From positions 1-49,692 of the forward strand of contig NZ_JQKB01000038.1 in the NCBI RefSeq assembly GCF_000745835.1: a DNA stretch of 49,692 nt. Reading direction: 5' to 3'. The position numbers and the translations under genes are program-made. Of the stretch, positions 1-49,692 are shown in pieces; positions within the stretch are counted from its first letter, which is position 1, and each line of letters begins with the position of its first letter. The notes beneath the pieces were generated by a model. That model made no database searches, was not told the origin of the DNA, and worked only from the letters and a program-made list of their open reading frames with translations. This DNA comes from Belnapia moabensis DSM 16746. Lineage in GTDB: Bacteria > Pseudomonadota > Alphaproteobacteria > Acetobacterales > Acetobacteraceae.

Positions 1-1
1 G

Positions 2-124
2 GCGCCGGCGCGCAGCAAGCAGCAGCTGAAACGTGCGGCGATCAGCCATATGCGTAGCCTTGCCAAGCGGCCGCAGCGGATCCGCTCCATCTTTCAGCAC
101 CCCCAATTCCGCTACGCCGCGTAG
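2..124 (+). CDS. IS630-type transposase, C-terminal end (partial at window edge)
   Basis: An open frame enters from the left edge and stops with TAG at 122-124. Its last 40 residues are basic and end in FQHPQFRYAA, which resembles the C-terminus of IS630-type DDE transposases as I remember them. Only the tail is visible, so catalytic residues cannot be checked. The next gene is an SBP that begins mid-domain around base 150, after the dinucleotide TA at 149-150. That fits an IS630-type element inserted at TA, with its end about 25 bases beyond the stop. The family call rests on this short tail plus the truncation beside it. Confidence 0.5.
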   Translation, partial: APARSKQQLKRAAISHMRSLAKRPQRIRSIFQHPQFRYAA

Positions 125-149
125 TCAAGACAATGGGGGCCGCCTCAAT

Positions 150-963
150 AAACTCGATCCATTGGAGCTACGACACCTACTGCCTGTCGCACGCCACCGG
201 CGAACCCTTGGTGAAGCAGGGCTATGACAGCTGGTTCTTCATCACACCGAATTACGCCTTCGGCCACATGCTGCAAGCCGATACGACGCATTCCGTTGAG
301 AGCAGCGGTGGCCGCGTCGTCGGAAGTGTGACTTACCCCTTCCCCGAGACGACAGACTTCTCCGCCTTCCTGCTGCAGGCGCAGGCGAGCGGTGCAAAGG
401 TGGTCGCCTTCCTCGGTGCAGGCACAGACTTCGTCAACGCGGTGAAGCAGGCAGCGGAGTTCGGGCTGATGCGCGGCAGGCTCCGATTCGTCGGGCTGAC
501 CGGCTACATCAACAGCGTGATGTCGCTCGGCCTCGCTGCGGCGCAGGGACTGACGCAAACGGAAACCTTCTACTGGGACCTCAACGACCGCACGCGGGCC
601 TTCATGGCCCGGTTGCGACCGGAATTGCCGCCAAACACTTTCCCCTGCCACAACCAGGCCGGCGACTATTCTGCCCTGCTGCACTACCTGAAGGCAGCCA
701 AGGCCATCGGCATCGCGCGGGCGAAGGCGTCCGGGCGCGACGCCGTCGCGGCGATGAAGGAGATGCCGACCGATGACGACGCCTTTGGCACCGGTACCGT
801 CCGCCGCGATGGACGCAAGCTACACCCAACCTATCTGTTCACCGTGAAATCGCCTGCCGAGAGCCGTGCGCCGGGGGATGTCTACAAGGTTCTCGCCGTC
901 ACGCCAGCGGAGCGGTCCTTCCGCTCGATCAAGGATGGCAAATGCATGATGGCGAAGTCCTGA
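150..963 (+). pseudogene. ABC transporter substrate-binding protein, 5'-truncated
   Basis: The frame matches the C-terminal two thirds of the roughly 410-residue branched-chain-type periplasmic binding proteins found elsewhere in this window. It shares the IHW.YDT segment, SWFFITPNYAFGH, TDFSAFLLQAQASGAKV, FYWDLNDRTRAF, MPTDDDAFG and DGRKLHPTYLF. The first 145 or so residues, including signal peptide and most of lobe 1, are absent. Homology begins just after the inferred end of the IS630-type element. The ATG at 133 lies in the IS-derived sequence and is unlikely to be a natural start. The conserved Cys before PN.IHW is lost at the junction, while the C-terminal Cys (GKC) remains. It is probably non-functional because it cannot be exported. 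Confidence 0.8.
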
Positions 964-966
964 GCC

Positions 967-1851
967 ATGACAGATCCTGGCATTGAGGCGATCCGCGCCC
1001 TGCTCGCCTCCCGCCCGCGGCCGACGGAGTTGGCCGAGCGACGGCGTAGGTTGGACGCCCTTGGCGCCCAATATCCACTGCCCGCCGATGTGCGCATTGA
1101 GTCGGTCACCGCGAATGGCATCCAGGCCGAGTGGAACAGCACGCCCGGCGCCGAGGCATCGCGGGCGATGCTCTACCTGCATGGCGGCGGCTATGTCGCT
1201 GGCTCGCTGCTCAGCCATCGGTCCATGGTGGCGGAGACCGGTCGGGCAGCTGGACTGCGCTGCCTCGCGCTCGACTACCGCTTAGCGCCGGAGCATCCAT
1301 TTCCCGCCGCGGTCGAGGATGCGGTGGCCGGCTATCGCTACCTGCTTGACCAGGGCTTCGCCCCGTCCCGCATTGCCATCGGCGGCGACAGTGCCGGCGG
1401 TGGGCTGACCGCCGCGACGCTGGTGGCACTGCGTGACCAAGGCCTGCCCATACCAGCCTGCGCCTGGCTGATTTCGCCCTGGGTCGACCTCGAGAGCACA
1501 GGCGAGAGCATGGCCAGCAAGGCCGCCAGCGACCCGATGGTGCAGAAGCCGTACCTGCTGGAGATTGCGGATCTTTATCTTGGCGGTATCAAACCACGCA
1601 CGCCGCTTGCCTCGCCGCTGCATGCCGCACTGCACGGCCTGCCGCCGCTGCTGATCCAGGTCGGGGCGGCGGAGACCCTGCTGGACGATGCAGTGATGTT
1701 CGCACGCCGCGCCGGGGCCGAGGATGTCGCGGTGACGCTCGAGATCTGGCCAGAGATGATTCATGTCTGGCATCTCTTCCACCCTCAGGTCGCGGCCGGG
1801 CGCAAGGCGCTAGCCGCCGCCGGAGATTTTGTGCGGCGCCACTTCAGGTAG
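967..1851 (+). CDS. HSL-family alpha/beta hydrolase (lactone hydrolase / esterase-like)
   Basis: This 294-residue hydrolase belongs to the hormone-sensitive-lipase family. The oxyanion motif HGGG lies at about residues 72-75 and the nucleophile motif GDSAGG at about 140-145 (Ser142). The Asp is probably in the LLDDAV segment and the His in IHVWHLF near the C-terminus. It has no signal peptide, so it is cytoplasmic. Length and overall sequence recall monoterpene epsilon-lactone hydrolases of the MlhB type, which open lactones made by Baeyer-Villiger monooxygenases; that substrate is inference from family and neighbours. The ATG sits 3 bases after the stop of the truncated SBP gene, so it was once translationally coupled to it. 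The IS insertion upstream may have separated it from its promoter. Confidence 0.8.
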   Translation: MTDPGIEAIRALLASRPRPTELAERRRRLDALGAQYPLPADVRIESVTANGIQAEWNSTPGAEASRAMLYLHGGGYVAGSLLSHRSMVAETGRAAGLRCLALDYRLAPEHPFPAAVEDAVAGYRYLLDQGFAPSRIAIGGDSAGGGLTAATLVALRDQGLPIPACAWLISPWVDLESTGESMASKAASDPMVQKPYLLEIADLYLGGIKPRTPLASPLHAALHGLPPLLIQVGAAETLLDDAVMFARRAGAEDVAVTLEIWPEMIHVWHLFHPQVAAGRKALAAAGDFVRRHFR

Positions 1852-2037
1852 AGGTGGTGAACAAACTCAGCGATGCGTCAAGTTTGACAGGTGTTTCGGT
1901 GGGATAGGGAACGCTATGGAAAACCTGACCGACGACAGTGGCGGCCGTGCATAATTTTCGACGGTCAATAACACTATGTCGGTACCGCCGCCCTTTCCAA
2001 GGTCGGTGACATGGCTCACGACGTTCAAACAAGAAGT

Positions 2038-2469
2038 TTAACCGTTCTCGTCTAGCCGCAGCACCGGCACAGTGAGACTAGGATCGACATCCCAATAACC
2101 AACCTGCAGCCTTTGACCGAGTTGCAGTGTAACGGGAGCTTCAGTCTGTAAGGGCGCAAGCAGGCGAACGCCCTCAGCGAGATCGGCGGTCACGAGCACG
2201 GTGGGCAGCTCGTTGCGGAAGGCTGGATGGAAGGCGTGGTGCGCCACAGTCCAGCTATGCACATGCGCCGCGCCACACGCCTCCACCCAGTCGCAAGCGA
2301 AAGAATGACAGGCATCACAGAGCGGTCGTGGGTAATGGCGAAGCCGTCCGCAATCGGTGCAGCATTGCAGTAGGAGCCGGTGCTGCCGCAGCCCGTCCCA
2401 ATAGGGTCGACTGTCTTCGGTGATCTCGGGCCGCGGCTTCGGCGGCATCGCCTGGGACATTGCTGTCAC
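2038..2469 (-). CDS. Zn-ribbon OB-fold protein (DUF35), thiolase partner
   Basis: This 143-residue protein has the DUF35 layout: an N-terminal helix region (PYWDGLRQHRLLLQCC), a rubredoxin-like zinc ribbon with C..C and C..C pairs (CTDCGRLRHYPRPLCDAC), and a C-terminal OB-fold. DUF35 proteins form complexes with SCP2-type thiolases or HMG-CoA-synthase-like enzymes and help bind acyl-CoA. The start is GTG at 2469, overlapping the thiolase stop in a GTGA junction; an ATG at 2460 is the alternative. It is the last gene of the five-gene minus-strand operon and should act with the thiolase encoded just upstream. Confidence 0.88.
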   Translation of the reverse strand: MTAMSQAMPPKPRPEITEDSRPYWDGLRQHRLLLQCCTDCGRLRHYPRPLCDACHSFACDWVEACGAAHVHSWTVAHHAFHPAFRNELPTVLVTADLAEGVRLLAPLQTEAPVTLQLGQRLQVGYWDVDPSLTVPVLRLDENG

Positions 2470-3620
2470 TCCCTCGCCATGATGGCGAGCGTGCCATCGC
2501 CGAGATCGCCGTAGCCGGTGACAAGGCCAAGCCTAGCATCGGGAACCTGAGCCTGACCCGCCTCACCGCGTAACTGCCGCACCAACTCCACAACATGGTT
2601 CATCCCCGCCATATGGGCTTGCGACAACAGCCCGCCATGGGTGTTGACGGGCAACCGGCCGCCAAGGCCAAGCGCACCGCCTTCGACAAAGCGGCCGCCC
2701 TCGCCCTTGGGACAGAAACCGAGGTCCTCGAGCTGGCACAGGACGATGTAGGTGAAGCAGTCGTAAATCTCGGCAACCTGGATGTCGCCCGGCGCCACGC
2801 CGGCCATGGCGAAAGCGCGCGGCGCCACCTTGGCAATGCCGAGCCTGGTGATGTCGGCGCGCTGGGTGATGGTGCTGGGCGAGTCCGGATGGCCCTCTCC
2901 CATGCCGGTAATGAGCACGCGCGGCTTCGCGGCATCGCGCGCGCATTCGGCGGCACTGACGATGACGGCCGCACCACCGTCGCTCTCCAGACTGCAATCC
3001 AGCAGGCGGAGAGGATCGGCAATCATTCGGCTCGCCTGGTGGTCCTCGATGGTGATCGGCTTGGTCATGCGCGCATTGCCGTTGAGGATGGCGTGCTGGC
3101 GCGTGGTCACTGCGATCTCGGCTAGTTGCCGGCTGGTGGTCCCGAACAACTCCATATGCCGCCGTGCCATGGGGGCGTAGTACTGCGCCGGGGCGACGGC
3201 GCCGACCGGCGCCTCGAACTCGCCCACCGTACGGAACTGCGGCATGGCCTGCACCCTCGCACCAATACGCTGAGTTCGTCCGGTGCGCCCGACCGGCAAC
3301 AAAACATGGCGGCAGATGCCGCTGGCAACCGCCATAGCCGCACATTGCAGCGCTGCCACCGAGCCGGCGCCGCCGAGTGGAGTCGCCGCCGAGTAACGCA
3401 GATCTGGAATGCTAAGGTTGGTGACGAAATCCTCGGCGACCGAAGCGCCGCTCGGGATCGGCATGACGATGCCGTCGATGTCGTGCGGCCGCAGTCCGGC
3501 ATCGGCGATGGCCTTGAGCGAGGCCTCCAGCTGCAACATCAACGCACTTCGTCCGCTCGCGTCGCGGGTGTAGTCGGTGTCACCGATGCCGGTAACGGCG
3601 GCCCTGCCGCTGATGCTCAT
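2466..3620 (-). CDS. SCP2-type thiolase-fold protein (lipid-transfer / Ltp2-like)
   Basis: This 384-residue thiolase-superfamily protein is of the sterol-carrier/lipid-transfer kind. Canonical thiolases carry a nucleophilic Cys near residue 90; here the region reads TPLGGAGSVAALQCAAMAV and the expected site appears to be Gly/Ala/Ser, with the only Cys further along the helix. The C-terminal motif TGYGDLGDG also departs from the CxG of true thiolases. Such Cys-less enzymes paired with DUF35 include Ltp2-ChsH2, which performs retro-aldol cleavage of acyl-CoA side chains. A similar C-C lyase role is inferred here. A strong GGAGGAGG ribosome site precedes the ATG, and the stop overlaps the DUF35 start. 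Confidence 0.85.
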   Translation of the reverse strand: MSISGRAAVTGIGDTDYTRDASGRSALMLQLEASLKAIADAGLRPHDIDGIVMPIPSGASVAEDFVTNLSIPDLRYSAATPLGGAGSVAALQCAAMAVASGICRHVLLPVGRTGRTQRIGARVQAMPQFRTVGEFEAPVGAVAPAQYYAPMARRHMELFGTTSRQLAEIAVTTRQHAILNGNARMTKPITIEDHQASRMIADPLRLLDCSLESDGGAAVIVSAAECARDAAKPRVLITGMGEGHPDSPSTITQRADITRLGIAKVAPRAFAMAGVAPGDIQVAEIYDCFTYIVLCQLEDLGFCPKGEGGRFVEGGALGLGGRLPVNTHGGLLSQAHMAGMNHVVELVRQLRGEAGQAQVPDARLGLVTGYGDLGDGTLAIMARE

Positions 3621-5182
3621 GCGGTCTCCTCCTCCGGCAGCAGGCCCTCGGCCAAGGCGCGCTCCACCTCATGGCGCTGGATCTTGCCGGTGGTGCTGCG
3701 TGGCAGCGCCTCCAGTGGCACGAAGCGGATGCCCTTCGGCTGCTTATAGCCGGCCAGCGCGGCGCGGCAGGCTAGGCGCAGCGCCTCCGCATCGAGATCA
3801 GAGGACTTGCGGGCGACCACCGCGATCGGCACCTCACCCCAGCGCGGGTCTGACTGGCGCACCACGACCGCATCGGCAACGCGCGGGTCGGCCAGGATCA
3901 CACGCTCGATCTCAGCGGGATAGACGTTCTCGCCGCCCGATTTGATCAGGTATTTGACGCGGTCGACGAATTGGAGCTTGCCGTCGGCACGGCGCCGGAA
4001 CATGTCGCCCATGTGAAACCAGCCGCCGCGGAAGTCATGCGCCGTCGCATCAGGCGCGTTCCAGTAACCGCTGAACAAGGTCGGCCCGCGCACCGCTGCC
4101 TCGCCAGCCTCGCCCTCTGCCACATCCCCATCCTCGGCGTCCACCAGCCGCAGCTCGCAGAAGGATGTCTGAGTCTTCGCCAAGTCGGACGGTACCACGC
4201 CGATCGGGACCAGGCCGATGGAGCAGGGCGCCATGCCGGTCTCGGTCGAGCCGAAGCTGTTGACGTAGGGCGCGCCGAGCAGTGCCGTTACCTCGGCGAT
4301 CTGGTGCGCCGGCACCAGGTCGGCCATGGTGCCGCAGAGCGTCATGCCGCGCGGCGTGATGCAGCGCTCCCGCATTTCGGAGACCAGCGGCCCGATCATG
4401 CCAGGCATCAGCCGCAGCCAGCCGAGGCGGTGCGCGCCGACGATGCCGGCCAGACCCGCCGCGTCGAAGCCGTCCAGCATCATGGCATGGCCGCCATAGA
4501 GCAGGGTGCTCAGCGCTTCCTCGATGCCGGCCATGTGGTACAGCGGCGCCCAGACCGCCGAGACGGCGGTACGCGGCAGCCCGAATTCGGCCAGCCGCAG
4601 CATCGAGCGCGACACTTCTGTGCGGTGGCTGATCACCGCGCCCTTCGGCACGCCAGTGGTGCCGCTAGTGAAGAGAATCAGCAGCGGATCGTCGGGCCGG
4701 GCGAGGTCCGGCGGCGGCTGATCGCTGGCGCGTTCCAGCGCCGCCTCGTACTCCGGGCCAAGGCGCAGCATCGGGAGGCCGCGCGTCAGCGGCGCCGACT
4801 TCTCGGCATGCCGCGGCGAAGCGAAGACCGCGCGCGGCGTGACAAGGTTGAGGCAATGCTGCAACTCGGCGCCCGCCAGGCGCCAGTTTTGCGCCGCCAG
4901 GATGGCGCCGCGCAGCGCCAGGGCGAGCAGCAGCTCGGGGTATTCGCGGCGGTTCTCGGCGATGACTGCCACCCGGTCGCCGCGGCTGACGCCCATGGCG
5001 GCGAGCAGGTTCGCGGCGCGGTTCACGCGGTTGCTGAGAGCGCGGTAGCTGAGGATCAGGCTGCCGCCCTCCAGCGCCGGCGCATCGCCACGCTGCCGCA
5101 CCGTCTCGCGGAATAACCCGCCGATTGTGGCGCACTGCGCCTGGACCACCAGGGAACCTGGCATCATGGTATGTGGGTCCAT
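3617..5182 (-). CDS. AMP-forming acyl-CoA synthetase
   Basis: This 521-residue member of the ANL superfamily converts a carboxylic acid to acyl-CoA via acyl-AMP. Visible motifs in order are the P-loop-like FTSGTTGVPKG, the GSTETG adenine/acyl-site motif, GYWNAPDAT, the hinge region KSGGENVYPAEIE, and the C-terminal catalytic Lys in PRSTTGKIQRHEV. The length is normal for the family. It overlaps the thiolase start (ATGA) and its own start shares a base with the stop of the upstream Bug gene, so all these genes are translationally coupled. The substrate is not readable from sequence; an acid produced by lactone opening or ring cleavage is the inferred target. Confidence 0.9.
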   Translation of the reverse strand: MDPHTMMPGSLVVQAQCATIGGLFRETVRQRGDAPALEGGSLILSYRALSNRVNRAANLLAAMGVSRGDRVAVIAENRREYPELLLALALRGAILAAQNWRLAGAELQHCLNLVTPRAVFASPRHAEKSAPLTRGLPMLRLGPEYEAALERASDQPPPDLARPDDPLLILFTSGTTGVPKGAVISHRTEVSRSMLRLAEFGLPRTAVSAVWAPLYHMAGIEEALSTLLYGGHAMMLDGFDAAGLAGIVGAHRLGWLRLMPGMIGPLVSEMRERCITPRGMTLCGTMADLVPAHQIAEVTALLGAPYVNSFGSTETGMAPCSIGLVPIGVVPSDLAKTQTSFCELRLVDAEDGDVAEGEAGEAAVRGPTLFSGYWNAPDATAHDFRGGWFHMGDMFRRRADGKLQFVDRVKYLIKSGGENVYPAEIERVILADPRVADAVVVRQSDPRWGEVPIAVVARKSSDLDAEALRLACRAALAGYKQPKGIRFVPLEALPRSTTGKIQRHEVERALAEGLLPEEETA

Positions 5183-6147
5183 TAGTTGATGGGAATCCCG
5201 CGCTCGCGGATGATCGCCGCGACGCGATCGCGGCCCTGCTGCACGAAGCCGGCGAAGTCATCCGGCGTCATCGGTGCCGGTGTCACGTCGGGGCCAATCA
5301 TGATGCGGAAGCGCTCGCTGCGGATCAGCTTCGGCAGGATGCCGGCATAAAACTCGACGATCGGCGTGGGCACGCCGCTTTGCAGAGTCAGGCCGTGGAA
5401 CCAGCGGTATTGCACGCTCGGCAAACCCTGTTCGGCGAATGTCGGCACATCGCCCAGCGCGGCGACGCGGTCGGCTTGCGAGACGCCGAGCACGCGCAGC
5501 GCCCCGGCGCGGTGCTGCTCGCGCACCGCGACCGTCGTGCCGACAAAGGCCGGCACGGAGCCGGCGATCAGGTCGGTCACGGCCTCGGTCTCGCCGCGAT
5601 AGGGTACTGGCTCCAGGCTGAGACCGGTTGCCATGCAGATCATCTCGGCCAGGATGCGCGGGGCGCTGGTCACGCCGAAGGCGCCGTAACTAAGGCCGCC
5701 GCGGCGGCGAACCTCGGCGCTGAAATCGGCCATATTACGGGCGGGGAAGCTGTTGTTCACCGCGACGACGAAGGTGCCGGTGTACAGCGGCGTCAGCAGC
5801 AGCATGTCGCCTGGGCTGTAGGCAAGATGGCGCTGGAGCAGCGGGTTGATGAGTACCGCCGAGTCGCCGAACATTCCGAGAGTGTAGCCGTCCTTCGGCG
5901 CGCGCAGCGTCGTCTCGAGCCCGACCTGTCCGCCGGCCCCGGTGCGGTTCTCCACCACAACTGGCTGCCCGGTCTCCTCACGCAGCAGCTCGGCAAGCGC
6001 CCGGGCGCCGATGTCGGACTGGCCGCCAGGCGTCGCCGGCACGATGATCCGGATGGGACGGGCGGGGAAGGCCTGCGCCAGGGCCGGGCGCGCCAGGCTG
6101 AGGCCGCCGGCACCGAGGAGCAGGGATCTGCGTGACGATGCTGGCAT
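5182..6147 (-). CDS. Bug-family (TTT) extracytoplasmic solute receptor
   Basis: This is a periplasmic tripartite-tricarboxylate-transporter receptor of about 321 residues. The signal peptide carries a twin-arginine-like motif (SRRSLLLG) and ends at ALA-Q, followed by the Bug hallmark FPARPIRIIVPATPGGQSDI. I chose the ATG at 6147 because GGAGGG lies seven bases upstream. An earlier ATG at 6165 overlaps the ligase stop (ATGA) and would add MTEGIR. No TctA or TctB membrane subunit is encoded nearby, so it is an orphan receptor; Bug proteins also commonly serve as sensors. It is sandwiched between two CoA-ligase genes in the IclR-linked operon. Confidence 0.9.
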   Translation of the reverse strand: MPASSRRSLLLGAGGLSLARPALAQAFPARPIRIIVPATPGGQSDIGARALAELLREETGQPVVVENRTGAGGQVGLETTLRAPKDGYTLGMFGDSAVLINPLLQRHLAYSPGDMLLLTPLYTGTFVVAVNNSFPARNMADFSAEVRRRGGLSYGAFGVTSAPRILAEMICMATGLSLEPVPYRGETEAVTDLIAGSVPAFVGTTVAVREQHRAGALRVLGVSQADRVAALGDVPTFAEQGLPSVQYRWFHGLTLQSGVPTPIVEFYAGILPKLIRSERFRIMIGPDVTPAPMTPDDFAGFVQQGRDRVAAIIRERGIPIN

Positions 6148-6161
6148 TCTGATGCCCTCCG

Positions 6162-8309
6162 TCATGTCTCGCGCCAGATTGCCAGTGCGTCGAGCGCCTC
6201 GACCTCGCCGCCGCGCACCCAGAGCGGGTTTACCTCCAGCGTCTCAAGCGCAGGGCCAAGGGCCAGCGCGGCATCGCCGATGCAGGCGACGACCTCCGCC
6301 ACCCGGTCAAGGTCGGCGGCTGGCACTCCGCGCCCGCCGCGCAGCAGGGCGCCGCCGCGCAACTCCTCAAGCATCGCCCTGACCTCGGTTTGGGCGAGGG
6401 GCAGGGGGCGCAAAGCCACGTCCCGCAGCACTTCAACCCAGACGCCGCCCAAGCCAAGCGCCAGCACCGGCCCCCATTGTGCATCACAGGTCACACCAAC
6501 CAGCAGCTCGACCCCGCCGCGGCGCATCGGCGCCACCAGCACGCCATCCACGCTGGCGTCAGCCGGCACGCGCGCCTGCACGGCGTGGAAGCCACGGCGC
6601 ACCGCCGCCTCGCCCTCGAGGTTCAGCGCTACGCCGCCGATGTCACTCTTGTGCGCCACCTGGGCAGAGGCGAGCTTCAACACCACCGGCCCTCCGATGC
6701 GCGCTGCGGCCGCGACCGCCGTGGCTTCATCGCGCGCCAGCGTCATCGGCACCACCGGCACGCCGCAGCGCGACAACCAATCGAGCGCTTCTGCCTCCGA
6801 CCTCGGACGTGGCGGCGTTCCCGGCGAGGCAGGACGCGGCGCCGCGTCTGCCAGCCCGCGCCGTTGCCGTGCCGACCACCAGAAGGCCCCGCCCAGCGCC
6901 GCCATGCCGCGCTGCAGGCCGGCGGCGAGGTAGGGCAAGCGTAGCTCCTCGGCGATGCCCTGGGCCACCGGCGAAGCCGGCCGGCCGAGGCAGCTCAGCA
7001 GCACGGAAGGGATTGGCGCCTCCGCCAGCGCGTCCGCCATGTGCTGCCAGCCCGCGCGGTTCAACGGATCGGCGGCGTCACGCTCAAGGTCTGGCAGGTC
7101 GGCGAAGGTGACGAGGGCAGCGAGGCCGGGCTCCCGCGCCATCACCGTCAGCGTGCTCCCGAACAAGCTGCGGTCGAGTGTCGAGGCGCCGGTGATGTCG
7201 AGCGGGTTCTGCGGCGTTCCGTAATCGGGCAGCAGGTCGCGCAGCGCCATGGCACCGTCCGGCGAGAGCGGCGGCACCGTCATGCCGGCGGCCACCGCAG
7301 TATCGGCCGCGAGGCCACAGATACCGCCGGAGTTCGACATGATACCGAGCCCGCCTTCGCGTAGCACGCCGGTGCGGGCGAGCAGCGTCGCCGTGGTGAC
7401 GAGGTCCTCCATTGATGACACGCGTACCACCCCGTATTGCCGGCAGACCCCGTCGAAGACCCGGTCGTCGCCGACTAGCGCTCCGGTATGGGCGCGGGCT
7501 GACTGGGCCGCCGCCTCGCTCGCGCCGATTTTGCAAACGACGATTGGCTTGCCCGCGGCAAAGGCTTGGCGGGCTAGGGCAGTGAAGCGCTCGGGGTGCC
7601 GGATGGTCTCGAGAAAGAGGGCGATGGCGCGCACCCGCTCATCCGCCACGAAGGCCGCAGCGAAGTCGGCGAAGTCGAGATCAACCTCGTTGCCGGTGGT
7701 GACGAGATGGCTGAGCCCGCTGCCAAGTTGGCGCCCCAGCGTGTTGAGGTGGTGCCCGACCTGCCCGCTCTGCGAGATCGCGGCGACCGCGCCAGGCGGC
7801 GCGCCCGCCGCCAGCGGCGCGGTCCAGACCGGCACCCGGTCGAGATGGTTGATGAGGCCGAGGCAGTTCGGCCCGAGCAGCCGCAGCCCATTCTCGCGCG
7901 CCAGCACCCCCAATCGCGCTTGGGCCGCGGCGCCCGATTCGCCGGCCTCGGCGAAGCCCGAGGTGAGGATCACCGCCGCCCGGCCGCCTGCCGCGGCGAG
8001 GTCCAACAGCGCCTCCTCCACCGCCGCCATGGGGACCATAACGATGCCGAGCTCAGGCGGCGTGGCCAGGGCCGTGCACCGCTCCGCCGCCGAGCGACCA
8101 TGGACAATGCCGCCGCGGCGATTCACCAGCAGCACCTCACCGCCATACCCAAAGCCAGTGAGGTTCTGGAACGTCATCGCCGACCAGCGAGAACGGTCGG
8201 TGGCGCCCAGCAGAGCTACGGCACGCGGATGCAGCAGCGCTGCGATACCGGGGTCATGAGGGAAGGGTAGGGACGGCGCGGCAGGTCTGGCAGCATCGGG
8301 ATAGGCCAT
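6162..8309 (-). CDS. ADP-forming acyl-CoA ligase (acetate-CoA ligase family, fused alpha-beta)
   Basis: This is a single-chain NDP-forming acyl-CoA synthetase of about 715 residues. It has a CoA-binding Rossmann domain at the N-terminus (LLHPRAVALLGATDRS), two succinyl-CoA-synthetase-like domains in the middle, and a C-terminal ATP-grasp domain starting near residue 490 (VVLKLASAQVAHKSDIGGV). It would reversibly form acyl-CoA from acid, CoA and ATP. The adjacent ATGs at 8312 and 8309 follow GGGGAG; an upstream TTG at 8333 is less likely. It is the first gene of the minus-strand operon. The three-half-site operator at 8345-8371 lies just upstream, so its promoter is probably IclR-controlled. 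Confidence 0.88.
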   Translation of the reverse strand: MAYPDAARPAAPSLPFPHDPGIAALLHPRAVALLGATDRSRWSAMTFQNLTGFGYGGEVLLVNRRGGIVHGRSAAERCTALATPPELGIVMVPMAAVEEALLDLAAAGGRAAVILTSGFAEAGESGAAAQARLGVLARENGLRLLGPNCLGLINHLDRVPVWTAPLAAGAPPGAVAAISQSGQVGHHLNTLGRQLGSGLSHLVTTGNEVDLDFADFAAAFVADERVRAIALFLETIRHPERFTALARQAFAAGKPIVVCKIGASEAAAQSARAHTGALVGDDRVFDGVCRQYGVVRVSSMEDLVTTATLLARTGVLREGGLGIMSNSGGICGLAADTAVAAGMTVPPLSPDGAMALRDLLPDYGTPQNPLDITGASTLDRSLFGSTLTVMAREPGLAALVTFADLPDLERDAADPLNRAGWQHMADALAEAPIPSVLLSCLGRPASPVAQGIAEELRLPYLAAGLQRGMAALGGAFWWSARQRRGLADAAPRPASPGTPPRPRSEAEALDWLSRCGVPVVPMTLARDEATAVAAAARIGGPVVLKLASAQVAHKSDIGGVALNLEGEAAVRRGFHAVQARVPADASVDGVLVAPMRRGGVELLVGVTCDAQWGPVLALGLGGVWVEVLRDVALRPLPLAQTEVRAMLEELRGGALLRGGRGVPAADLDRVAEVVACIGDAALALGPALETLEVNPLWVRGGEVEALDALAIWRET

Positions 8310-8344
8310 CATCGCTCCCCAGGCACAGCCCAAGGCGCCATGCC

Positions 8345-8371
8345 ATTTCCTTTAAGCGGAAATTCATTTCC
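8345..8371 (-). promoter_or_regulatory. IclR-type operator upstream of the ligase operon
   Basis: Three hexamers alternate in orientation: ATTTCC at 8345, GGAAAT at 8358 and ATTTCC at 8366. The first two form the near-palindrome ATTTCCTTTAAGCGGAAAT. Read in the direction of the downstream operon, the order is GGAAAT, ATTTCC eight bases on, GGAAAT thirteen further. The same order and spacing occur at 9325-9351 before the other operon. IclR-family proteins bind such palindromes, and the iclR-type gene lies between the two sites. Confidence 0.7.
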
Positions 8372-8424
8372 GTTCAGCGAAGCATGCCCAGGCGGACAAC
8401 GTCAAGCGCCATCCGTCTTCCTGA

Positions 8425-9252
8425 TCAGAGTGGCGCGCGCGCCTTCAGCAGCGGCTGCAGCCGCGCTTCCAGTTCGGCGGTGGCAGCCCTTAGGCGCTGC
8501 AGCACGGCCTCGCGCCGTGGAGGCGCCAAGCGAGGGGCGATGGCAGCAAGGCTGAGCGCGGCGACGGGATTGCCCACGGGACCGAAGATCGGCAAGGCAA
8601 TGCCGGCCGTTCCCGGCACTAGATCCTGCACCGAGGCATAGCCGTCGCGCTGGGCCTCGGCGATCCAACGTCGCACCTGAGCCTGATCCACGCCGCGCGC
8701 GGTGCAACCGGCACGGTGTTCCGGCATGGCGAGCACCCGCTCGATCTCCGCCGGGTCCTTGACGAAGGCAAGCAGCACCACAGCGCTGGCGCCCAGCCCC
8801 AAGGGTCGCCGGTCGCCGGGCTTCACCACCAGGGCGCGGATCGGGTAACTACCCTCGATCTGCGCGACGCAAGTGGCCATGTCCCCGGAGCGGATGCTGA
8901 GGAAAACCGAATCCTCCGTTTCTGCACTGAGCGCCTGCATGATCGGGTGCGCGATTTCGGCCAGGCCGAAGCGGTTTGCCGCGGCGAAGGCCCAGCCGGC
9001 GAGCCGGATGCCCAGGAAGTAACGGCCGCTCTCCGGCTCCTGCTCAATGAAGCCATGTTCGGCCAGGGCGGCCACCAGGCGGTGCACGGTCGTCTGGCTG
9101 AAGCCGGTAGCGCGAACGATGTCGACGAAGCGCAGCCCGGTGTCGCCGACATTCGACAGCAGGTTCAAAATCGTCGCGGCGCGGCCGAAAGATTGTTCCA
9201 GGCCGCGCTCGCCGGGGGCGAAGTGCCGCAGGGTTTCCGCCGATGCGGACAT
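8425..9252 (-). CDS. IclR-family transcriptional regulator
   Basis: This 275-residue regulator has an N-terminal winged helix-turn-helix at about residues 20-82 (FVDIVRATGFSQTTVHRLVAAL, where the recognition helix is SQTTVHRL) and a C-terminal IclR effector domain (GYASVQDLVPGTAGIALPIF). I use the ATG at 9252, preceded by GGAG at a good distance. The longer frame reaching 9429 would overlap the divergent Bug gene and add 59 non-homologous residues. It lies between two catabolic operons that share the same operator pattern, one of them in its own upstream region. It therefore probably controls both operons and itself. The effector is unknown, presumably a pathway acid or CoA precursor. Confidence 0.92.
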   Translation of the reverse strand: MSASAETLRHFAPGERGLEQSFGRAATILNLLSNVGDTGLRFVDIVRATGFSQTTVHRLVAALAEHGFIEQEPESGRYFLGIRLAGWAFAAANRFGLAEIAHPIMQALSAETEDSVFLSIRSGDMATCVAQIEGSYPIRALVVKPGDRRPLGLGASAVVLLAFVKDPAEIERVLAMPEHRAGCTARGVDQAQVRRWIAEAQRDGYASVQDLVPGTAGIALPIFGPVGNPVAALSLAAIAPRLAPPRREAVLQRLRAATAELEARLQPLLKARAPL

Positions 9253-9324
9253 GAAGGGAACTCCGTCGCCGGCCGGCCCCGACTGACCCGTTGACTTGGC
9301 CGGATCCGGTGTGTTTCGATACAA

Positions 9325-9351
9325 GGAAATAAATTTCCGTTTAACGGAAAT
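9325..9351 (+). promoter_or_regulatory. IclR-type operator in the divergent iclR / Bug intergenic region
   Basis: GGAAAT at 9325, ATTTCC at 9333 and GGAAAT at 9346 repeat the half-site order and spacing of 8345-8371. The last two half-sites form the perfect palindrome ATTTCCGTTTAACGGAAAT, which extends one more base on each side. The site lies 63 bases before the Bug start at 9414 and 73 bases before the regulator start at 9252. It is therefore placed to control both directions. Confidence 0.75.
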
Positions 9352-9413
9352 TCCTCTTAGCGGAGTTAGGTTGTGCCGGCAAGCCCGGTGCGTCCAAAGC
9401 AGAGGAGGGGAGG

Positions 9414-10409
9414 ATGCTGAGCAAGACAACCCGGCGCGGTCTGGTCGCCGGCATAGCGGGTGCCGTACTCGCCCCGGCCGTCCTGCGTGCGGAGAGTGAC
9501 AGCTACCCTGAGCGTCCCGTGCGCTTCATCATCCCTTCTGCCCCTGGCGGATCGCCCGACATCCTGACGCGCCTCCTGGTGGACCGGATGGCGAAGAACA
9601 CCGGGCGGCAATTCGTGGTGGACTACAGGCCGGGTGGCGGCACCTCGGTCGCCTCGCTCTATGTCTCCCGACAGCCGGCCGATGGCTACACGATCTACTA
9701 CACCGGCCCGAGCTTCACCGTGACGCCTGCAGTGAACCGGCACTTCGCACGCAGCCTCGACATCCGCGCCGCTTTTGCCCCCGTCACCATGGCCGCGGCG
9801 GCGCCTTTCCTGGTCGTGGTCAACCCCTCGCTGCCGGCGCGCAGTTTCGCCGAACTCATCGCCTGGTTGCGCGCCAACCCCGGCCTCGCCAACTACGCCG
9901 CCAATGCCGCGACGACCCCGCACTTGCTGATGGAGCAGCTGCGGCAGCAACTCGGCCTCGACTACACCGCGGTGGGCTTCGGCGGCGAAGCGGAAGGCAT
10001 CCAGGCGGTGCTCACCGGGCGGGTGCATATGATGCTGGCAATCATTGGCCCAGCGAAGCCGCACATCGACAGTGGTACCCTACGGGTGTTGGCGACCATA
10101 GGCTCGAAGCGCCATCGGGCACTGCCAGAGGTGCCGACCATCCCGGAGACCGGCGTGGCGCCGCAATTTGAGCCGGCGGATATCTGGCTCGGCTATGTAG
10201 CGCCCGCCGGCACGCCGGACACCGCCATCCGCTGGCTGCAGCGCGAGATCAGTCGTGCCGTGCGTCACCCGGACCTGCACGCGGTGCTGGTCGAACAGCA
10301 GGGCTTCGAGCCCGTCGGCTCCGACCCCGAGGCCTTCCGCGCTGCGATCTTGCGGGACCTCAACCGCTACAGCCAGGTCGCCGCCACGGCCGGACTGCAA
10401 ACGAACTAG
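9414..10409 (+). CDS. Bug-family (TTT) extracytoplasmic solute receptor
   Basis: This 331-residue Bug protein has a signal peptide with a TTRRGLVAG twin-arginine-like motif, then the family opening YPERPVRFIIPSAPGGSPDI. The central lobe motif GGGTSVASLYVSRQPADGYT is also typical. The ribosome site GGAGGGGAGG directly precedes the ATG. It is the first gene of the plus-strand operon downstream of the IclR-type operator, with the thiolase 16 bases further on. No TctAB genes are near, so it either uses membrane subunits encoded elsewhere or acts as a sensor. Together with the Bug gene at 5182 it gives each IclR-linked operon its own receptor. Confidence 0.9.
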   Translation: MLSKTTRRGLVAGIAGAVLAPAVLRAESDSYPERPVRFIIPSAPGGSPDILTRLLVDRMAKNTGRQFVVDYRPGGGTSVASLYVSRQPADGYTIYYTGPSFTVTPAVNRHFARSLDIRAAFAPVTMAAAAPFLVVVNPSLPARSFAELIAWLRANPGLANYAANAATTPHLLMEQLRQQLGLDYTAVGFGGEAEGIQAVLTGRVHMMLAIIGPAKPHIDSGTLRVLATIGSKRHRALPEVPTIPETGVAPQFEPADIWLGYVAPAGTPDTAIRWLQREISRAVRHPDLHAVLVEQQGFEPVGSDPEAFRAAILRDLNRYSQVAATAGLQTN

Positions 10410-10425
10410 CAGGAAGGACAACGGC

Positions 10426-11907
10426 ATGGATCCCCACCGCGTGCCGGTCATCATCGGCGTCGGCCAGGTCAGCGACCGAGATGAAGAGGTCACATCCTTC
10501 GACCTGACGCTGGAGGCGCTGCTGCGGGCCGAGGCGGATGCCGGCACCGCCTGCCTCGGGCATTTGGATACGCTGGAGCTGGTGAAGCAGAATTCCTGGC
10601 CACCGGCCGAGGAAATGGGCCCGCGCCTCGCCGCCGCACTGCCGGCGCCGCCGCGGCGTGCCCCGATGGTGCATACCGCCCATGGCGACATCCCGCTGCG
10701 GCTGCTCAACGACGCGGCCAACCGCATCGCCGCCGGCGAGATTGCGCTGGCTGCGGTGGCGGGCGGCGAGGGGTTGCGCTCGGCGGCGCGGCGGGCGCAG
10801 CGCGAGGCGGCCGAGGGGCAGAAGCGCGACCTCATGCGCGAGCGACTGTTGCGCGACGCCACCCCGGTCGCGGGGAAGTACGGCCTGCTGACGCCGACCG
10901 ACATCTATCCGCTGTTTGAGAATGCCATGCGCGCGGCCTGGGGCCAGTCGCTGGCGGAGGGCCAGCGGGAGTCGGCGCAGATCTGGTCCGGCTTCTCGGC
11001 CGTCGCCGCGGTCAACCCGCATGCCTGGATACGGCGGCCGCACGATGTGGAGGAGATCCTGGCCGAGGGCGCCGGCAACCGCCCCATCGCCTTCCCCTAT
11101 CCGAAGCTGATGGTGGCGAACAACGCCATCAATCAGGGCGCCGCGGTGCTGGTAGCGAGCCTTGCCTTTGCCCGCGCCGCCGGCATTGCTGAGGAGAACC
11201 TGGTCTATGTCGGCGCCGGCGCCGCGGCACATGAGTCCGATTTCTTTTGGGAGCGCGCCGACTACACCCGCTCGCCGAGCCTGGAGGTCGCTGTCCGCAA
11301 GACGCTTGCCTGGAATGGGCTGGATGCGGCGAGGCTCGACCATGTCGAGTTCTATAGCTGCTTTCCCTGCGTGCCCAAGGCGGCACGGCGCGCAATCGGG
11401 CTCGGCCTCGACCGGCCGCTGAGCGTCTCCGGCGGGTTGACCTTCGCCGGTGGCCCGGGCGGCAATTACATGACACATGCCGCGGCGGCGATGGTGGAGC
11501 GGCTGCGCGAGGGCGGGCAGCACGGCTTCCTCCTGGCCAATGGCGGCTGGTTCTCAGACTGCCATTGCCTGGCGCTGAGCCGCACTCCGCCCGCGACCGG
11601 AACCCTGCCGCGCGACTACGATGCCCAGTCCGCGGCAGACGCCGCACGCGGCCGGGTGCCGCCTTTCCTTGAGCACTATACCGGACCGGGGCGGATCGAG
11701 ACCTACACCGTCATCTACGGCCGCGACGGCAGCCCGGCCTTCGGCACCATCATCGGCCGCACGCCGGAGGACGCCCGCTTCGTCGCCCGCGTCCCGACTG
11801 AGGACGCCAGCACCATCGCGCTGCTCACCTCGGGCGAGGTCGAGCCGGTCGGCATGGCCGGACGCGCCGTCGAGGGCACCGAAGGCCGCGTTTTCTGGCG
11901 CATGTAG
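10426..11907 (+). CDS. Thiolase-like protein (TLP1 type) with C-terminal OB-fold extension
   Basis: This 493-residue thiolase-superfamily protein is annotated in many genomes as acetyl-CoA acetyltransferase. The start is the ATG after AGGAAGG; the longer frame from 10255 overlaps the Bug gene. The thiolase core covers about residues 1-390 (PVIIGVGQVSDR; FPYPKLMVANNAINQGAA; NGGWFSDCHC). The last 100 residues resemble the extra OB-fold domain of TLP1 proteins. The segment that normally holds the nucleophilic Cys reads NNAINQGAAVL, without Cys. It may therefore not be a classical thiolase and could be a C-C lyase or CoA-ester-processing enzyme. It is coupled to the amidohydrolase 12 bases downstream. 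Confidence 0.82.
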   Translation: MDPHRVPVIIGVGQVSDRDEEVTSFDLTLEALLRAEADAGTACLGHLDTLELVKQNSWPPAEEMGPRLAAALPAPPRRAPMVHTAHGDIPLRLLNDAANRIAAGEIALAAVAGGEGLRSAARRAQREAAEGQKRDLMRERLLRDATPVAGKYGLLTPTDIYPLFENAMRAAWGQSLAEGQRESAQIWSGFSAVAAVNPHAWIRRPHDVEEILAEGAGNRPIAFPYPKLMVANNAINQGAAVLVASLAFARAAGIAEENLVYVGAGAAAHESDFFWERADYTRSPSLEVAVRKTLAWNGLDAARLDHVEFYSCFPCVPKAARRAIGLGLDRPLSVSGGLTFAGGPGGNYMTHAAAAMVERLREGGQHGFLLANGGWFSDCHCLALSRTPPATGTLPRDYDAQSAADAARGRVPPFLEHYTGPGRIETYTVIYGRDGSPAFGTIIGRTPEDARFVARVPTEDASTIALLTSGEVEPVGMAGRAVEGTEGRVFWRM

Positions 11908-11919
11908 AGGGAAGGTGCC

Positions 11920-13621
11920 TTGGACGCAGACCTGATCATCCGCGGTGGCACCATCGCTGACGGCTTGGGCGGCGAGCCCTATGAAGCCGACATTGTGACC
12001 GGCGGCGGGCGCATCCTCGCCGTCGGCAAGCTGGGCCCGGCGGAACGCGGCATCGAGGAGATGGATGCCCGCGGCCTGCTGGTGACGCCCGGCTTCGTCG
12101 ACGTGCATACCCATTACGATGCTCAAGCGACCTGGAGCGAGCGGCTCGGCTCCTTCTCCTTCCACGGCGTCACCACGGCGCTGATCGGCAACTGCGGCGT
12201 CGGCTTCGCGCCTTGCACACCGGAGCGGTGGGACATCCGGGTTGCGCTGATGGAGGGCGTCGAGGACCTGCCCGAGGTGGTGCTGACCGAGGGCCTGCCC
12301 TGGTCCTGGAAGAGCTTTCCCGAGTTCCTCGATTTTCTCGATGGACGACGCTACGACATGGACATCGCCGCGCAAGTGCCGCATGCCGCACTGCGCATCC
12401 ACGTCATGGGACAGCGCGCTGCCGACCACGAACAGGCGAGCGAGGCCGACCGTGCCGAGATGGCCCGGCTAGCGGCCGAGGCGGTGCGGGCCGGCGCGCT
12501 CGGCTTCTCCACCTCGCGCCGCGCTCGCCCATAAGACGCTGGAAGGCAGGCACACGCCAACCCTGCGAGCCGCCGAGGCCGAACTAGCTGAGATCGGCCA
12601 CGCCATCGGCATGCTCGGTCGCGGCTGGCTGCAGGTGATCTCCGACTTCGACGATCCGGCCGAGGAATCCGCCGTGCTGCGGCGGATCGCGGAGGCGGCA
12701 CGACGGCCGATGACCTTCAGCCTGCTCCAGAGGGAGAAGGTGCCCTGGCTCTGGCGCTTCCTCCTCGACCGGCTGGAGGAGGCGAACGCTGCCGGCACGC
12801 CGATCAGCGGGCAGGTCATGGGCCGCCCCATCGGTCTCATGCTGGGCTTCGAGCTGAGTCAGAATCCCTTCTCGAGCCGCCCCTCCTGGCGCGAGGCGGC
12901 GGCACTGCCTTTCCCACGGCGCCTCGCGCTGCTGCGCGACCCCGGCTTCCGCGCCCGGCTGCTGGTCGAGCCGAACGCTGATCCGGCGGCAGCTTACCGG
13001 CTTAACACCTGGCATATGATGTTCCCGCTGGATGACCCGCCGGATTACGAGCCGCCGCCCGAGCGGAGCCTCGCCGCAATGGCGGCGCGCGAGGGGCGAA
13101 ATGTCGAGGAGATCGCCTATGACCTGATGCTGGCGCGGGACGGCCGCGGAATCATCAACCGCCCCATTATCAACTACGCCGACGGCGATCTCGAGGCCGT
13201 GCGGGAGATGGTCGGGCACCCGCACACGCTGATAGGCCTCGGCGATGGCGGGGCGCATGTCGGGCTAATCTGCGACGCCAGCGCCACCACCAGCATGCTC
13301 ACCCACTGGACGCGCGACCGCCGCCGCGGCGAGCGCCTGCCGCTCGGTTTCGTCCTCCGACGGCTGTCGCGCGACAACGCTCTGGCACTCGGCCTCAAGG
13401 ACCGCGGCGCGATCGCTCCCGGCCTCCGCGCCGATCTGAACCTGCTCGATTACAACCGGTTCAATGTCCGCCTGCCCGAGCTGGTCTACGACCTGCCCAC
13501 CGGCGGCAAGCGGCTGCTGCAACGCGCTGATGGCTATGTGGCGACGCTACTGGCCGGCCAGGTCACCTACTGCGAGGGCGAGCCCACCGCCGCCCTTTCT
13601 GGCCGCCGGACCAGAGGCTGA
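11920..13621 (+). pseudogene. N-acyl-D-amino-acid deacylase-like amidohydrolase, frameshifted
   Basis: Two frames encode one amidohydrolase of about 567 residues. The first starts with TTG at 11920 after GAAGG and carries the metal motif in [13 protein letters not shown] and the [11 protein letters not shown] segment. It ends at 12534 after FSTSRRARP. Homology resumes at once in the +1 frame as ALAHKTLEGRHTPTLRAAE and runs to 13621, with the late catalytic segment GDGGAHVGLICDAS and the C-terminal DLNLLDYN. Deleting one C in 12517-12520 restores a continuous protein. The family removes acyl groups from D-amino acids or acts on related cyclic amides. The single indel could be a real lesion or a sequencing error in a GC run. 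Confidence 0.85.
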
Positions 13622-13640
13622 AGAAATGAGGGAGAACGAG

Positions 13641-15266
13641 ATGGTCCAGACCCCGAGCAACCCCGACGTCGTCGTGGTCGGCGCCGGCTTCGCCGGCCTC
13701 TACATGCTGCACCGGCTGCGCGACGCGGGCTTCACCGCCATGGCCTTCGAGCGGGCGACAGGAGTGGGCGGCACCTGGTATTGGAATCGCTACCCCGGCG
13801 CGCGCTGCGACGTCGAGAGCATGCAGTACTCCTACGGCTTCGACGAGGCGATGCAGCAGGAGTGGCATTGGAGCGAGCGCTTCGCCGGCCAGCCGGAGAT
13901 CCTGCGCTACGCCAACTGGGTGGCGGACCGGCTGGACCTCCGCCGCGACATCCGCTTCGAGACCTCGGTGACATCAGCCGAATGGGACGAGGCCGCCTGC
14001 CTCTGGACGGTGCGAACGGACCGTGGTGACAAGCTCCGGGTGCGTTACCTGGTGATGGCCACCGGCTGCCTGTCCGCCGCGCGCCTGCCCGAGATCGAGG
14101 GCATCGCCGATTTCCGGGGCAATACCTACCACACCGGGCAATGGCCGCATGAGCCGGTGGACTTCACCGGCCAGCGGGTGGCGGTGATCGGCACGGGATC
14201 CTCGGGCATCCAGGCCATCCCGGTCATTGCCGAGCAGGCGGCGCAGCTAACGGTATTCCAGCGCACGCCGAATTTCAGCATTCCCACGCACAATCAGCCC
14301 ATGGACACTGAGTACGAGAATCTCTGGAAGTCTGACTACTCCGGGCGGCGCGAGCGGGCACGGGGCATGCGCACCGGCATCCTGCACGACCTGAACGACA
14401 AGGGTGCGCTGGAAGTGGAGGAGGCCGAGCGCCGGGCCGAGTACGAGCGCCGCTGGGAACGAGGCGGTACCGCCTTCATGGTCGCCTTCAATGACTTGGT
14501 GACCAACGCCGCCGCCAACGATACGGCTGCGGAGTTCGTGCGCGCCAAGATCAGCGCCACGGTGCGGGACCCGCAGCTGGCCGAACTGCTAGCTCCTAAG
14601 GACCACCCGATCGGCACCAAGCGCATCTGCGCCGACAGCGGCTACTACGAGACCTTCAACCGACCTAACGTGGCGCTGGTGGACCTGCGCGCGACGCCGA
14701 TTCAACGCATCGTGCCAGAGGGCGTGCTGCTCAGCGACGAGACGCTACGCCCGGTGGACAGCATTATCTACGCTACCGGCTTCGACGCGATGACCGGCGC
14801 GCTCACTGCCATCAACCCACGCGGCGTCGGCGGGTTGCCGTTAACCGAGGTCTGGGCGGAGGGACCGAAGACCTATCTCGGCCTCTGCACCGTCGGCTTT
14901 CCGAACATGTTCATAATCACCGGTCCTGGCAGTCCGTCGGTGCTGACCAACATGATCGTCTCGATCGAGCAGCATGTGGACTGGATCGTCGATTGCATGG
15001 CCTGGATGCGCCGCCACGGCGCGGTGCGGCTAGAAGCTGAAGCCACGGCTCAAGAGCGCTGGATGGAACATAACAATGAGGTAGCCCGCCGTACGCTCTA
15101 CCCGCGCGCCGGCTCCTGGTACATGGGTGCCAACGTCCAAGGCAAGCCGCGCGTCTTTATGCCTTACATCGGTGGAGTTGCCGCCTACCGGCAGGCCTGT
15201 GATAATGCAGCGAAGGACAGCTACAGCGGCTTTCTCCTCCAAATGGACCGAGCAGCGGCTCAATAG
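13641..15266 (+). CDS. Baeyer-Villiger-type FAD monooxygenase
   Basis: This 541-residue class B flavoprotein monooxygenase has an FAD Rossmann motif GAGFAG at residues 14-19 and GGTWYWNRYPGARCD at 43-57. The Baeyer-Villiger fingerprint FxGxxYHTxxWP is at about 157-168 and the NADPH motif GTGSSG at about 183-188. It would insert oxygen next to a ketone to give an ester or lactone. I prefer the ATG at 13641, preceded by GAGGGA, over the ATG at 13626. It ends the plus-strand IclR-linked operon, 19 bases after the amidohydrolase. It is a clear paralog of the 541-residue monooxygenase at 38172-39797. Confidence 0.9.
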   Translation: MVQTPSNPDVVVVGAGFAGLYMLHRLRDAGFTAMAFERATGVGGTWYWNRYPGARCDVESMQYSYGFDEAMQQEWHWSERFAGQPEILRYANWVADRLDLRRDIRFETSVTSAEWDEAACLWTVRTDRGDKLRVRYLVMATGCLSAARLPEIEGIADFRGNTYHTGQWPHEPVDFTGQRVAVIGTGSSGIQAIPVIAEQAAQLTVFQRTPNFSIPTHNQPMDTEYENLWKSDYSGRRERARGMRTGILHDLNDKGALEVEEAERRAEYERRWERGGTAFMVAFNDLVTNAAANDTAAEFVRAKISATVRDPQLAELLAPKDHPIGTKRICADSGYYETFNRPNVALVDLRATPIQRIVPEGVLLSDETLRPVDSIIYATGFDAMTGALTAINPRGVGGLPLTEVWAEGPKTYLGLCTVGFPNMFIITGPGSPSVLTNMIVSIEQHVDWIVDCMAWMRRHGAVRLEAEATAQERWMEHNNEVARRTLYPRAGSWYMGANVQGKPRVFMPYIGGVAAYRQACDNAAKDSYSGFLLQMDRAAAQ

Positions 15267-15267
15267 C

Positions 15268-15411
15268 TTCGCGGCCGCAGACGCCGCCTGGCAGTCGGCG
15301 GCGCCGACCACAGCGTGGATCCGCCGCCTGGTCACCACCGGTGGCTCGAACAGTCTGGCTGGCCTCCGCGACCGCGCCCTGCTGCTGCTGGGCTATGCCT
15401 GCGCGCGTTGT
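15268..15411 (+). pseudogene. Tyrosine recombinase (phage integrase-like) remnant
   Basis: The frame reads AAPTTAWIRRLVTTG followed by LAGLRDRALLLLGYA, which is the signature start of the catalytic domain in XerC/phage-integrase-type recombinases. After that the match stops (ARCMACC), and the Arg-rich motif RRSEL expected next is absent. No start, N-terminal core or catalytic Tyr region is present. It begins immediately after the monooxygenase stop. This is debris of a mobile element, possibly marking a former integration boundary. Confidence 0.55.
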
Positions 15412-15786
15412 ATGGCTTGTTGCAGTCGCGGCAGCGGGAGCCTCAACAGTCCTGGGCGGTGCTCCGGCCGCTCGGCGACAGCGGCTGACCCACAACAGAT
15501 GCATTCCATTCCAAAACCCCGGCTGGGTGTCAGCAGGCCGGAACTCCAACCGCAACTGCCCGTCAGACAATCCGGAGGTTTCTAGCTCGAGTTCTGACAA
15601 AACCAATTACTCGGCGCGGCAGAATAAGGCTCCGGTGCCGTCGCCGGTTGAGGATTGCCGCAACCGCAAGCTGCGGCCACTATCCTCTCAGCGCGGACAA
15701 AGCTGCGCCAACCACCATGGTCCACCCATACGTCTCAAAGGCGGATGGCCAAGCGCGAGCAACGCGCGAACCAGGAGGAAACCACG
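15412..15786. other. Intergenic region before the MFS gene
   Basis: I see no coding potential or RNA gene here apart from the integrase debris at its left edge. An AGGAGG ribosome site at 15773-15779 belongs to the MFS gene. No convincing -10/-35 pair or operator was found. Confidence 0.5.
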
Positions 15787-17193
15787 ATGAGCACTACAGC
15801 ATTCGGAGTTGCCCACGGACCGACACCCACTACCGATTCCGCCCTGACTGCAGGCGGCCCTCTTGAGGAGCGGCACCTTCGCTCCCCAGCCTATCGCAAT
15901 GTCGCCCAACAGCAGAAGCTGACCAGCACGCATTGGCACATCGCCTGGGCCAATGGCTTGGGCTGGGGCTTCGATGGCATGGATGGCGCGATCTTCGCGC
16001 TGGTCGCACCGATGGTCATGGCCGAATTCGCCGTCGGCCTGCCCGAGTACCGGACCGGTGTGCAGATCGCCATGCTAATCGGCATCATCGGTCTCTACCT
16101 CTGGCCCTGGCTAGCGGACCGTTACGGGCGGCGCAACTTGCTCGCAATCAACATCGCCATGTTCTCGCTGATGATGCCGGTAGTGGCCTTTGCGCCAAGC
16201 TGGGGCTTCTTCGTCGCCGCCTATGCCATGTGCCGTTTCGCACTTAACGGCGAATGGGCCATCGGCTCCATGCTGGTGGCGGAGACGTGGCCGGCACGCC
16301 TGCGTGGCCGTATCGTTTGCGCCGATCGCGCGGCCTGGGGCGTCGGCGCGGCACTGGCCGGCACCATTACCGCATTTGTCGTCGGCAATTGGGGCTGGCG
16401 CGCGGCCTTCATCCTGCCGGGCGTGGTGGCGCTGCTGGCCATCTACGTCCGCCTGCTCTGCCCGGAATCACCCTATTGGGTCCGCACCATGGACCGCAAG
16501 CGGCGCATCCGCGAACATCTCTCGCACGGCACGCGGCTGAACGAGGATGATAGCGCCTGGATCAGCAAAGCCGACAAAGTGGGCGTGCGGCAGCTCTTCC
16601 TGCCGGACATGCGGCGCAACACCGCTCTCGCCACCTTTGTCGCCACCACCAACCTGATCGCCTTCTCTACCGTTGGGCTTTGGATGCCCTTGTTCCTGAA
16701 GGAGGCGCATGGCTGGTCGGCGGCGGAGTATGGCAGCTTCTACATCGCCTGGGGGCTGATCGGCGTGGTCGGCATCGCCGGTGCCGGCTGGATCATTGAT
16801 CGATTTGGCCGCCGCCTCGGCTTCCTTTTGATGCTGCTGCAGGGTGCGCTGTTCCTGACCCTCTGGGTCTATGCCGATACCAAGCCCATGCTTTGGACTT
16901 ATGGCCTGCTCTGGAGTATCGGCTTCCTCGGCGTTTGGGGACCGGCGACGACCTATACAACCGAGATCTATCCGACCCGCATCCGCGGCACCGGCAACGG
17001 CTTCTCCTGGGCGGTCGCCTTCTTTATCGGCTATGTTCTCTGGCCCTTTGTTGCAGTCTGGCTTCGCGAAAGTACCGGCAGCTTCGCCGCGGCCTTCCTG
17101 CTGATTCCAGTGGTGATGCTGCTACAAGGCGCGGTGGTTTGGTTCTACAGTCCGGAGAATGCAGGCAAGGATCTCGACGGCATCCATGTCTGA
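15787..17193 (+). CDS. MFS transporter, acid:H+ symporter-like
   Basis: This 468-residue major facilitator has about twelve hydrophobic segments. The first begins near residue 40 in GWGFDGMDGAIFAL, where the Asp-containing TM1 motif is typical of the sialate/aromatic-acid:H+ symporter families. The loop 2-3 signature appears as LADRYGRRN and is repeated after TM8 as IIDRFGRRLG. The pattern TYTTEIYPTRIRGTGNG is characteristic of sugar- and acid-transporting MFS. An AGGAGG site precedes the ATG at 15787; upstream extension of the frame has no homology. It lies 520 bases after the monooxygenase with mobile-element debris between, so it is probably a separate transcription unit. The substrate is probably an organic acid (inference). 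Confidence 0.85.
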   Translation: MSTTAFGVAHGPTPTTDSALTAGGPLEERHLRSPAYRNVAQQQKLTSTHWHIAWANGLGWGFDGMDGAIFALVAPMVMAEFAVGLPEYRTGVQIAMLIGIIGLYLWPWLADRYGRRNLLAINIAMFSLMMPVVAFAPSWGFFVAAYAMCRFALNGEWAIGSMLVAETWPARLRGRIVCADRAAWGVGAALAGTITAFVVGNWGWRAAFILPGVVALLAIYVRLLCPESPYWVRTMDRKRRIREHLSHGTRLNEDDSAWISKADKVGVRQLFLPDMRRNTALATFVATTNLIAFSTVGLWMPLFLKEAHGWSAAEYGSFYIAWGLIGVVGIAGAGWIIDRFGRRLGFLLMLLQGALFLTLWVYADTKPMLWTYGLLWSIGFLGVWGPATTYTTEIYPTRIRGTGNGFSWAVAFFIGYVLWPFVAVWLRESTGSFAAAFLLIPVVMLLQGAVVWFYSPENAGKDLDGIHV

Positions 17194-17688
17194 ACGCCGC
17201 TCCTGACTATCGGGCACCGTCTCGCCAAGCGGGCGGTCGGGGCAGCCCGGCCGCCATGGCGCTGCCCAGTGCAGGGGAAGTCCATCAGCCAAGACCGCAT
17301 CGGCGCCTTGGCTGTCCGACCGCGGAGCATTGTGGCGCGACCTTGTTGCATCGATCGCCGGCCTGGGTGGCGTCGGGTAGAATGAGGCCGGGGCGAGGTC
17401 CCTCATCCTACAGGGGCATCTCTCTTGCCGTCCGAAGCGAACGCCGCTCGGCGCTACCACATCCCAAAGCAGCAGCACCGGGTGACCAACTGGGCCGAGT
17501 ACGGCGCTGGCCTTCGCGCCTGCGGCAGCCTCACCGTGTGGTTTACGCCGGAGGCGGTCGAGGCCTGAAAAGGCTGAGCCACGCACTGGCCGGGGCAGCC
17601 AGCCCTCGTATTCAGCGTTGACGATCGCCACAGTTCTGACGTTGTGAGCCGTGTTCCGCTTGGCGCTGCGCCAGACCGAGGAGGCATA

Positions 17689-18848
17689 CCAATCGCCTTA
17701 AACTTTGACCTGTGCCCAAGCGCGGGTCGTGATGGAGGTGACTTGTACTGGGCTGCGCATAAGCGCATTCCAGGCTGAGCAGCAGGCGTCGGCGATGGCG
17801 TCGTAGCTTCCCATACGCGATGACTGAGAAGGTTGGCCCGCAGGAACTCCCACAGGCTTTCGACCGGGTTCAGTTCGGGCGCAGAGCGGGGCAGCTGCAG
17901 CAGGCTGATGTTGGTGGGCAGCTGCAGCTTGGGTGAGGTGTGCCAGCCCGCGCCGTCGAGGACGAGGACAGCATGGGCTCCTACGCTCACGCCCAGGCTG
18001 ATCTCCGCCAAGTGGATGTTCATGGCTTCGACATTGACGGTGGGCATTACCACTGCCGCGCCCACGCCGCGCTTGGGGCAGACCGCGCCAAACAGGTAGG
18101 CCCAGGTGTAGCGGTGATCGCGGACCGCACGCGGACGCGTGCCGCGCTTGGCCCAGATGCGGGTCCGCGTGCCCTGCTGGCCGACCCTGGCCTCATCCAT
18201 GAACCAGACTTCAATGGGCGTGCCATGCGCCGCATCAGCGACCGCCGTCCTTACCAGTTCGCTGAAGCCCCCCTAAAAGCCGCTTGCGCGGCCAGGTCGC
18301 TCTGCGGATGGGAAGGGCGGACCGACAAGCGCCGGACACGGAGCTTGGTGAGCAGCTTGCCCACCGCGCGCTCGTGCAGGCTAACCTTGAACTGGCGCTC
18401 GATCCGCGCTTGCAGGTCGCGGCAGCGCCAGCGCACCACAGCATCGCGCTCCAGATCGGGCCTTTGCTCGACCGGGCGCTCCACTGTGGCCTCCTGCTCG
18501 GCCAGGAGCCGCGGCGTGGGGCCCAGTGCGCGCCGGTTCACCTGCCCTGCCAACCCCTCGGCATTGTAGCGGTGCACCCAATCGCGCAGGGTCTGCCGCT
18601 CCATGCCGCAGGGTTCGGCCGCGTCCGTGCGCGATTGCCCTTCCAGCAGCAAGGCAAGAGCCAGCATGCGTCGCGCTGCAGTCGCCTCCCGACTGCGGGC
18701 TGCGGCCTGCCTCAGGGCAGCCGCTGACAAGTCCTGCCGCGTGACTACCGCCGCCATTCCAAGCCTCCCGAATCGAACCCCCGGAGACAGCGGATCACGT
18801 CCGCAGCAAACAGCAGATCACATGCGAGGCAGTGACAACGGCGGTTGG
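17689..18848. mobile_element. IS630-type insertion sequence with TA target duplication
   Basis: The 1160-base element is bounded by short inverted ends, CCAATCGCC on the left and GGCGGTTGG on the right (8 of 9 match). It is flanked by TA at 17687-17688 and 18849-18850. IS630 family elements insert at TA and duplicate it. It carries a minus-strand transposase with two frameshifts and sits inside an older IS5-type transposase gene. The true terminal repeats may be longer than the nine bases noted. Confidence 0.75.
17698..18757 (-). pseudogene. IS630-type transposase, two frameshifts
   Basis: The gene reads from ATG at 18757 with an N-terminal helix-turn-helix (TDAAEPCGMERQTLRDWVHR) and a winged second domain. 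It shifts frame near 18268-18275, where a base is missing in a G run, and continues with the DDE core: WFMDEARVGQQGT, AVLVLDGAGWH, and the last acidic residue in APELNPVESLWEFLR. A second one-base deletion near 17807-17812 moves the C-terminus, which otherwise reads SAWNALMRSPVQVTSITTR and stops at TAA (17698-17700). With both shifts corrected it has the usual length of about 350 residues. It is presumably inactive, though sequencing error cannot be excluded. Confidence 0.8.
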
Positions 18849-19685
18849 TATTAATCGCCTCCGTGCTGCAGCTGCTCGGCCTCGACCTGCCGGTGCCGGA
18901 CCATAGCACCCTGAGCCGTCGGGCCGAGACGCTGGTGGTGCCGCGGCCAGAGGCGGGGAGCGCGCCGGTGCACCTGCCGGTAGCCAGTATGGGACTGAAG
19001 CTCTGTGGCTGGGACGAGTGGCTGGAGGAGAAGCACGGCAGCAAGCGGCGCCGGGCTTGGCAAGTACTGCACCTCGCCACCGATGCCGACACTGGGCAGA
19101 TCGTCACCTCGGCGCTGACCGACAGGAATGCCTATGATGGCTCCTAGGTCGGTCCGCTGCTCGACCAAGTGGACGGACTGATGGCGTTCTTCACTGGCGA
19201 CGGCGCATACGACGGAGACGACGTCTAGGCCGAAGTCGCGGCGCGCCATCCCGATGCAACTGTCTTCGTGCCGCCACGCGCGAGTGCGGTGCCAAGCGAT
19301 ACAGCCGAGACCACACCGACGCAGCGCGATGCGCATCTGGGATGTATCGCTGAGCGCGGCCGCATGGGATGCCCGCGGGCATCTGGATACAACATTCCCG
19401 CTCTGGTGCAGGCCAATATCTCGCGCCGGAAGCGCGTGGTCGGCGATGGTCTACGTGCGCATACGGACGGACGTCAGGCAACCGAGGTGGCGATCGCGGC
19501 CAGCGTGCTGAACCGAATGCTGGATCTTGAGCGTACGAACTACGTCCGCATCACAAGGCCTGGAACAGGGCTTGAGTTCAATGCACCCTACTATCGACCC
19601 GTGCAACAGGTTACCTCTGCACCGCTAATCGCTTACAGCGATCAGAGCCAAGCGGTAACGTTACCGCTATTCGCACACAAGTCTA

Positions 19686-20918
19686 CTAGCCGCCCCCCTG
19701 CACGAGTGAGCAACCACCTTGCGCGATCGGCCGGTAGGCTTCCTCGAGCGGAACCTGTCGGACCAAACGGTAGACATCGTACCGGCTTACCGACTCTCCT
19801 GGTGCTTTGACCTGGAACACATAGACTGGGCTGATGCGACGCCCGTCCGCCCGGATCTCTCCTCGCTCGAAAGCTAGATCCTCCGTCGGCGTCGCTTTCA
19901 TGCGTGCGACCACCGCTCGGCCGTCAGTCGAATTGCCCAGTGCATCCACGGCCTTAAGGTAATGTGTCACCGCAGCATAGACATTGGCCTGCAGGTCCGT
20001 CGGCATCCGCCCGCCCATCCGTTCGGCAAAGCGCCGGCTGAAGTTGCGCGTGCCTTCGCTCAGGTCCCAGTAGAAATTGCCGACTACGATGGCGCCCTGC
20101 GTCGGCTCGAGCCCCAGTGACACGATGTCCGAAATGTAGACCGCGAGGCCGACGACGCGCTGCCCACGCCGTGTCAGACCGAATTCGGAGGCCTGCTTCA
20201 TGCTATTGATGAAGTCCGCCTGCGAATTCGCCAGCGCCACCACCGAGGCGCGCGAGGCCTGGGCCTGCAGCAGCACCGAGGAGAAGTCCGTGGTGCCGAG
20301 CGGGTGGCGGACTGAGCCGACGACCTGTCCGCCCGCCCGCGTCACCGCGTCGCTGGACTGGCGCTCGAGATCATGTCCGAAGGCGTAGTCGGCGGTGACG
20401 TAGAACCAGGTGGCGCCGCCCTGCTGCACCAGTGCCCGGCTCGGCACGTTAGCCATCGACCAGGTATCGATTGAGTAGTGGATGAGGTTCGGCGAGCAGA
20501 GATCGCCGGTCAGCCGGCTGGCCACCGCCGCGGTGACCAGCGCGGCGCGGTTGGCATTGCGCGCGACCTCGCCCACGGCCAGGGCAACGGCGGAGTTGGG
20601 CAGGTCCACGATGGCGTCGACACCCTCCATGTCGAACCAGCGGCGCGCGATGGCCGAGCCGGTATCGGCGCGGTTCTGGTGATCGCCGGATAGGATCTGC
20701 ACCGGCAGGCCGGCCGCGCGGCCGCCGAAATCCTCCGCGGCCAGGTTCGCCGCCACCACCGAGCCCGGGCCGGCCACATCGGCGAAGCTGCCCGACAGGT
20801 CGCTGAGGATGCCGATGCGGATCGCCTCGCGCCGCGGCGCCGGCGATTGCGCGGCCGCCGGCAGGCCGGCCGCCAGGCAGCCTGCCGCCAGAAGGCTTCC
20901 CAGGATTGCGCGTCGCAT
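19686..20918 (-). CDS. ABC transporter substrate-binding protein, branched-chain type (orphan)
   Basis: This 410-residue periplasmic binding protein (type 1 fold, Leu/Ile/Val-binding family) has a signal peptide MRRAILGSLLAAG ending at AAA-Q. Then comes the lobe-1 opening IRIGILSDLSGSFADVAGPG. It shares the FYVTADYAFGHDLER, TDFSSVLLQAQAS and FYWDLSEGTRNF blocks with the other SBPs here, and it has the conserved Cys in CSPNLIH and in GGCSLV at the C-terminus. It is the most divergent copy (MKATPTEDLAF instead of MPTDDDCFG). GGAGGGG precedes the start. It is downstream of the racemase-like and flavoprotein genes in the same direction, with no permease genes nearby. Confidence 0.92.
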   Translation of the reverse strand: MRRAILGSLLAAGCLAAGLPAAAQSPAPRREAIRIGILSDLSGSFADVAGPGSVVAANLAAEDFGGRAAGLPVQILSGDHQNRADTGSAIARRWFDMEGVDAIVDLPNSAVALAVGEVARNANRAALVTAAVASRLTGDLCSPNLIHYSIDTWSMANVPSRALVQQGGATWFYVTADYAFGHDLERQSSDAVTRAGGQVVGSVRHPLGTTDFSSVLLQAQASRASVVALANSQADFINSMKQASEFGLTRRGQRVVGLAVYISDIVSLGLEPTQGAIVVGNFYWDLSEGTRNFSRRFAERMGGRMPTDLQANVYAAVTHYLKAVDALGNSTDGRAVVARMKATPTEDLAFERGEIRADGRRISPVYVFQVKAPGESVSRYDVYRLVRQVPLEEAYRPIAQGGCSLVQGGG

Positions 20919-20948
20919 GTGTTGTCCCCTCCCTGTTGCGGCCAGCTC

Positions 20949-21788
20949 TCAGCGGCGGTCTGCCGCCCCCGAGAAGCTGTCCTCCGCCATGTCGGCGGCG
21001 CCTGCCGCCCGCCGGGCCGCGGCCAGCATCGCCGCCGGTGGCTGGGCGTAATTGCCGGCGCGGCTGACCTGCAGCCCGATCGAGGCCCGCGCGCCCGCCA
21101 TGAACTGGGCGTAGCGGAACAGCGTGCCGAGCGCGTCCATCACCACCGCGCCGTGGCTAGCCGCCAGCTCCTGGCGCCAGACGAATTCGTTGAGGAACCC
21201 GTCACCGGGAATGACCACCTCGGCACCCATCTCCACCAGCCGGCCGCAGGCCGCGTGGAAGGCCGCGAGGAGGGGACGGGCAGCATCCTCTTCGCATTCG
21301 AGGCTGTACTCGTCGATCGGCGGGTGCATCGCCACCACGCCGGCCAGGCGCTCCCGCAGGCCGTAGCTGCGCGCCAGCTCCTCATGCCGGGCGCGCTGGC
21401 TGGCCTCCAGGGCCACCAGGCCGAAGCGCTGGCCGAGCGAGCAGGCGACGAGCATGCAGGTCTCGGACAGGCCGAGGCAGGGGATGTCCACCAGCGACCG
21501 CACGGCCCGCAGCGCCGGGTCGAAGAAGCAGCCGAGGGCGAAGGCATCGTAGCCGGCCCGCTCCGCCGCCAGGGCCGCCTCGATCACCTGCGCCTCGTTC
21601 AGATACTCCAGGTAGCAGTGGCGGATGGCGTGGATCGGCGCAACGTCGAGCCCGTAGGTCCCGGGGCGCAGTCCGTGCAGGGCGACCGCGTCCCCGGGCG
21701 GCAGCACCGCCGCGGCGTGGCGCGCTAGCGCGGCGCGGTAAACCGGCGCGCGGTCGAGGTCGCTGAAGCTCTGGTGCCAGATCCGCAT
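20949..21788 (-). CDS. Asp/Glu/hydantoin racemase superfamily protein
   Basis: This 279-residue cytoplasmic protein is of the aspartate/glutamate racemase superfamily. The first catalytic Cys is seen in FALGCFFDPALRAV. The position of the second catalytic Cys, usually in a GC motif of the C-terminal lobe, reads VIPGDGFLNEF here, so only one catalytic Cys seems to remain. Single-Cys members include arylmalonate decarboxylase, so decarboxylation or isomerisation rather than racemisation is possible. It lies 30 bases after the flavoprotein gene and 30 before the SBP gene, forming a three-gene operon. The substrate is unknown, perhaps a dicarboxylic or chiral acid handled by its neighbours. Confidence 0.75.
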   Translation of the reverse strand: MRIWHQSFSDLDRAPVYRAALARHAAAVLPPGDAVALHGLRPGTYGLDVAPIHAIRHCYLEYLNEAQVIEAALAAERAGYDAFALGCFFDPALRAVRSLVDIPCLGLSETCMLVACSLGQRFGLVALEASQRARHEELARSYGLRERLAGVVAMHPPIDEYSLECEEDAARPLLAAFHAACGRLVEMGAEVVIPGDGFLNEFVWRQELAASHGAVVMDALGTLFRYAQFMAGARASIGLQVSRAGNYAQPPAAMLAAARRAAGAADMAEDSFSGAADRR

Positions 21789-21818
21789 GGCTACCGCGTC
21801 CTCGAGCCGGCCCGGCGG

Positions 21819-23273
21819 TCAGGCGGCATTGTCGCGCCGTGCCGCATGTCGGCCGGCCAGACGGCCGAAGACGAGGCCCTTCAGCACGGAGGTCGCGCCG
21901 GTATAGGTGCGGTAGTAGGTGCCGATGATCTCGCCCGCGGCATAGAGGCCCTCGATCGGAGCGCCGTCGCTGTCCAGCACGCGCGCATCGCTGTCCACCT
22001 TCACGCCGCCGAAGGTGAAGACATTGGCGGAGATGATCGGATAGGCATGGAAGGGCGGCTCGTCGACCGGCAGGGCCCAGTTAGACTTCGGCGGGTCGAG
22101 CCCCTGCGTCGCCAGGCCATCCGCCTCCAGCGGCCGCCAGTCGCCCGGCATGCAGGCCGCATTGTAGTCGCGTACTGTCGCTGCCAGCGCGGCCGGCGGG
22201 ACCGCCAGCTTCACGGCCAGCGCCTCCAGACTGTCGGCCACGATCGGAGGCTGGTCGGTGCGCAGGGCGCGGCGGAAATTCGGCACGCGCTGGTGCCTGG
22301 CGTCGAGCACGACATGGGCATTGCCGTCGCGCTGCTCGAAGATCCGCCTGGTGATGCTTTCGTAATGAGCATCGACCGTGCCCGGCGCCTCGTCGGTGAA
22401 GCGGTGGCCGTCCCTGTTGATCAGGATGCCGTAGGGGAAGATGAAGACCGAGGGCTCGGAGACGCCGGAGCGGGGATCAATCGGCTCTGCATGGTAGCTG
22501 CCGAAGTCGCCCGCGGTCGCGGCGCCGAGTTCGAGCGCCATGCGGATGCCATCGCCTCGGTTGAAGTGCGCGCCCTTGCAGATCGGCCGCAGGAAGGCGG
22601 CGCGCGGGCCGATGTAGCGTGCGAGCATCTCGGCATTGCCCTCGAAGCCGCCGCAGGCGAGGACGACCCGGCCATGGAGCCGGACCGGCCCCGCTTGCCG
22701 GCTGCGGGCGAGCAGGCCGGCCACGCGGCCATCCTCATCCCGTTCCAGGCGTTCCGCCGTGGTGTCGTACAGCATCTCGACGCCGAGCGCCTCGGCGCGT
22801 GCCGCCAGCCCGTCGACCAGCGCGAGCCCGCCGCCGACCGGCAGCAGGCGCGGCTGAGACCGGGTGAGGAACTGGGTTGGCAGGAAGTCGAAGCGCAGGC
22901 CGAAACCCTTCAGCCAGGCGATGGTCGGGCCGGCCTCGTCGGCGAAGGTGGCGATGAAGCTGGGCTCAGCCATCGAGAGAGCTGCGGCATAAGCGGCGCG
23001 CTGCCCAGGCGGGCGGGCACTCTCGGCAATCAGATCGGGGTCGAGGGTGCCGCTGCTGTTCTCAGCGAGATGGGTTTCGAAGTCGTCGGTGACCTCGACC
23101 TCGCTCTTCATGCGGAGATAGGCCTCGGTGTAGCGGCTCTGGCCGCCGCGTTCCTCGGGCGGCGCGCGTTCCAGCACGGCGACCCTGGCGCCGGCCTCGG
23201 CCGCGGCGACGGCGGCGGACAGCCCGGCGACGCCGCAACCGGCCACGACCACTTCGAAACGCTTTTCGCGCAT
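21819..23273 (-). CDS. FAD-dependent dehydrogenase, tricarballylate dehydrogenase (TcuA)-like
   Basis: This 484-residue flavoprotein belongs to the fumarate reductase/succinate dehydrogenase family. It has an N-terminal FAD motif GCGVAGLSAA, the segment RGGQSRYTEAYLRMKSE characteristic of TcuA-like proteins, ACGGFEGN, and the C-terminal FAD segment YYRTYTGATSVLKGLVFGRLAG. TcuA oxidises tricarballylate to aconitate, and relatives act on other di- and tricarboxylates. It is the first gene of the operon with the racemase-like protein and an orphan SBP, and it is divergent from the NTF2-FMO gene. No TcuB electron-transfer partner is present. The exact substrate is therefore open. Confidence 0.82.
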   Translation of the reverse strand: MREKRFEVVVAGCGVAGLSAAVAAAEAGARVAVLERAPPEERGGQSRYTEAYLRMKSEVEVTDDFETHLAENSSGTLDPDLIAESARPPGQRAAYAAALSMAEPSFIATFADEAGPTIAWLKGFGLRFDFLPTQFLTRSQPRLLPVGGGLALVDGLAARAEALGVEMLYDTTAERLERDEDGRVAGLLARSRQAGPVRLHGRVVLACGGFEGNAEMLARYIGPRAAFLRPICKGAHFNRGDGIRMALELGAATAGDFGSYHAEPIDPRSGVSEPSVFIFPYGILINRDGHRFTDEAPGTVDAHYESITRRIFEQRDGNAHVVLDARHQRVPNFRRALRTDQPPIVADSLEALAVKLAVPPAALAATVRDYNAACMPGDWRPLEADGLATQGLDPPKSNWALPVDEPPFHAYPIISANVFTFGGVKVDSDARVLDSDGAPIEGLYAAGEIIGTYYRTYTGATSVLKGLVFGRLAGRHAARRDNAA

Positions 23274-23353
23274 CCGGCGTTCTCCCCGGCCGGGAGCATG
23301 GCACGGCGGCGGCCAAGATCAAATGCACCGGGTGCCCGCCCATCGACGTCGCA

Positions 23354-23381
23354 TGGACAGGCCTGATGACCCGCCTATAGT
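23354..23381 (+). promoter_or_regulatory. Possible sigma-70 promoter for the NTF2-FMO gene
   Basis: TGGACA at 23354-23359 and TATAGT at 23376-23381 are separated by 16 bases and lie 47 bases before the start codon at 23429. The match to consensus is good for a high-GC genome. It is a pattern match only. Confidence 0.4.
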
Positions 23382-23428
23382 CCCCGGAGGGGGCGGCAAT
23401 AACAACAACGCCTCGGGGCGAGGAGACG

Positions 23429-25222
23429 ATGGACGATCTCGATCAATCCCTCCACGACATGCAGCTCGCGGCGCAGGCGCGGCGCCTGGCTACCGGGTGG
23501 CTCGAGGCCTTCGAGGCGGCGCTAGCGTCGCGCGATGCCGCGCGGATCAGCGCCTTGTTCCACGAGGACTCCCACTGGCGCGACATCCTCGCCTTCACCT
23601 GGCACCTGACGCCGACCGCGGGCCGGGAGGCTATCGCCGCGCGCCTGGCGGCGGAGCAGGCGCGAACCGCGGCGCACGGCTTCCACCTGCCGCAGGGCCG
23701 CAAGCCGCCCCGTCAGGTCAAGCGCCTGGGCATCGACAGCATCGAGGCGATCTTCGAATTCGCCACGGCCGATGGCCGCGGCGCGGGTCTCATCCGGCTG
23801 TCGCCCTCGCCCGAGGAAGGCGGCGCGATGCGGGCCTGGCTGCTCTCGACCACGCTCGAGGCGCTGAGGGGCCATGAGGAGAAGATTGGCGCCAACCGGC
23901 CGTCCGGCGCGGCCTATTCGCGGAATTTCGGCGGCGACAATTGGGCCGACATGCGCCGCAGGGCCATCGCCTATGACGACCGGGAGCCGGCGGTGCTGGT
24001 GATCGGCGCTGCCCAGGCGGGGCTCTCGATCGCCGCGCGGCTCAACCAGCTCGGCGTCGATACCCTGATCGTCGAGCAATGGCCGCGCATCGGCGACAGC
24101 TGGCGCCGGCGCTACCACTCGCTGGCGCTGCACAACTCGATCCACCTCAACCACCTGCCCTACATGGAATTCCCACCGACCTGGCCGAAATACATCCCGA
24201 AGGACATGCTGGGGAACTGGTTCGAGTTCTACGCCGATGCCATGGAGATCAACTGCTGGACGGAGACGACCTTCGTCGGCGGCGCCTGGGACGAGGCGGC
24301 ACGATGCTGGACGGCCCGGGTGCGGCGCGCCGACGGCAGCGAGCGCATCCTGCGGCCGCGGCACCTCGTCTTTGCCAACGGCGTCAGCAGCTTTCCCAAG
24401 GTGCCGGAGCTGCCGGGCCTCGAGGAGTTCCAGGGGCAGATCATCCACTCCGAGGGCTTCGACAGCGGCGCGGGTTGGGAGGGCAAATCCGCGCTCATCC
24501 TCGGCACCGGCAGCAGCGCCAACGACATCGCACTCGACCTGCACAGCCACGGCGTGAAGACGACGCTCATCCAGCGCGGATCGACGACGGTGGTGTCGAT
24601 CGACCCGAGCGCTCGGCTCAACGAGGCGATCTGGGATGAGGGCGGGCCGCTCGAGGATTGCGACCTGATCGTCTCCTCCGCCACGCCGCCGCTGATCGTC
24701 AAGGCCTATAAGTCGGTGACCAAGCGCATGCTCGAGCTCGACCGAGACATGATCGCGGGCCTCAAGGAAATCGGCTTCAAGCACGACGTCGGCGAGGACG
24801 AGGCCGGCCACCAGATGAAGTACTTCCGCCGCGGCGGCGGCTACAACCTCGATGCTGGCAGTTCCGCCCTCATGATCCGGGGCGAGATCGGCCTACTGCA
24901 GTACGACCGGATCGAGCGCTTCACCGCCGGCGGCGCGCTGCTGAAGGATGGCTCGACCGTGCCGGCCGATCTCATCATCCTGGCGACAGGCTACTACCCA
25001 CAGGAGGAGCTGGTCCGCCGTGCCCTCGGCGATGCGATGCTGGAGCGCATCGGGCCGGTCTGGGGCATCGGCGAGGATGGCGAGCTGAATAACATGTACA
25101 AGCGCACGCCACAGCAGGGCCTCTGGTTCATCGCCGGCGGCCTGTCACAGTGCCGCATCAACTCGAAGTATCTCGCGTTGCAGATCAAGGCGATGGAACT
25201 CGGGAAACTCGGCCCGCTCTAA
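23429..25222 (+). CDS. NTF2-like domain fused to flavin-containing monooxygenase
   Basis: This 597-residue fusion has an N-terminal NTF2/SnoaL-like domain at about residues 10-150 (FEAALASRDAARISALFHEDSHWRD) followed by an FMO module. The FAD motif is GAAQAG at 193-198, the segment RIGDSWRRRY follows, and the NADPH motif GTGSSAND is at about 356. The fingerprint around residue 345 (FQGQIIHSEGF) is of FMO type rather than a strict Baeyer-Villiger one. GAGGAG precedes the ATG. The TAA stop lies within the CTAA target site of the IS5-type element, so the reading frame is intact but any downstream partner is now 1.3 kb further away. Confidence 0.88.
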   Translation: MDDLDQSLHDMQLAAQARRLATGWLEAFEAALASRDAARISALFHEDSHWRDILAFTWHLTPTAGREAIAARLAAEQARTAAHGFHLPQGRKPPRQVKRLGIDSIEAIFEFATADGRGAGLIRLSPSPEEGGAMRAWLLSTTLEALRGHEEKIGANRPSGAAYSRNFGGDNWADMRRRAIAYDDREPAVLVIGAAQAGLSIAARLNQLGVDTLIVEQWPRIGDSWRRRYHSLALHNSIHLNHLPYMEFPPTWPKYIPKDMLGNWFEFYADAMEINCWTETTFVGGAWDEAARCWTARVRRADGSERILRPRHLVFANGVSSFPKVPELPGLEEFQGQIIHSEGFDSGAGWEGKSALILGTGSSANDIALDLHSHGVKTTLIQRGSTTVVSIDPSARLNEAIWDEGGPLEDCDLIVSSATPPLIVKAYKSVTKRMLELDRDMIAGLKEIGFKHDVGEDEAGHQMKYFRRGGGYNLDAGSSALMIRGEIGLLQYDRIERFTAGGALLKDGSTVPADLIILATGYYPQEELVRRALGDAMLERIGPVWGIGEDGELNNMYKRTPQQGLWFIAGGLSQCRINSKYLALQIKAMELGKLGPL

Positions 25223-26515
25223 CAGGTTGCTGAAATTCCCTCTCGTGGCTGGCGCCGGATCGTGATTCGCTCGCCTCTGCGGGAGGGGCGAGATCGGGAT
25301 GCGCGGCAAGGACGAGGTGCGGGGTTCGCTGTTCAGCTACGTCGATCTCGAGCAGCGGATCCGCCCCGATCACCTGCTGCGGACGATCCGGGCCATCGTG
25401 AACGCGGCACTGGCGGACATGTCGGCTGAGTTCGACGCGCTCTATCCGCCGGTGGGCCGTGACTCGATCCCGCCGGAGCGGCTGCTGCGGGCGCTGCTGC
25501 TGCAGGCCTTCTACTCCATTCGTTCGGAACGCCAGCTGGTGGAGCGGATCGACTTCGACCTCCTGTTCCGTTGGTTCGTTGGGCTCGGCGTGGATGACCC
25601 GGTCTGGGACGCCACCACCTTCACCAAGAACCGCGACCGGCTGTTGGCCGGCGAAGTCGCCGCGCGCTTTCTGGCGGCCGTGCTGGCGCAGCCCAGGGTC
25701 CGCATCCTGCTCTCGACCGAGCATTTCTCAGTGGACGGCACGCTGCTGGAGGCCTGGGCCAGCACCAAAAGCTTCTGGCACAAGGACGGCTCGGGCCCGC
25801 CACCTGACGCCGGGCGCAACGGCGAGCAGGACTTCCGCGGTCAGAAGCGCAGCAATGACACGCATGCCTCCACAACCGACCCGGACGCCAAGCTGTTCCG
25901 CAAAGGCCCGCGCAAGGAGGCCAAGCTCTGCTTCATAGGCCACGCGCTCATGGAGAACCGGAACGGCCTGATCGTCGGTGCCGCCGCCACTCGTGCCTCG
26001 GGCCATGCCGAGCGGTTGGCCGCGCTGCACCTGATCGCGCCGCACGCCGACCGCCCGAACTCGACACTCTCGGCGCAGACAAGGGCTTCGACGCCCGCGA
26101 CTTCGTCGCCGAACTCCGCGAGGTCAACGTCACCCCGCATCTGGCGCAGAACACCAGCGGGCGAAGCTCGGCGATCGACGGCTGCACCACGCGCCATCCC
26201 GGCTACGCCGTCAGCCAGCGCATCCGCAAGCGGATCGAGGAGGCGTTCGGCTGGGCCAAGACCGTCGCCGGGCTGCGCAAGGCCCGGCACCGCGGCCTGC
26301 CCAAAATCGACTGGCAGTTCACCCTCGCCATGGCCGCATACAACCTGGTCCGCTTACCGAGGCTGCTTGGCGCGGCGTGAGGCCCGAAGACCGCCCGTAC
26401 AACGCTTATCGAGGGAAAGGCGCGGCGCACTTTACGTGCCGTTGCCGCCCCAAGAGCCCACCCATACCGGAAAATGGCCCGCTCCCGCCCTGCTGGCAGG
26501 CTTTTCAGCAGCCTG
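25223..26515 (+). mobile_element. IS5-type insertion sequence
   Basis: The 1293-base element has terminal inverted repeats: CAGGTTGCTGAAA on the left and TTTCAGCAGCCTG on the right, which match except at one position. It is flanked by a 4-base duplication, CTAA at 25219-25222 and at 26516-26519. Four-base CTAR-type duplications are typical of IS5-group elements. It contains one frameshifted transposase gene. It landed exactly over the stop codon of the FMO gene, which the duplication preserved. Confidence 0.85.
25299..26380 (+). pseudogene. IS5-type DDE transposase, frameshifted
   Basis: The frame opens with MRGKDEVRGSLFSYVDLEQR and shows the conserved core FSVDGTLLEAWASTKSF, where the first catalytic Asp is expected. 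Near 26050-26066 the frame shifts. The correct continuation TLGADKGFDARDFVAEL with the second Asp is in another frame and runs through RKRIEEAFGWAKTVAGLRK, containing the catalytic Glu, to TGA at 26378-26380. With one base corrected the protein has about 360 residues, normal for the group. All three DDE residues survive. The element ends are intact, so it may be recently inactivated or carry a sequencing error. Confidence 0.82.
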
Positions 26516-26837
26516 CTAAAGCATCCGGCCTGTCGATGCATCAAACGCAGAACTTCAGGCCCAACCCGGAGACCGGCTGGCGCTAACGGTTTGCTGGACG
26601 AGGTGAGGCGGCTGCTGGCCAGCCGCTGGTGATCGGCAACCGCACAGGTGGCGACATTTGTTGGCGCAGTGCCCACCCGGTGCCTACTCGCCCGCGAAGG
26701 GTGTGGGGCCCGCTGCGCCCAGCGCTATCGCCACATGGCGCAAGGGCGCTTTTCAATCCCAGTGCAATGCCGCATGCTTCTGGCCGGCCGAGGCGCGGCA
26801 TACGTGTCCAGGGCCGATAGGGAGGAAACGAGCGGCC
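26516..26837. other. Region between the IS5-type element and the CMD-Liv operon
   Basis: This stretch starts with the second CTAA target copy. I see no gene I recognise. A short open frame ending at 26586 (SMHQTQNFRPNPETGWR) looks slightly protein-like but has no start outside the IS. The ribosome site AGGGAGGAAA at 26819-26828 serves the CMD gene. The operon promoter presumably lies here but was not identified. Confidence 0.4.
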
Positions 26838-27611
26838 ATGAGCGAGCTCTCGCCACGCCAGCGTGCGCTGAAGGAGGCGTTCACCGAGGCACGCGGCTAT
26901 TGGAGCCCGGTTTGGGACCAGGTGCTCGCACTCGATCCCGACTTCTTCGAGGCCTACCTGAACTTCTCCGCTGTGCCCTGGCGACATGGCGTGCTGGAGC
27001 CGAAGGTCCGCGAGTTCATCTACATCGCTATCGACGCTTCTACGACTCATCTGCACGCTGCGGGCACCCGCACGCACATGCGCAACGCGCTGCACCTCGG
27101 CGCTACCCGCCAGGAGATCATGGAGGTGCTCCAACTCATCTCCGTGCTCGGCATCCACAGCGTGACGGACGGCGTGCCCATCCTGGTGGAAGAGATGGCC
27201 GCCGCCGGGCGCGGCGCGGAGATGCCGCAGCCCGGTGCGGGCGGCGAGCGTGAGGCGCAGCTGAAGGCGGAGTTCACCGCCGCGCGCGGCTACTGGAGCG
27301 AGCTGTGGGACCATGTTCTCGCACTCTCGCCTGACTTCTTTGAAGCCTACATGCACTTCTCCTCGGTACCCTGGCGACTTGGCATGCTGGAGCCGAAGGT
27401 GAAGGAGTTCATCTACATCGCCATCGATGCCGCAACGACGCACCTATACGCGCCCGGCACCCGCGTGCACATCCGCAATGCCATCCGGCTCGGCGCGACG
27501 CGGCAGGAGATCATGGAGGTGCTGGAGCTCACCAGCGTGCTCGGCATCCACAGCACCACGCATGGCGTGCCGATCCTGCTGGAAGAGTTGCAGGCGACCG
27601 GCAAATCCTGA
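26838..27611 (+). CDS. Tandem carboxymuconolactone-decarboxylase-like protein
   Basis: This 257-residue protein is made of two nearly identical CMD/AhpD-like domains, about residues 9-120 and 140-251, repeated with a period of 131 codons. Each repeat has ARGYWS..WD.VLAL.PDFFEAY, LEPKV.EFIYIAIDA.TTHL and LGATRQEIMEVL. No CxxC redox motif or any Cys is present, so it is not a peroxidase of the AhpD kind; a gamma-CMD-like lyase/isomerase or a binding role is left. It lies 26 bases upstream of the Liv SBP gene and is presumably co-transcribed with the transporter, suggesting it acts on the imported compound or its product. Confidence 0.85.
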   Translation: MSELSPRQRALKEAFTEARGYWSPVWDQVLALDPDFFEAYLNFSAVPWRHGVLEPKVREFIYIAIDASTTHLHAAGTRTHMRNALHLGATRQEIMEVLQLISVLGIHSVTDGVPILVEEMAAAGRGAEMPQPGAGGEREAQLKAEFTAARGYWSELWDHVLALSPDFFEAYMHFSSVPWRLGMLEPKVKEFIYIAIDAATTHLYAPGTRVHIRNAIRLGATRQEIMEVLELTSVLGIHSTTHGVPILLEELQATGKS

Positions 27612-27637
27612 CGGCGAAGCGTAGGGGGAAACCAAGC

Positions 27638-28840
27638 ATGAAGATCGACCGCAGGAGCCTGGCTCTAGGTGCCGCCGCGTTGACGCTGCCCGGCCTGGTC
27701 CGGGCGCAGTCCGGCACCATCAAATTCGGCTTCACCGCCGCGCTCACCGGCCCGTTCAACGAATTCGGCGAGGGCATCAATCGCGGCGCACAGATCGCGG
27801 TGGAGGAATGCAACAAGGCTGGCGGCATCAATGGCCGCATGGTGGAACTGGCCGAGGTACTGGACGACCAGCTGGTGCCGGATCGCGCGGTGCAGAACCT
27901 GCGTCGCATCCTCGACAACCGGGAGATCGTCGGGTTGATGTGCCCCTCGGGCTCCGGTCCCACCTTGGCAATCGCCGACATGATCCAGGCCGACGGCCGG
28001 CCAATCATCAACCCGCAGGCGCAGACGCCTACCATCGTTTACCCTAATGGTCCGGACAAGCCGCCGCGGCCCAACCTGTTTTCCATCTCTATCGGCAATT
28101 TGGTGGAGTCCGAGAAACTGGCGGCGGCCCTGTCGGAGTTTACCCGCATCGGCATCTTGCATGAGAGCACCGGTTACGGCGTGACCGGCGCCGACCTGGT
28201 GCGGCGGGAGATTATGCGGCGCAAGCCGGCCGCGCGGGTGACGGTGGAAAGCTACAACCAGCGCGCCCAGGACATGACCGCCCAGCTGGTCCGCGTGCAG
28301 CGCGCCAATGCCGAGGCGATGCTGGTCATCGGGCTGGGCGCCGACTTCGCGGTGATCCGCCGTAACATGAGCCGGCTAAACATCAATCTCGCGCTGTTCG
28401 GCGCCGCCGGCGCGGTGACGGTGCCGTATATTGAAGGTGCCGGCGACTTGGTGGCGGGTACCCGTGCGGTGAACCATGCCGCCTTTGGGCGCCGCCCGAT
28501 GCATGGCGCGGCGCAAAAATTCGCCGATCTCTACCGGGCGAAGTTCGGTACCGATCGGTGGTACGGTCCCGACGCTGCCAATCCGCTCATCTCACTCGCC
28601 GGCACCGTGGGCAGCGGCTATGATTGCATCAACCTGCTGATCGACGCGATCCGTCGTGTCAACTCCACCGCCGCCGCCGACGTGGTCCGCGCCCTGGACC
28701 AGACCAAGGATTATGAAGGCGCTACGATCAGCCGCATCAGCTTCACCTCGCAGAACCACGTGGCGCTAAAGCTGGAGGATCTCGGCACCTACGAGATGCT
28801 GAAGCGCGGCGACCGTGTGGTGCTGGAGCTCCGTGACTAG
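27638..28840 (+). CDS. Branched-chain-type ABC substrate-binding protein (LivK-like)
   Basis: This 400-residue periplasmic binding protein has a signal peptide with DRRSLALGAAAL ending at VRA-Q. The opening IKFGFTAALTGPFNEFGEGI and the segment CPSGSGPTLAIADMIQ are typical of the family. It belongs to a different subgroup from the six MPTDDD-type SBPs in the window and lacks their C-terminal GGC motif. It is the only SBP here encoded beside its own permeases and ATPases, and LivH starts two bases after its stop. The ligand is unknown; aromatic or alicyclic acids are common for this subfamily outside amino-acid uptake (inference). Confidence 0.93.
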   Translation: MKIDRRSLALGAAALTLPGLVRAQSGTIKFGFTAALTGPFNEFGEGINRGAQIAVEECNKAGGINGRMVELAEVLDDQLVPDRAVQNLRRILDNREIVGLMCPSGSGPTLAIADMIQADGRPIINPQAQTPTIVYPNGPDKPPRPNLFSISIGNLVESEKLAAALSEFTRIGILHESTGYGVTGADLVRREIMRRKPAARVTVESYNQRAQDMTAQLVRVQRANAEAMLVIGLGADFAVIRRNMSRLNINLALFGAAGAVTVPYIEGAGDLVAGTRAVNHAAFGRRPMHGAAQKFADLYRAKFGTDRWYGPDAANPLISLAGTVGSGYDCINLLIDAIRRVNSTAAADVVRALDQTKDYEGATISRISFTSQNHVALKLEDLGTYEMLKRGDRVVLELRD

Positions 28841-28842
28841 AG

Positions 28843-29733
28843 ATGGATGACTTTTTCTTCTCGCTGCTGCTGGCTGGGATCAGCGTGGGCGCGGTCTATG
28901 CGCTCATCGCGCTCGGCCTGAACCTCACCTTCTGGACGACGAAGACGCTGAATTTCGGCCAGGGTTCTTTAATGATGCTTTGCGCCATGCTCACGGTTTT
29001 CATCTCTAGCCAGGGGCTCGCCATCACGCTGGCGGTGGTGGGCAGCCTCGCCATTGTCGCGGCGCTCGGCATGTTCATTGAGCGCTGGACGGTGCGCCCC
29101 GCCTTGGAGTCCAGCGGCGGCAGCATGGGCTGGGTGGTCTCTACTCTCGGCTTCGGGATCTTCCTGCAGGGCATGGCAGCGAAGTATTTCGGCTCCCAGG
29201 CCGTAGCCTTCCCCGACGTGGTGTTCACCGCACAGGATTTCGTCACTGTGTTCGGGCAGTACATCTCTCTGCAGTACCTGGTGGTGCTGGCGGTCGCCGT
29301 CGCGCTGATCCTGGCCTTCGAACTTTTTATCCGCCGCACTGTCTGGGGCCAGGCGGTGCACGCCGTCTCGCTCGACCCGGAGCTTGCGCTGGTGCAAGGC
29401 ATTCCGGTGCGGCGCCTGATCCTTGGCTCCTTTATGCTCTCCTCGATCCTGGCGGGGGTGGCTGGGGTGCTGATCGCCCAGATCGGCGGTACGGTAGACC
29501 CCGCCTTCGGCTTCGACCTGGTGCTGCTCGGCTTCGTCGCCGCGGTGCTGGGCGGCATGGGTAGCTCGCTCGGCGCGCTGGCTGGCGGGCTGCTGGTGGG
29601 GGTGATCAGCAAGCTGGTGGGCGGCTACGTTTCCACCGCGGCGGAACACGGCATCGCCTTTGCGCTGCTGATGCTGGCGCTAGCGGTACGGCCGCAAGGA
29701 TTGTTTGGCCGGCCGGAGGTCAGCAAGGCATGA
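28843..29733 (+). CDS. Branched-chain-type ABC transporter permease (LivH family)
   Basis: This 296-residue integral membrane protein has about eight hydrophobic segments. It has the LivH features GISVGAVYALIALGLNLTF at the N-terminus, the EAA-like cytoplasmic loop around GIPVRRLILGSFMLSS, and GFVAAVLGGMGSSLGALAGG near the C-terminus. It forms the translocation pore with the LivM part of the next protein. Its stop overlaps the LivM-LivG start by four bases (ATGA), so expression is coupled. Confidence 0.93.
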   Translation: MDDFFFSLLLAGISVGAVYALIALGLNLTFWTTKTLNFGQGSLMMLCAMLTVFISSQGLAITLAVVGSLAIVAALGMFIERWTVRPALESSGGSMGWVVSTLGFGIFLQGMAAKYFGSQAVAFPDVVFTAQDFVTVFGQYISLQYLVVLAVAVALILAFELFIRRTVWGQAVHAVSLDPELALVQGIPVRRLILGSFMLSSILAGVAGVLIAQIGGTVDPAFGFDLVLLGFVAAVLGGMGSSLGALAGGLLVGVISKLVGGYVSTAAEHGIAFALLMLALAVRPQGLFGRPEVSKA

Positions 29734-31535
29734 ATGCTCTGCGATCGCGGCTGAGCGCAGTCGTCGCAGACTGGCGTGTGCAGGTGGCGCTGGTGCTGGC
29801 GCTGCTGCTGGCGGCGTCGCTGCTCTCCCCCGGCACCTTGCAGATCGCCAGCTTCGTGTTGGTAGCCGCAATCTTCGCCCAGAGCATCAACCTGCTCACC
29901 GGCCTCGCCGGACAGATCTCGCTCGGCCATGCTGGCTTCTTCGGCATTGGCGCCTATTGCACCGGCATCCTGGTGAAAACTCATGGGCTGGACGTCACGC
30001 TCGGTGTACCGGCGGCGGTGCTGCTGGCGGGATTGACTGGCTGGCTGCTGTCCTTTCCCGCAAACCGGGTGCGCGACGTCTACCTGGCGATGATGACGCT
30101 GGGCTTCGGCATGGTGTTCTTCGAAATAGTCCGAGAATGGAATGACTTGACTGGCGGTACCATGGGCCTGCCCGGCGTACCCTCAGCGGCGCTGCGCACG
30201 TTGACGATCTTGGGCGTCAAGGTTGATGGGCTTCGCTACTTCCAGCTTGTCTTGCTCATCACTGCCGGCGTTATCCTACTGGTGCGCAACCTGACGCAGT
30301 CGCGCATCGGCCGTGCCTTCTACGCCATCCAGGTCAGTGAGATCGCAGCTGGCAGCATTGGCATCCCGGCCGGCCGCACCAAGCAGCTGGCCTATGCGCT
30401 CTCGGGTGCGTTGGCGGGGCTGGCGGGGGCGCTCTACGCCCATCTGGTCGGCTATCTCGGCCCGGAGAGCTTCGCGCTGCCGCGCTCGATCGAGGTGCTG
30501 GTCATCGCCATCGTGGGCGGCCTCGGCTCCATTGCGGGCCAGGTGCTGAGTGCTGCGCTGTTCACCTTCTTGCCCGAACGGCTGCAAATTTTCGCCGAAT
30601 GGCAGTTCATCGCCTATGGGCTGATCCTCACCTTCTCCCTATTGGTGCTGCCGCGCGGCATCGGCGGTCTGCTATTCGACCCGCCGCGCTTTATCAAACC
30701 GCGCGCCCTGGCCCGTGCCGCCGGGCAGCGCGCCGATGCGACGGCGCTGCGCCCAGACGGTGACGGCGCCGCGCTGGAAGCCAAGGGCATCACCATGCGC
30801 TTTGGCGGATTGGTAGCGGTGGATGACGTCTCGCTGCGGCTGGAGCCAGGGCGGATCACCGCACTAGTCGGCCCCAACGGCTCGGGCAAGAGCACCTTCG
30901 TCAACGTCGTCACCGGCATCTACCGGCCGGCCGCAGGCCAGGTGCGCTTCGGGGGGCGCGACATCACCGGCCTGCCCGATCACCAGGTGGCCACGGCCGG
31001 CGTGGTACGCACCTTCCAGGACCCGCGCCTGGTGCCGCATTTCACAGTGCGGGAGAACCTGCTGCTCGGCGCGCACCGCCAGCTGCGCCATAGCGGCCTC
31101 GCCGCCACGCTGGCGTTGCCCAGCGCCATCGCTGAGGAAGCCGTGCAGCTGGCGCTTGTGGAGGCGGTGCTGGCGCTGTCGGACCTCACCGAGGTGGCGG
31201 ACCGGCCAATCGACACTCTGCCATATGGAACCCGCCGCATGGCCGAGGTGGGCCGTGCCCTGCTCGCCCGCCCACGCGTCATCCTGCTCGACGAACCCGC
31301 GGCGGGACTGTCCGAGACGGAGATGGACCGGCTCGCGCAGCTGATCCGCGACATGAAGGCGATGGGCCTCGCCATCCTGCTCATCGACCACCACATGGAT
31401 TTCCTGGCGGAGCTGGTGGACGAGGTAGTGGTACTGGACAGCGGCCGGATGATCTACCGCGGTGACATCACCGGCATGCGTGGCGATGCGCAGGTGATAG
31501 CCGCCTATCTCGGCGACGAGGCCGCCCATGCTTGA
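29730..31535 (+). CDS. Fused ABC permease and ATPase (LivM-LivG)
   Basis: This 601-residue protein joins a LivM permease (about residues 1-320; GLAGQISLGHAGFFGIGAY, VIAIVGGLGSIAGQVL) to a LivG ATPase (about 345-601). The ATPase has Walker A GPNGSGKST at about 381-389, Q-loop FQDPRL and Walker B VILLDEPAAGL at about 516-526. The switch His is in LLIDHHMDF. The ABC signature is unusual: the expected LSYGQ-type motif reads LPYGTRRM, with no Gln. The fusion fixes one permease:ATPase stoichiometry. It overlaps LivH upstream and LivF downstream. Confidence 0.92.
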   Translation: MNALRSRLSAVVADWRVQVALVLALLLAASLLSPGTLQIASFVLVAAIFAQSINLLTGLAGQISLGHAGFFGIGAYCTGILVKTHGLDVTLGVPAAVLLAGLTGWLLSFPANRVRDVYLAMMTLGFGMVFFEIVREWNDLTGGTMGLPGVPSAALRTLTILGVKVDGLRYFQLVLLITAGVILLVRNLTQSRIGRAFYAIQVSEIAAGSIGIPAGRTKQLAYALSGALAGLAGALYAHLVGYLGPESFALPRSIEVLVIAIVGGLGSIAGQVLSAALFTFLPERLQIFAEWQFIAYGLILTFSLLVLPRGIGGLLFDPPRFIKPRALARAAGQRADATALRPDGDGAALEAKGITMRFGGLVAVDDVSLRLEPGRITALVGPNGSGKSTFVNVVTGIYRPAAGQVRFGGRDITGLPDHQVATAGVVRTFQDPRLVPHFTVRENLLLGAHRQLRHSGLAATLALPSAIAEEAVQLALVEAVLALSDLTEVADRPIDTLPYGTRRMAEVGRALLARPRVILLDEPAAGLSETEMDRLAQLIRDMKAMGLAILLIDHHMDFLAELVDEVVVLDSGRMIYRGDITGMRGDAQVIAAYLGDEAAHA

Positions 31536-32238
31536 GCTGCGCGATCTCTCGGTGCACTACGGCGCAGTGCGGGCACTGGAAGGCGTCTCGCTCCAGGCCG
31601 CACCGGGTGGCATCACCGCCATCCTCGGCGCCAATGGCGCGGGCAAGTCGTCATTGATGCGGGCGGTCTCCGGCATCGCACCCGTGGTCGCCGGCCAGGT
31701 GCTGCTGGATGGCCAGGACATTACCGCCCTGCCGCCGCCGGCACGGGCGCGGCTCGGCGTGGCGCACGCCATGGAGGGCCGCCGGCTGTTCCGCCAGCTC
31801 ACAGTGGAGGATAACCTGAGGCTGGCCTGGAGCTTCGGCGCCCGCCGCGAGAAGCTGGCCGCATCCCTGGCCGAGGTCTATGCTCGCTTCCCCATCCTCG
31901 AGACCAAGGCGCGCACCGCCGCCGGGCTACTTTCGGGCGGGCAGCAGCAGATGCTGATCCTGTCCTGTACCACCATCCGCAACCCGCGCTTCCTGCTGCT
32001 GGATGAGCCTTCGCTCGGCCTAGCGCCGATTATCGTGCAGCAGATCTACGGCTTCATCACTGACTACGCCGCAAAGAGCGGCATCGTCGTCATCATCGCC
32101 GAGCAGATGGCGGCACTGGCGCTGAAGGTCTCGCGCCAGGGGATGGTGCTGCGGCGCGGCCGGGTGGTGCTGGCCGGCGCTGGCGAGGAGCTGCTACGCG
32201 GCCAGGACGGCACCACGCTGGCCGCCAGTTACCTGTAG
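31528..32238 (+). CDS. Branched-chain-type ABC transporter ATPase (LivF family)
   Basis: This 236-residue ATP-binding protein has Walker A GANGAGKSS at about 34-42, signature LLSGGQQQM at about 132-140, Walker B FLLLDEPSLGLAP at about 152 and a switch region IAEQMAAL, where the usual switch His is not evident. The canonical signature here contrasts with the altered one in the fused LivG domain, its expected dimer partner. It starts eight bases before the LivM-LivG stop and ends the operon. The next gene on the right is convergent. Confidence 0.93.
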   Translation: MLELRDLSVHYGAVRALEGVSLQAAPGGITAILGANGAGKSSLMRAVSGIAPVVAGQVLLDGQDITALPPPARARLGVAHAMEGRRLFRQLTVEDNLRLAWSFGARREKLAASLAEVYARFPILETKARTAAGLLSGGQQQMLILSCTTIRNPRFLLLDEPSLGLAPIIVQQIYGFITDYAAKSGIVVIIAEQMAALALKVSRQGMVLRRGRVVLAGAGEELLRGQDGTTLAASYL

Positions 32239-32293
32239 GCGACCGCGCCCGACCGGCCGCGGCAGCTGACGCGCCGCGCCGGCCCTGGCAGGG

Positions 32294-33055
32294 CTATTCC
32301 GGCTGCTCCATCAGCGCCAGGCCCTCCATGGCCAGGCCGTAGCCCAGCAGATCCTGCATGCGCTTTCGCAGATGCTCGGTGAACATTAGCCTTGTGTAGC
32401 GTAGCAGCAGCGTTGGCTTCTGCGTCAGCAGGCGGGCGTGTTCCCATGCCCGGTCCAGGACCTGTGCCTGGGCCAACACCTCGTTCACCAGGCCGAGGGC
32501 GAGCGCCTCCTGGGCGCTCAGCGTCTGACCGGTCAGCAGGAAGTAGCGGCCGCGGTTCACCCCCATCAGCAGCGGCATGAGGATGTGCATGCCGTCGCCC
32601 GGCAGCATGCCCGACATGAAATGCGCCGAGTCCTGGAACTGCGCTGTCTCGGAGGCAAGCACGATATCCGACAGCAGCGGGATCTCGCAATGCCGCCAAG
32701 CCGGCCCGTTGATGGCGGCGATCACCGGTACCTCGATGTTCAGCAGGTTCATCAGCAGCGCGCGGCCTTCCCAGTGGACTCGGTCATAGGCCGCAGCGGT
32801 GATGCCTTGGGCTAGCGAGCGCGTCGCGGCCGTGGCGCGGAGGCCGGAGAACTCCTCGCCCGTGCCGGTCAGGATCACCACGCGATTGTCGCGGTCACGC
32901 CCCACCTCGGCGAAGGCGTCGGGTAGCTCGCCATGCGGCACCAGGCCCCAGCGCAGCGGGCCGTTGTCGGTGTGAAGGCGCATCTCCAGGATGCCATCCT
33001 CGCGCCGCATTCTGAGGCACGAGAACTTGTCGCGGTAAGTCTCAAGGCGGCTCAC
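32294..33055 (-). CDS. Crotonase-family beta-diketone hydrolase, 6-oxocamphor hydrolase-like
   Basis: This 253-residue crotonase starts at GTG 33055, overlapping the stop of the alcohol dehydrogenase (GTGA); the open frame to 33457 is just shadow sequence. It resembles 6-oxocamphor hydrolase of Rhodococcus, which cleaves a C-C bond in a cyclic beta-diketone (retro-Claisen). Residues His122, His145 and Asp154, catalytic in that enzyme as I recall, fall at the same numbers here: H122 in RHCEIP, H145 in QDSAHF, D154 in PGDGMH. His41 may replace its His45. The segment NRGRYFLLTGQ is also shared. The usual enoyl-hydratase Glu motifs are absent, so hydratase activity is unlikely. This identification is from memory of the family. 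Confidence 0.75.
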   Translation of the reverse strand: MSRLETYRDKFSCLRMRREDGILEMRLHTDNGPLRWGLVPHGELPDAFAEVGRDRDNRVVILTGTGEEFSGLRATAATRSLAQGITAAAYDRVHWEGRALLMNLLNIEVPVIAAINGPAWRHCEIPLLSDIVLASETAQFQDSAHFMSGMLPGDGMHILMPLLMGVNRGRYFLLTGQTLSAQEALALGLVNEVLAQAQVLDRAWEHARLLTQKPTLLLRYTRLMFTEHLRKRMQDLLGYGLAMEGLALMEQPE

Positions 33056-34200
33056 GCCGCGAGTTCCAGGATCTCCATGACTTGCGCCGGCCCCTCGATG
33101 GGGCGCGGGTTGCGCGGCACCCAGGGTGTGACCATGGCGCGTTCGGCGATGCGGGGGAAGGCGTCCCGCCCGATGCCGACTGCGTCCAGGCTGCGCGGCA
33201 TGCCGAGCCCGGCGATCAGGGCGTGCAGCGCCTCCGCCGCTTCGCCGCCCGGGTGGCCCATGGCGGCAGCCACCCTCGCCTGGCGTTCCGCATTGGCCGC
33301 ACGGTTCCAGCGCATTACCGACGGCAGCATGATGCAGGAGGTGTGCCCATGCGGGATGTCGAAAGCGGCGCCCAGGACGTAACCGATACCATGGCTGGCG
33401 CCCATCGGCACGCCGGTCGCCAGCGGCGCCATGGACAGCCAGGAGCCCAGCTGGCAATCCATTCTTGCGTCGAGGTCACCCGGGTCCGCCTTCACCCGCG
33501 GCAGGCCGGAGGCGAGCAGTCCCAGACCGTGCAGCGCCTGCGCATCGGCATAAGGCTGCGCCTCCGCGGAGCAGATCCCCTCGACGCAATGATCCACTGC
33601 GCGGATGCCGGTGGAGAGGAAAAGCCATTCCGGTGTCGCTAGCGTCATCGCCGGGTCGAGCACCACGGCGGCGGGGATGGTCCCGGGGTGATGGAACATC
33701 TCCTTCACCCGATTGCGCTCGTCCGTGACCCCAGCAAAGGCGCTGAACTCGCCGGCCGAAAGGGTGGTGGGCACCGCCACTTGGCGCAGCCTCGGTACCT
33801 GCGGCGGCGGGCCGCCAGGGCGCAGCCGGTCCATCGCCTCGGTGCTGTCTATACCATTGGCGAGGCAGAGCTGCACCGCCTTCGCCGCATCGGTGAGGGA
33901 GCCGCCCCCGACCGTGACGATCAGATCGGCGGCCGCCTCGCGCGCCATGCGGGTGGCGTCCAGCACGGCGCGGCGGGGCGAGTGCGCCGGCATGCCCTGG
34001 TATTGCGCCGCGAACCGGTAACCGAGTGCATCACGGATGCGCGCAACATGGTCGGTGTCCCGCGCGAGGGTGGCGCTTGCCATCACCAGGACGCGCGTGG
34101 CGCCCAGGCGCGCAGCCTGTTCAGCTACTGCCTGAGCCGCAGGCCGGCCGAATACCACCTCCTCCATCTGGCTGAACACCACGCGCCCGTTCCGGGTCAT
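33052..34200 (-). CDS. Iron-containing alcohol dehydrogenase (maleylacetate reductase-like)
   Basis: This 382-residue group III dehydrogenase has the NAD(P)-binding motif GGGSLTDAAKAV. Metal-ligand residues appear in GIRAVDHCVEG (Asp/His) and in GASHGIGYVLG and IPHGHTSCI (His). The ATG at 34200 fits the GGAGG site eight bases upstream better than the ATG at 34206. The frame to 34443 is not supported by homology. Overlap with the 6-oxocamphor-hydrolase-like gene suggests a joint pathway: it could oxidise an alcohol to the ketone used by the hydrolase, or reduce a ring-cleavage product (inference). It is divergent from the SBP gene at 34534. Confidence 0.9.
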   Translation of the reverse strand: MTRNGRVVFSQMEEVVFGRPAAQAVAEQAARLGATRVLVMASATLARDTDHVARIRDALGYRFAAQYQGMPAHSPRRAVLDATRMAREAAADLIVTVGGGSLTDAAKAVQLCLANGIDSTEAMDRLRPGGPPPQVPRLRQVAVPTTLSAGEFSAFAGVTDERNRVKEMFHHPGTIPAAVVLDPAMTLATPEWLFLSTGIRAVDHCVEGICSAEAQPYADAQALHGLGLLASGLPRVKADPGDLDARMDCQLGSWLSMAPLATGVPMGASHGIGYVLGAAFDIPHGHTSCIMLPSVMRWNRAANAERQARVAAAMGHPGGEAAEALHALIAGLGMPRSLDAVGIGRDAFPRIAERAMVTPWVPRNPRPIEGPAQVMEILELAA

Positions 34201-34533
34201 CGGCATTTCCTCCGTTGGCTCGGATAAGCATATCAACCTTCGCAGCTCCTGCACCATGCTGCACTCGCTTACGAGCAGCAGCATGAGGCGCCGAGAACCA
34301 TCCCCATCCGGCTGAGCCGGTCGGTGGCTTGGGTGTGAATAAGCGTCGAACTGGGACCCCGCGGGATTCAGTTCACAGCTTTGATGAAACACGAAAAAAG
34401 CAGCGTAAGGTGAGGTTCCAATCAGCGCCGATCGAGACCCCACCCACTCGCCAAATTCAGCATTAAGTTTAGCTCCTTGCGGCCGCTTCCGACAGGGGTC
34501 CTGATTCGGCGCCTATTTACAGGAGGAAACGCC
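34201..34533. other. Divergent intergenic region (alcohol dehydrogenase / SBP)
   Basis: This 333-base gap must hold promoters for both directions. It includes an AT-richer patch near 34376-34412. I did not find a clear -10/-35 pair or operator palindrome. The AGGAGGAAA at 34521-34529 is the ribosome site of the SBP gene. Confidence 0.5.
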
Positions 34534-35772
34534 ATGAATTTGTTACGTCGTCAGTTCCTCAGTACCGTCGGTGCGACCACAGCCCTGCCTTTGGCCGGAG
34601 CACGCGCCCAGTTCGGCAGCACGCCACCGCTTCGCATCGGCGTATTAAGCGACCAGTCAGGCCCATACAGCGGTGGCACCGGCGCCACTTCGATCGCCTG
34701 TGTCCGCCAGGCAATCGAGGAATTCGGTGCCACCTCCCGCGGCATGGCGGTGGAAGTGCTGGTCGGCGATCATCAGAACAAGGCGGATGTCGGCGCCAGT
34801 ATCTCCCGACAATGGTTCGACCGTGACGGCGTTGATCTAATCCTCGACGTCTCAAACAGCGCCGTGGCGCTGGCGGTGCATGGCATCGCGCGGGAGAAGG
34901 ACCGCATTCACATCAACTCCTCCGCCGCCACAGCGGACCTCACCGGCCGGGTCTGCTCGCCGAACGGCATACACTGGACCTATGACACCTGGATGCTTGC
35001 AAATGGCACCGGCAATGCCGTGGTCCGCACCGGCGGCGATAGCTGGTTCTTCATCGTCGCCAACTTCGCCTTCGGCCATGCGCTGGAGCGAGACACGGCA
35101 AATGCGGTGCGTAAGGCCGGTGGCCGGGTGCTGGGCCGCGCTGCGCATCCGGCACCGGGCACCACGGATTACTCCTCCTACCTGCTGCAGGCCCAGGCAA
35201 GCCGGGCCAAGGTAATCGGCCTGGCTCATGCCGGCGAGGATGCGGTCAACACCATCAAGCAGGCGGCGGAGTTCGGCATCGTGCGCAGCGGGCAGCGGCT
35301 TGCGGCGCTGCTGCTCTACATCAACGACGTCCACGCCATCGGCCTGCCCACCGCGCAGGGCCTGATGCTGACGGAGAGCTTCTACTGGGACCTGAACGAG
35401 CGCACCCGCGGCTTCACCCAGCGGGTCCTGCCAAAGACCGGCGGGCAGCGGCCCAACATGAGCCAGGCCGGCTGCTATTCAGCCACGCTGCATTACCTGA
35501 AGGCCGTGGCGGATATGGGCGTGGCCGAGGCGAAGCGCAGCGGCGCTGCGACCGTCGCCCGCATGCAGGCGATGCCAACCGATGACGATGTCTTTGGCCC
35601 CGGCCGGATCCGTCAGGATGGCCGCAAGCTCCACCCGGTCTATCTGTTTCGGGTCAAGACACCGGAAGCCAGCCGCGGTCCTTGGGACTACTACGAATTG
35701 ATGGCTACGACCGGGACTGAGAAGGCCTTCCGGCCCCTGGCCGAGGGTGGCTGCCATTTGGTTGCCGGCTGA
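34534..35772 (+). CDS. ABC transporter substrate-binding protein, branched-chain type (orphan)
   Basis: This 412-residue periplasmic binding protein has a signal peptide with a twin-arginine-like LLRRQFLS and cleavage after ARA. Then comes LRIGVLSDQSGPYSGG. It carries the family blocks CSPNGIHWTYDTW, SWFFIVANFAFGH, TDYSSYLLQAQAS, MPTDDDVFGPGRIRQDG and EGGCHLV. The ATG follows AGGAGG; the frame from 34477 is longer but unsupported. It is a single plus-strand gene divergent from the alcohol dehydrogenase/hydrolase pair and has no permease partner. It may bind the precursor of that pathway and use the Liv transporter encoded 5 kb away (inference). Confidence 0.92.
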   Translation: MNLLRRQFLSTVGATTALPLAGARAQFGSTPPLRIGVLSDQSGPYSGGTGATSIACVRQAIEEFGATSRGMAVEVLVGDHQNKADVGASISRQWFDRDGVDLILDVSNSAVALAVHGIAREKDRIHINSSAATADLTGRVCSPNGIHWTYDTWMLANGTGNAVVRTGGDSWFFIVANFAFGHALERDTANAVRKAGGRVLGRAAHPAPGTTDYSSYLLQAQASRAKVIGLAHAGEDAVNTIKQAAEFGIVRSGQRLAALLLYINDVHAIGLPTAQGLMLTESFYWDLNERTRGFTQRVLPKTGGQRPNMSQAGCYSATLHYLKAVADMGVAEAKRSGAATVARMQAMPTDDDVFGPGRIRQDGRKLHPVYLFRVKTPEASRGPWDYYELMATTGTEKAFRPLAEGGCHLVAG

Positions 35773-35913
35773 TCCCGTAGGGGAGCCGAGGCGATTGGCT
35801 GGGCCCTGCGAACCCGCGAGGCAGGCTCAGCGAAGCACGTGGTCTCGTAAGTCTTCATCTTGTTGCGACCTTGCGATAGCTTGCCGCCGCAGCTACCGAC
35901 CCGGCCATCCGGG

Positions 35914-36180
35914 ATGAAGCAGGCGACCGGCGGCGCCGGGTCGACCAAAGGTGGCAAACGGCCACGCCGGCGGCGGGGTGCCAAGCGCGACCGCGAGATG
36001 GTGACCGCCGAGGCGGTGGTGAAGGTCGCCGCCGCCCGCGGGCTCATGGTTCAGGGGCTACCAAGACATCCTGGTGCGCGAGCTGACCCTTACGCCCGAG
36101 GTGGTGCGCTACCGACGGGGCGCTGGCTGACGCCGTCTGGTCAGACGGTGCTGGCATCATTGCCGGCGGCTTCGGTACAG
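35914..36180 (+). pseudogene. Transposase-like remnant
   Basis: Pieces in alternating frames read KGGKRPRRRRGAKRDREMV, then GSWFRGYQDILVRELTL and TPEVVRYRR, then RWLTPSGQTVLASLPA. Joined, they match the N-terminal part of a transposase family I remember from related alphaproteobacteria (IS66-like annotation, not certain). At least two indels separate the pieces and the catalytic part is absent. It lies between two convergent genes, the SBP and the VOC protein. Confidence 0.5.
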
Positions 36181-36249
36181 GTATTGTGTTTTTACCGCAT
36201 TCCTACCGGTTCGACGCAACAAGGTGGCCACCATCGCCAGTTCCTAAAG

Positions 36250-36780
36250 TCAGTCGCGTCCCGAACGGCCCGCCGATGAGGGCGCTGTGGGGTACCAGTA
36301 ATCAGGCTCGGGCCGCTGCCACCCGGGCTCGGAATGCCGCACCTCAATGGTGGTGCTCAGGCTGGCCTCCGTGCCGTAATAGACAAACTGGCTGCCACGA
36401 TAGTTTCCCTCCATAATGGCCTGCCAGCCACGGGCGGCGAACTCCGCCGTCACATCCGCCAGCGACCGGTCGCCATAATCGATCATGACGTGGTGCACGC
36501 CCTCACCATGGTCACGCAGAAACTCCCAATAAATCGATGGCCCATCGAGCGGCTGGATCAGCTCCCACATCATGCCCTTGGTCCAGGCAAGGGCGAGTTT
36601 CATGCTGTACGCCACCGCTACCCCCCGGACCTTGGTCTCGCTCAGCAGCGGCGGTGCATAGGTGTACACGCGCCACGGGCCGACCCCCAGCTTGTTGGCG
36701 TAGCTTCCGAGCGCAGTGTCCAGGTCGCGGACGACGATCCCGACTTGGATGATATTCTGGGCAAGCGGGGCCTCCTGCAT
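36250..36780 (-). CDS. VOC-superfamily (glyoxalase/epimerase-like) protein
   Basis: This 176-residue protein is of the vicinal oxygen chelate fold. It has the N-terminal strand NIIQVGIVVRDLDTALGSY, a middle segment with GEGVHHVMIDYGD, and a C-terminal strand with FVYYGTEASLSTTIEV. The first metal-binding position, often His before VGIVV, is Gln here. Gln is also a ligand in some glyoxalases, so metal binding may persist. AGGAGG precedes the ATG at 36780; the longer frame is less likely. It is the last gene of the ten-gene minus-strand run, 88 bases after the SBP gene. It could be an epimerase, lyase or extradiol-type enzyme on a pathway intermediate. Confidence 0.82.
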   Translation of the reverse strand: MQEAPLAQNIIQVGIVVRDLDTALGSYANKLGVGPWRVYTYAPPLLSETKVRGVAVAYSMKLALAWTKGMMWELIQPLDGPSIYWEFLRDHGEGVHHVMIDYGDRSLADVTAEFAARGWQAIMEGNYRGSQFVYYGTEASLSTTIEVRHSEPGWQRPEPDYWYPTAPSSAGRSGRD

Positions 36781-36868
36781 CGTGCCTCCTAGCGCTTTTC
36801 CACAGAAACCGGTCATGGGACCTGCTGGATGGTGCGGCGTCTCCTAGCGGCCCCGCTGGTCGACGGTC

Positions 36869-38116
36869 TCAAGTCCGTACCAGCGGACATCCTCCTTCGC
36901 TGATGGGACGGAAGCCATTCTCGGGCGTGAGGGTTTCGACCACCTTGAGCATATCCCATTCGTGCCGGCTTTCAGCCGGCTTCTTTGCCTCAAGGAGATA
37001 GACCGGGTGAAGCTTGCGCCCGTCCTCGCGGACGCGGCCTGGTCCGAAGCAGTCGTCATCGGTCGGCATGGCCTTCATGCGGGCAACCACTGCGGCCCCA
37101 TCCAGCTTCGCCTCCGCCACGCCCATATCCGCCACCACCTTGAGATAGTGCATAGTCGATGAGTAAATGCCGGCCGTCACCATGTTGGGATACAGCTTCG
37201 GGGTCTTCGGCTGCACCCTGGCCTGCCATGAGCGGGTCCGATCGTTCAGATCCCAATAATAGGTCGCAGCGATCTGCAGCCCCTGCGCTTCCTGCAGCCC
37301 GAGGGAGTGGACCGTCGTGTCGTAAGTCAGCAGGCCAACAATCTTCATGCGGCGGGCAATGCCGAATTCGCGGGCCTGCTTTACGCAGGTGATGAGGTCC
37401 GCGCCCGAATTGCAGAGCCCCAACACCTTGGCGCCCGATGACCCAGCCCGGAGTAGAAACGAGGAGAAATCCGTCGTCCCTGGGAATGGATGGAATACCG
37501 AACCCACAACGCGGCCTCCGCCACCCTGCACAACTGCGGTGGTGTCACGCGCGAGCTGATGGCCGAAAGCATAGTCAGCACCCAGGAAGAACCAGCTGTC
37601 GCCGCCCTGCCGCAGGACCGAGGAGCCCACGGACCGTGCCAGCATCGCGGTATCCCACACCCAATGGATGGTATTCGGACTGCATTGGGCGCCGGTCAGG
37701 TCGCTGGTTCCGGGACCCGAGGCCAAGAAGACCTTGTTCTTCTCACGTACGATCGTATTCACCGCAAGCGAGGTGGCGGAGGTGGAGACTTCCACCAGCG
37801 CGTCTAACCCATCTTGATCGATCCATCGTCGCGCAGTCGCCACCGCGACATCGGCCCGGTTCTGGTGGTCGGCGACAAGCACGTCCACATCCCAGCCACG
37901 GGCGGAGACATTGAAATCCTCCAGCGCCTGCCGCGCGCAGACCTCTGATGGCCGACTCAGATCGGCATAAGGTCCGGACAGGTCAGCGATGATGCCAAGC
38001 CGCAGACGCGGCCGGCCTGCCCCACTCACCTGGGCGCGTGCGGGTATGTTCGTTAGGGTACCGGCAGTGACCGCCGAACCCAACAGAGCCCGGCGAGTAT
38101 GGTGTTTGGCTACCAT
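36869..38116 (-). CDS. ABC transporter substrate-binding protein, branched-chain type (orphan)
   Basis: This 415-residue periplasmic binding protein has a signal peptide with HTRRALLGSAVTAG ending at ARA-Q. It then reads LRLGIIADLSGPYADLSRPS and carries CSPNTIHWVWDTAMLA, SWFFLGADYAFGHQ, TDFSSFLLRAGSS, MPTDDDCFGPGRVREDG and EGGCPLV. It is very similar to the SBP at 43011-44267 along its whole length, so the two arose by a recent duplication. The ATG at 38116 has a better-spaced GAGG than the ATG at 38122. It lies 55 bases downstream of the monooxygenase in the LacI-linked operon. Confidence 0.93.
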   Translation of the reverse strand: MVAKHHTRRALLGSAVTAGTLTNIPARAQVSGAGRPRLRLGIIADLSGPYADLSRPSEVCARQALEDFNVSARGWDVDVLVADHQNRADVAVATARRWIDQDGLDALVEVSTSATSLAVNTIVREKNKVFLASGPGTSDLTGAQCSPNTIHWVWDTAMLARSVGSSVLRQGGDSWFFLGADYAFGHQLARDTTAVVQGGGGRVVGSVFHPFPGTTDFSSFLLRAGSSGAKVLGLCNSGADLITCVKQAREFGIARRMKIVGLLTYDTTVHSLGLQEAQGLQIAATYYWDLNDRTRSWQARVQPKTPKLYPNMVTAGIYSSTMHYLKVVADMGVAEAKLDGAAVVARMKAMPTDDDCFGPGRVREDGRKLHPVYLLEAKKPAESRHEWDMLKVVETLTPENGFRPISEGGCPLVRT

Positions 38117-38171
38117 CGTCATCCCTCGAGCTTTCAGGCGCCTCTTGCGCAGGACGCATCAAAATGGAGGC

Positions 38172-39797
38172 TCAGTCACTCAGCGCAAAACCGTCGTAGT
38201 TCCTCGCCGCAACATTGGCGCAGATCTCGCGGTAGCGTGCCATGCCACCGGCGTACGGCATGAAGATCCGCGGCTTTCCTGGTACGTTCGCTCCGAGATA
38301 CCAAGAACTCGCCGCCTGCGGCAGCAAGGTCGCATTGGCGGCGTCATTGACCTGCTCAACCCATTTTTCTACGGCGTCGGTCTGCGCCTCAATACGTGCG
38401 AGTCCGCGCTTGCGCATGTGCGCAATGCAGTCAGTGATCCACTCAACATGCTGCTCGATGGCTACGGGCATGTTGCACAGCACCGAAGGGCTGCCCGGCC
38501 CGGTAATGGTGAAGAGGTTGGGAAAGCCCGCCACCTGCAAGCCGAGGTAGCTGCGCGGGCCGGCCTCCCAAGCCTTGGCCAGCGGCAGGCCACTGCGACC
38601 TTCGATGTTCAGCTTCAGCAACGGGCCGGTCATCGCATCGTAGCCGGTGGCAAAGACGATGATGTCGAGCGGATACTCCGCGTCGCGGGTGCGGAGTCCA
38701 GTCGGCGTGATCGCCTCGATTGGAGCCCGGCGGACATCGACCAGGGTGACGTTGTCGCGGTTGAAGGTGGCGAAATAGTCGGTGTCGATCGGCGGCCGCT
38801 TGGCGGCATAGGGATGGTCGATATCAGCCAGCAGCGCCGCGGTCACTGGGTCTTTCACGATGGAGCGGATCTTGTTCTTCAGGAACTCGGCCGCGGTGTC
38901 GTTCGCCGCCTTGTCCAGCAGTATATCGCGGAAGACGGCGCGGAACTGCAACCCGCCCTTGGCCCAGGCGGCTTCGTACAGCGCCTGGCGCTGCTCGGGC
39001 GTCACGTCCCAGGCCGAACGGTCCTCGATGAAGAAGGCTTGGCCATTTGTGTTGCTATGCATGATCCGACGGATCTCGGCATGGTTCTCCTTTACCCAGG
39101 CCTTGAATTCCGGCGTCAGCGGTGCGTTGTGAGCCGGCACGCTGTAATTGGCGGTGCGCTGGAATACGGTGAGGTGCGCTGCCGTTTCAGCAATGACCGG
39201 TGTCGCCTGGATGCCGGTGGAGCCGGTACCGATCAGGCCGACGCGCTTGCCGGTGAAATCTACGCCTTCATGCGGCCATTGTCCGGTGTGGTACCAATCG
39301 CCACCGAATTCCTCGAGGCCCGGAAACTTCGGCACATTGGCCGTGGAGAGGCAGCCAACGGCGGTGATCAGGAATTGCGCCGTCAGCGTCTCTCCCGCAT
39401 CGGTGGTCACCGACCAGCGATTCGCCGCCTCGTCGTAGCGGGCGCCGACCACGCGGGTGCTGAAGCGGATGTCCTTCCTCAGGTCGAATCGGTCGGCCAC
39501 ATGGTTCAGGTAGCGACGGATTTCCGCATGGTCCGGATAGCGCTCGGTCCATTCCCACTCCTCGAAGAGCTCCTTCGAAAATGTGTAGTTATAAGCATGG
39601 CTTTCGGAGTCGCAGCGGGCGCCGGGGTAGCGGTTCCAGTACCAGGTGCCACCCAAGCCATCGCCGGCTTCCAGCACCTGTACATTCAGCCCAAGCCGGT
39701 CACGCAGGCACAGCAGCTGGTACAGGCCAGAAAATCCGGCGCCTATGACGAGGGCGTCGTACTCGCGGGCGGCAGGAGCGGGGTTCACGTCGGGCAT
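38172..39797 (-). CDS. Baeyer-Villiger-type FAD monooxygenase
   Basis: This 541-residue monooxygenase has FAD motif GAGFSG at residues 19-24 and GGTWYWNRYPGARCD at about 48-62. The fingerprint FGGDWYHTGQWP, matching FxGxxxHxxxWP, is at about 166-177, and the NADPH motif GTGSTG follows at about 192. The late segment ITGPGSPSVLCNMPVAIEQH is typical of cyclohexanone-monooxygenase-like enzymes. GAGGAG precedes the ATG; the frame to 39908 is unsupported. It should turn a cyclic or linear ketone into a lactone or ester. It is flanked on both sides by SBP genes in the same operon. Confidence 0.92.
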   Translation of the reverse strand: MPDVNPAPAAREYDALVIGAGFSGLYQLLCLRDRLGLNVQVLEAGDGLGGTWYWNRYPGARCDSESHAYNYTFSKELFEEWEWTERYPDHAEIRRYLNHVADRFDLRKDIRFSTRVVGARYDEAANRWSVTTDAGETLTAQFLITAVGCLSTANVPKFPGLEEFGGDWYHTGQWPHEGVDFTGKRVGLIGTGSTGIQATPVIAETAAHLTVFQRTANYSVPAHNAPLTPEFKAWVKENHAEIRRIMHSNTNGQAFFIEDRSAWDVTPEQRQALYEAAWAKGGLQFRAVFRDILLDKAANDTAAEFLKNKIRSIVKDPVTAALLADIDHPYAAKRPPIDTDYFATFNRDNVTLVDVRRAPIEAITPTGLRTRDAEYPLDIIVFATGYDAMTGPLLKLNIEGRSGLPLAKAWEAGPRSYLGLQVAGFPNLFTITGPGSPSVLCNMPVAIEQHVEWITDCIAHMRKRGLARIEAQTDAVEKWVEQVNDAANATLLPQAASSWYLGANVPGKPRIFMPYAGGMARYREICANVAARNYDGFALSD

Positions 39798-39825
39798 GGC
39801 GGGACAGTTCTCCTCGGGACGATGA

Positions 39826-41058
39826 TCAAACCAGCGGACAGCCGCCTTCGGCCATGGGCCGGAAGGCCTCCTCGGCCGGGGTGGTGCCGACAAGTTTGTA
39901 GTAGTCAAAGGGTGCCTTGGATTCCTCGGGCTTTTTCACCTCGAACAGATAAGCCGGATGCAGCTTACGGCCGTCGGCGCGGATGCTGCCGGGGCCGAAG
40001 CAGTCGTCATCGGTCGGCATCGCCTTCATCCGCAGCACCGTCTCCAGCCCGCTGGCCTTGGCCCGGACCGCGTCCATGTCGGCGACCGCTTTCAGGTAAT
40101 GCAGCGTGGCGGCGTAGCCGCCGGCGTTCATTTGGTTGAGGCTGTTGCCGGCCAGCCTGCCACGCACCCGATCCATGAAGGCGCGGGTGCGATCGTTCAG
40201 GTCCCAGTAGAAGCTTTCCGCCAGCACGAGGCCCTGAGCGGTCTGCAGCCCCATGGTGTGGATGTCGGTTAGATAGGCCAGCATCAGCGCGACGCGGATG
40301 CCGCGCCGGCCCAGGCCGAATTCCTGCGCTTGCTTCACGCAGTTCACCGTGTCGTTGCCAGCATTCGCCAGAGCCAGGACCTTGGCGCCGCTGGCCTGGG
40401 CCTGCAGCATCTGCGAGGAGAAATCCGTCGTCTGCGGGAAAGGATAGCGCACCGCACCCAGCACACGGCCGCCAGCCTGCCGAACGAACTGTGTGGCGTC
40501 ACGTTCGATTTGGTGCCCAAACGCGTAATCAGCGGTGATGAAGAACCAGCTGTCGCCGCCATTCCGCACCATGGCTTGGCTGGTAGACTTGGCGAGCATG
40601 TAGGTGTCGTAGGTCCATTGCACCGTGTTAGGCGAGCACTGCGCCCCAGTGAGGGCGGCGGTCGAGGCACCGGATGCCAGGAAGACTTTGTTCTTCTCTC
40701 GCGCCACACTGCTCACGGCCAGACCAACGGCGGAGTTGTTTACATCGACAATGGCGTCCACGCCACGCCGATCAAACCATTCCCGTGCGGTGTTAACGCC
40801 CACATCTGGCTTGTTCTGGTGGTCGGCCTGGAGGACCTCGACGCGCAGTTCTGGTCGCAGCAGACGCATCTCCTCCACCGCCTGTTGCACGCAGGCGAGC
40901 GTGGTAGGGCCCGACCAGTCGCGGTAAGGTCCTGAGAAATCCGAGAGAACTCCGAGCCGGATCACCGCCGATGCCTGGGCACGGCTGTGCGTCACCAGCG
41001 ACGTGGAGAGGCCAGCCATGACGGCCACAATGGCACGGCGTGTCGTCGAGGGGACCAT
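39826..41058 (-). CDS. ABC transporter substrate-binding protein, branched-chain type (orphan)
   Basis: This 410-residue periplasmic binding protein has a signal peptide with STTRRAIVAVMAG ending at SRA-Q. It then reads VIRLGVLSDFSGPYRDWSGPT and shows CSPNTVQWTYDTYMLA, SWFFITADYAFGHQ, TDFSSQMLQAQAS, MPTDDDCFGPGSIRADG and EGGCPLV. It belongs to the same subfamily as its neighbours but to another branch than the near-duplicates at 36869 and 43011. It lies between the Bug receptor and the monooxygenase, 28 bases before the latter. No permease is encoded nearby. Confidence 0.93.
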   Translation of the reverse strand: MVPSTTRRAIVAVMAGLSTSLVTHSRAQASAVIRLGVLSDFSGPYRDWSGPTTLACVQQAVEEMRLLRPELRVEVLQADHQNKPDVGVNTAREWFDRRGVDAIVDVNNSAVGLAVSSVAREKNKVFLASGASTAALTGAQCSPNTVQWTYDTYMLAKSTSQAMVRNGGDSWFFITADYAFGHQIERDATQFVRQAGGRVLGAVRYPFPQTTDFSSQMLQAQASGAKVLALANAGNDTVNCVKQAQEFGLGRRGIRVALMLAYLTDIHTMGLQTAQGLVLAESFYWDLNDRTRAFMDRVRGRLAGNSLNQMNAGGYAATLHYLKAVADMDAVRAKASGLETVLRMKAMPTDDDCFGPGSIRADGRKLHPAYLFEVKKPEESKAPFDYYKLVGTTPAEEAFRPMAEGGCPLV

Positions 41059-41118
41059 TTGTGCTGCCTCCCGGTGTCAGGCAATGGCAGCCGCCCGTTT
41101 CCGGACGGCCGGGTGGGG

Positions 41119-42105
41119 TCAATCGGCTCGGATATTCTTCACCCGCACGATTTCGCCGTAGACACGGTAGTCGTGCATGATGCGGGAGGTGAAATGCTCC
41201 GGCGTATCCGCCGCCGTGACCCACCCAATACCCTGCAAGCGCTCACGCAGCTGCGGGCTCTGTTGTGCCCGGCGATTGGCGTCGGCGAGGCGCTCGATCA
41301 CCGCTGGCGGCGTCCCCCGCGGCACCAGCAAGCCAAACCAGTTCGGATAGACGAAGTCGCCGAAGCCGGACTCCACCATCGTCGGCACGTCAGGAAGAAT
41401 GGATGACCGCTGCGCCGACAGTACCGCAATGCCTTTGAGTCGCCCGTCGCGCACAGTCTGCTCGTACATCGAAAGCGCATCAATGATAAGATGGGTGGCC
41501 CCAGCCAGCATGTCCTGGCTCGCGGGGCCGGCGCCGCGATAATGCACCGCCTCGATCTCGATGCCGGTCGCACTCTTCAACAACTCCATCACGACATGGG
41601 TGATGCCGCCCGAGCCTGTGCTGGCATAGCTGAACTTGCCAGGATTCGCCTTTAGCAAAGCAATCAACTCGGCCAGGGTGGTCACGCCGAGCTTCGGATG
41701 TGCAACCAATAGTAGATCGCCGGTGATGGCGGTGGCGACTGGCACCAGATCCTTGAGCGGGTCGACCGGCATGGTTGTGTAGGTATGCGGGTTGATGGCG
41801 ACCTGCCCGACATTGACCAGCGTCAGGGTATGGCTGTCGCTCGAGCGAGCGACGAAATCCATGGCAAGATTGCCATTCGCGCCGGGCCGATTGTCAACCA
41901 CAACGGGAACGCCAAGTATTTCGGCCATGCCCGGCGCTAGCATGCGGGATAGCACGTCGGTCGGTCCGCCCGGCGCGAAGCCGACCATCATCCGGATTGG
42001 CCGGTTTGGCCAGGCTGGTTGCGCCAAGGCGGGCGCCGCGAGCGCAACGCCGGCCGCAGCGCCGGCCAGCAGCACGCGTCGCCGTGCGATCACATGGTCA
42101 TACAT
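41119..42105 (-). CDS. Bug-family (TTT) extracytoplasmic solute receptor
   Basis: This 328-residue Bug protein has a signal peptide with ARRRVLLAGAAAG (twin-arginine-like), cleaved after ALA. The family opening WPNRPIRMMVGFAPGGPTD and the motif VVVDNRPGANGNLAMDFVA follow. It is the third Bug receptor of the window, again without TctA/TctB. It sits inside the LacI-linked operon between the SDR and an ABC SBP gene. It therefore probably recognises a related acid, or senses it for a regulator (inference). Confidence 0.9.
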   Translation of the reverse strand: MYDHVIARRRVLLAGAAAGVALAAPALAQPAWPNRPIRMMVGFAPGGPTDVLSRMLAPGMAEILGVPVVVDNRPGANGNLAMDFVARSSDSHTLTLVNVGQVAINPHTYTTMPVDPLKDLVPVATAITGDLLLVAHPKLGVTTLAELIALLKANPGKFSYASTGSGGITHVVMELLKSATGIEIEAVHYRGAGPASQDMLAGATHLIIDALSMYEQTVRDGRLKGIAVLSAQRSSILPDVPTMVESGFGDFVYPNWFGLLVPRGTPPAVIERLADANRRAQQSPQLRERLQGIGWVTAADTPEHFTSRIMHDYRVYGEIVRVKNIRAD

Positions 42106-42183
42106 GATCGATTATTTACCCCCCTGTGAGGGCCGCCCTCTGTGAGCAGCCTCCGCAACGCATGTCCTTGGCTGCGCCGGATG

Positions 42184-42984
42184 CTATCCGGCGGCAACGG
42201 TGCGCAAAGCGCTCGGACTGGCGCCACGCCCACCATCAATGAGGTACTGCCCGCCGGTGATGCTGCCGGCGAGCTCGGAGCTGAGGAACAGCACCAGGTT
42301 TGCTATCTCCTCGGGCGTGGAGTAGCGGCCGATGGGAATCGTGGACTGGTACCGTTCTCGCACGCTGTTGCTTCCCTCGATGCTGGTCTGCGCCTCAAGC
42401 GAATGGATCATTCGCGTGTCCGTCGGTCCAGGACACACCGCATTCACCCGGATGCCGTTGCGACCGTATTCACTGGCCGCGGTTCGGGTCAGTCCGATCA
42501 CGCCATGCTTCGAGGCGACGTAGCCGGAAAGGCCTGGTGACCCCGCAACCCCGGCCGTGGAGGCGGTGTTCACGATGGCGCCGCCCTGCTGCCGGAGCAT
42601 GACTGGAATTACGTGCCGAAGGCCAAGGAAGACACCCTTCAGGTTGACCGCGATGACTGCGTCGAAGACATCCTCCTCATAATCGCCGGTCAGCGCGATC
42701 TTGCCCTCGATGCCGGCGTTGTTGAAGAAGCAATCGATGGCGCCATACGCATCTAGCGTCGCCTTCACATAACCCTGGACATCGGTGGATTTGATGACGT
42801 CGGCCTGCACGAAGCAGGCCTCGCCCCCGGCTGCACGCACGAGCCGTGCGGTCTCCTCGCCCCCGGCTGCATCACGGTCGACCACCGCCACACGTGCACC
42901 GCCCTGCGCGAAACCCAGGGAGGCAGCCCGTCCTATGCCGCCGGCCCCGCCGGTCACCAGTGCTACCTTGCCGCTGAAATCCAT
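42184..42984 (-). CDS. Short-chain dehydrogenase/reductase (SDR)
   Basis: This classical SDR has the cofactor motif TGGAGGIGRA near the N-terminus, the acidic residue in VAVVDRDAAG that favours NAD, NNAGIEG, the catalytic Ser in NTASTAG and the YxxxK pair in YVASKHG. The C-terminal end GGQYLIDGG is typical. Starts at 42990 and 42984 are both possible after AGGAGGA; I chose 42984 for spacing, giving 266 residues. It probably oxidises a secondary alcohol to a ketone for the monooxygenases of the same operon. It lies 26 bases after the SBP gene. Confidence 0.92.
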   Translation of the reverse strand: MDFSGKVALVTGGAGGIGRAASLGFAQGGARVAVVDRDAAGGEETARLVRAAGGEACFVQADVIKSTDVQGYVKATLDAYGAIDCFFNNAGIEGKIALTGDYEEDVFDAVIAVNLKGVFLGLRHVIPVMLRQQGGAIVNTASTAGVAGSPGLSGYVASKHGVIGLTRTAASEYGRNGIRVNAVCPGPTDTRMIHSLEAQTSIEGSNSVRERYQSTIPIGRYSTPEEIANLVLFLSSELAGSITGGQYLIDGGRGASPSALRTVAAG

Positions 42985-43010
42985 GGGCATTCTCCTCCTA
43001 CTTATTTTTG

Positions 43011-44267
43011 TCATCCGCGCACCAGCGGGCAGCCACCTTCGTTCAGCGGACGGAAAGCGTCCTCCGGCGAGACTGTAGCGACGGTCTTCAGCAGGTCCCA
43101 GGAATGCTTGCTCTCGACCGGCTTCTTCGCTTCCAGGATGTAGACCGGATGCATCTTGCGGCCATCTTCACGTATGGTGCCCATGCCAAAGCAGTCATCA
43201 TCGGTCGGCATTGACTTCATACGCGCAATAGTCGCCCGGCCGTCCCGCTTCGCCTCCGCGATGCCCATGTCTGCAGCGGTCTTGAGGTAATGCGTCACGG
43301 CGGAGTAGATGCCAGCAGTGCCCATGTTGGGGTACAATGTGGGCGTCTTGGGCTGCACGCGCGCTTGCCAAGCACGTGTCCGGTCATTCAGGTCCCAGTA
43401 GTAGGTAGCGGCGATCTGCATGCCTTGCGCGGTTTCCAGCCCGAGCGAGTGAATAACGGTATCGTAGGTGATCATGCCCACGATCCTCATGCTGCGATTC
43501 ACGCCGAACTCGCGTGCCTGCTTCACGGTGTTAATGAGGTCCGCGCCCGAATTGCAGAGGCTCAGGACCTTGGCACGTGAAGATTGGGCGCGCAGCAGAA
43601 AGGCCGAGAAGTCCGAAGTGCCCGGGAACGGATGGAACACACTGCCGGCGATTTTGCCGCCGCGAGCCTGCACCACCGCCGTGGTGTCCCGCACCATCTG
43701 GTGCCCGAAGGCGTAGTCGGCGCCGAGGAAGAACCAACTGTCGCCGCCTTGCGCCAGCACTGTCGAGCCCAGCGACCGCGCGAGCATCGCGGTGTCCCAG
43801 ACCCAATGGATTGTGTTCGGGCTGCAGGATGCGCCGGTCAGCTCGCTGGTTCCTGGCTCGGTCGCCAGGAAGACCTTGTTCTTCTCACGTGCTAACCCGT
43901 TAACCGCGAGGGCTGTTGCCGAAGTTGAAACGTCAACCAGTGCGTCGACGCCTTCCTGATCAAACCAGCGGCGCGCCGTGGCGGCGGCGATATCTGTCTT
44001 GTTCTGGTGGTCGGCGACCAAGATATCGACGTCCCACCCACGCCCCGAAACGCCGAAATCCTCCAAGGCCTGACGCGCGCAGGCCTCCGCAGGACGGCTC
44101 AGATCCGCATAGGGGCCGGAGAGGTCAGTGATGATGCCGAGGCGCAGCTTCGGCTTCGCCGCACCATCCGATTGCGCCCGCGTGGGACGTCCTGGCAGGA
44201 CCGCCGCCGCACCTGCGAGCGCAACCGTGCCGAGCAGCGCCCGGCGCGATGTGCTCCTGAATTCCAT
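43011..44267 (-). CDS. ABC transporter substrate-binding protein, branched-chain type (orphan)
   Basis: This 418-residue periplasmic binding protein has a clear twin-arginine-like motif, TSRRALLGTVALAG, with cleavage after TRA. It then reads LRLGIITDLSGPYADLSRPA and contains CSPNTIHWVWDTAMLA, SWFFLGADYAFGHQ, TDFSAFLLRAQSS, MPTDDDCFGMGTIREDG and EGGCPLV. It is a near-duplicate of the SBP at 36869-38116. I use the ATG at 44267, which begins the signal peptide; the frame to 44333 overlaps the region after the monooxygenase stop. It lies between the large monooxygenase and the SDR in the LacI-linked operon. Confidence 0.93.
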   Translation of the reverse strand: MEFRSTSRRALLGTVALAGAAAVLPGRPTRAQSDGAAKPKLRLGIITDLSGPYADLSRPAEACARQALEDFGVSGRGWDVDILVADHQNKTDIAAATARRWFDQEGVDALVDVSTSATALAVNGLAREKNKVFLATEPGTSELTGASCSPNTIHWVWDTAMLARSLGSTVLAQGGDSWFFLGADYAFGHQMVRDTTAVVQARGGKIAGSVFHPFPGTSDFSAFLLRAQSSRAKVLSLCNSGADLINTVKQAREFGVNRSMRIVGMITYDTVIHSLGLETAQGMQIAATYYWDLNDRTRAWQARVQPKTPTLYPNMGTAGIYSAVTHYLKTAADMGIAEAKRDGRATIARMKSMPTDDDCFGMGTIREDGRKMHPVYILEAKKPVESKHSWDLLKTVATVSPEDAFRPLNEGGCPLVRG

Positions 44268-44295
44268 TGCTTCAGTCCTGTCACTCGGGGTCATT

Positions 44296-46305
44296 TCAAC
44301 TGACAGGCAGCCTGTCGGCCGAAATGACCGCATCTGCTCTCTGTCCCGGCATCTCAGGCTTCTGGCCTGGCTTTGCCACTAGGAAATCCTCAGGCACGAA
44401 ATGCCTCATCATCCCCCAGTAGTCGAGCAGCCGCCAGGGCGAGGTGACCGTGATGCGGTTGCGGTCGTTCTTGTACCAGCTTGTCACGCCAGGATGCGCC
44501 CAGACCATGCTCTGGGCCTTCTCGTCGAGACGATGGTTGTATTGGTCATGGACGTCCTGCCGCACTTCCATGGTCGTGTAGCCTCGCTCGATCATTTCGC
44601 GTAGCGCCTGAACGATGTACCGGACCTGGCATTCCGTGTGAAAGATGATCGACCCGCCATGCGCCAGGTTGGTATTTGGACCATAGATGAGAAAAAGATT
44701 CGGATAGTGCGGCACCGTGACGCCCAGATAGCCACGCGGGTCGTCGTCGCCCCAGTCGTCGCGGATTGTATGGCCGTCGCGCCCGCGGATATCGAGCGGC
44801 CACAACATGCGGGAAGCCTGGAAGCCGGTGGCGAGAATGATGACGTCCGCTGGATGAACAGTGCCATCCTTCATCACGATGGACTCGGCCGTGACATGGG
44901 AGATCGGATCGGTTTCCGGCGCGACGTTCTCGCGCTTGAGCATCCGGTACCAATAGTTGTCCCGAAGCATGCGTTTGCCATAGGGCGGGTATGACGGAAT
45001 GACCTTGGCCAGCAGTTCCTCATCACCGCCGAGCTCGCCGCGCACATAGTCCACGATCAGCTCGCGCATCTTATGGTTTGCTTCGTTTAGGGAAACCGCC
45101 GAGGACGTCCAGGACGGGTCGACATGCAGCGAGGCGTGGAAGCCGTCCGAGCTCGCCCAGAACAGCTGGAACCGAAGCCAGTTCGAGAAGTATGGGATAT
45201 GTTCAAGTGCCCAGCGGTTGCTGTTGCTCACAGCGCGATGGTAGTTCGGGTTGTTCATCGCCCAGTGCGGTGTGCGCTGGAATATCCGCAGATGCGCCAC
45301 ATCTGAGGCGATTGATGGCCCGGCCTGCATAGCGCTGGCGCCGGTGCCGATCATGGCAACCCGCTTGCCCTTAAGATCGACGGTGCGGTCCCAACGCGCG
45401 GTATGGAATAACGGTCCGCTGAAGTTGTCGAGCCCGGTAATTTTTGGGATCGAGGCCCGATTCAACTGGCCGACCGCACTGATGACCGCATTGCACGCGG
45501 CACTCTCCTCGCGCCCCTCGGCGTCACGCCAGGTAAGCTGCCATCTGTCGGTTTTCTCGTCAAAGATGGCGCTCGTGGCCTCGGCCCCAAAGCGGATATG
45601 CGGGCGAAGATCGTAGGTGCGCGTCACGTCCTCGATATAGGCAAGAATTTCGTCGCGCCGGGAGAAATGCTGCGTCCAGCGGTTGTTAACGTGGAAAGAG
45701 TAGGAATAGAAGTGATTTGGTGTATCTACTGCGCAGCCGGGATACTCGTTCTCGAGCCAGGTGCCGCCGACACTAGCGTTCTTCTCGAACACCTCAAATC
45801 GAATGCCGAGCTGCTTCAGGCGGATCGCCGCGCAGAGGCCGCCAAAGCCGGCGCCGATGATAATCACCTTGAAGTCCCAGGGCGGCAGCTTCGCCGGGTC
45901 GTTGTGCCAACGTACGGCGCGGGTGTCCTCCTCGCCGAAGCGCATCTCCTCGAGTAGCAGCGGGATGTATTCATCCGGCACCGGTTGGCCGACGCCGGCA
46001 CTCATCATGCGTTGCAGCACATCGGCCGGCGGCTGCGGTGGTGCAATCTGCTTACTCGTCGCGTAATCCTGCAGGGTGGCGACCAAACGGTCACGGACCT
46101 TCTGCTTCAGCGGTTCGGGAACAGACTGGAGGAAGCTCCAGGCGCCGTGGATGTACGGGGCCACTTCCTCAAGAATATCGAGGTCGCCGGTGAGCTGGAC
46201 GAGCACCATCAGCATCGGCGCGATATCGGCTTCAGCGAGGGCGGCCTTGAGCGCGGCCTCATCGTGTACCGCTTCGCGCACGGCAAGCTGGAAGTCCTGT
46301 GCCAT
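44296..46305 (-). CDS. Baeyer-Villiger monooxygenase with N-terminal extension (4-hydroxyacetophenone monooxygenase-like)
   Basis: This 669-residue monooxygenase has a 140-residue N-terminal helical extension before the FAD motif GAGFGG at 151-156, as in 4-hydroxyacetophenone monooxygenase (HapE-type). GGTWLENEYPGCAVD follows at about 180-194. The fingerprint FSGPLFHTARWD lies at 295-306 with W305 followed by D instead of P, and the NADPH motif GTGASA is at about 320-325. Such enzymes convert aryl ketones and some aliphatic or cyclic ketones to esters. It lies 48 bases after an SDR gene and two genes after an esterase, which could supply the ketone and open the ester. Confidence 0.9.
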   Translation of the reverse strand: MAQDFQLAVREAVHDEAALKAALAEADIAPMLMVLVQLTGDLDILEEVAPYIHGAWSFLQSVPEPLKQKVRDRLVATLQDYATSKQIAPPQPPADVLQRMMSAGVGQPVPDEYIPLLLEEMRFGEEDTRAVRWHNDPAKLPPWDFKVIIIGAGFGGLCAAIRLKQLGIRFEVFEKNASVGGTWLENEYPGCAVDTPNHFYSYSFHVNNRWTQHFSRRDEILAYIEDVTRTYDLRPHIRFGAEATSAIFDEKTDRWQLTWRDAEGREESAACNAVISAVGQLNRASIPKITGLDNFSGPLFHTARWDRTVDLKGKRVAMIGTGASAMQAGPSIASDVAHLRIFQRTPHWAMNNPNYHRAVSNSNRWALEHIPYFSNWLRFQLFWASSDGFHASLHVDPSWTSSAVSLNEANHKMRELIVDYVRGELGGDEELLAKVIPSYPPYGKRMLRDNYWYRMLKRENVAPETDPISHVTAESIVMKDGTVHPADVIILATGFQASRMLWPLDIRGRDGHTIRDDWGDDDPRGYLGVTVPHYPNLFLIYGPNTNLAHGGSIIFHTECQVRYIVQALREMIERGYTTMEVRQDVHDQYNHRLDEKAQSMVWAHPGVTSWYKNDRNRITVTSPWRLLDYWGMMRHFVPEDFLVAKPGQKPEMPGQRADAVISADRLPVS

Positions 46306-46352
46306 GTCGACAAGTCCTTTGACTGCGGCGCCTGATCGGGCGCCATTCCGAC

Positions 46353-47120
46353 TCAGCCTGTGGTGTAGCCACCATCAACGGTCAGTGTGGTTCCGGTGAC
46401 GAAGCCCGAACGGTCCGAGCACAGCCACACCACGGCTTCCGCTATGTCGTCGGCGGTCCCCAAGCGGCGCATCGGCACCGTGGCCAGGATTTGGTCGCCA
46501 CGGCGCGCCATCGCTTCGGCGACCATCGGCGTCTCAATGTAACCTGGGCAAACCGCGTTCACGCGGACGCCGGTGGCAGCGTGGTCGATGGCCGCAGCCC
46601 TGGTCAGGCCGATCACGCCATGCTTCGCGGCGACATAGGCGTTGGATCCGGGCAGGCCAACCAGGCCGGCGATGGAACTGGTGTTGACGATGACACCACC
46701 TCCCTGTCCCTCCATCGCCGCCAGCTCATGCTTCATGCAGAGCCAAACGCCAGTCAGGTTCACTGCCAGCATGCGATCCCAGGCCTGCTGGGAGATGTCC
46801 CCGACGCGCTGACCGCCGGCGCCGACATGGACGGCCGCGATCCCGGCATTGTTGTAGGCGCAATCAAGCCGACCATAGGTCGTGACCACCGCCGCGACCA
46901 TGGCCGTCACTTCATCGGGCTTGGTCACATCGGCGACGACCGCCTGTGCCTCACCGCCTGCTGCGCGGATCAGCTCGACGGTCTCGTCGGCGGCCGGACC
47001 TGAGAGGTCCGCGACGGTGATGAAAGCGCCCTCGCGCGCCATAACGATGGATGTCGCGCGTCCGATCCCAGAACCGCCGCCGGTGACCAGCGCCGATTTG
47101 CCCTCGAGGAGGCGGGTCAT
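46353..47120 (-). CDS. Short-chain dehydrogenase/reductase (SDR)
   Basis: This 255-residue classical SDR has TGGGSGIGRA at about 13-22, Asp in VADLSGPAAD at the cofactor-selecting position, NNAGIAA, the catalytic Ser in NTSSIAG and YVAAKHG with Tyr and Lys. The C-terminal end is GTTLTVDGGYTTG. Its start overlaps the esterase stop by four bases (ATGA), so the two are translated together. It is the second gene of the LacI-linked operon. Conversion between a secondary alcohol and a ketone is the inferred step before the monooxygenase. Confidence 0.92.
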   Translation of the reverse strand: MTRLLEGKSALVTGGGSGIGRATSIVMAREGAFITVADLSGPAADETVELIRAAGGEAQAVVADVTKPDEVTAMVAAVVTTYGRLDCAYNNAGIAAVHVGAGGQRVGDISQQAWDRMLAVNLTGVWLCMKHELAAMEGQGGGVIVNTSSIAGLVGLPGSNAYVAAKHGVIGLTRAAAIDHAATGVRVNAVCPGYIETPMVAEAMARRGDQILATVPMRRLGTADDIAEAVVWLCSDRSGFVTGTTLTVDGGYTTG

Positions 47121-48082
47121 GGCGCCGCTCCGGCAGCAGTCCGCCAGGCATCGCGGAGCACGGCCGCAATGAAGGCCAGAATGCCGTCCGTCGCGCCGAT
47201 GACCTTGCCCATAGTTAGGATTCCATGGACTTGATCGCTCAGATGCAGTGTGACGACTCGGACGCCATCACGTTCCAACCGCCAGGCGTATTGCCGCGCT
47301 TCGTCGCAAAGGGGGTCGTGGCCGCAAGTCAGCACCAGCGCGGGGGGCGCCTCGTGAAGGTTAGGTGCCCGCAGCGGCGATGCGCGCCAATCCGTCCGTT
47401 GCGCCACGTCTGGCAAATAGTGGTCGACGAAGTACCGCATCGTCTTCGCGGTGACCGGCACGCCTTCCGTAATTCGCTCGTAGCTCTCCGCGCTCATGGT
47501 GAGATCGACCACGGGATACAACAGCGCCTGGAACATGCTAGGTGGCACGGTACCGTCGCGCCCCATCAGGGCGAGCACCGCGGCTAGATTGCCTCCGGCG
47601 CTGTCGCCTGCCACTGCAATTTGCGCTGCATCGATGTGCAATGCACCTGCACTGCCGGCGACCCAGGCGAGGGCCGCCATGCAATCCTCGATCGCGGCGG
47701 GGAAGGGGTGTTCGGGTGCCAGGCGGTAATCCACGGCGACGACGCAGCACCGGGCATCGTTAGCCAGTCGGCGGCACACCCCGTCATGGGAGTCTATGTC
47801 GCCGAAGACCCAGCCGCCGCCATGCAGATAGAGCAGGCAGGGCAGGACATCGGCCGCCGATGTATCCACGCCGCGGTAGAGCCGCAAAGGAACTTCCCCC
47901 GCCTTGCCCATTATCGTCACATCGCGCAGCTCGGCGACTTCGACCGGAGCTGGCTGCAAAAGGGCGCGGCCCGCCGCGTAAGCGCGCCGCGCCTCCAATG
48001 GGGAGAGCACCTCGTAGGGCGGCCGCCCCGATTTCCGGATCAAGGTCAGCAGAGCTTGGGTATCGGGATGAACAGCCGGCAT
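47117..48082 (-). CDS. HSL-family alpha/beta hydrolase (esterase/lactonase)
   Basis: This 321-residue hydrolase has HGGG at residues 87-90, GDSAGG at 159-164 (nucleophile Ser161), an acidic residue in the GHDPLCDEA segment and His in DQVHGIL. The ATG at 48082 is preceded by AGAGGA; the frame to 48166 is unsupported. It has no signal peptide. It is the first gene of the minus-strand run and overlaps the SDR start, directly downstream of the two LacI-type operators. It probably hydrolyses the ester or lactone formed by the monooxygenases encoded downstream. Confidence 0.88.
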   Translation of the reverse strand: MPAVHPDTQALLTLIRKSGRPPYEVLSPLEARRAYAAGRALLQPAPVEVAELRDVTIMGKAGEVPLRLYRGVDTSAADVLPCLLYLHGGGWVFGDIDSHDGVCRRLANDARCCVVAVDYRLAPEHPFPAAIEDCMAALAWVAGSAGALHIDAAQIAVAGDSAGGNLAAVLALMGRDGTVPPSMFQALLYPVVDLTMSAESYERITEGVPVTAKTMRYFVDHYLPDVAQRTDWRASPLRAPNLHEAPPALVLTCGHDPLCDEARQYAWRLERDGVRVVTLHLSDQVHGILTMGKVIGATDGILAFIAAVLRDAWRTAAGAAP

Positions 48083-48436
48083 TGGCGTCCTCTTGGAAAG
48101 AACGAGATTTTCGCTCGACGAAAGCGACAGAGGCCCGAAATGGATGATGCCCGCATTCAACGGCAACGTTGCCCGGGTATGGGTCGCCTAAGTGAGCGGC
48201 CGGTCTATCCGTGATGGAAAGGTTCGTTGTGGATCTGCTTGCATCGACGCTTCCTCGGGCTCTTTGGCCCATTGCTCAATGTCAGCGGCTGGATACTGCC
48301 CCCGATCTGGTCGCAGTGGTAGCGCTAACGGCACAAGGTTAGCGCTAACAAGGAAGGCTGCGCAACCCTTACCTGGCAGCTGGGGCGGCGGACCGGGTGA
48401 CTGTGGTAAACCAGGCTGGTCATCAGGCAGGGCAGA
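48083..48436. other. Divergent control region of the esterase operon and the LacI-family gene
   Basis: This 354-base gap has no gene. It contains the twin LacI-type operators at 48318-48349, which lie about 236 bases before the esterase and about 88 bases before the regulator. No clear -10/-35 pair was found for either direction. Confidence 0.6.
48318..48349. promoter_or_regulatory. Twin LacI-family operators
   Basis: GTTAGCGCTAAC at 48338-48349 is a perfect 12-base palindrome with the central CG typical of LacI/GalR operators. A second copy with one change, GGTAGCGCTAAC, is at 48318-48329. Their centres are 20 bases apart, about two helical turns, so two dimers could bind side by side on one DNA face. 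They lie between the LacI-family gene and the divergent ten-gene run and probably control one or both. Confidence 0.75.
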
Positions 48437-49540
48437 ATGAATTCTATGCTGAGACAACGAAGGCGCAGGAAGCCTCAGAAAGGAGGGATCGAGGATGCTG
48501 TGGCATCCAAGCCAAACGGTGTGCCTGCGTTGCGTATGGAGGATGTCGCGCGCCTTGCCGGCGTCTCGGTCATGACGGTGTCTCGCGCGCTCCGCACTCC
48601 TCCAGCGGTCGCCGCATCCACCCTTGCCAAGGTCCGTGCTGCATTAGAGGAAACGGGGTACCTGCCCAATCTGGTGGCGAGTGGGCTGGCTTCTTCCCGC
48701 ACTCAGGTCGTCGCCGCGGTCATTCCGCTAATCAGCCAGCCTTTCGCGCCGACGCTGCAGAGCATGTCTGATGTCCTGCGCCGGGCGTCGTATCAGCTCG
48801 TGCTCGGCGTCAGCCACTACGACCCGTTGCAGGAAGAAGCCTTGGTGCGCGCCTTCCTGTCCCGGCGTGTGGATGGGATCGCGCTGTTCGCAGGCGGGCA
48901 CACGCCCCAGACGATCGCAATGCTGGAACAGGCCGGCGTTCCACTCGTCGAGATGTGGGCTGACTCCGCGACTGAATTCATTGTTGATGCGGTATCTGTG
49001 CCGCAGCGGCGAGGCGCGCAGGACGTTGTCCGCCATCTCCTTGCGCGCGGACGCCAGCGCATCGGCTTCATCGGTGGATCGACCCGGCACAATATCCGGG
49101 CACAGGCTCGGCTGGGCGGCTATCTGGATGGGTTGGCCGAAGCCGGGCTGCCACATGACCCCGCAGCCTGCGAAGAGGCCACGCACTTTTTAATGGAGGG
49201 CGGAGCGGCTGCCCTGGCACGTCTATTGGAGCGGCGGCCACAACTCGACGCCATCTGTGTCGCCAGCGACATCCTCGCTGCCGGTGTGGTTTTCGAAGCG
49301 CACCGGCGTGGCCTCTCTGTTCCGCGCGATCTTGCAGTCGCTGGTTTCGATGACGCTGAGATCGCCCGCTCGATGTATCCCGCACTCACAACCATCGACA
49401 TGAGGGCGGAGGACATGGGAAGGCGGGCCGCCGAGATGCTGCTCGAGCGCACCAGCCAGAGCAGCCGCGTCGACCTTGTCGCCATGCCATCGCGCATGCA
49501 TGACCTCGGCTATACGCTTATCGTGCGCGAAAGTACCTGA
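48437..49540 (+). CDS. LacI-family transcriptional regulator
   Basis: This 367-residue LacI/GalR regulator has its helix-turn-helix at about residues 35-53 (MEDVARLAGVSVMTVSRAL). The hinge helix region includes LPNLVASGLASSRTQ, and the periplasmic-binding-protein-like effector domain continues to the end (VAGFDDAEIARSMYPALTTI). A 30-residue basic extension precedes the DNA-binding domain, so the true start may be later than 48437, for example at the ATG codon 48536 that begins MEDVA. The effector is unknown; the control of a ketone-catabolic operon by this family would be atypical, since most members sense sugars or nucleotides. Confidence 0.92.
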   Translation: MNSMLRQRRRRKPQKGGIEDAVASKPNGVPALRMEDVARLAGVSVMTVSRALRTPPAVAASTLAKVRAALEETGYLPNLVASGLASSRTQVVAAVIPLISQPFAPTLQSMSDVLRRASYQLVLGVSHYDPLQEEALVRAFLSRRVDGIALFAGGHTPQTIAMLEQAGVPLVEMWADSATEFIVDAVSVPQRRGAQDVVRHLLARGRQRIGFIGGSTRHNIRAQARLGGYLDGLAEAGLPHDPAACEEATHFLMEGGAAALARLLERRPQLDAICVASDILAAGVVFEAHRRGLSVPRDLAVAGFDDAEIARSMYPALTTIDMRAEDMGRRAAEMLLERTSQSSRVDLVAMPSRMHDLGYTLIVREST

Positions 49541-49618
49541 GCCTTTGCTCCAATCGCTGATACATCTTGTTGAACGGGTCAGCGGCCTGCACACACTGAG
49601 CCCTGCTCGCGTCTAGGG

Positions 49619-49692
49619 TCATGCGGTCCGGATGTACTCCGGCCGCCCAAGCTCGAGCATGTGGTTCAGCGCCTTGGTAGCGATGGCCACCT
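49619..49692 (-). CDS. IS5-type transposase, C-terminal end (partial at window edge)
   Basis: Read on the minus strand from the right edge, the frame gives VAIATKALNHMLELGRPEYI and stops with TGA at 49619-49621. It matches the C-terminus of the decayed IS5-type copy at 17425-19551 (VAIAASVLNRMLDLERTNYV). The bases after the stop (49541-49618) also resemble those after 19551, including GACCCGTTCAACAAG against GACCCGTGCAACAGG. The element seems to end directly after the LacI-family stop codon. Its other end is outside the window. Confidence 0.75.
   Translation of the reverse strand, partial: VAIATKALNHMLELGRPEYIRTA

Follow-up and report, generated by a model that had tools for sequence, protein, structure and literature searches.

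A putative ketone-catabolic operon of Belnapia moabensis with interleaved periplasmic receptors and an apparent LacI-family switch

A run of ten minus-strand genes beside a divergent LacI-family gene in Belnapia moabensis DSM 16746 raises the question of whether a gene set that looks made for ketone breakdown, and that carries periplasmic receptors among its enzymes, is governed as one unit by a regulator of this family. The analysis covered the whole 49,692-nt stretch of contig NZ_JQKB01000038.1 (hereafter, the window) and related genomes, and the reading that we consider reasonably likely is that of a horizontally gained catabolic operon with an esterase-SDR-SDR-BVMO core (SDR, short-chain dehydrogenase; BVMO, Baeyer-Villiger monooxygenase) under a GntR-type repressor of the LacI family. 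The features are as follows.

47117..48082, minus strand: EST, hormone-sensitive-lipase-family esterase, 321 aa from ATG 48082 (PF07859, E 9e-71)
46353..47120, minus strand: SDR2, short-chain dehydrogenase (PF13561, E 2e-65; YxxxK motif)
44296..46305, minus strand: BVMO669, long type I Baeyer-Villiger monooxygenase (FMO-like match from residue 146; fingerprint FSGPLFHTARWD)
43011..44267, minus strand: SBP_c, PF13458 periplasmic binding protein (E 9e-97)
42184..43014, minus strand: SDR1, short-chain dehydrogenase (PF13561, E 2e-60; YxxxK motif)
41119..42105, minus strand: Bug/TctC periplasmic receptor (PF03401, E 5e-62)
39826..41058, minus strand: SBP_b, PF13458 periplasmic binding protein (E 1e-93)
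38172..39797, minus strand: BVMO578, phenylacetone/steroid monooxygenase type, 541 aa from ATG 39797 (PDB 1w4x; fingerprint FGGDWYHTGQWP)
36869..38122, minus strand: SBP_a, PF13458 periplasmic binding protein (E 1.5e-97)
36250..36816, minus strand: VOC/glyoxalase-superfamily protein (PF13669, E 5e-11)
48437..49540, plus strand: LacI-family regulator (PF00356, E 1.4e-16; PF13377)
48318..48329, no strand: predicted operator 1, GGTAGCGCTAAC (counterpart in all four loci)
48338..48349, no strand: predicted operator 2, GTTAGCGCTAAC (counterpart in all four loci)
27638..32238, plus strand: candidate partner transporter outside the operon, SBP_e, LivH, LivM-LivG fusion, LivF (Pfam)

The run of closely spaced genes that a preliminary description had proposed was borne out: all ten are present, spanning 36250-48082 after start correction, and belong to the families claimed (an Abhydrolase_3 esterase, two SDRs, two flavin monooxygenases, three PF13458 receptors, one TctC/Bug receptor and one VOC protein). 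With starts shifted to the likely ATGs of EST (48082), SBP_c (44267) and BVMO578 (39797), the nine junctions from EST to VOC measure -4, 47, 28, -4, 78, 60, 28, 49 and 52 nt; an alternative TTG start of EST at 48166 was judged less likely than ATG 48082. An Rfam search of the window gave no match. The regulator has orthologues in Belnapia rosea (98% identity), Roseicella sp. (96%) and Plastoroseomonas hellenica (74%), which together with the window define four orthologous loci. In P. hellenica the order is LacI, then EST-SDR2-SDR1-BVMO578 behind the operator pair, followed by DNA without a match to any window gene; because just these four genes stand there, they are taken, on comparative sequence grounds, to be the conserved core, and the receptors, second monooxygenase and VOC gene appear as extras.

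EST carries HGGG at residue 87 and GDSAGG at 159, as hormone-sensitive-lipase esterases do, scores 348.3 bits against the LipP1 model (just below the cut-off of 350) and has a 72% identical relative in P. hellenica. Type I Baeyer-Villiger monooxygenases are marked by two Rossmann GxGxx[GA] motifs around the fingerprint FxGxxxHxxxW[P/D], and both flavin monooxygenases have this arrangement (Rossmann, fingerprint and Rossmann motifs at 19, 164 and 190 in BVMO578 and at 151, 295 and 320 in BVMO669), and both are accordingly predicted to oxygenate ketones with NADPH, as enzymes of this type do. BVMO578 matches PDB 1w4x across residues 11-539 (E 7e-194). BVMO669, with an N-terminal extension of ~140 aa ahead of its FMO-like region, has long relatives of 69, 66, 56 and 54% identity in genomes G031, G022, G021 and G009, respectively, and by its architecture may be 4-hydroxyacetophenone-monooxygenase-like. 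The proposed alcohol-ketone-ester-acid route gains strength from P. hellenica, where the minimal form consists of precisely the esterase-SDR-SDR-BVMO set; cyclic or aryl ketones would be a guess at the substrates of the route. A larger natural product (terpenoid, steroid or plant ester) is a possible, if less favored, alternative to such simple ketones. BVMO578 is about equally near to phenylacetone and steroid monooxygenases, and its top NCBIfam match is pentalenolactone D synthase, but that match reaches 278 bits, far under the cut-off of 1100, none of the operon genes was placed in a family specific to steroids or terpenes, and the four-gene core is generic.

Two palindromes had been described between the divergent genes, and both the sites and the divergent regulator gene are confirmed, the site centers lying 20 bp apart. 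A search of the window allowing up to one mismatch returned two matches against a mean of 0.02 expected, and none of 100 shuffles gave two. Across the loci, the pair takes the form TG[GA]TAGCGCTAAC-spacer-GTTAGCG[CT]TA[AT]CA, with 20-bp spacing in three loci and 24 bp in P. hellenica, and one changed base in operator 2 of B. rosea. These two TAGCGCTA-core sites near the regulator gene in all four loci conform to the LacI-family operator rule of an even palindrome with a central CG, as given in a survey of the family (PMC4052901), and AGCGCT-core sites are footprinted by GntR of Pseudomonas plecoglossicida (PMC12195362). The suggestion of one switch gains from the joint presence of LacI gene and operator pair in 4/4 orthologous loci, window included, and from the persistence of the pair in P. 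hellenica, where blastn finds no match to the intergenic region of the window; this makes it a well supported prediction from comparative sequence data. Titles and opening abstract lines retrieved for the operator word TTAGCGCTAA contained nothing on LacI regulators. A further site, GGTAGCGCTACC, was observed on another contig of the genome (C195:308-319), ahead of a 126-aa reading frame that is MarR-like by eye.

What the pair controls is less immediate from the window, where it lies 235 nt upstream of the esterase start and 87 nt upstream of lacI, which makes a direct repression of the ten genes less evident than in P. hellenica. These distances favor a reading in which the palindromes only autoregulate the LacI gene and a separate promoter in 48083-48310, under other control, drives the ten-gene run, which we regard as unlikely: in P. 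hellenica the same pair stands 68 nt from the esterase and 47 nt from lacI within an intergenic region of ~150 nt, where both promoters should therefore be affected. A promoter of the sigma-70 type was looked for in the intergenic region of the window and not found.

The regulator itself combines a LacI helix-turn-helix (PF00356, residues 34-78) with a periplasmic-binding-protein-like sensor domain (PF13377, residues 198-367) and a basic N-terminal arm ahead of the former, conserved in an alignment of the four orthologues. Its best NCBIfam match is GntR (NF052440), at 263.7 bits against a cut-off of 400, and by these scores it is best described as a divergent relative of the gluconate repressor GntR. 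That its ligand is still gluconate or some other sugar acid, with the operon following this cue and not its own substrate, is a rather remote alternative. The exact operator 12-mer does occur at a gntK-gntR locus, in genome G048, flanked by gntK (186 bits against a cut-off of 113.75) and a genuine gntR (454.4 vs. 400), but the operon has no evident sugar gene, the regulator is divergent from GntR, and the 12-mer occurs only once in its own 6.73-Mb genome, so that no shared regulon is seen. Among 200 family genomes the exact 12-mer is present in three, its own included, and in each of these a LacI-family gene lies no more than 300 bp away. LacI-family control of such a set had been called unusual, and this view holds: of the 182 LacI-family groups to which the same survey (PMC4052901) assigns a pathway, 176 belong to carbohydrate metabolism, and none of 23 other BVMO578-family loci examined has a LacI gene within 5 kb (E 1e-10). 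No LacI control of a BVMO operon appeared among the titles and abstract openings searched.

Synteny among relatives is conserved for the core, the LacI gene and the operator pair, and all ten genes are unbroken in the window only (1/4 loci), the operon being damaged in two of the three relatives; the ten-gene module thus stands as a run and is not a sealed unit. Several transcription units pointing the same way by chance would be an improbable explanation: gaps of 28-78 nt could hold promoters, and gene order and content vary between lineages, but two junctions are 4-nt stop-start overlaps, none of five minus-strand terminator-like sites falls in the gaps, and B. rosea keeps all ten genes in the same order, two of them damaged. 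The operon is patchy, the LacI orthologue being absent from 6/6 other congeneric genomes checked and from 4/4 other genomes of the genus Roseicella, and was apparently gained by horizontal transfer, as its DNA is more alike in Roseicella (BVMO578 95.6, SBP_b 96.6, Bug 96.7, SDR1 94.7, lacI 93.7%, SBP_c 98.1 and 92.6% in two stretches) than the rpoB region (88.5% across 2,623 bp). The low GC3 of the operon (mean 0.757 vs. 0.86-0.88 in four other genome stretches) was dropped as evidence of transfer because a small rpoB stretch of two reading frames also gave 0.757. Against plasmid records, operon DNA had 56 matches, none covering >80% of the query (best 12%), and the regulator 4,283, all with <60% identity.

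The claim that the receptors lack a transporter membrane subunit is correct inside the run and fails for its neighborhood, where LivH, a LivM-LivG fusion and LivF are encoded at 28843-32238 on the opposite strand, 4 kb from the operon. In genome G012, from another genus, relatives (69-81%) of the SBP_e-Liv genes directly adjoin a BVMO578-family gene (82%). Both observations speak against a real gap, and the nearby Liv set probably supplies the permease. SBP_c and SBP_a are 75% identical, and SBP_a-d are just 21-22% identical to the Liv-linked SBP_e, which weakens the case for a shared permease. Orphan receptors are nothing special in this genome, which encodes 42 PF13458 receptors and no fewer than 150 of the TctC family, with 36 PF02653 permease domains. 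For the same reason the Bug gene does not make the receptor load exceptional (three TctC genes on the contig vs. 1.1 expected). The clustering of PF13458 genes is exceptional (7/42 on the contig vs. 0.31 expected, Poisson P ~4e-8, for a contig chosen after inspection). Elsewhere in the genome (C3:8340-15082), a single pair of PF02653 permease domains follows a tandem array of four PF13458 receptors.

In the model that we infer for repression and its inducer, enzyme substrates, permease sharing and a single transcript alike, the GntR-type repressor would bind both operators and silence the ten-gene operon, probably together with its own gene, until a pathway product or substrate lifts repression; a lactone or hydroxy acid formed in the pathway may act as this inducer, because the closest named kin of the regulator is the gluconate repressor. 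The SDRs would convert secondary alcohols to ketones, the monooxygenases would turn these into esters or lactones by oxygen insertion, and the esterase would release acids and alcohols. The PF13458 receptors, Bug receptor, second monooxygenase and VOC gene would be additions, or losses in the other loci, and the PF13458 receptors would most likely feed ligands to the Liv permease 4 kb downstream. Only tentatively, and with considerable doubt, do we extend this model to a gluconate-type repressor recruited with its operator word to a non-sugar Baeyer-Villiger product, two dimers cooperating on the mirror operators via the basic arm, and interchangeable receptors sharing one permease. If confirmed, the locus would show plainly that a repressor of the sugar-acid type can come to govern a ketone/ester pathway; its operator pair is defined well enough for an immediate test, and a biosensor for Baeyer-Villiger products might come of it. 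It also makes orphan periplasmic receptors that stand among catabolic genes accessible to study, the genome as a whole encoding receptors far in excess of the permeases that match them.

Among known systems, the hap (4-hydroxyacetophenone) and chn (cyclohexanol) clusters follow the same dehydrogenase/BVMO/esterase logic; their known regulators are of families other than LacI, and neither is known to have interleaved periplasmic receptors. Roseomonas marmotae, Methylobacterium currus and Pararhizobium qamdonense have similar clusters on plasmids, where BVMOs of the BVMO578 family (72, 72.5 and 63% identity) are followed by an SBP, Liv-type permeases and an SDR, and where an alpha/beta hydrolase (58 and 53% to EST) adjoins the BVMO in two of the three. 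These clusters differ from the window in having a divergent LysR gene in all three instead of LacI, a Liv permease inside the cluster and in its direction instead of on the opposite strand at a distance of 4 kb, and no second BVMO in the stretch; with Liv proteins at ~28-41% and SDRs at ~30-33% identity, they are analogous sets and not the same operon. The GntR/gntK system shares the operator word GTTAGCGCTAAC and the best NCBIfam match, whereas the window regulator scores under the GntR cut-off, adjoins an oxygenase/esterase operon, faces two mirror-arranged operators and has a basic N-terminal arm. Orphan receptor expansion is reported for the TctC family of Rhodoplanes (PMC5994714), and both cases have many receptors, the four of the operon being interleaved with catabolic enzymes. 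Overall, a LacI-type switch on a ketone set is a variation on a known theme.

The ten minus-strand genes form a real, conserved Baeyer-Villiger monooxygenase (BVMO) operon with extra receptors, which is probably switched by a LacI-family regulator. All ten genes are present as the preliminary description had them, with corrected junction gaps of -4, 47, 28, -4, 78, 60, 28, 49 and 52 nt once likely ATGs were substituted in three genes whose mechanical ORF starts had been placed too early. The features relevant to this analysis are as follows:

36250-48082, minus strand: the operon, comprising EST (esterase), SDR2, BVMO669, SBP_c, SDR1, Bug (TctC receptor), SBP_b, BVMO578, SBP_a and VOC (SBP_a, SBP_b and SBP_c being PF13458 receptors)
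48318-48329 and 48338-48349: operators 1 and 2
48437-49540, plus strand: LacI-family gene, divergent to the operon
27638-32238, plus strand: SBP_e, LivH, LivM-LivG and LivF, outside the operon

The 354 nt separating the esterase start from the LacI-family gene contain GGTAGCGCTAAC and GTTAGCGCTAAC, and both palindromes proposed to lie 20 bases apart beside this gene were recovered, with a centre spacing of 20 bp. Two such sites were found in none of 100 shuffled windows, and the exact 12-mer (one operator word) occurs once in the genome. The relaxed word GNTAGCGCTANC occurs three times, two of these being the operator pair, as does a reversed control pattern; thus, the word alone is no proof, and position and conservation are what count. 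The sole further relaxed match, GGTAGCGCTACC at G000:C195:308-319 (L135), precedes a 126-aa reading frame that appears MarR-like by eye. Written in the orientation of the window, the operator pair is TGGTAGCGCTAAC-N8-GTTAGCGCTAACA (N denoting bases between the two 12-mers), operators 1 and 2 being mirror images of each other. It is found in window form with one change in operator 2 in B. rosea, as TGATAGCGCTAAC-N8-GTTAGCGCTATCA in Roseicella sp. and as TGATAGCGCTAAC-N12-GTTAGCGCTATCA in P. hellenica (centre spacings of 20, 20 and 24 bp, respectively); the P. hellenica operators were located by word search, blastn of the window intergenic region against this genome giving no match. All four orthologous regulators share a basic N-terminal arm before the HTH, with M4, R6, Q7 and R9-R11 invariant in the alignment.

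We have searched for the core TAGCGCTA in 41 LacI-bearing stretches, nine carrying one of these four orthologues and 32 others representing 29 distinct loci. It lies between LacI and its divergent neighbour in 9/9 of the former and within 300 bp of the LacI gene in two of the 29 other loci (G058 and G048, the latter fetched for carrying the word); in G150 it is ~2 kb off. The exact 12-mer is present in three of 200 family genomes (this one, G058 and G048) and the reversed control word in 30 of the same 200, by row tally. The G058 copy lies downstream of a LacI-family gene, 258 bp from its 3' end; the copy in G048 is 42 bp upstream of another such gene, flanked on the other side by an above-cut-off gluconokinase; the G048 regulator is GntR (454.4 vs. 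a cut-off of 400), which is also the best match of the window regulator (263.7, cut-off 400).

Scanning genome contigs with an alignment of the four regulators gave 13 confirmed loci, three orthologues (98, 96 and 74%) and others at no more than 44%; distant orthologues could be missed, since the scan used two short peptide patterns only. Among the 200 family genomes, this one and the same three orthologues stand apart, the rest of the matches listed reaching at most 44%. None of the six other congeneric genomes checked has the orthologue, and neither do four further genomes from the genus of Roseicella, two from that of P. hellenica, or G012; G007, included in this check, is only 75% complete. 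DNA identity to the window genome in the rpoB region is 93.6% for B. rosea, 88.5% for Roseicella (2,623 bp) and 88.1% for P. hellenica (2,014 bp). Those operon genes that retain most of their length show identities of 95.0-98.3% in B. rosea and, in Roseicella, of 95.6% (BVMO578), 96.6% (SBP_b), 96.7% (Bug), 94.7% (SDR1), 93.7% (lacI) and 98.1 and 92.6% (two stretches of SBP_c), with 84% in the intergenic remainder. These excesses over the rpoB region point to horizontal transfer of the operon, most clearly in Roseicella; the P. hellenica operon (~73-80% across its genes) reflects a more ancient relationship. About 1.6 kb is missing from within BVMO669 in B. rosea, where VOC is also frame-broken; in Roseicella, EST and VOC give no match, and only short pieces remain of SDR2, BVMO669 and SBP_a. 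Thus, the complete ten-gene set is unbroken at one of the four loci.

The P. hellenica order is LacI (74%) / EST (72%), SDR2 (78%), SDR1 (81%), BVMO578 (75 and 80%, two pieces), with no window-gene match beyond BVMO578 over the 15 kb fetched. Relative to this core, the window additionally has BVMO669 and SBP_c between SDR2 and SDR1, Bug and SBP_b between SDR1 and BVMO578, and SBP_a and VOC after BVMO578, reflecting either gene loss in P. hellenica or gain in Belnapia. In G012, SBP_c (85%) directly precedes SDR1 (82%, one internal stop) and the best LacI match is 42%, so this pair is not confined to the operon.

BVMO578-family matches were found in 124 of 299 genomes, and 23 other loci (the 20 ranking next in score behind the operon lineage, plus three of the plasmid loci) were compared at E 1e-10 within 5 kb. 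None of the 23 has a LacI-family gene, in keeping with the suggestion that LacI control of such a set is unusual, while LysR is found at 7/23 (4/20 without the plasmid loci, which supplied the LysR queries) and a PF13458 or Bug receptor at 13/23; some contigs are short, so neighbours may have been missed. A LacI-family survey links 176 of 182 groups to carbohydrates (PMC4052901). Among 16 shorter stretches around LacI genes from this family (38-44% identity, up to 1.5 kb each side), nine include an SDR or Bug neighbour, so LacI beside SDR and Bug genes recurs; these sets may serve sugar acids. A separate SDR-Bug-LacI cluster recurs in the genus (G000:C97, G002:C53 and G005:C1; L066, L067 and L068), its LacI 41% identical, with a site two mismatches from the 12-mer before SDR in two of the three.

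The genome holds 42 PF13458 matches (41 above cut-off, seven on the window contig), at least 150 TctC genes (150 scored among 167 candidates) and 36 PF02653 permease domains; hence, receptors without their own permease are common here. Four tandem PF13458 receptors at G000:C3:8340-15082 are directly followed by a PF02653 permease-domain pair. SBP_a and SBP_c share 75% identity, the remaining pairs among SBP_a-d 52-58%. Window positions 1-36000 also look catabolic (AMP-binding CoA ligase, thiolase C-terminal-domain protein, ATP-grasp/succinyl-CoA-ligase-like protein, IclR regulator, enoyl-CoA hydratase, iron alcohol dehydrogenase, further SBPs, two transposase genes). An amidohydrolase (PF07969) at 11920-13621 is apparently split, its N- and C-terminal parts in two reading frames, and a 300-nt direct repeat (26867-27559; 79%, spacing 393) lies just before the Liv genes within one reading frame having two carboxymuconolactone decarboxylase stretches.

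A motif scan placed the Baeyer-Villiger fingerprint in BVMO578 and BVMO669; of two further flavin monooxygenases, that at 13464-15266 has it and that at 23429-25222 does not. Comparison with solved structures places BVMO578 in the phenylacetone/steroid monooxygenase type (1w4x, E 7e-194; 4ap1, E 8e-190), and EST is closest to Est8 (4ypv, E 4e-70). The alignment of BVMO669 to solved BVMOs begins only at about residue 134, indicating a long N-terminal extension. In this it may resemble 4-hydroxyacetophenone monooxygenase, which has an N-terminal extension. Relatives of the window LivH (81%), LivM-LivG (76%), LivF (69%) and SBP_e (72%) adjoin a BVMO578-family gene (82%) in G012. In the three plasmid clusters, the leading gene of the array BVMO-(esterase in two of three)-SBP-LivHMGF-SDR is a BVMO578-family member, and a LysR gene lies divergent to it; the Liv proteins of these clusters are only ~28-41% like those of the window.
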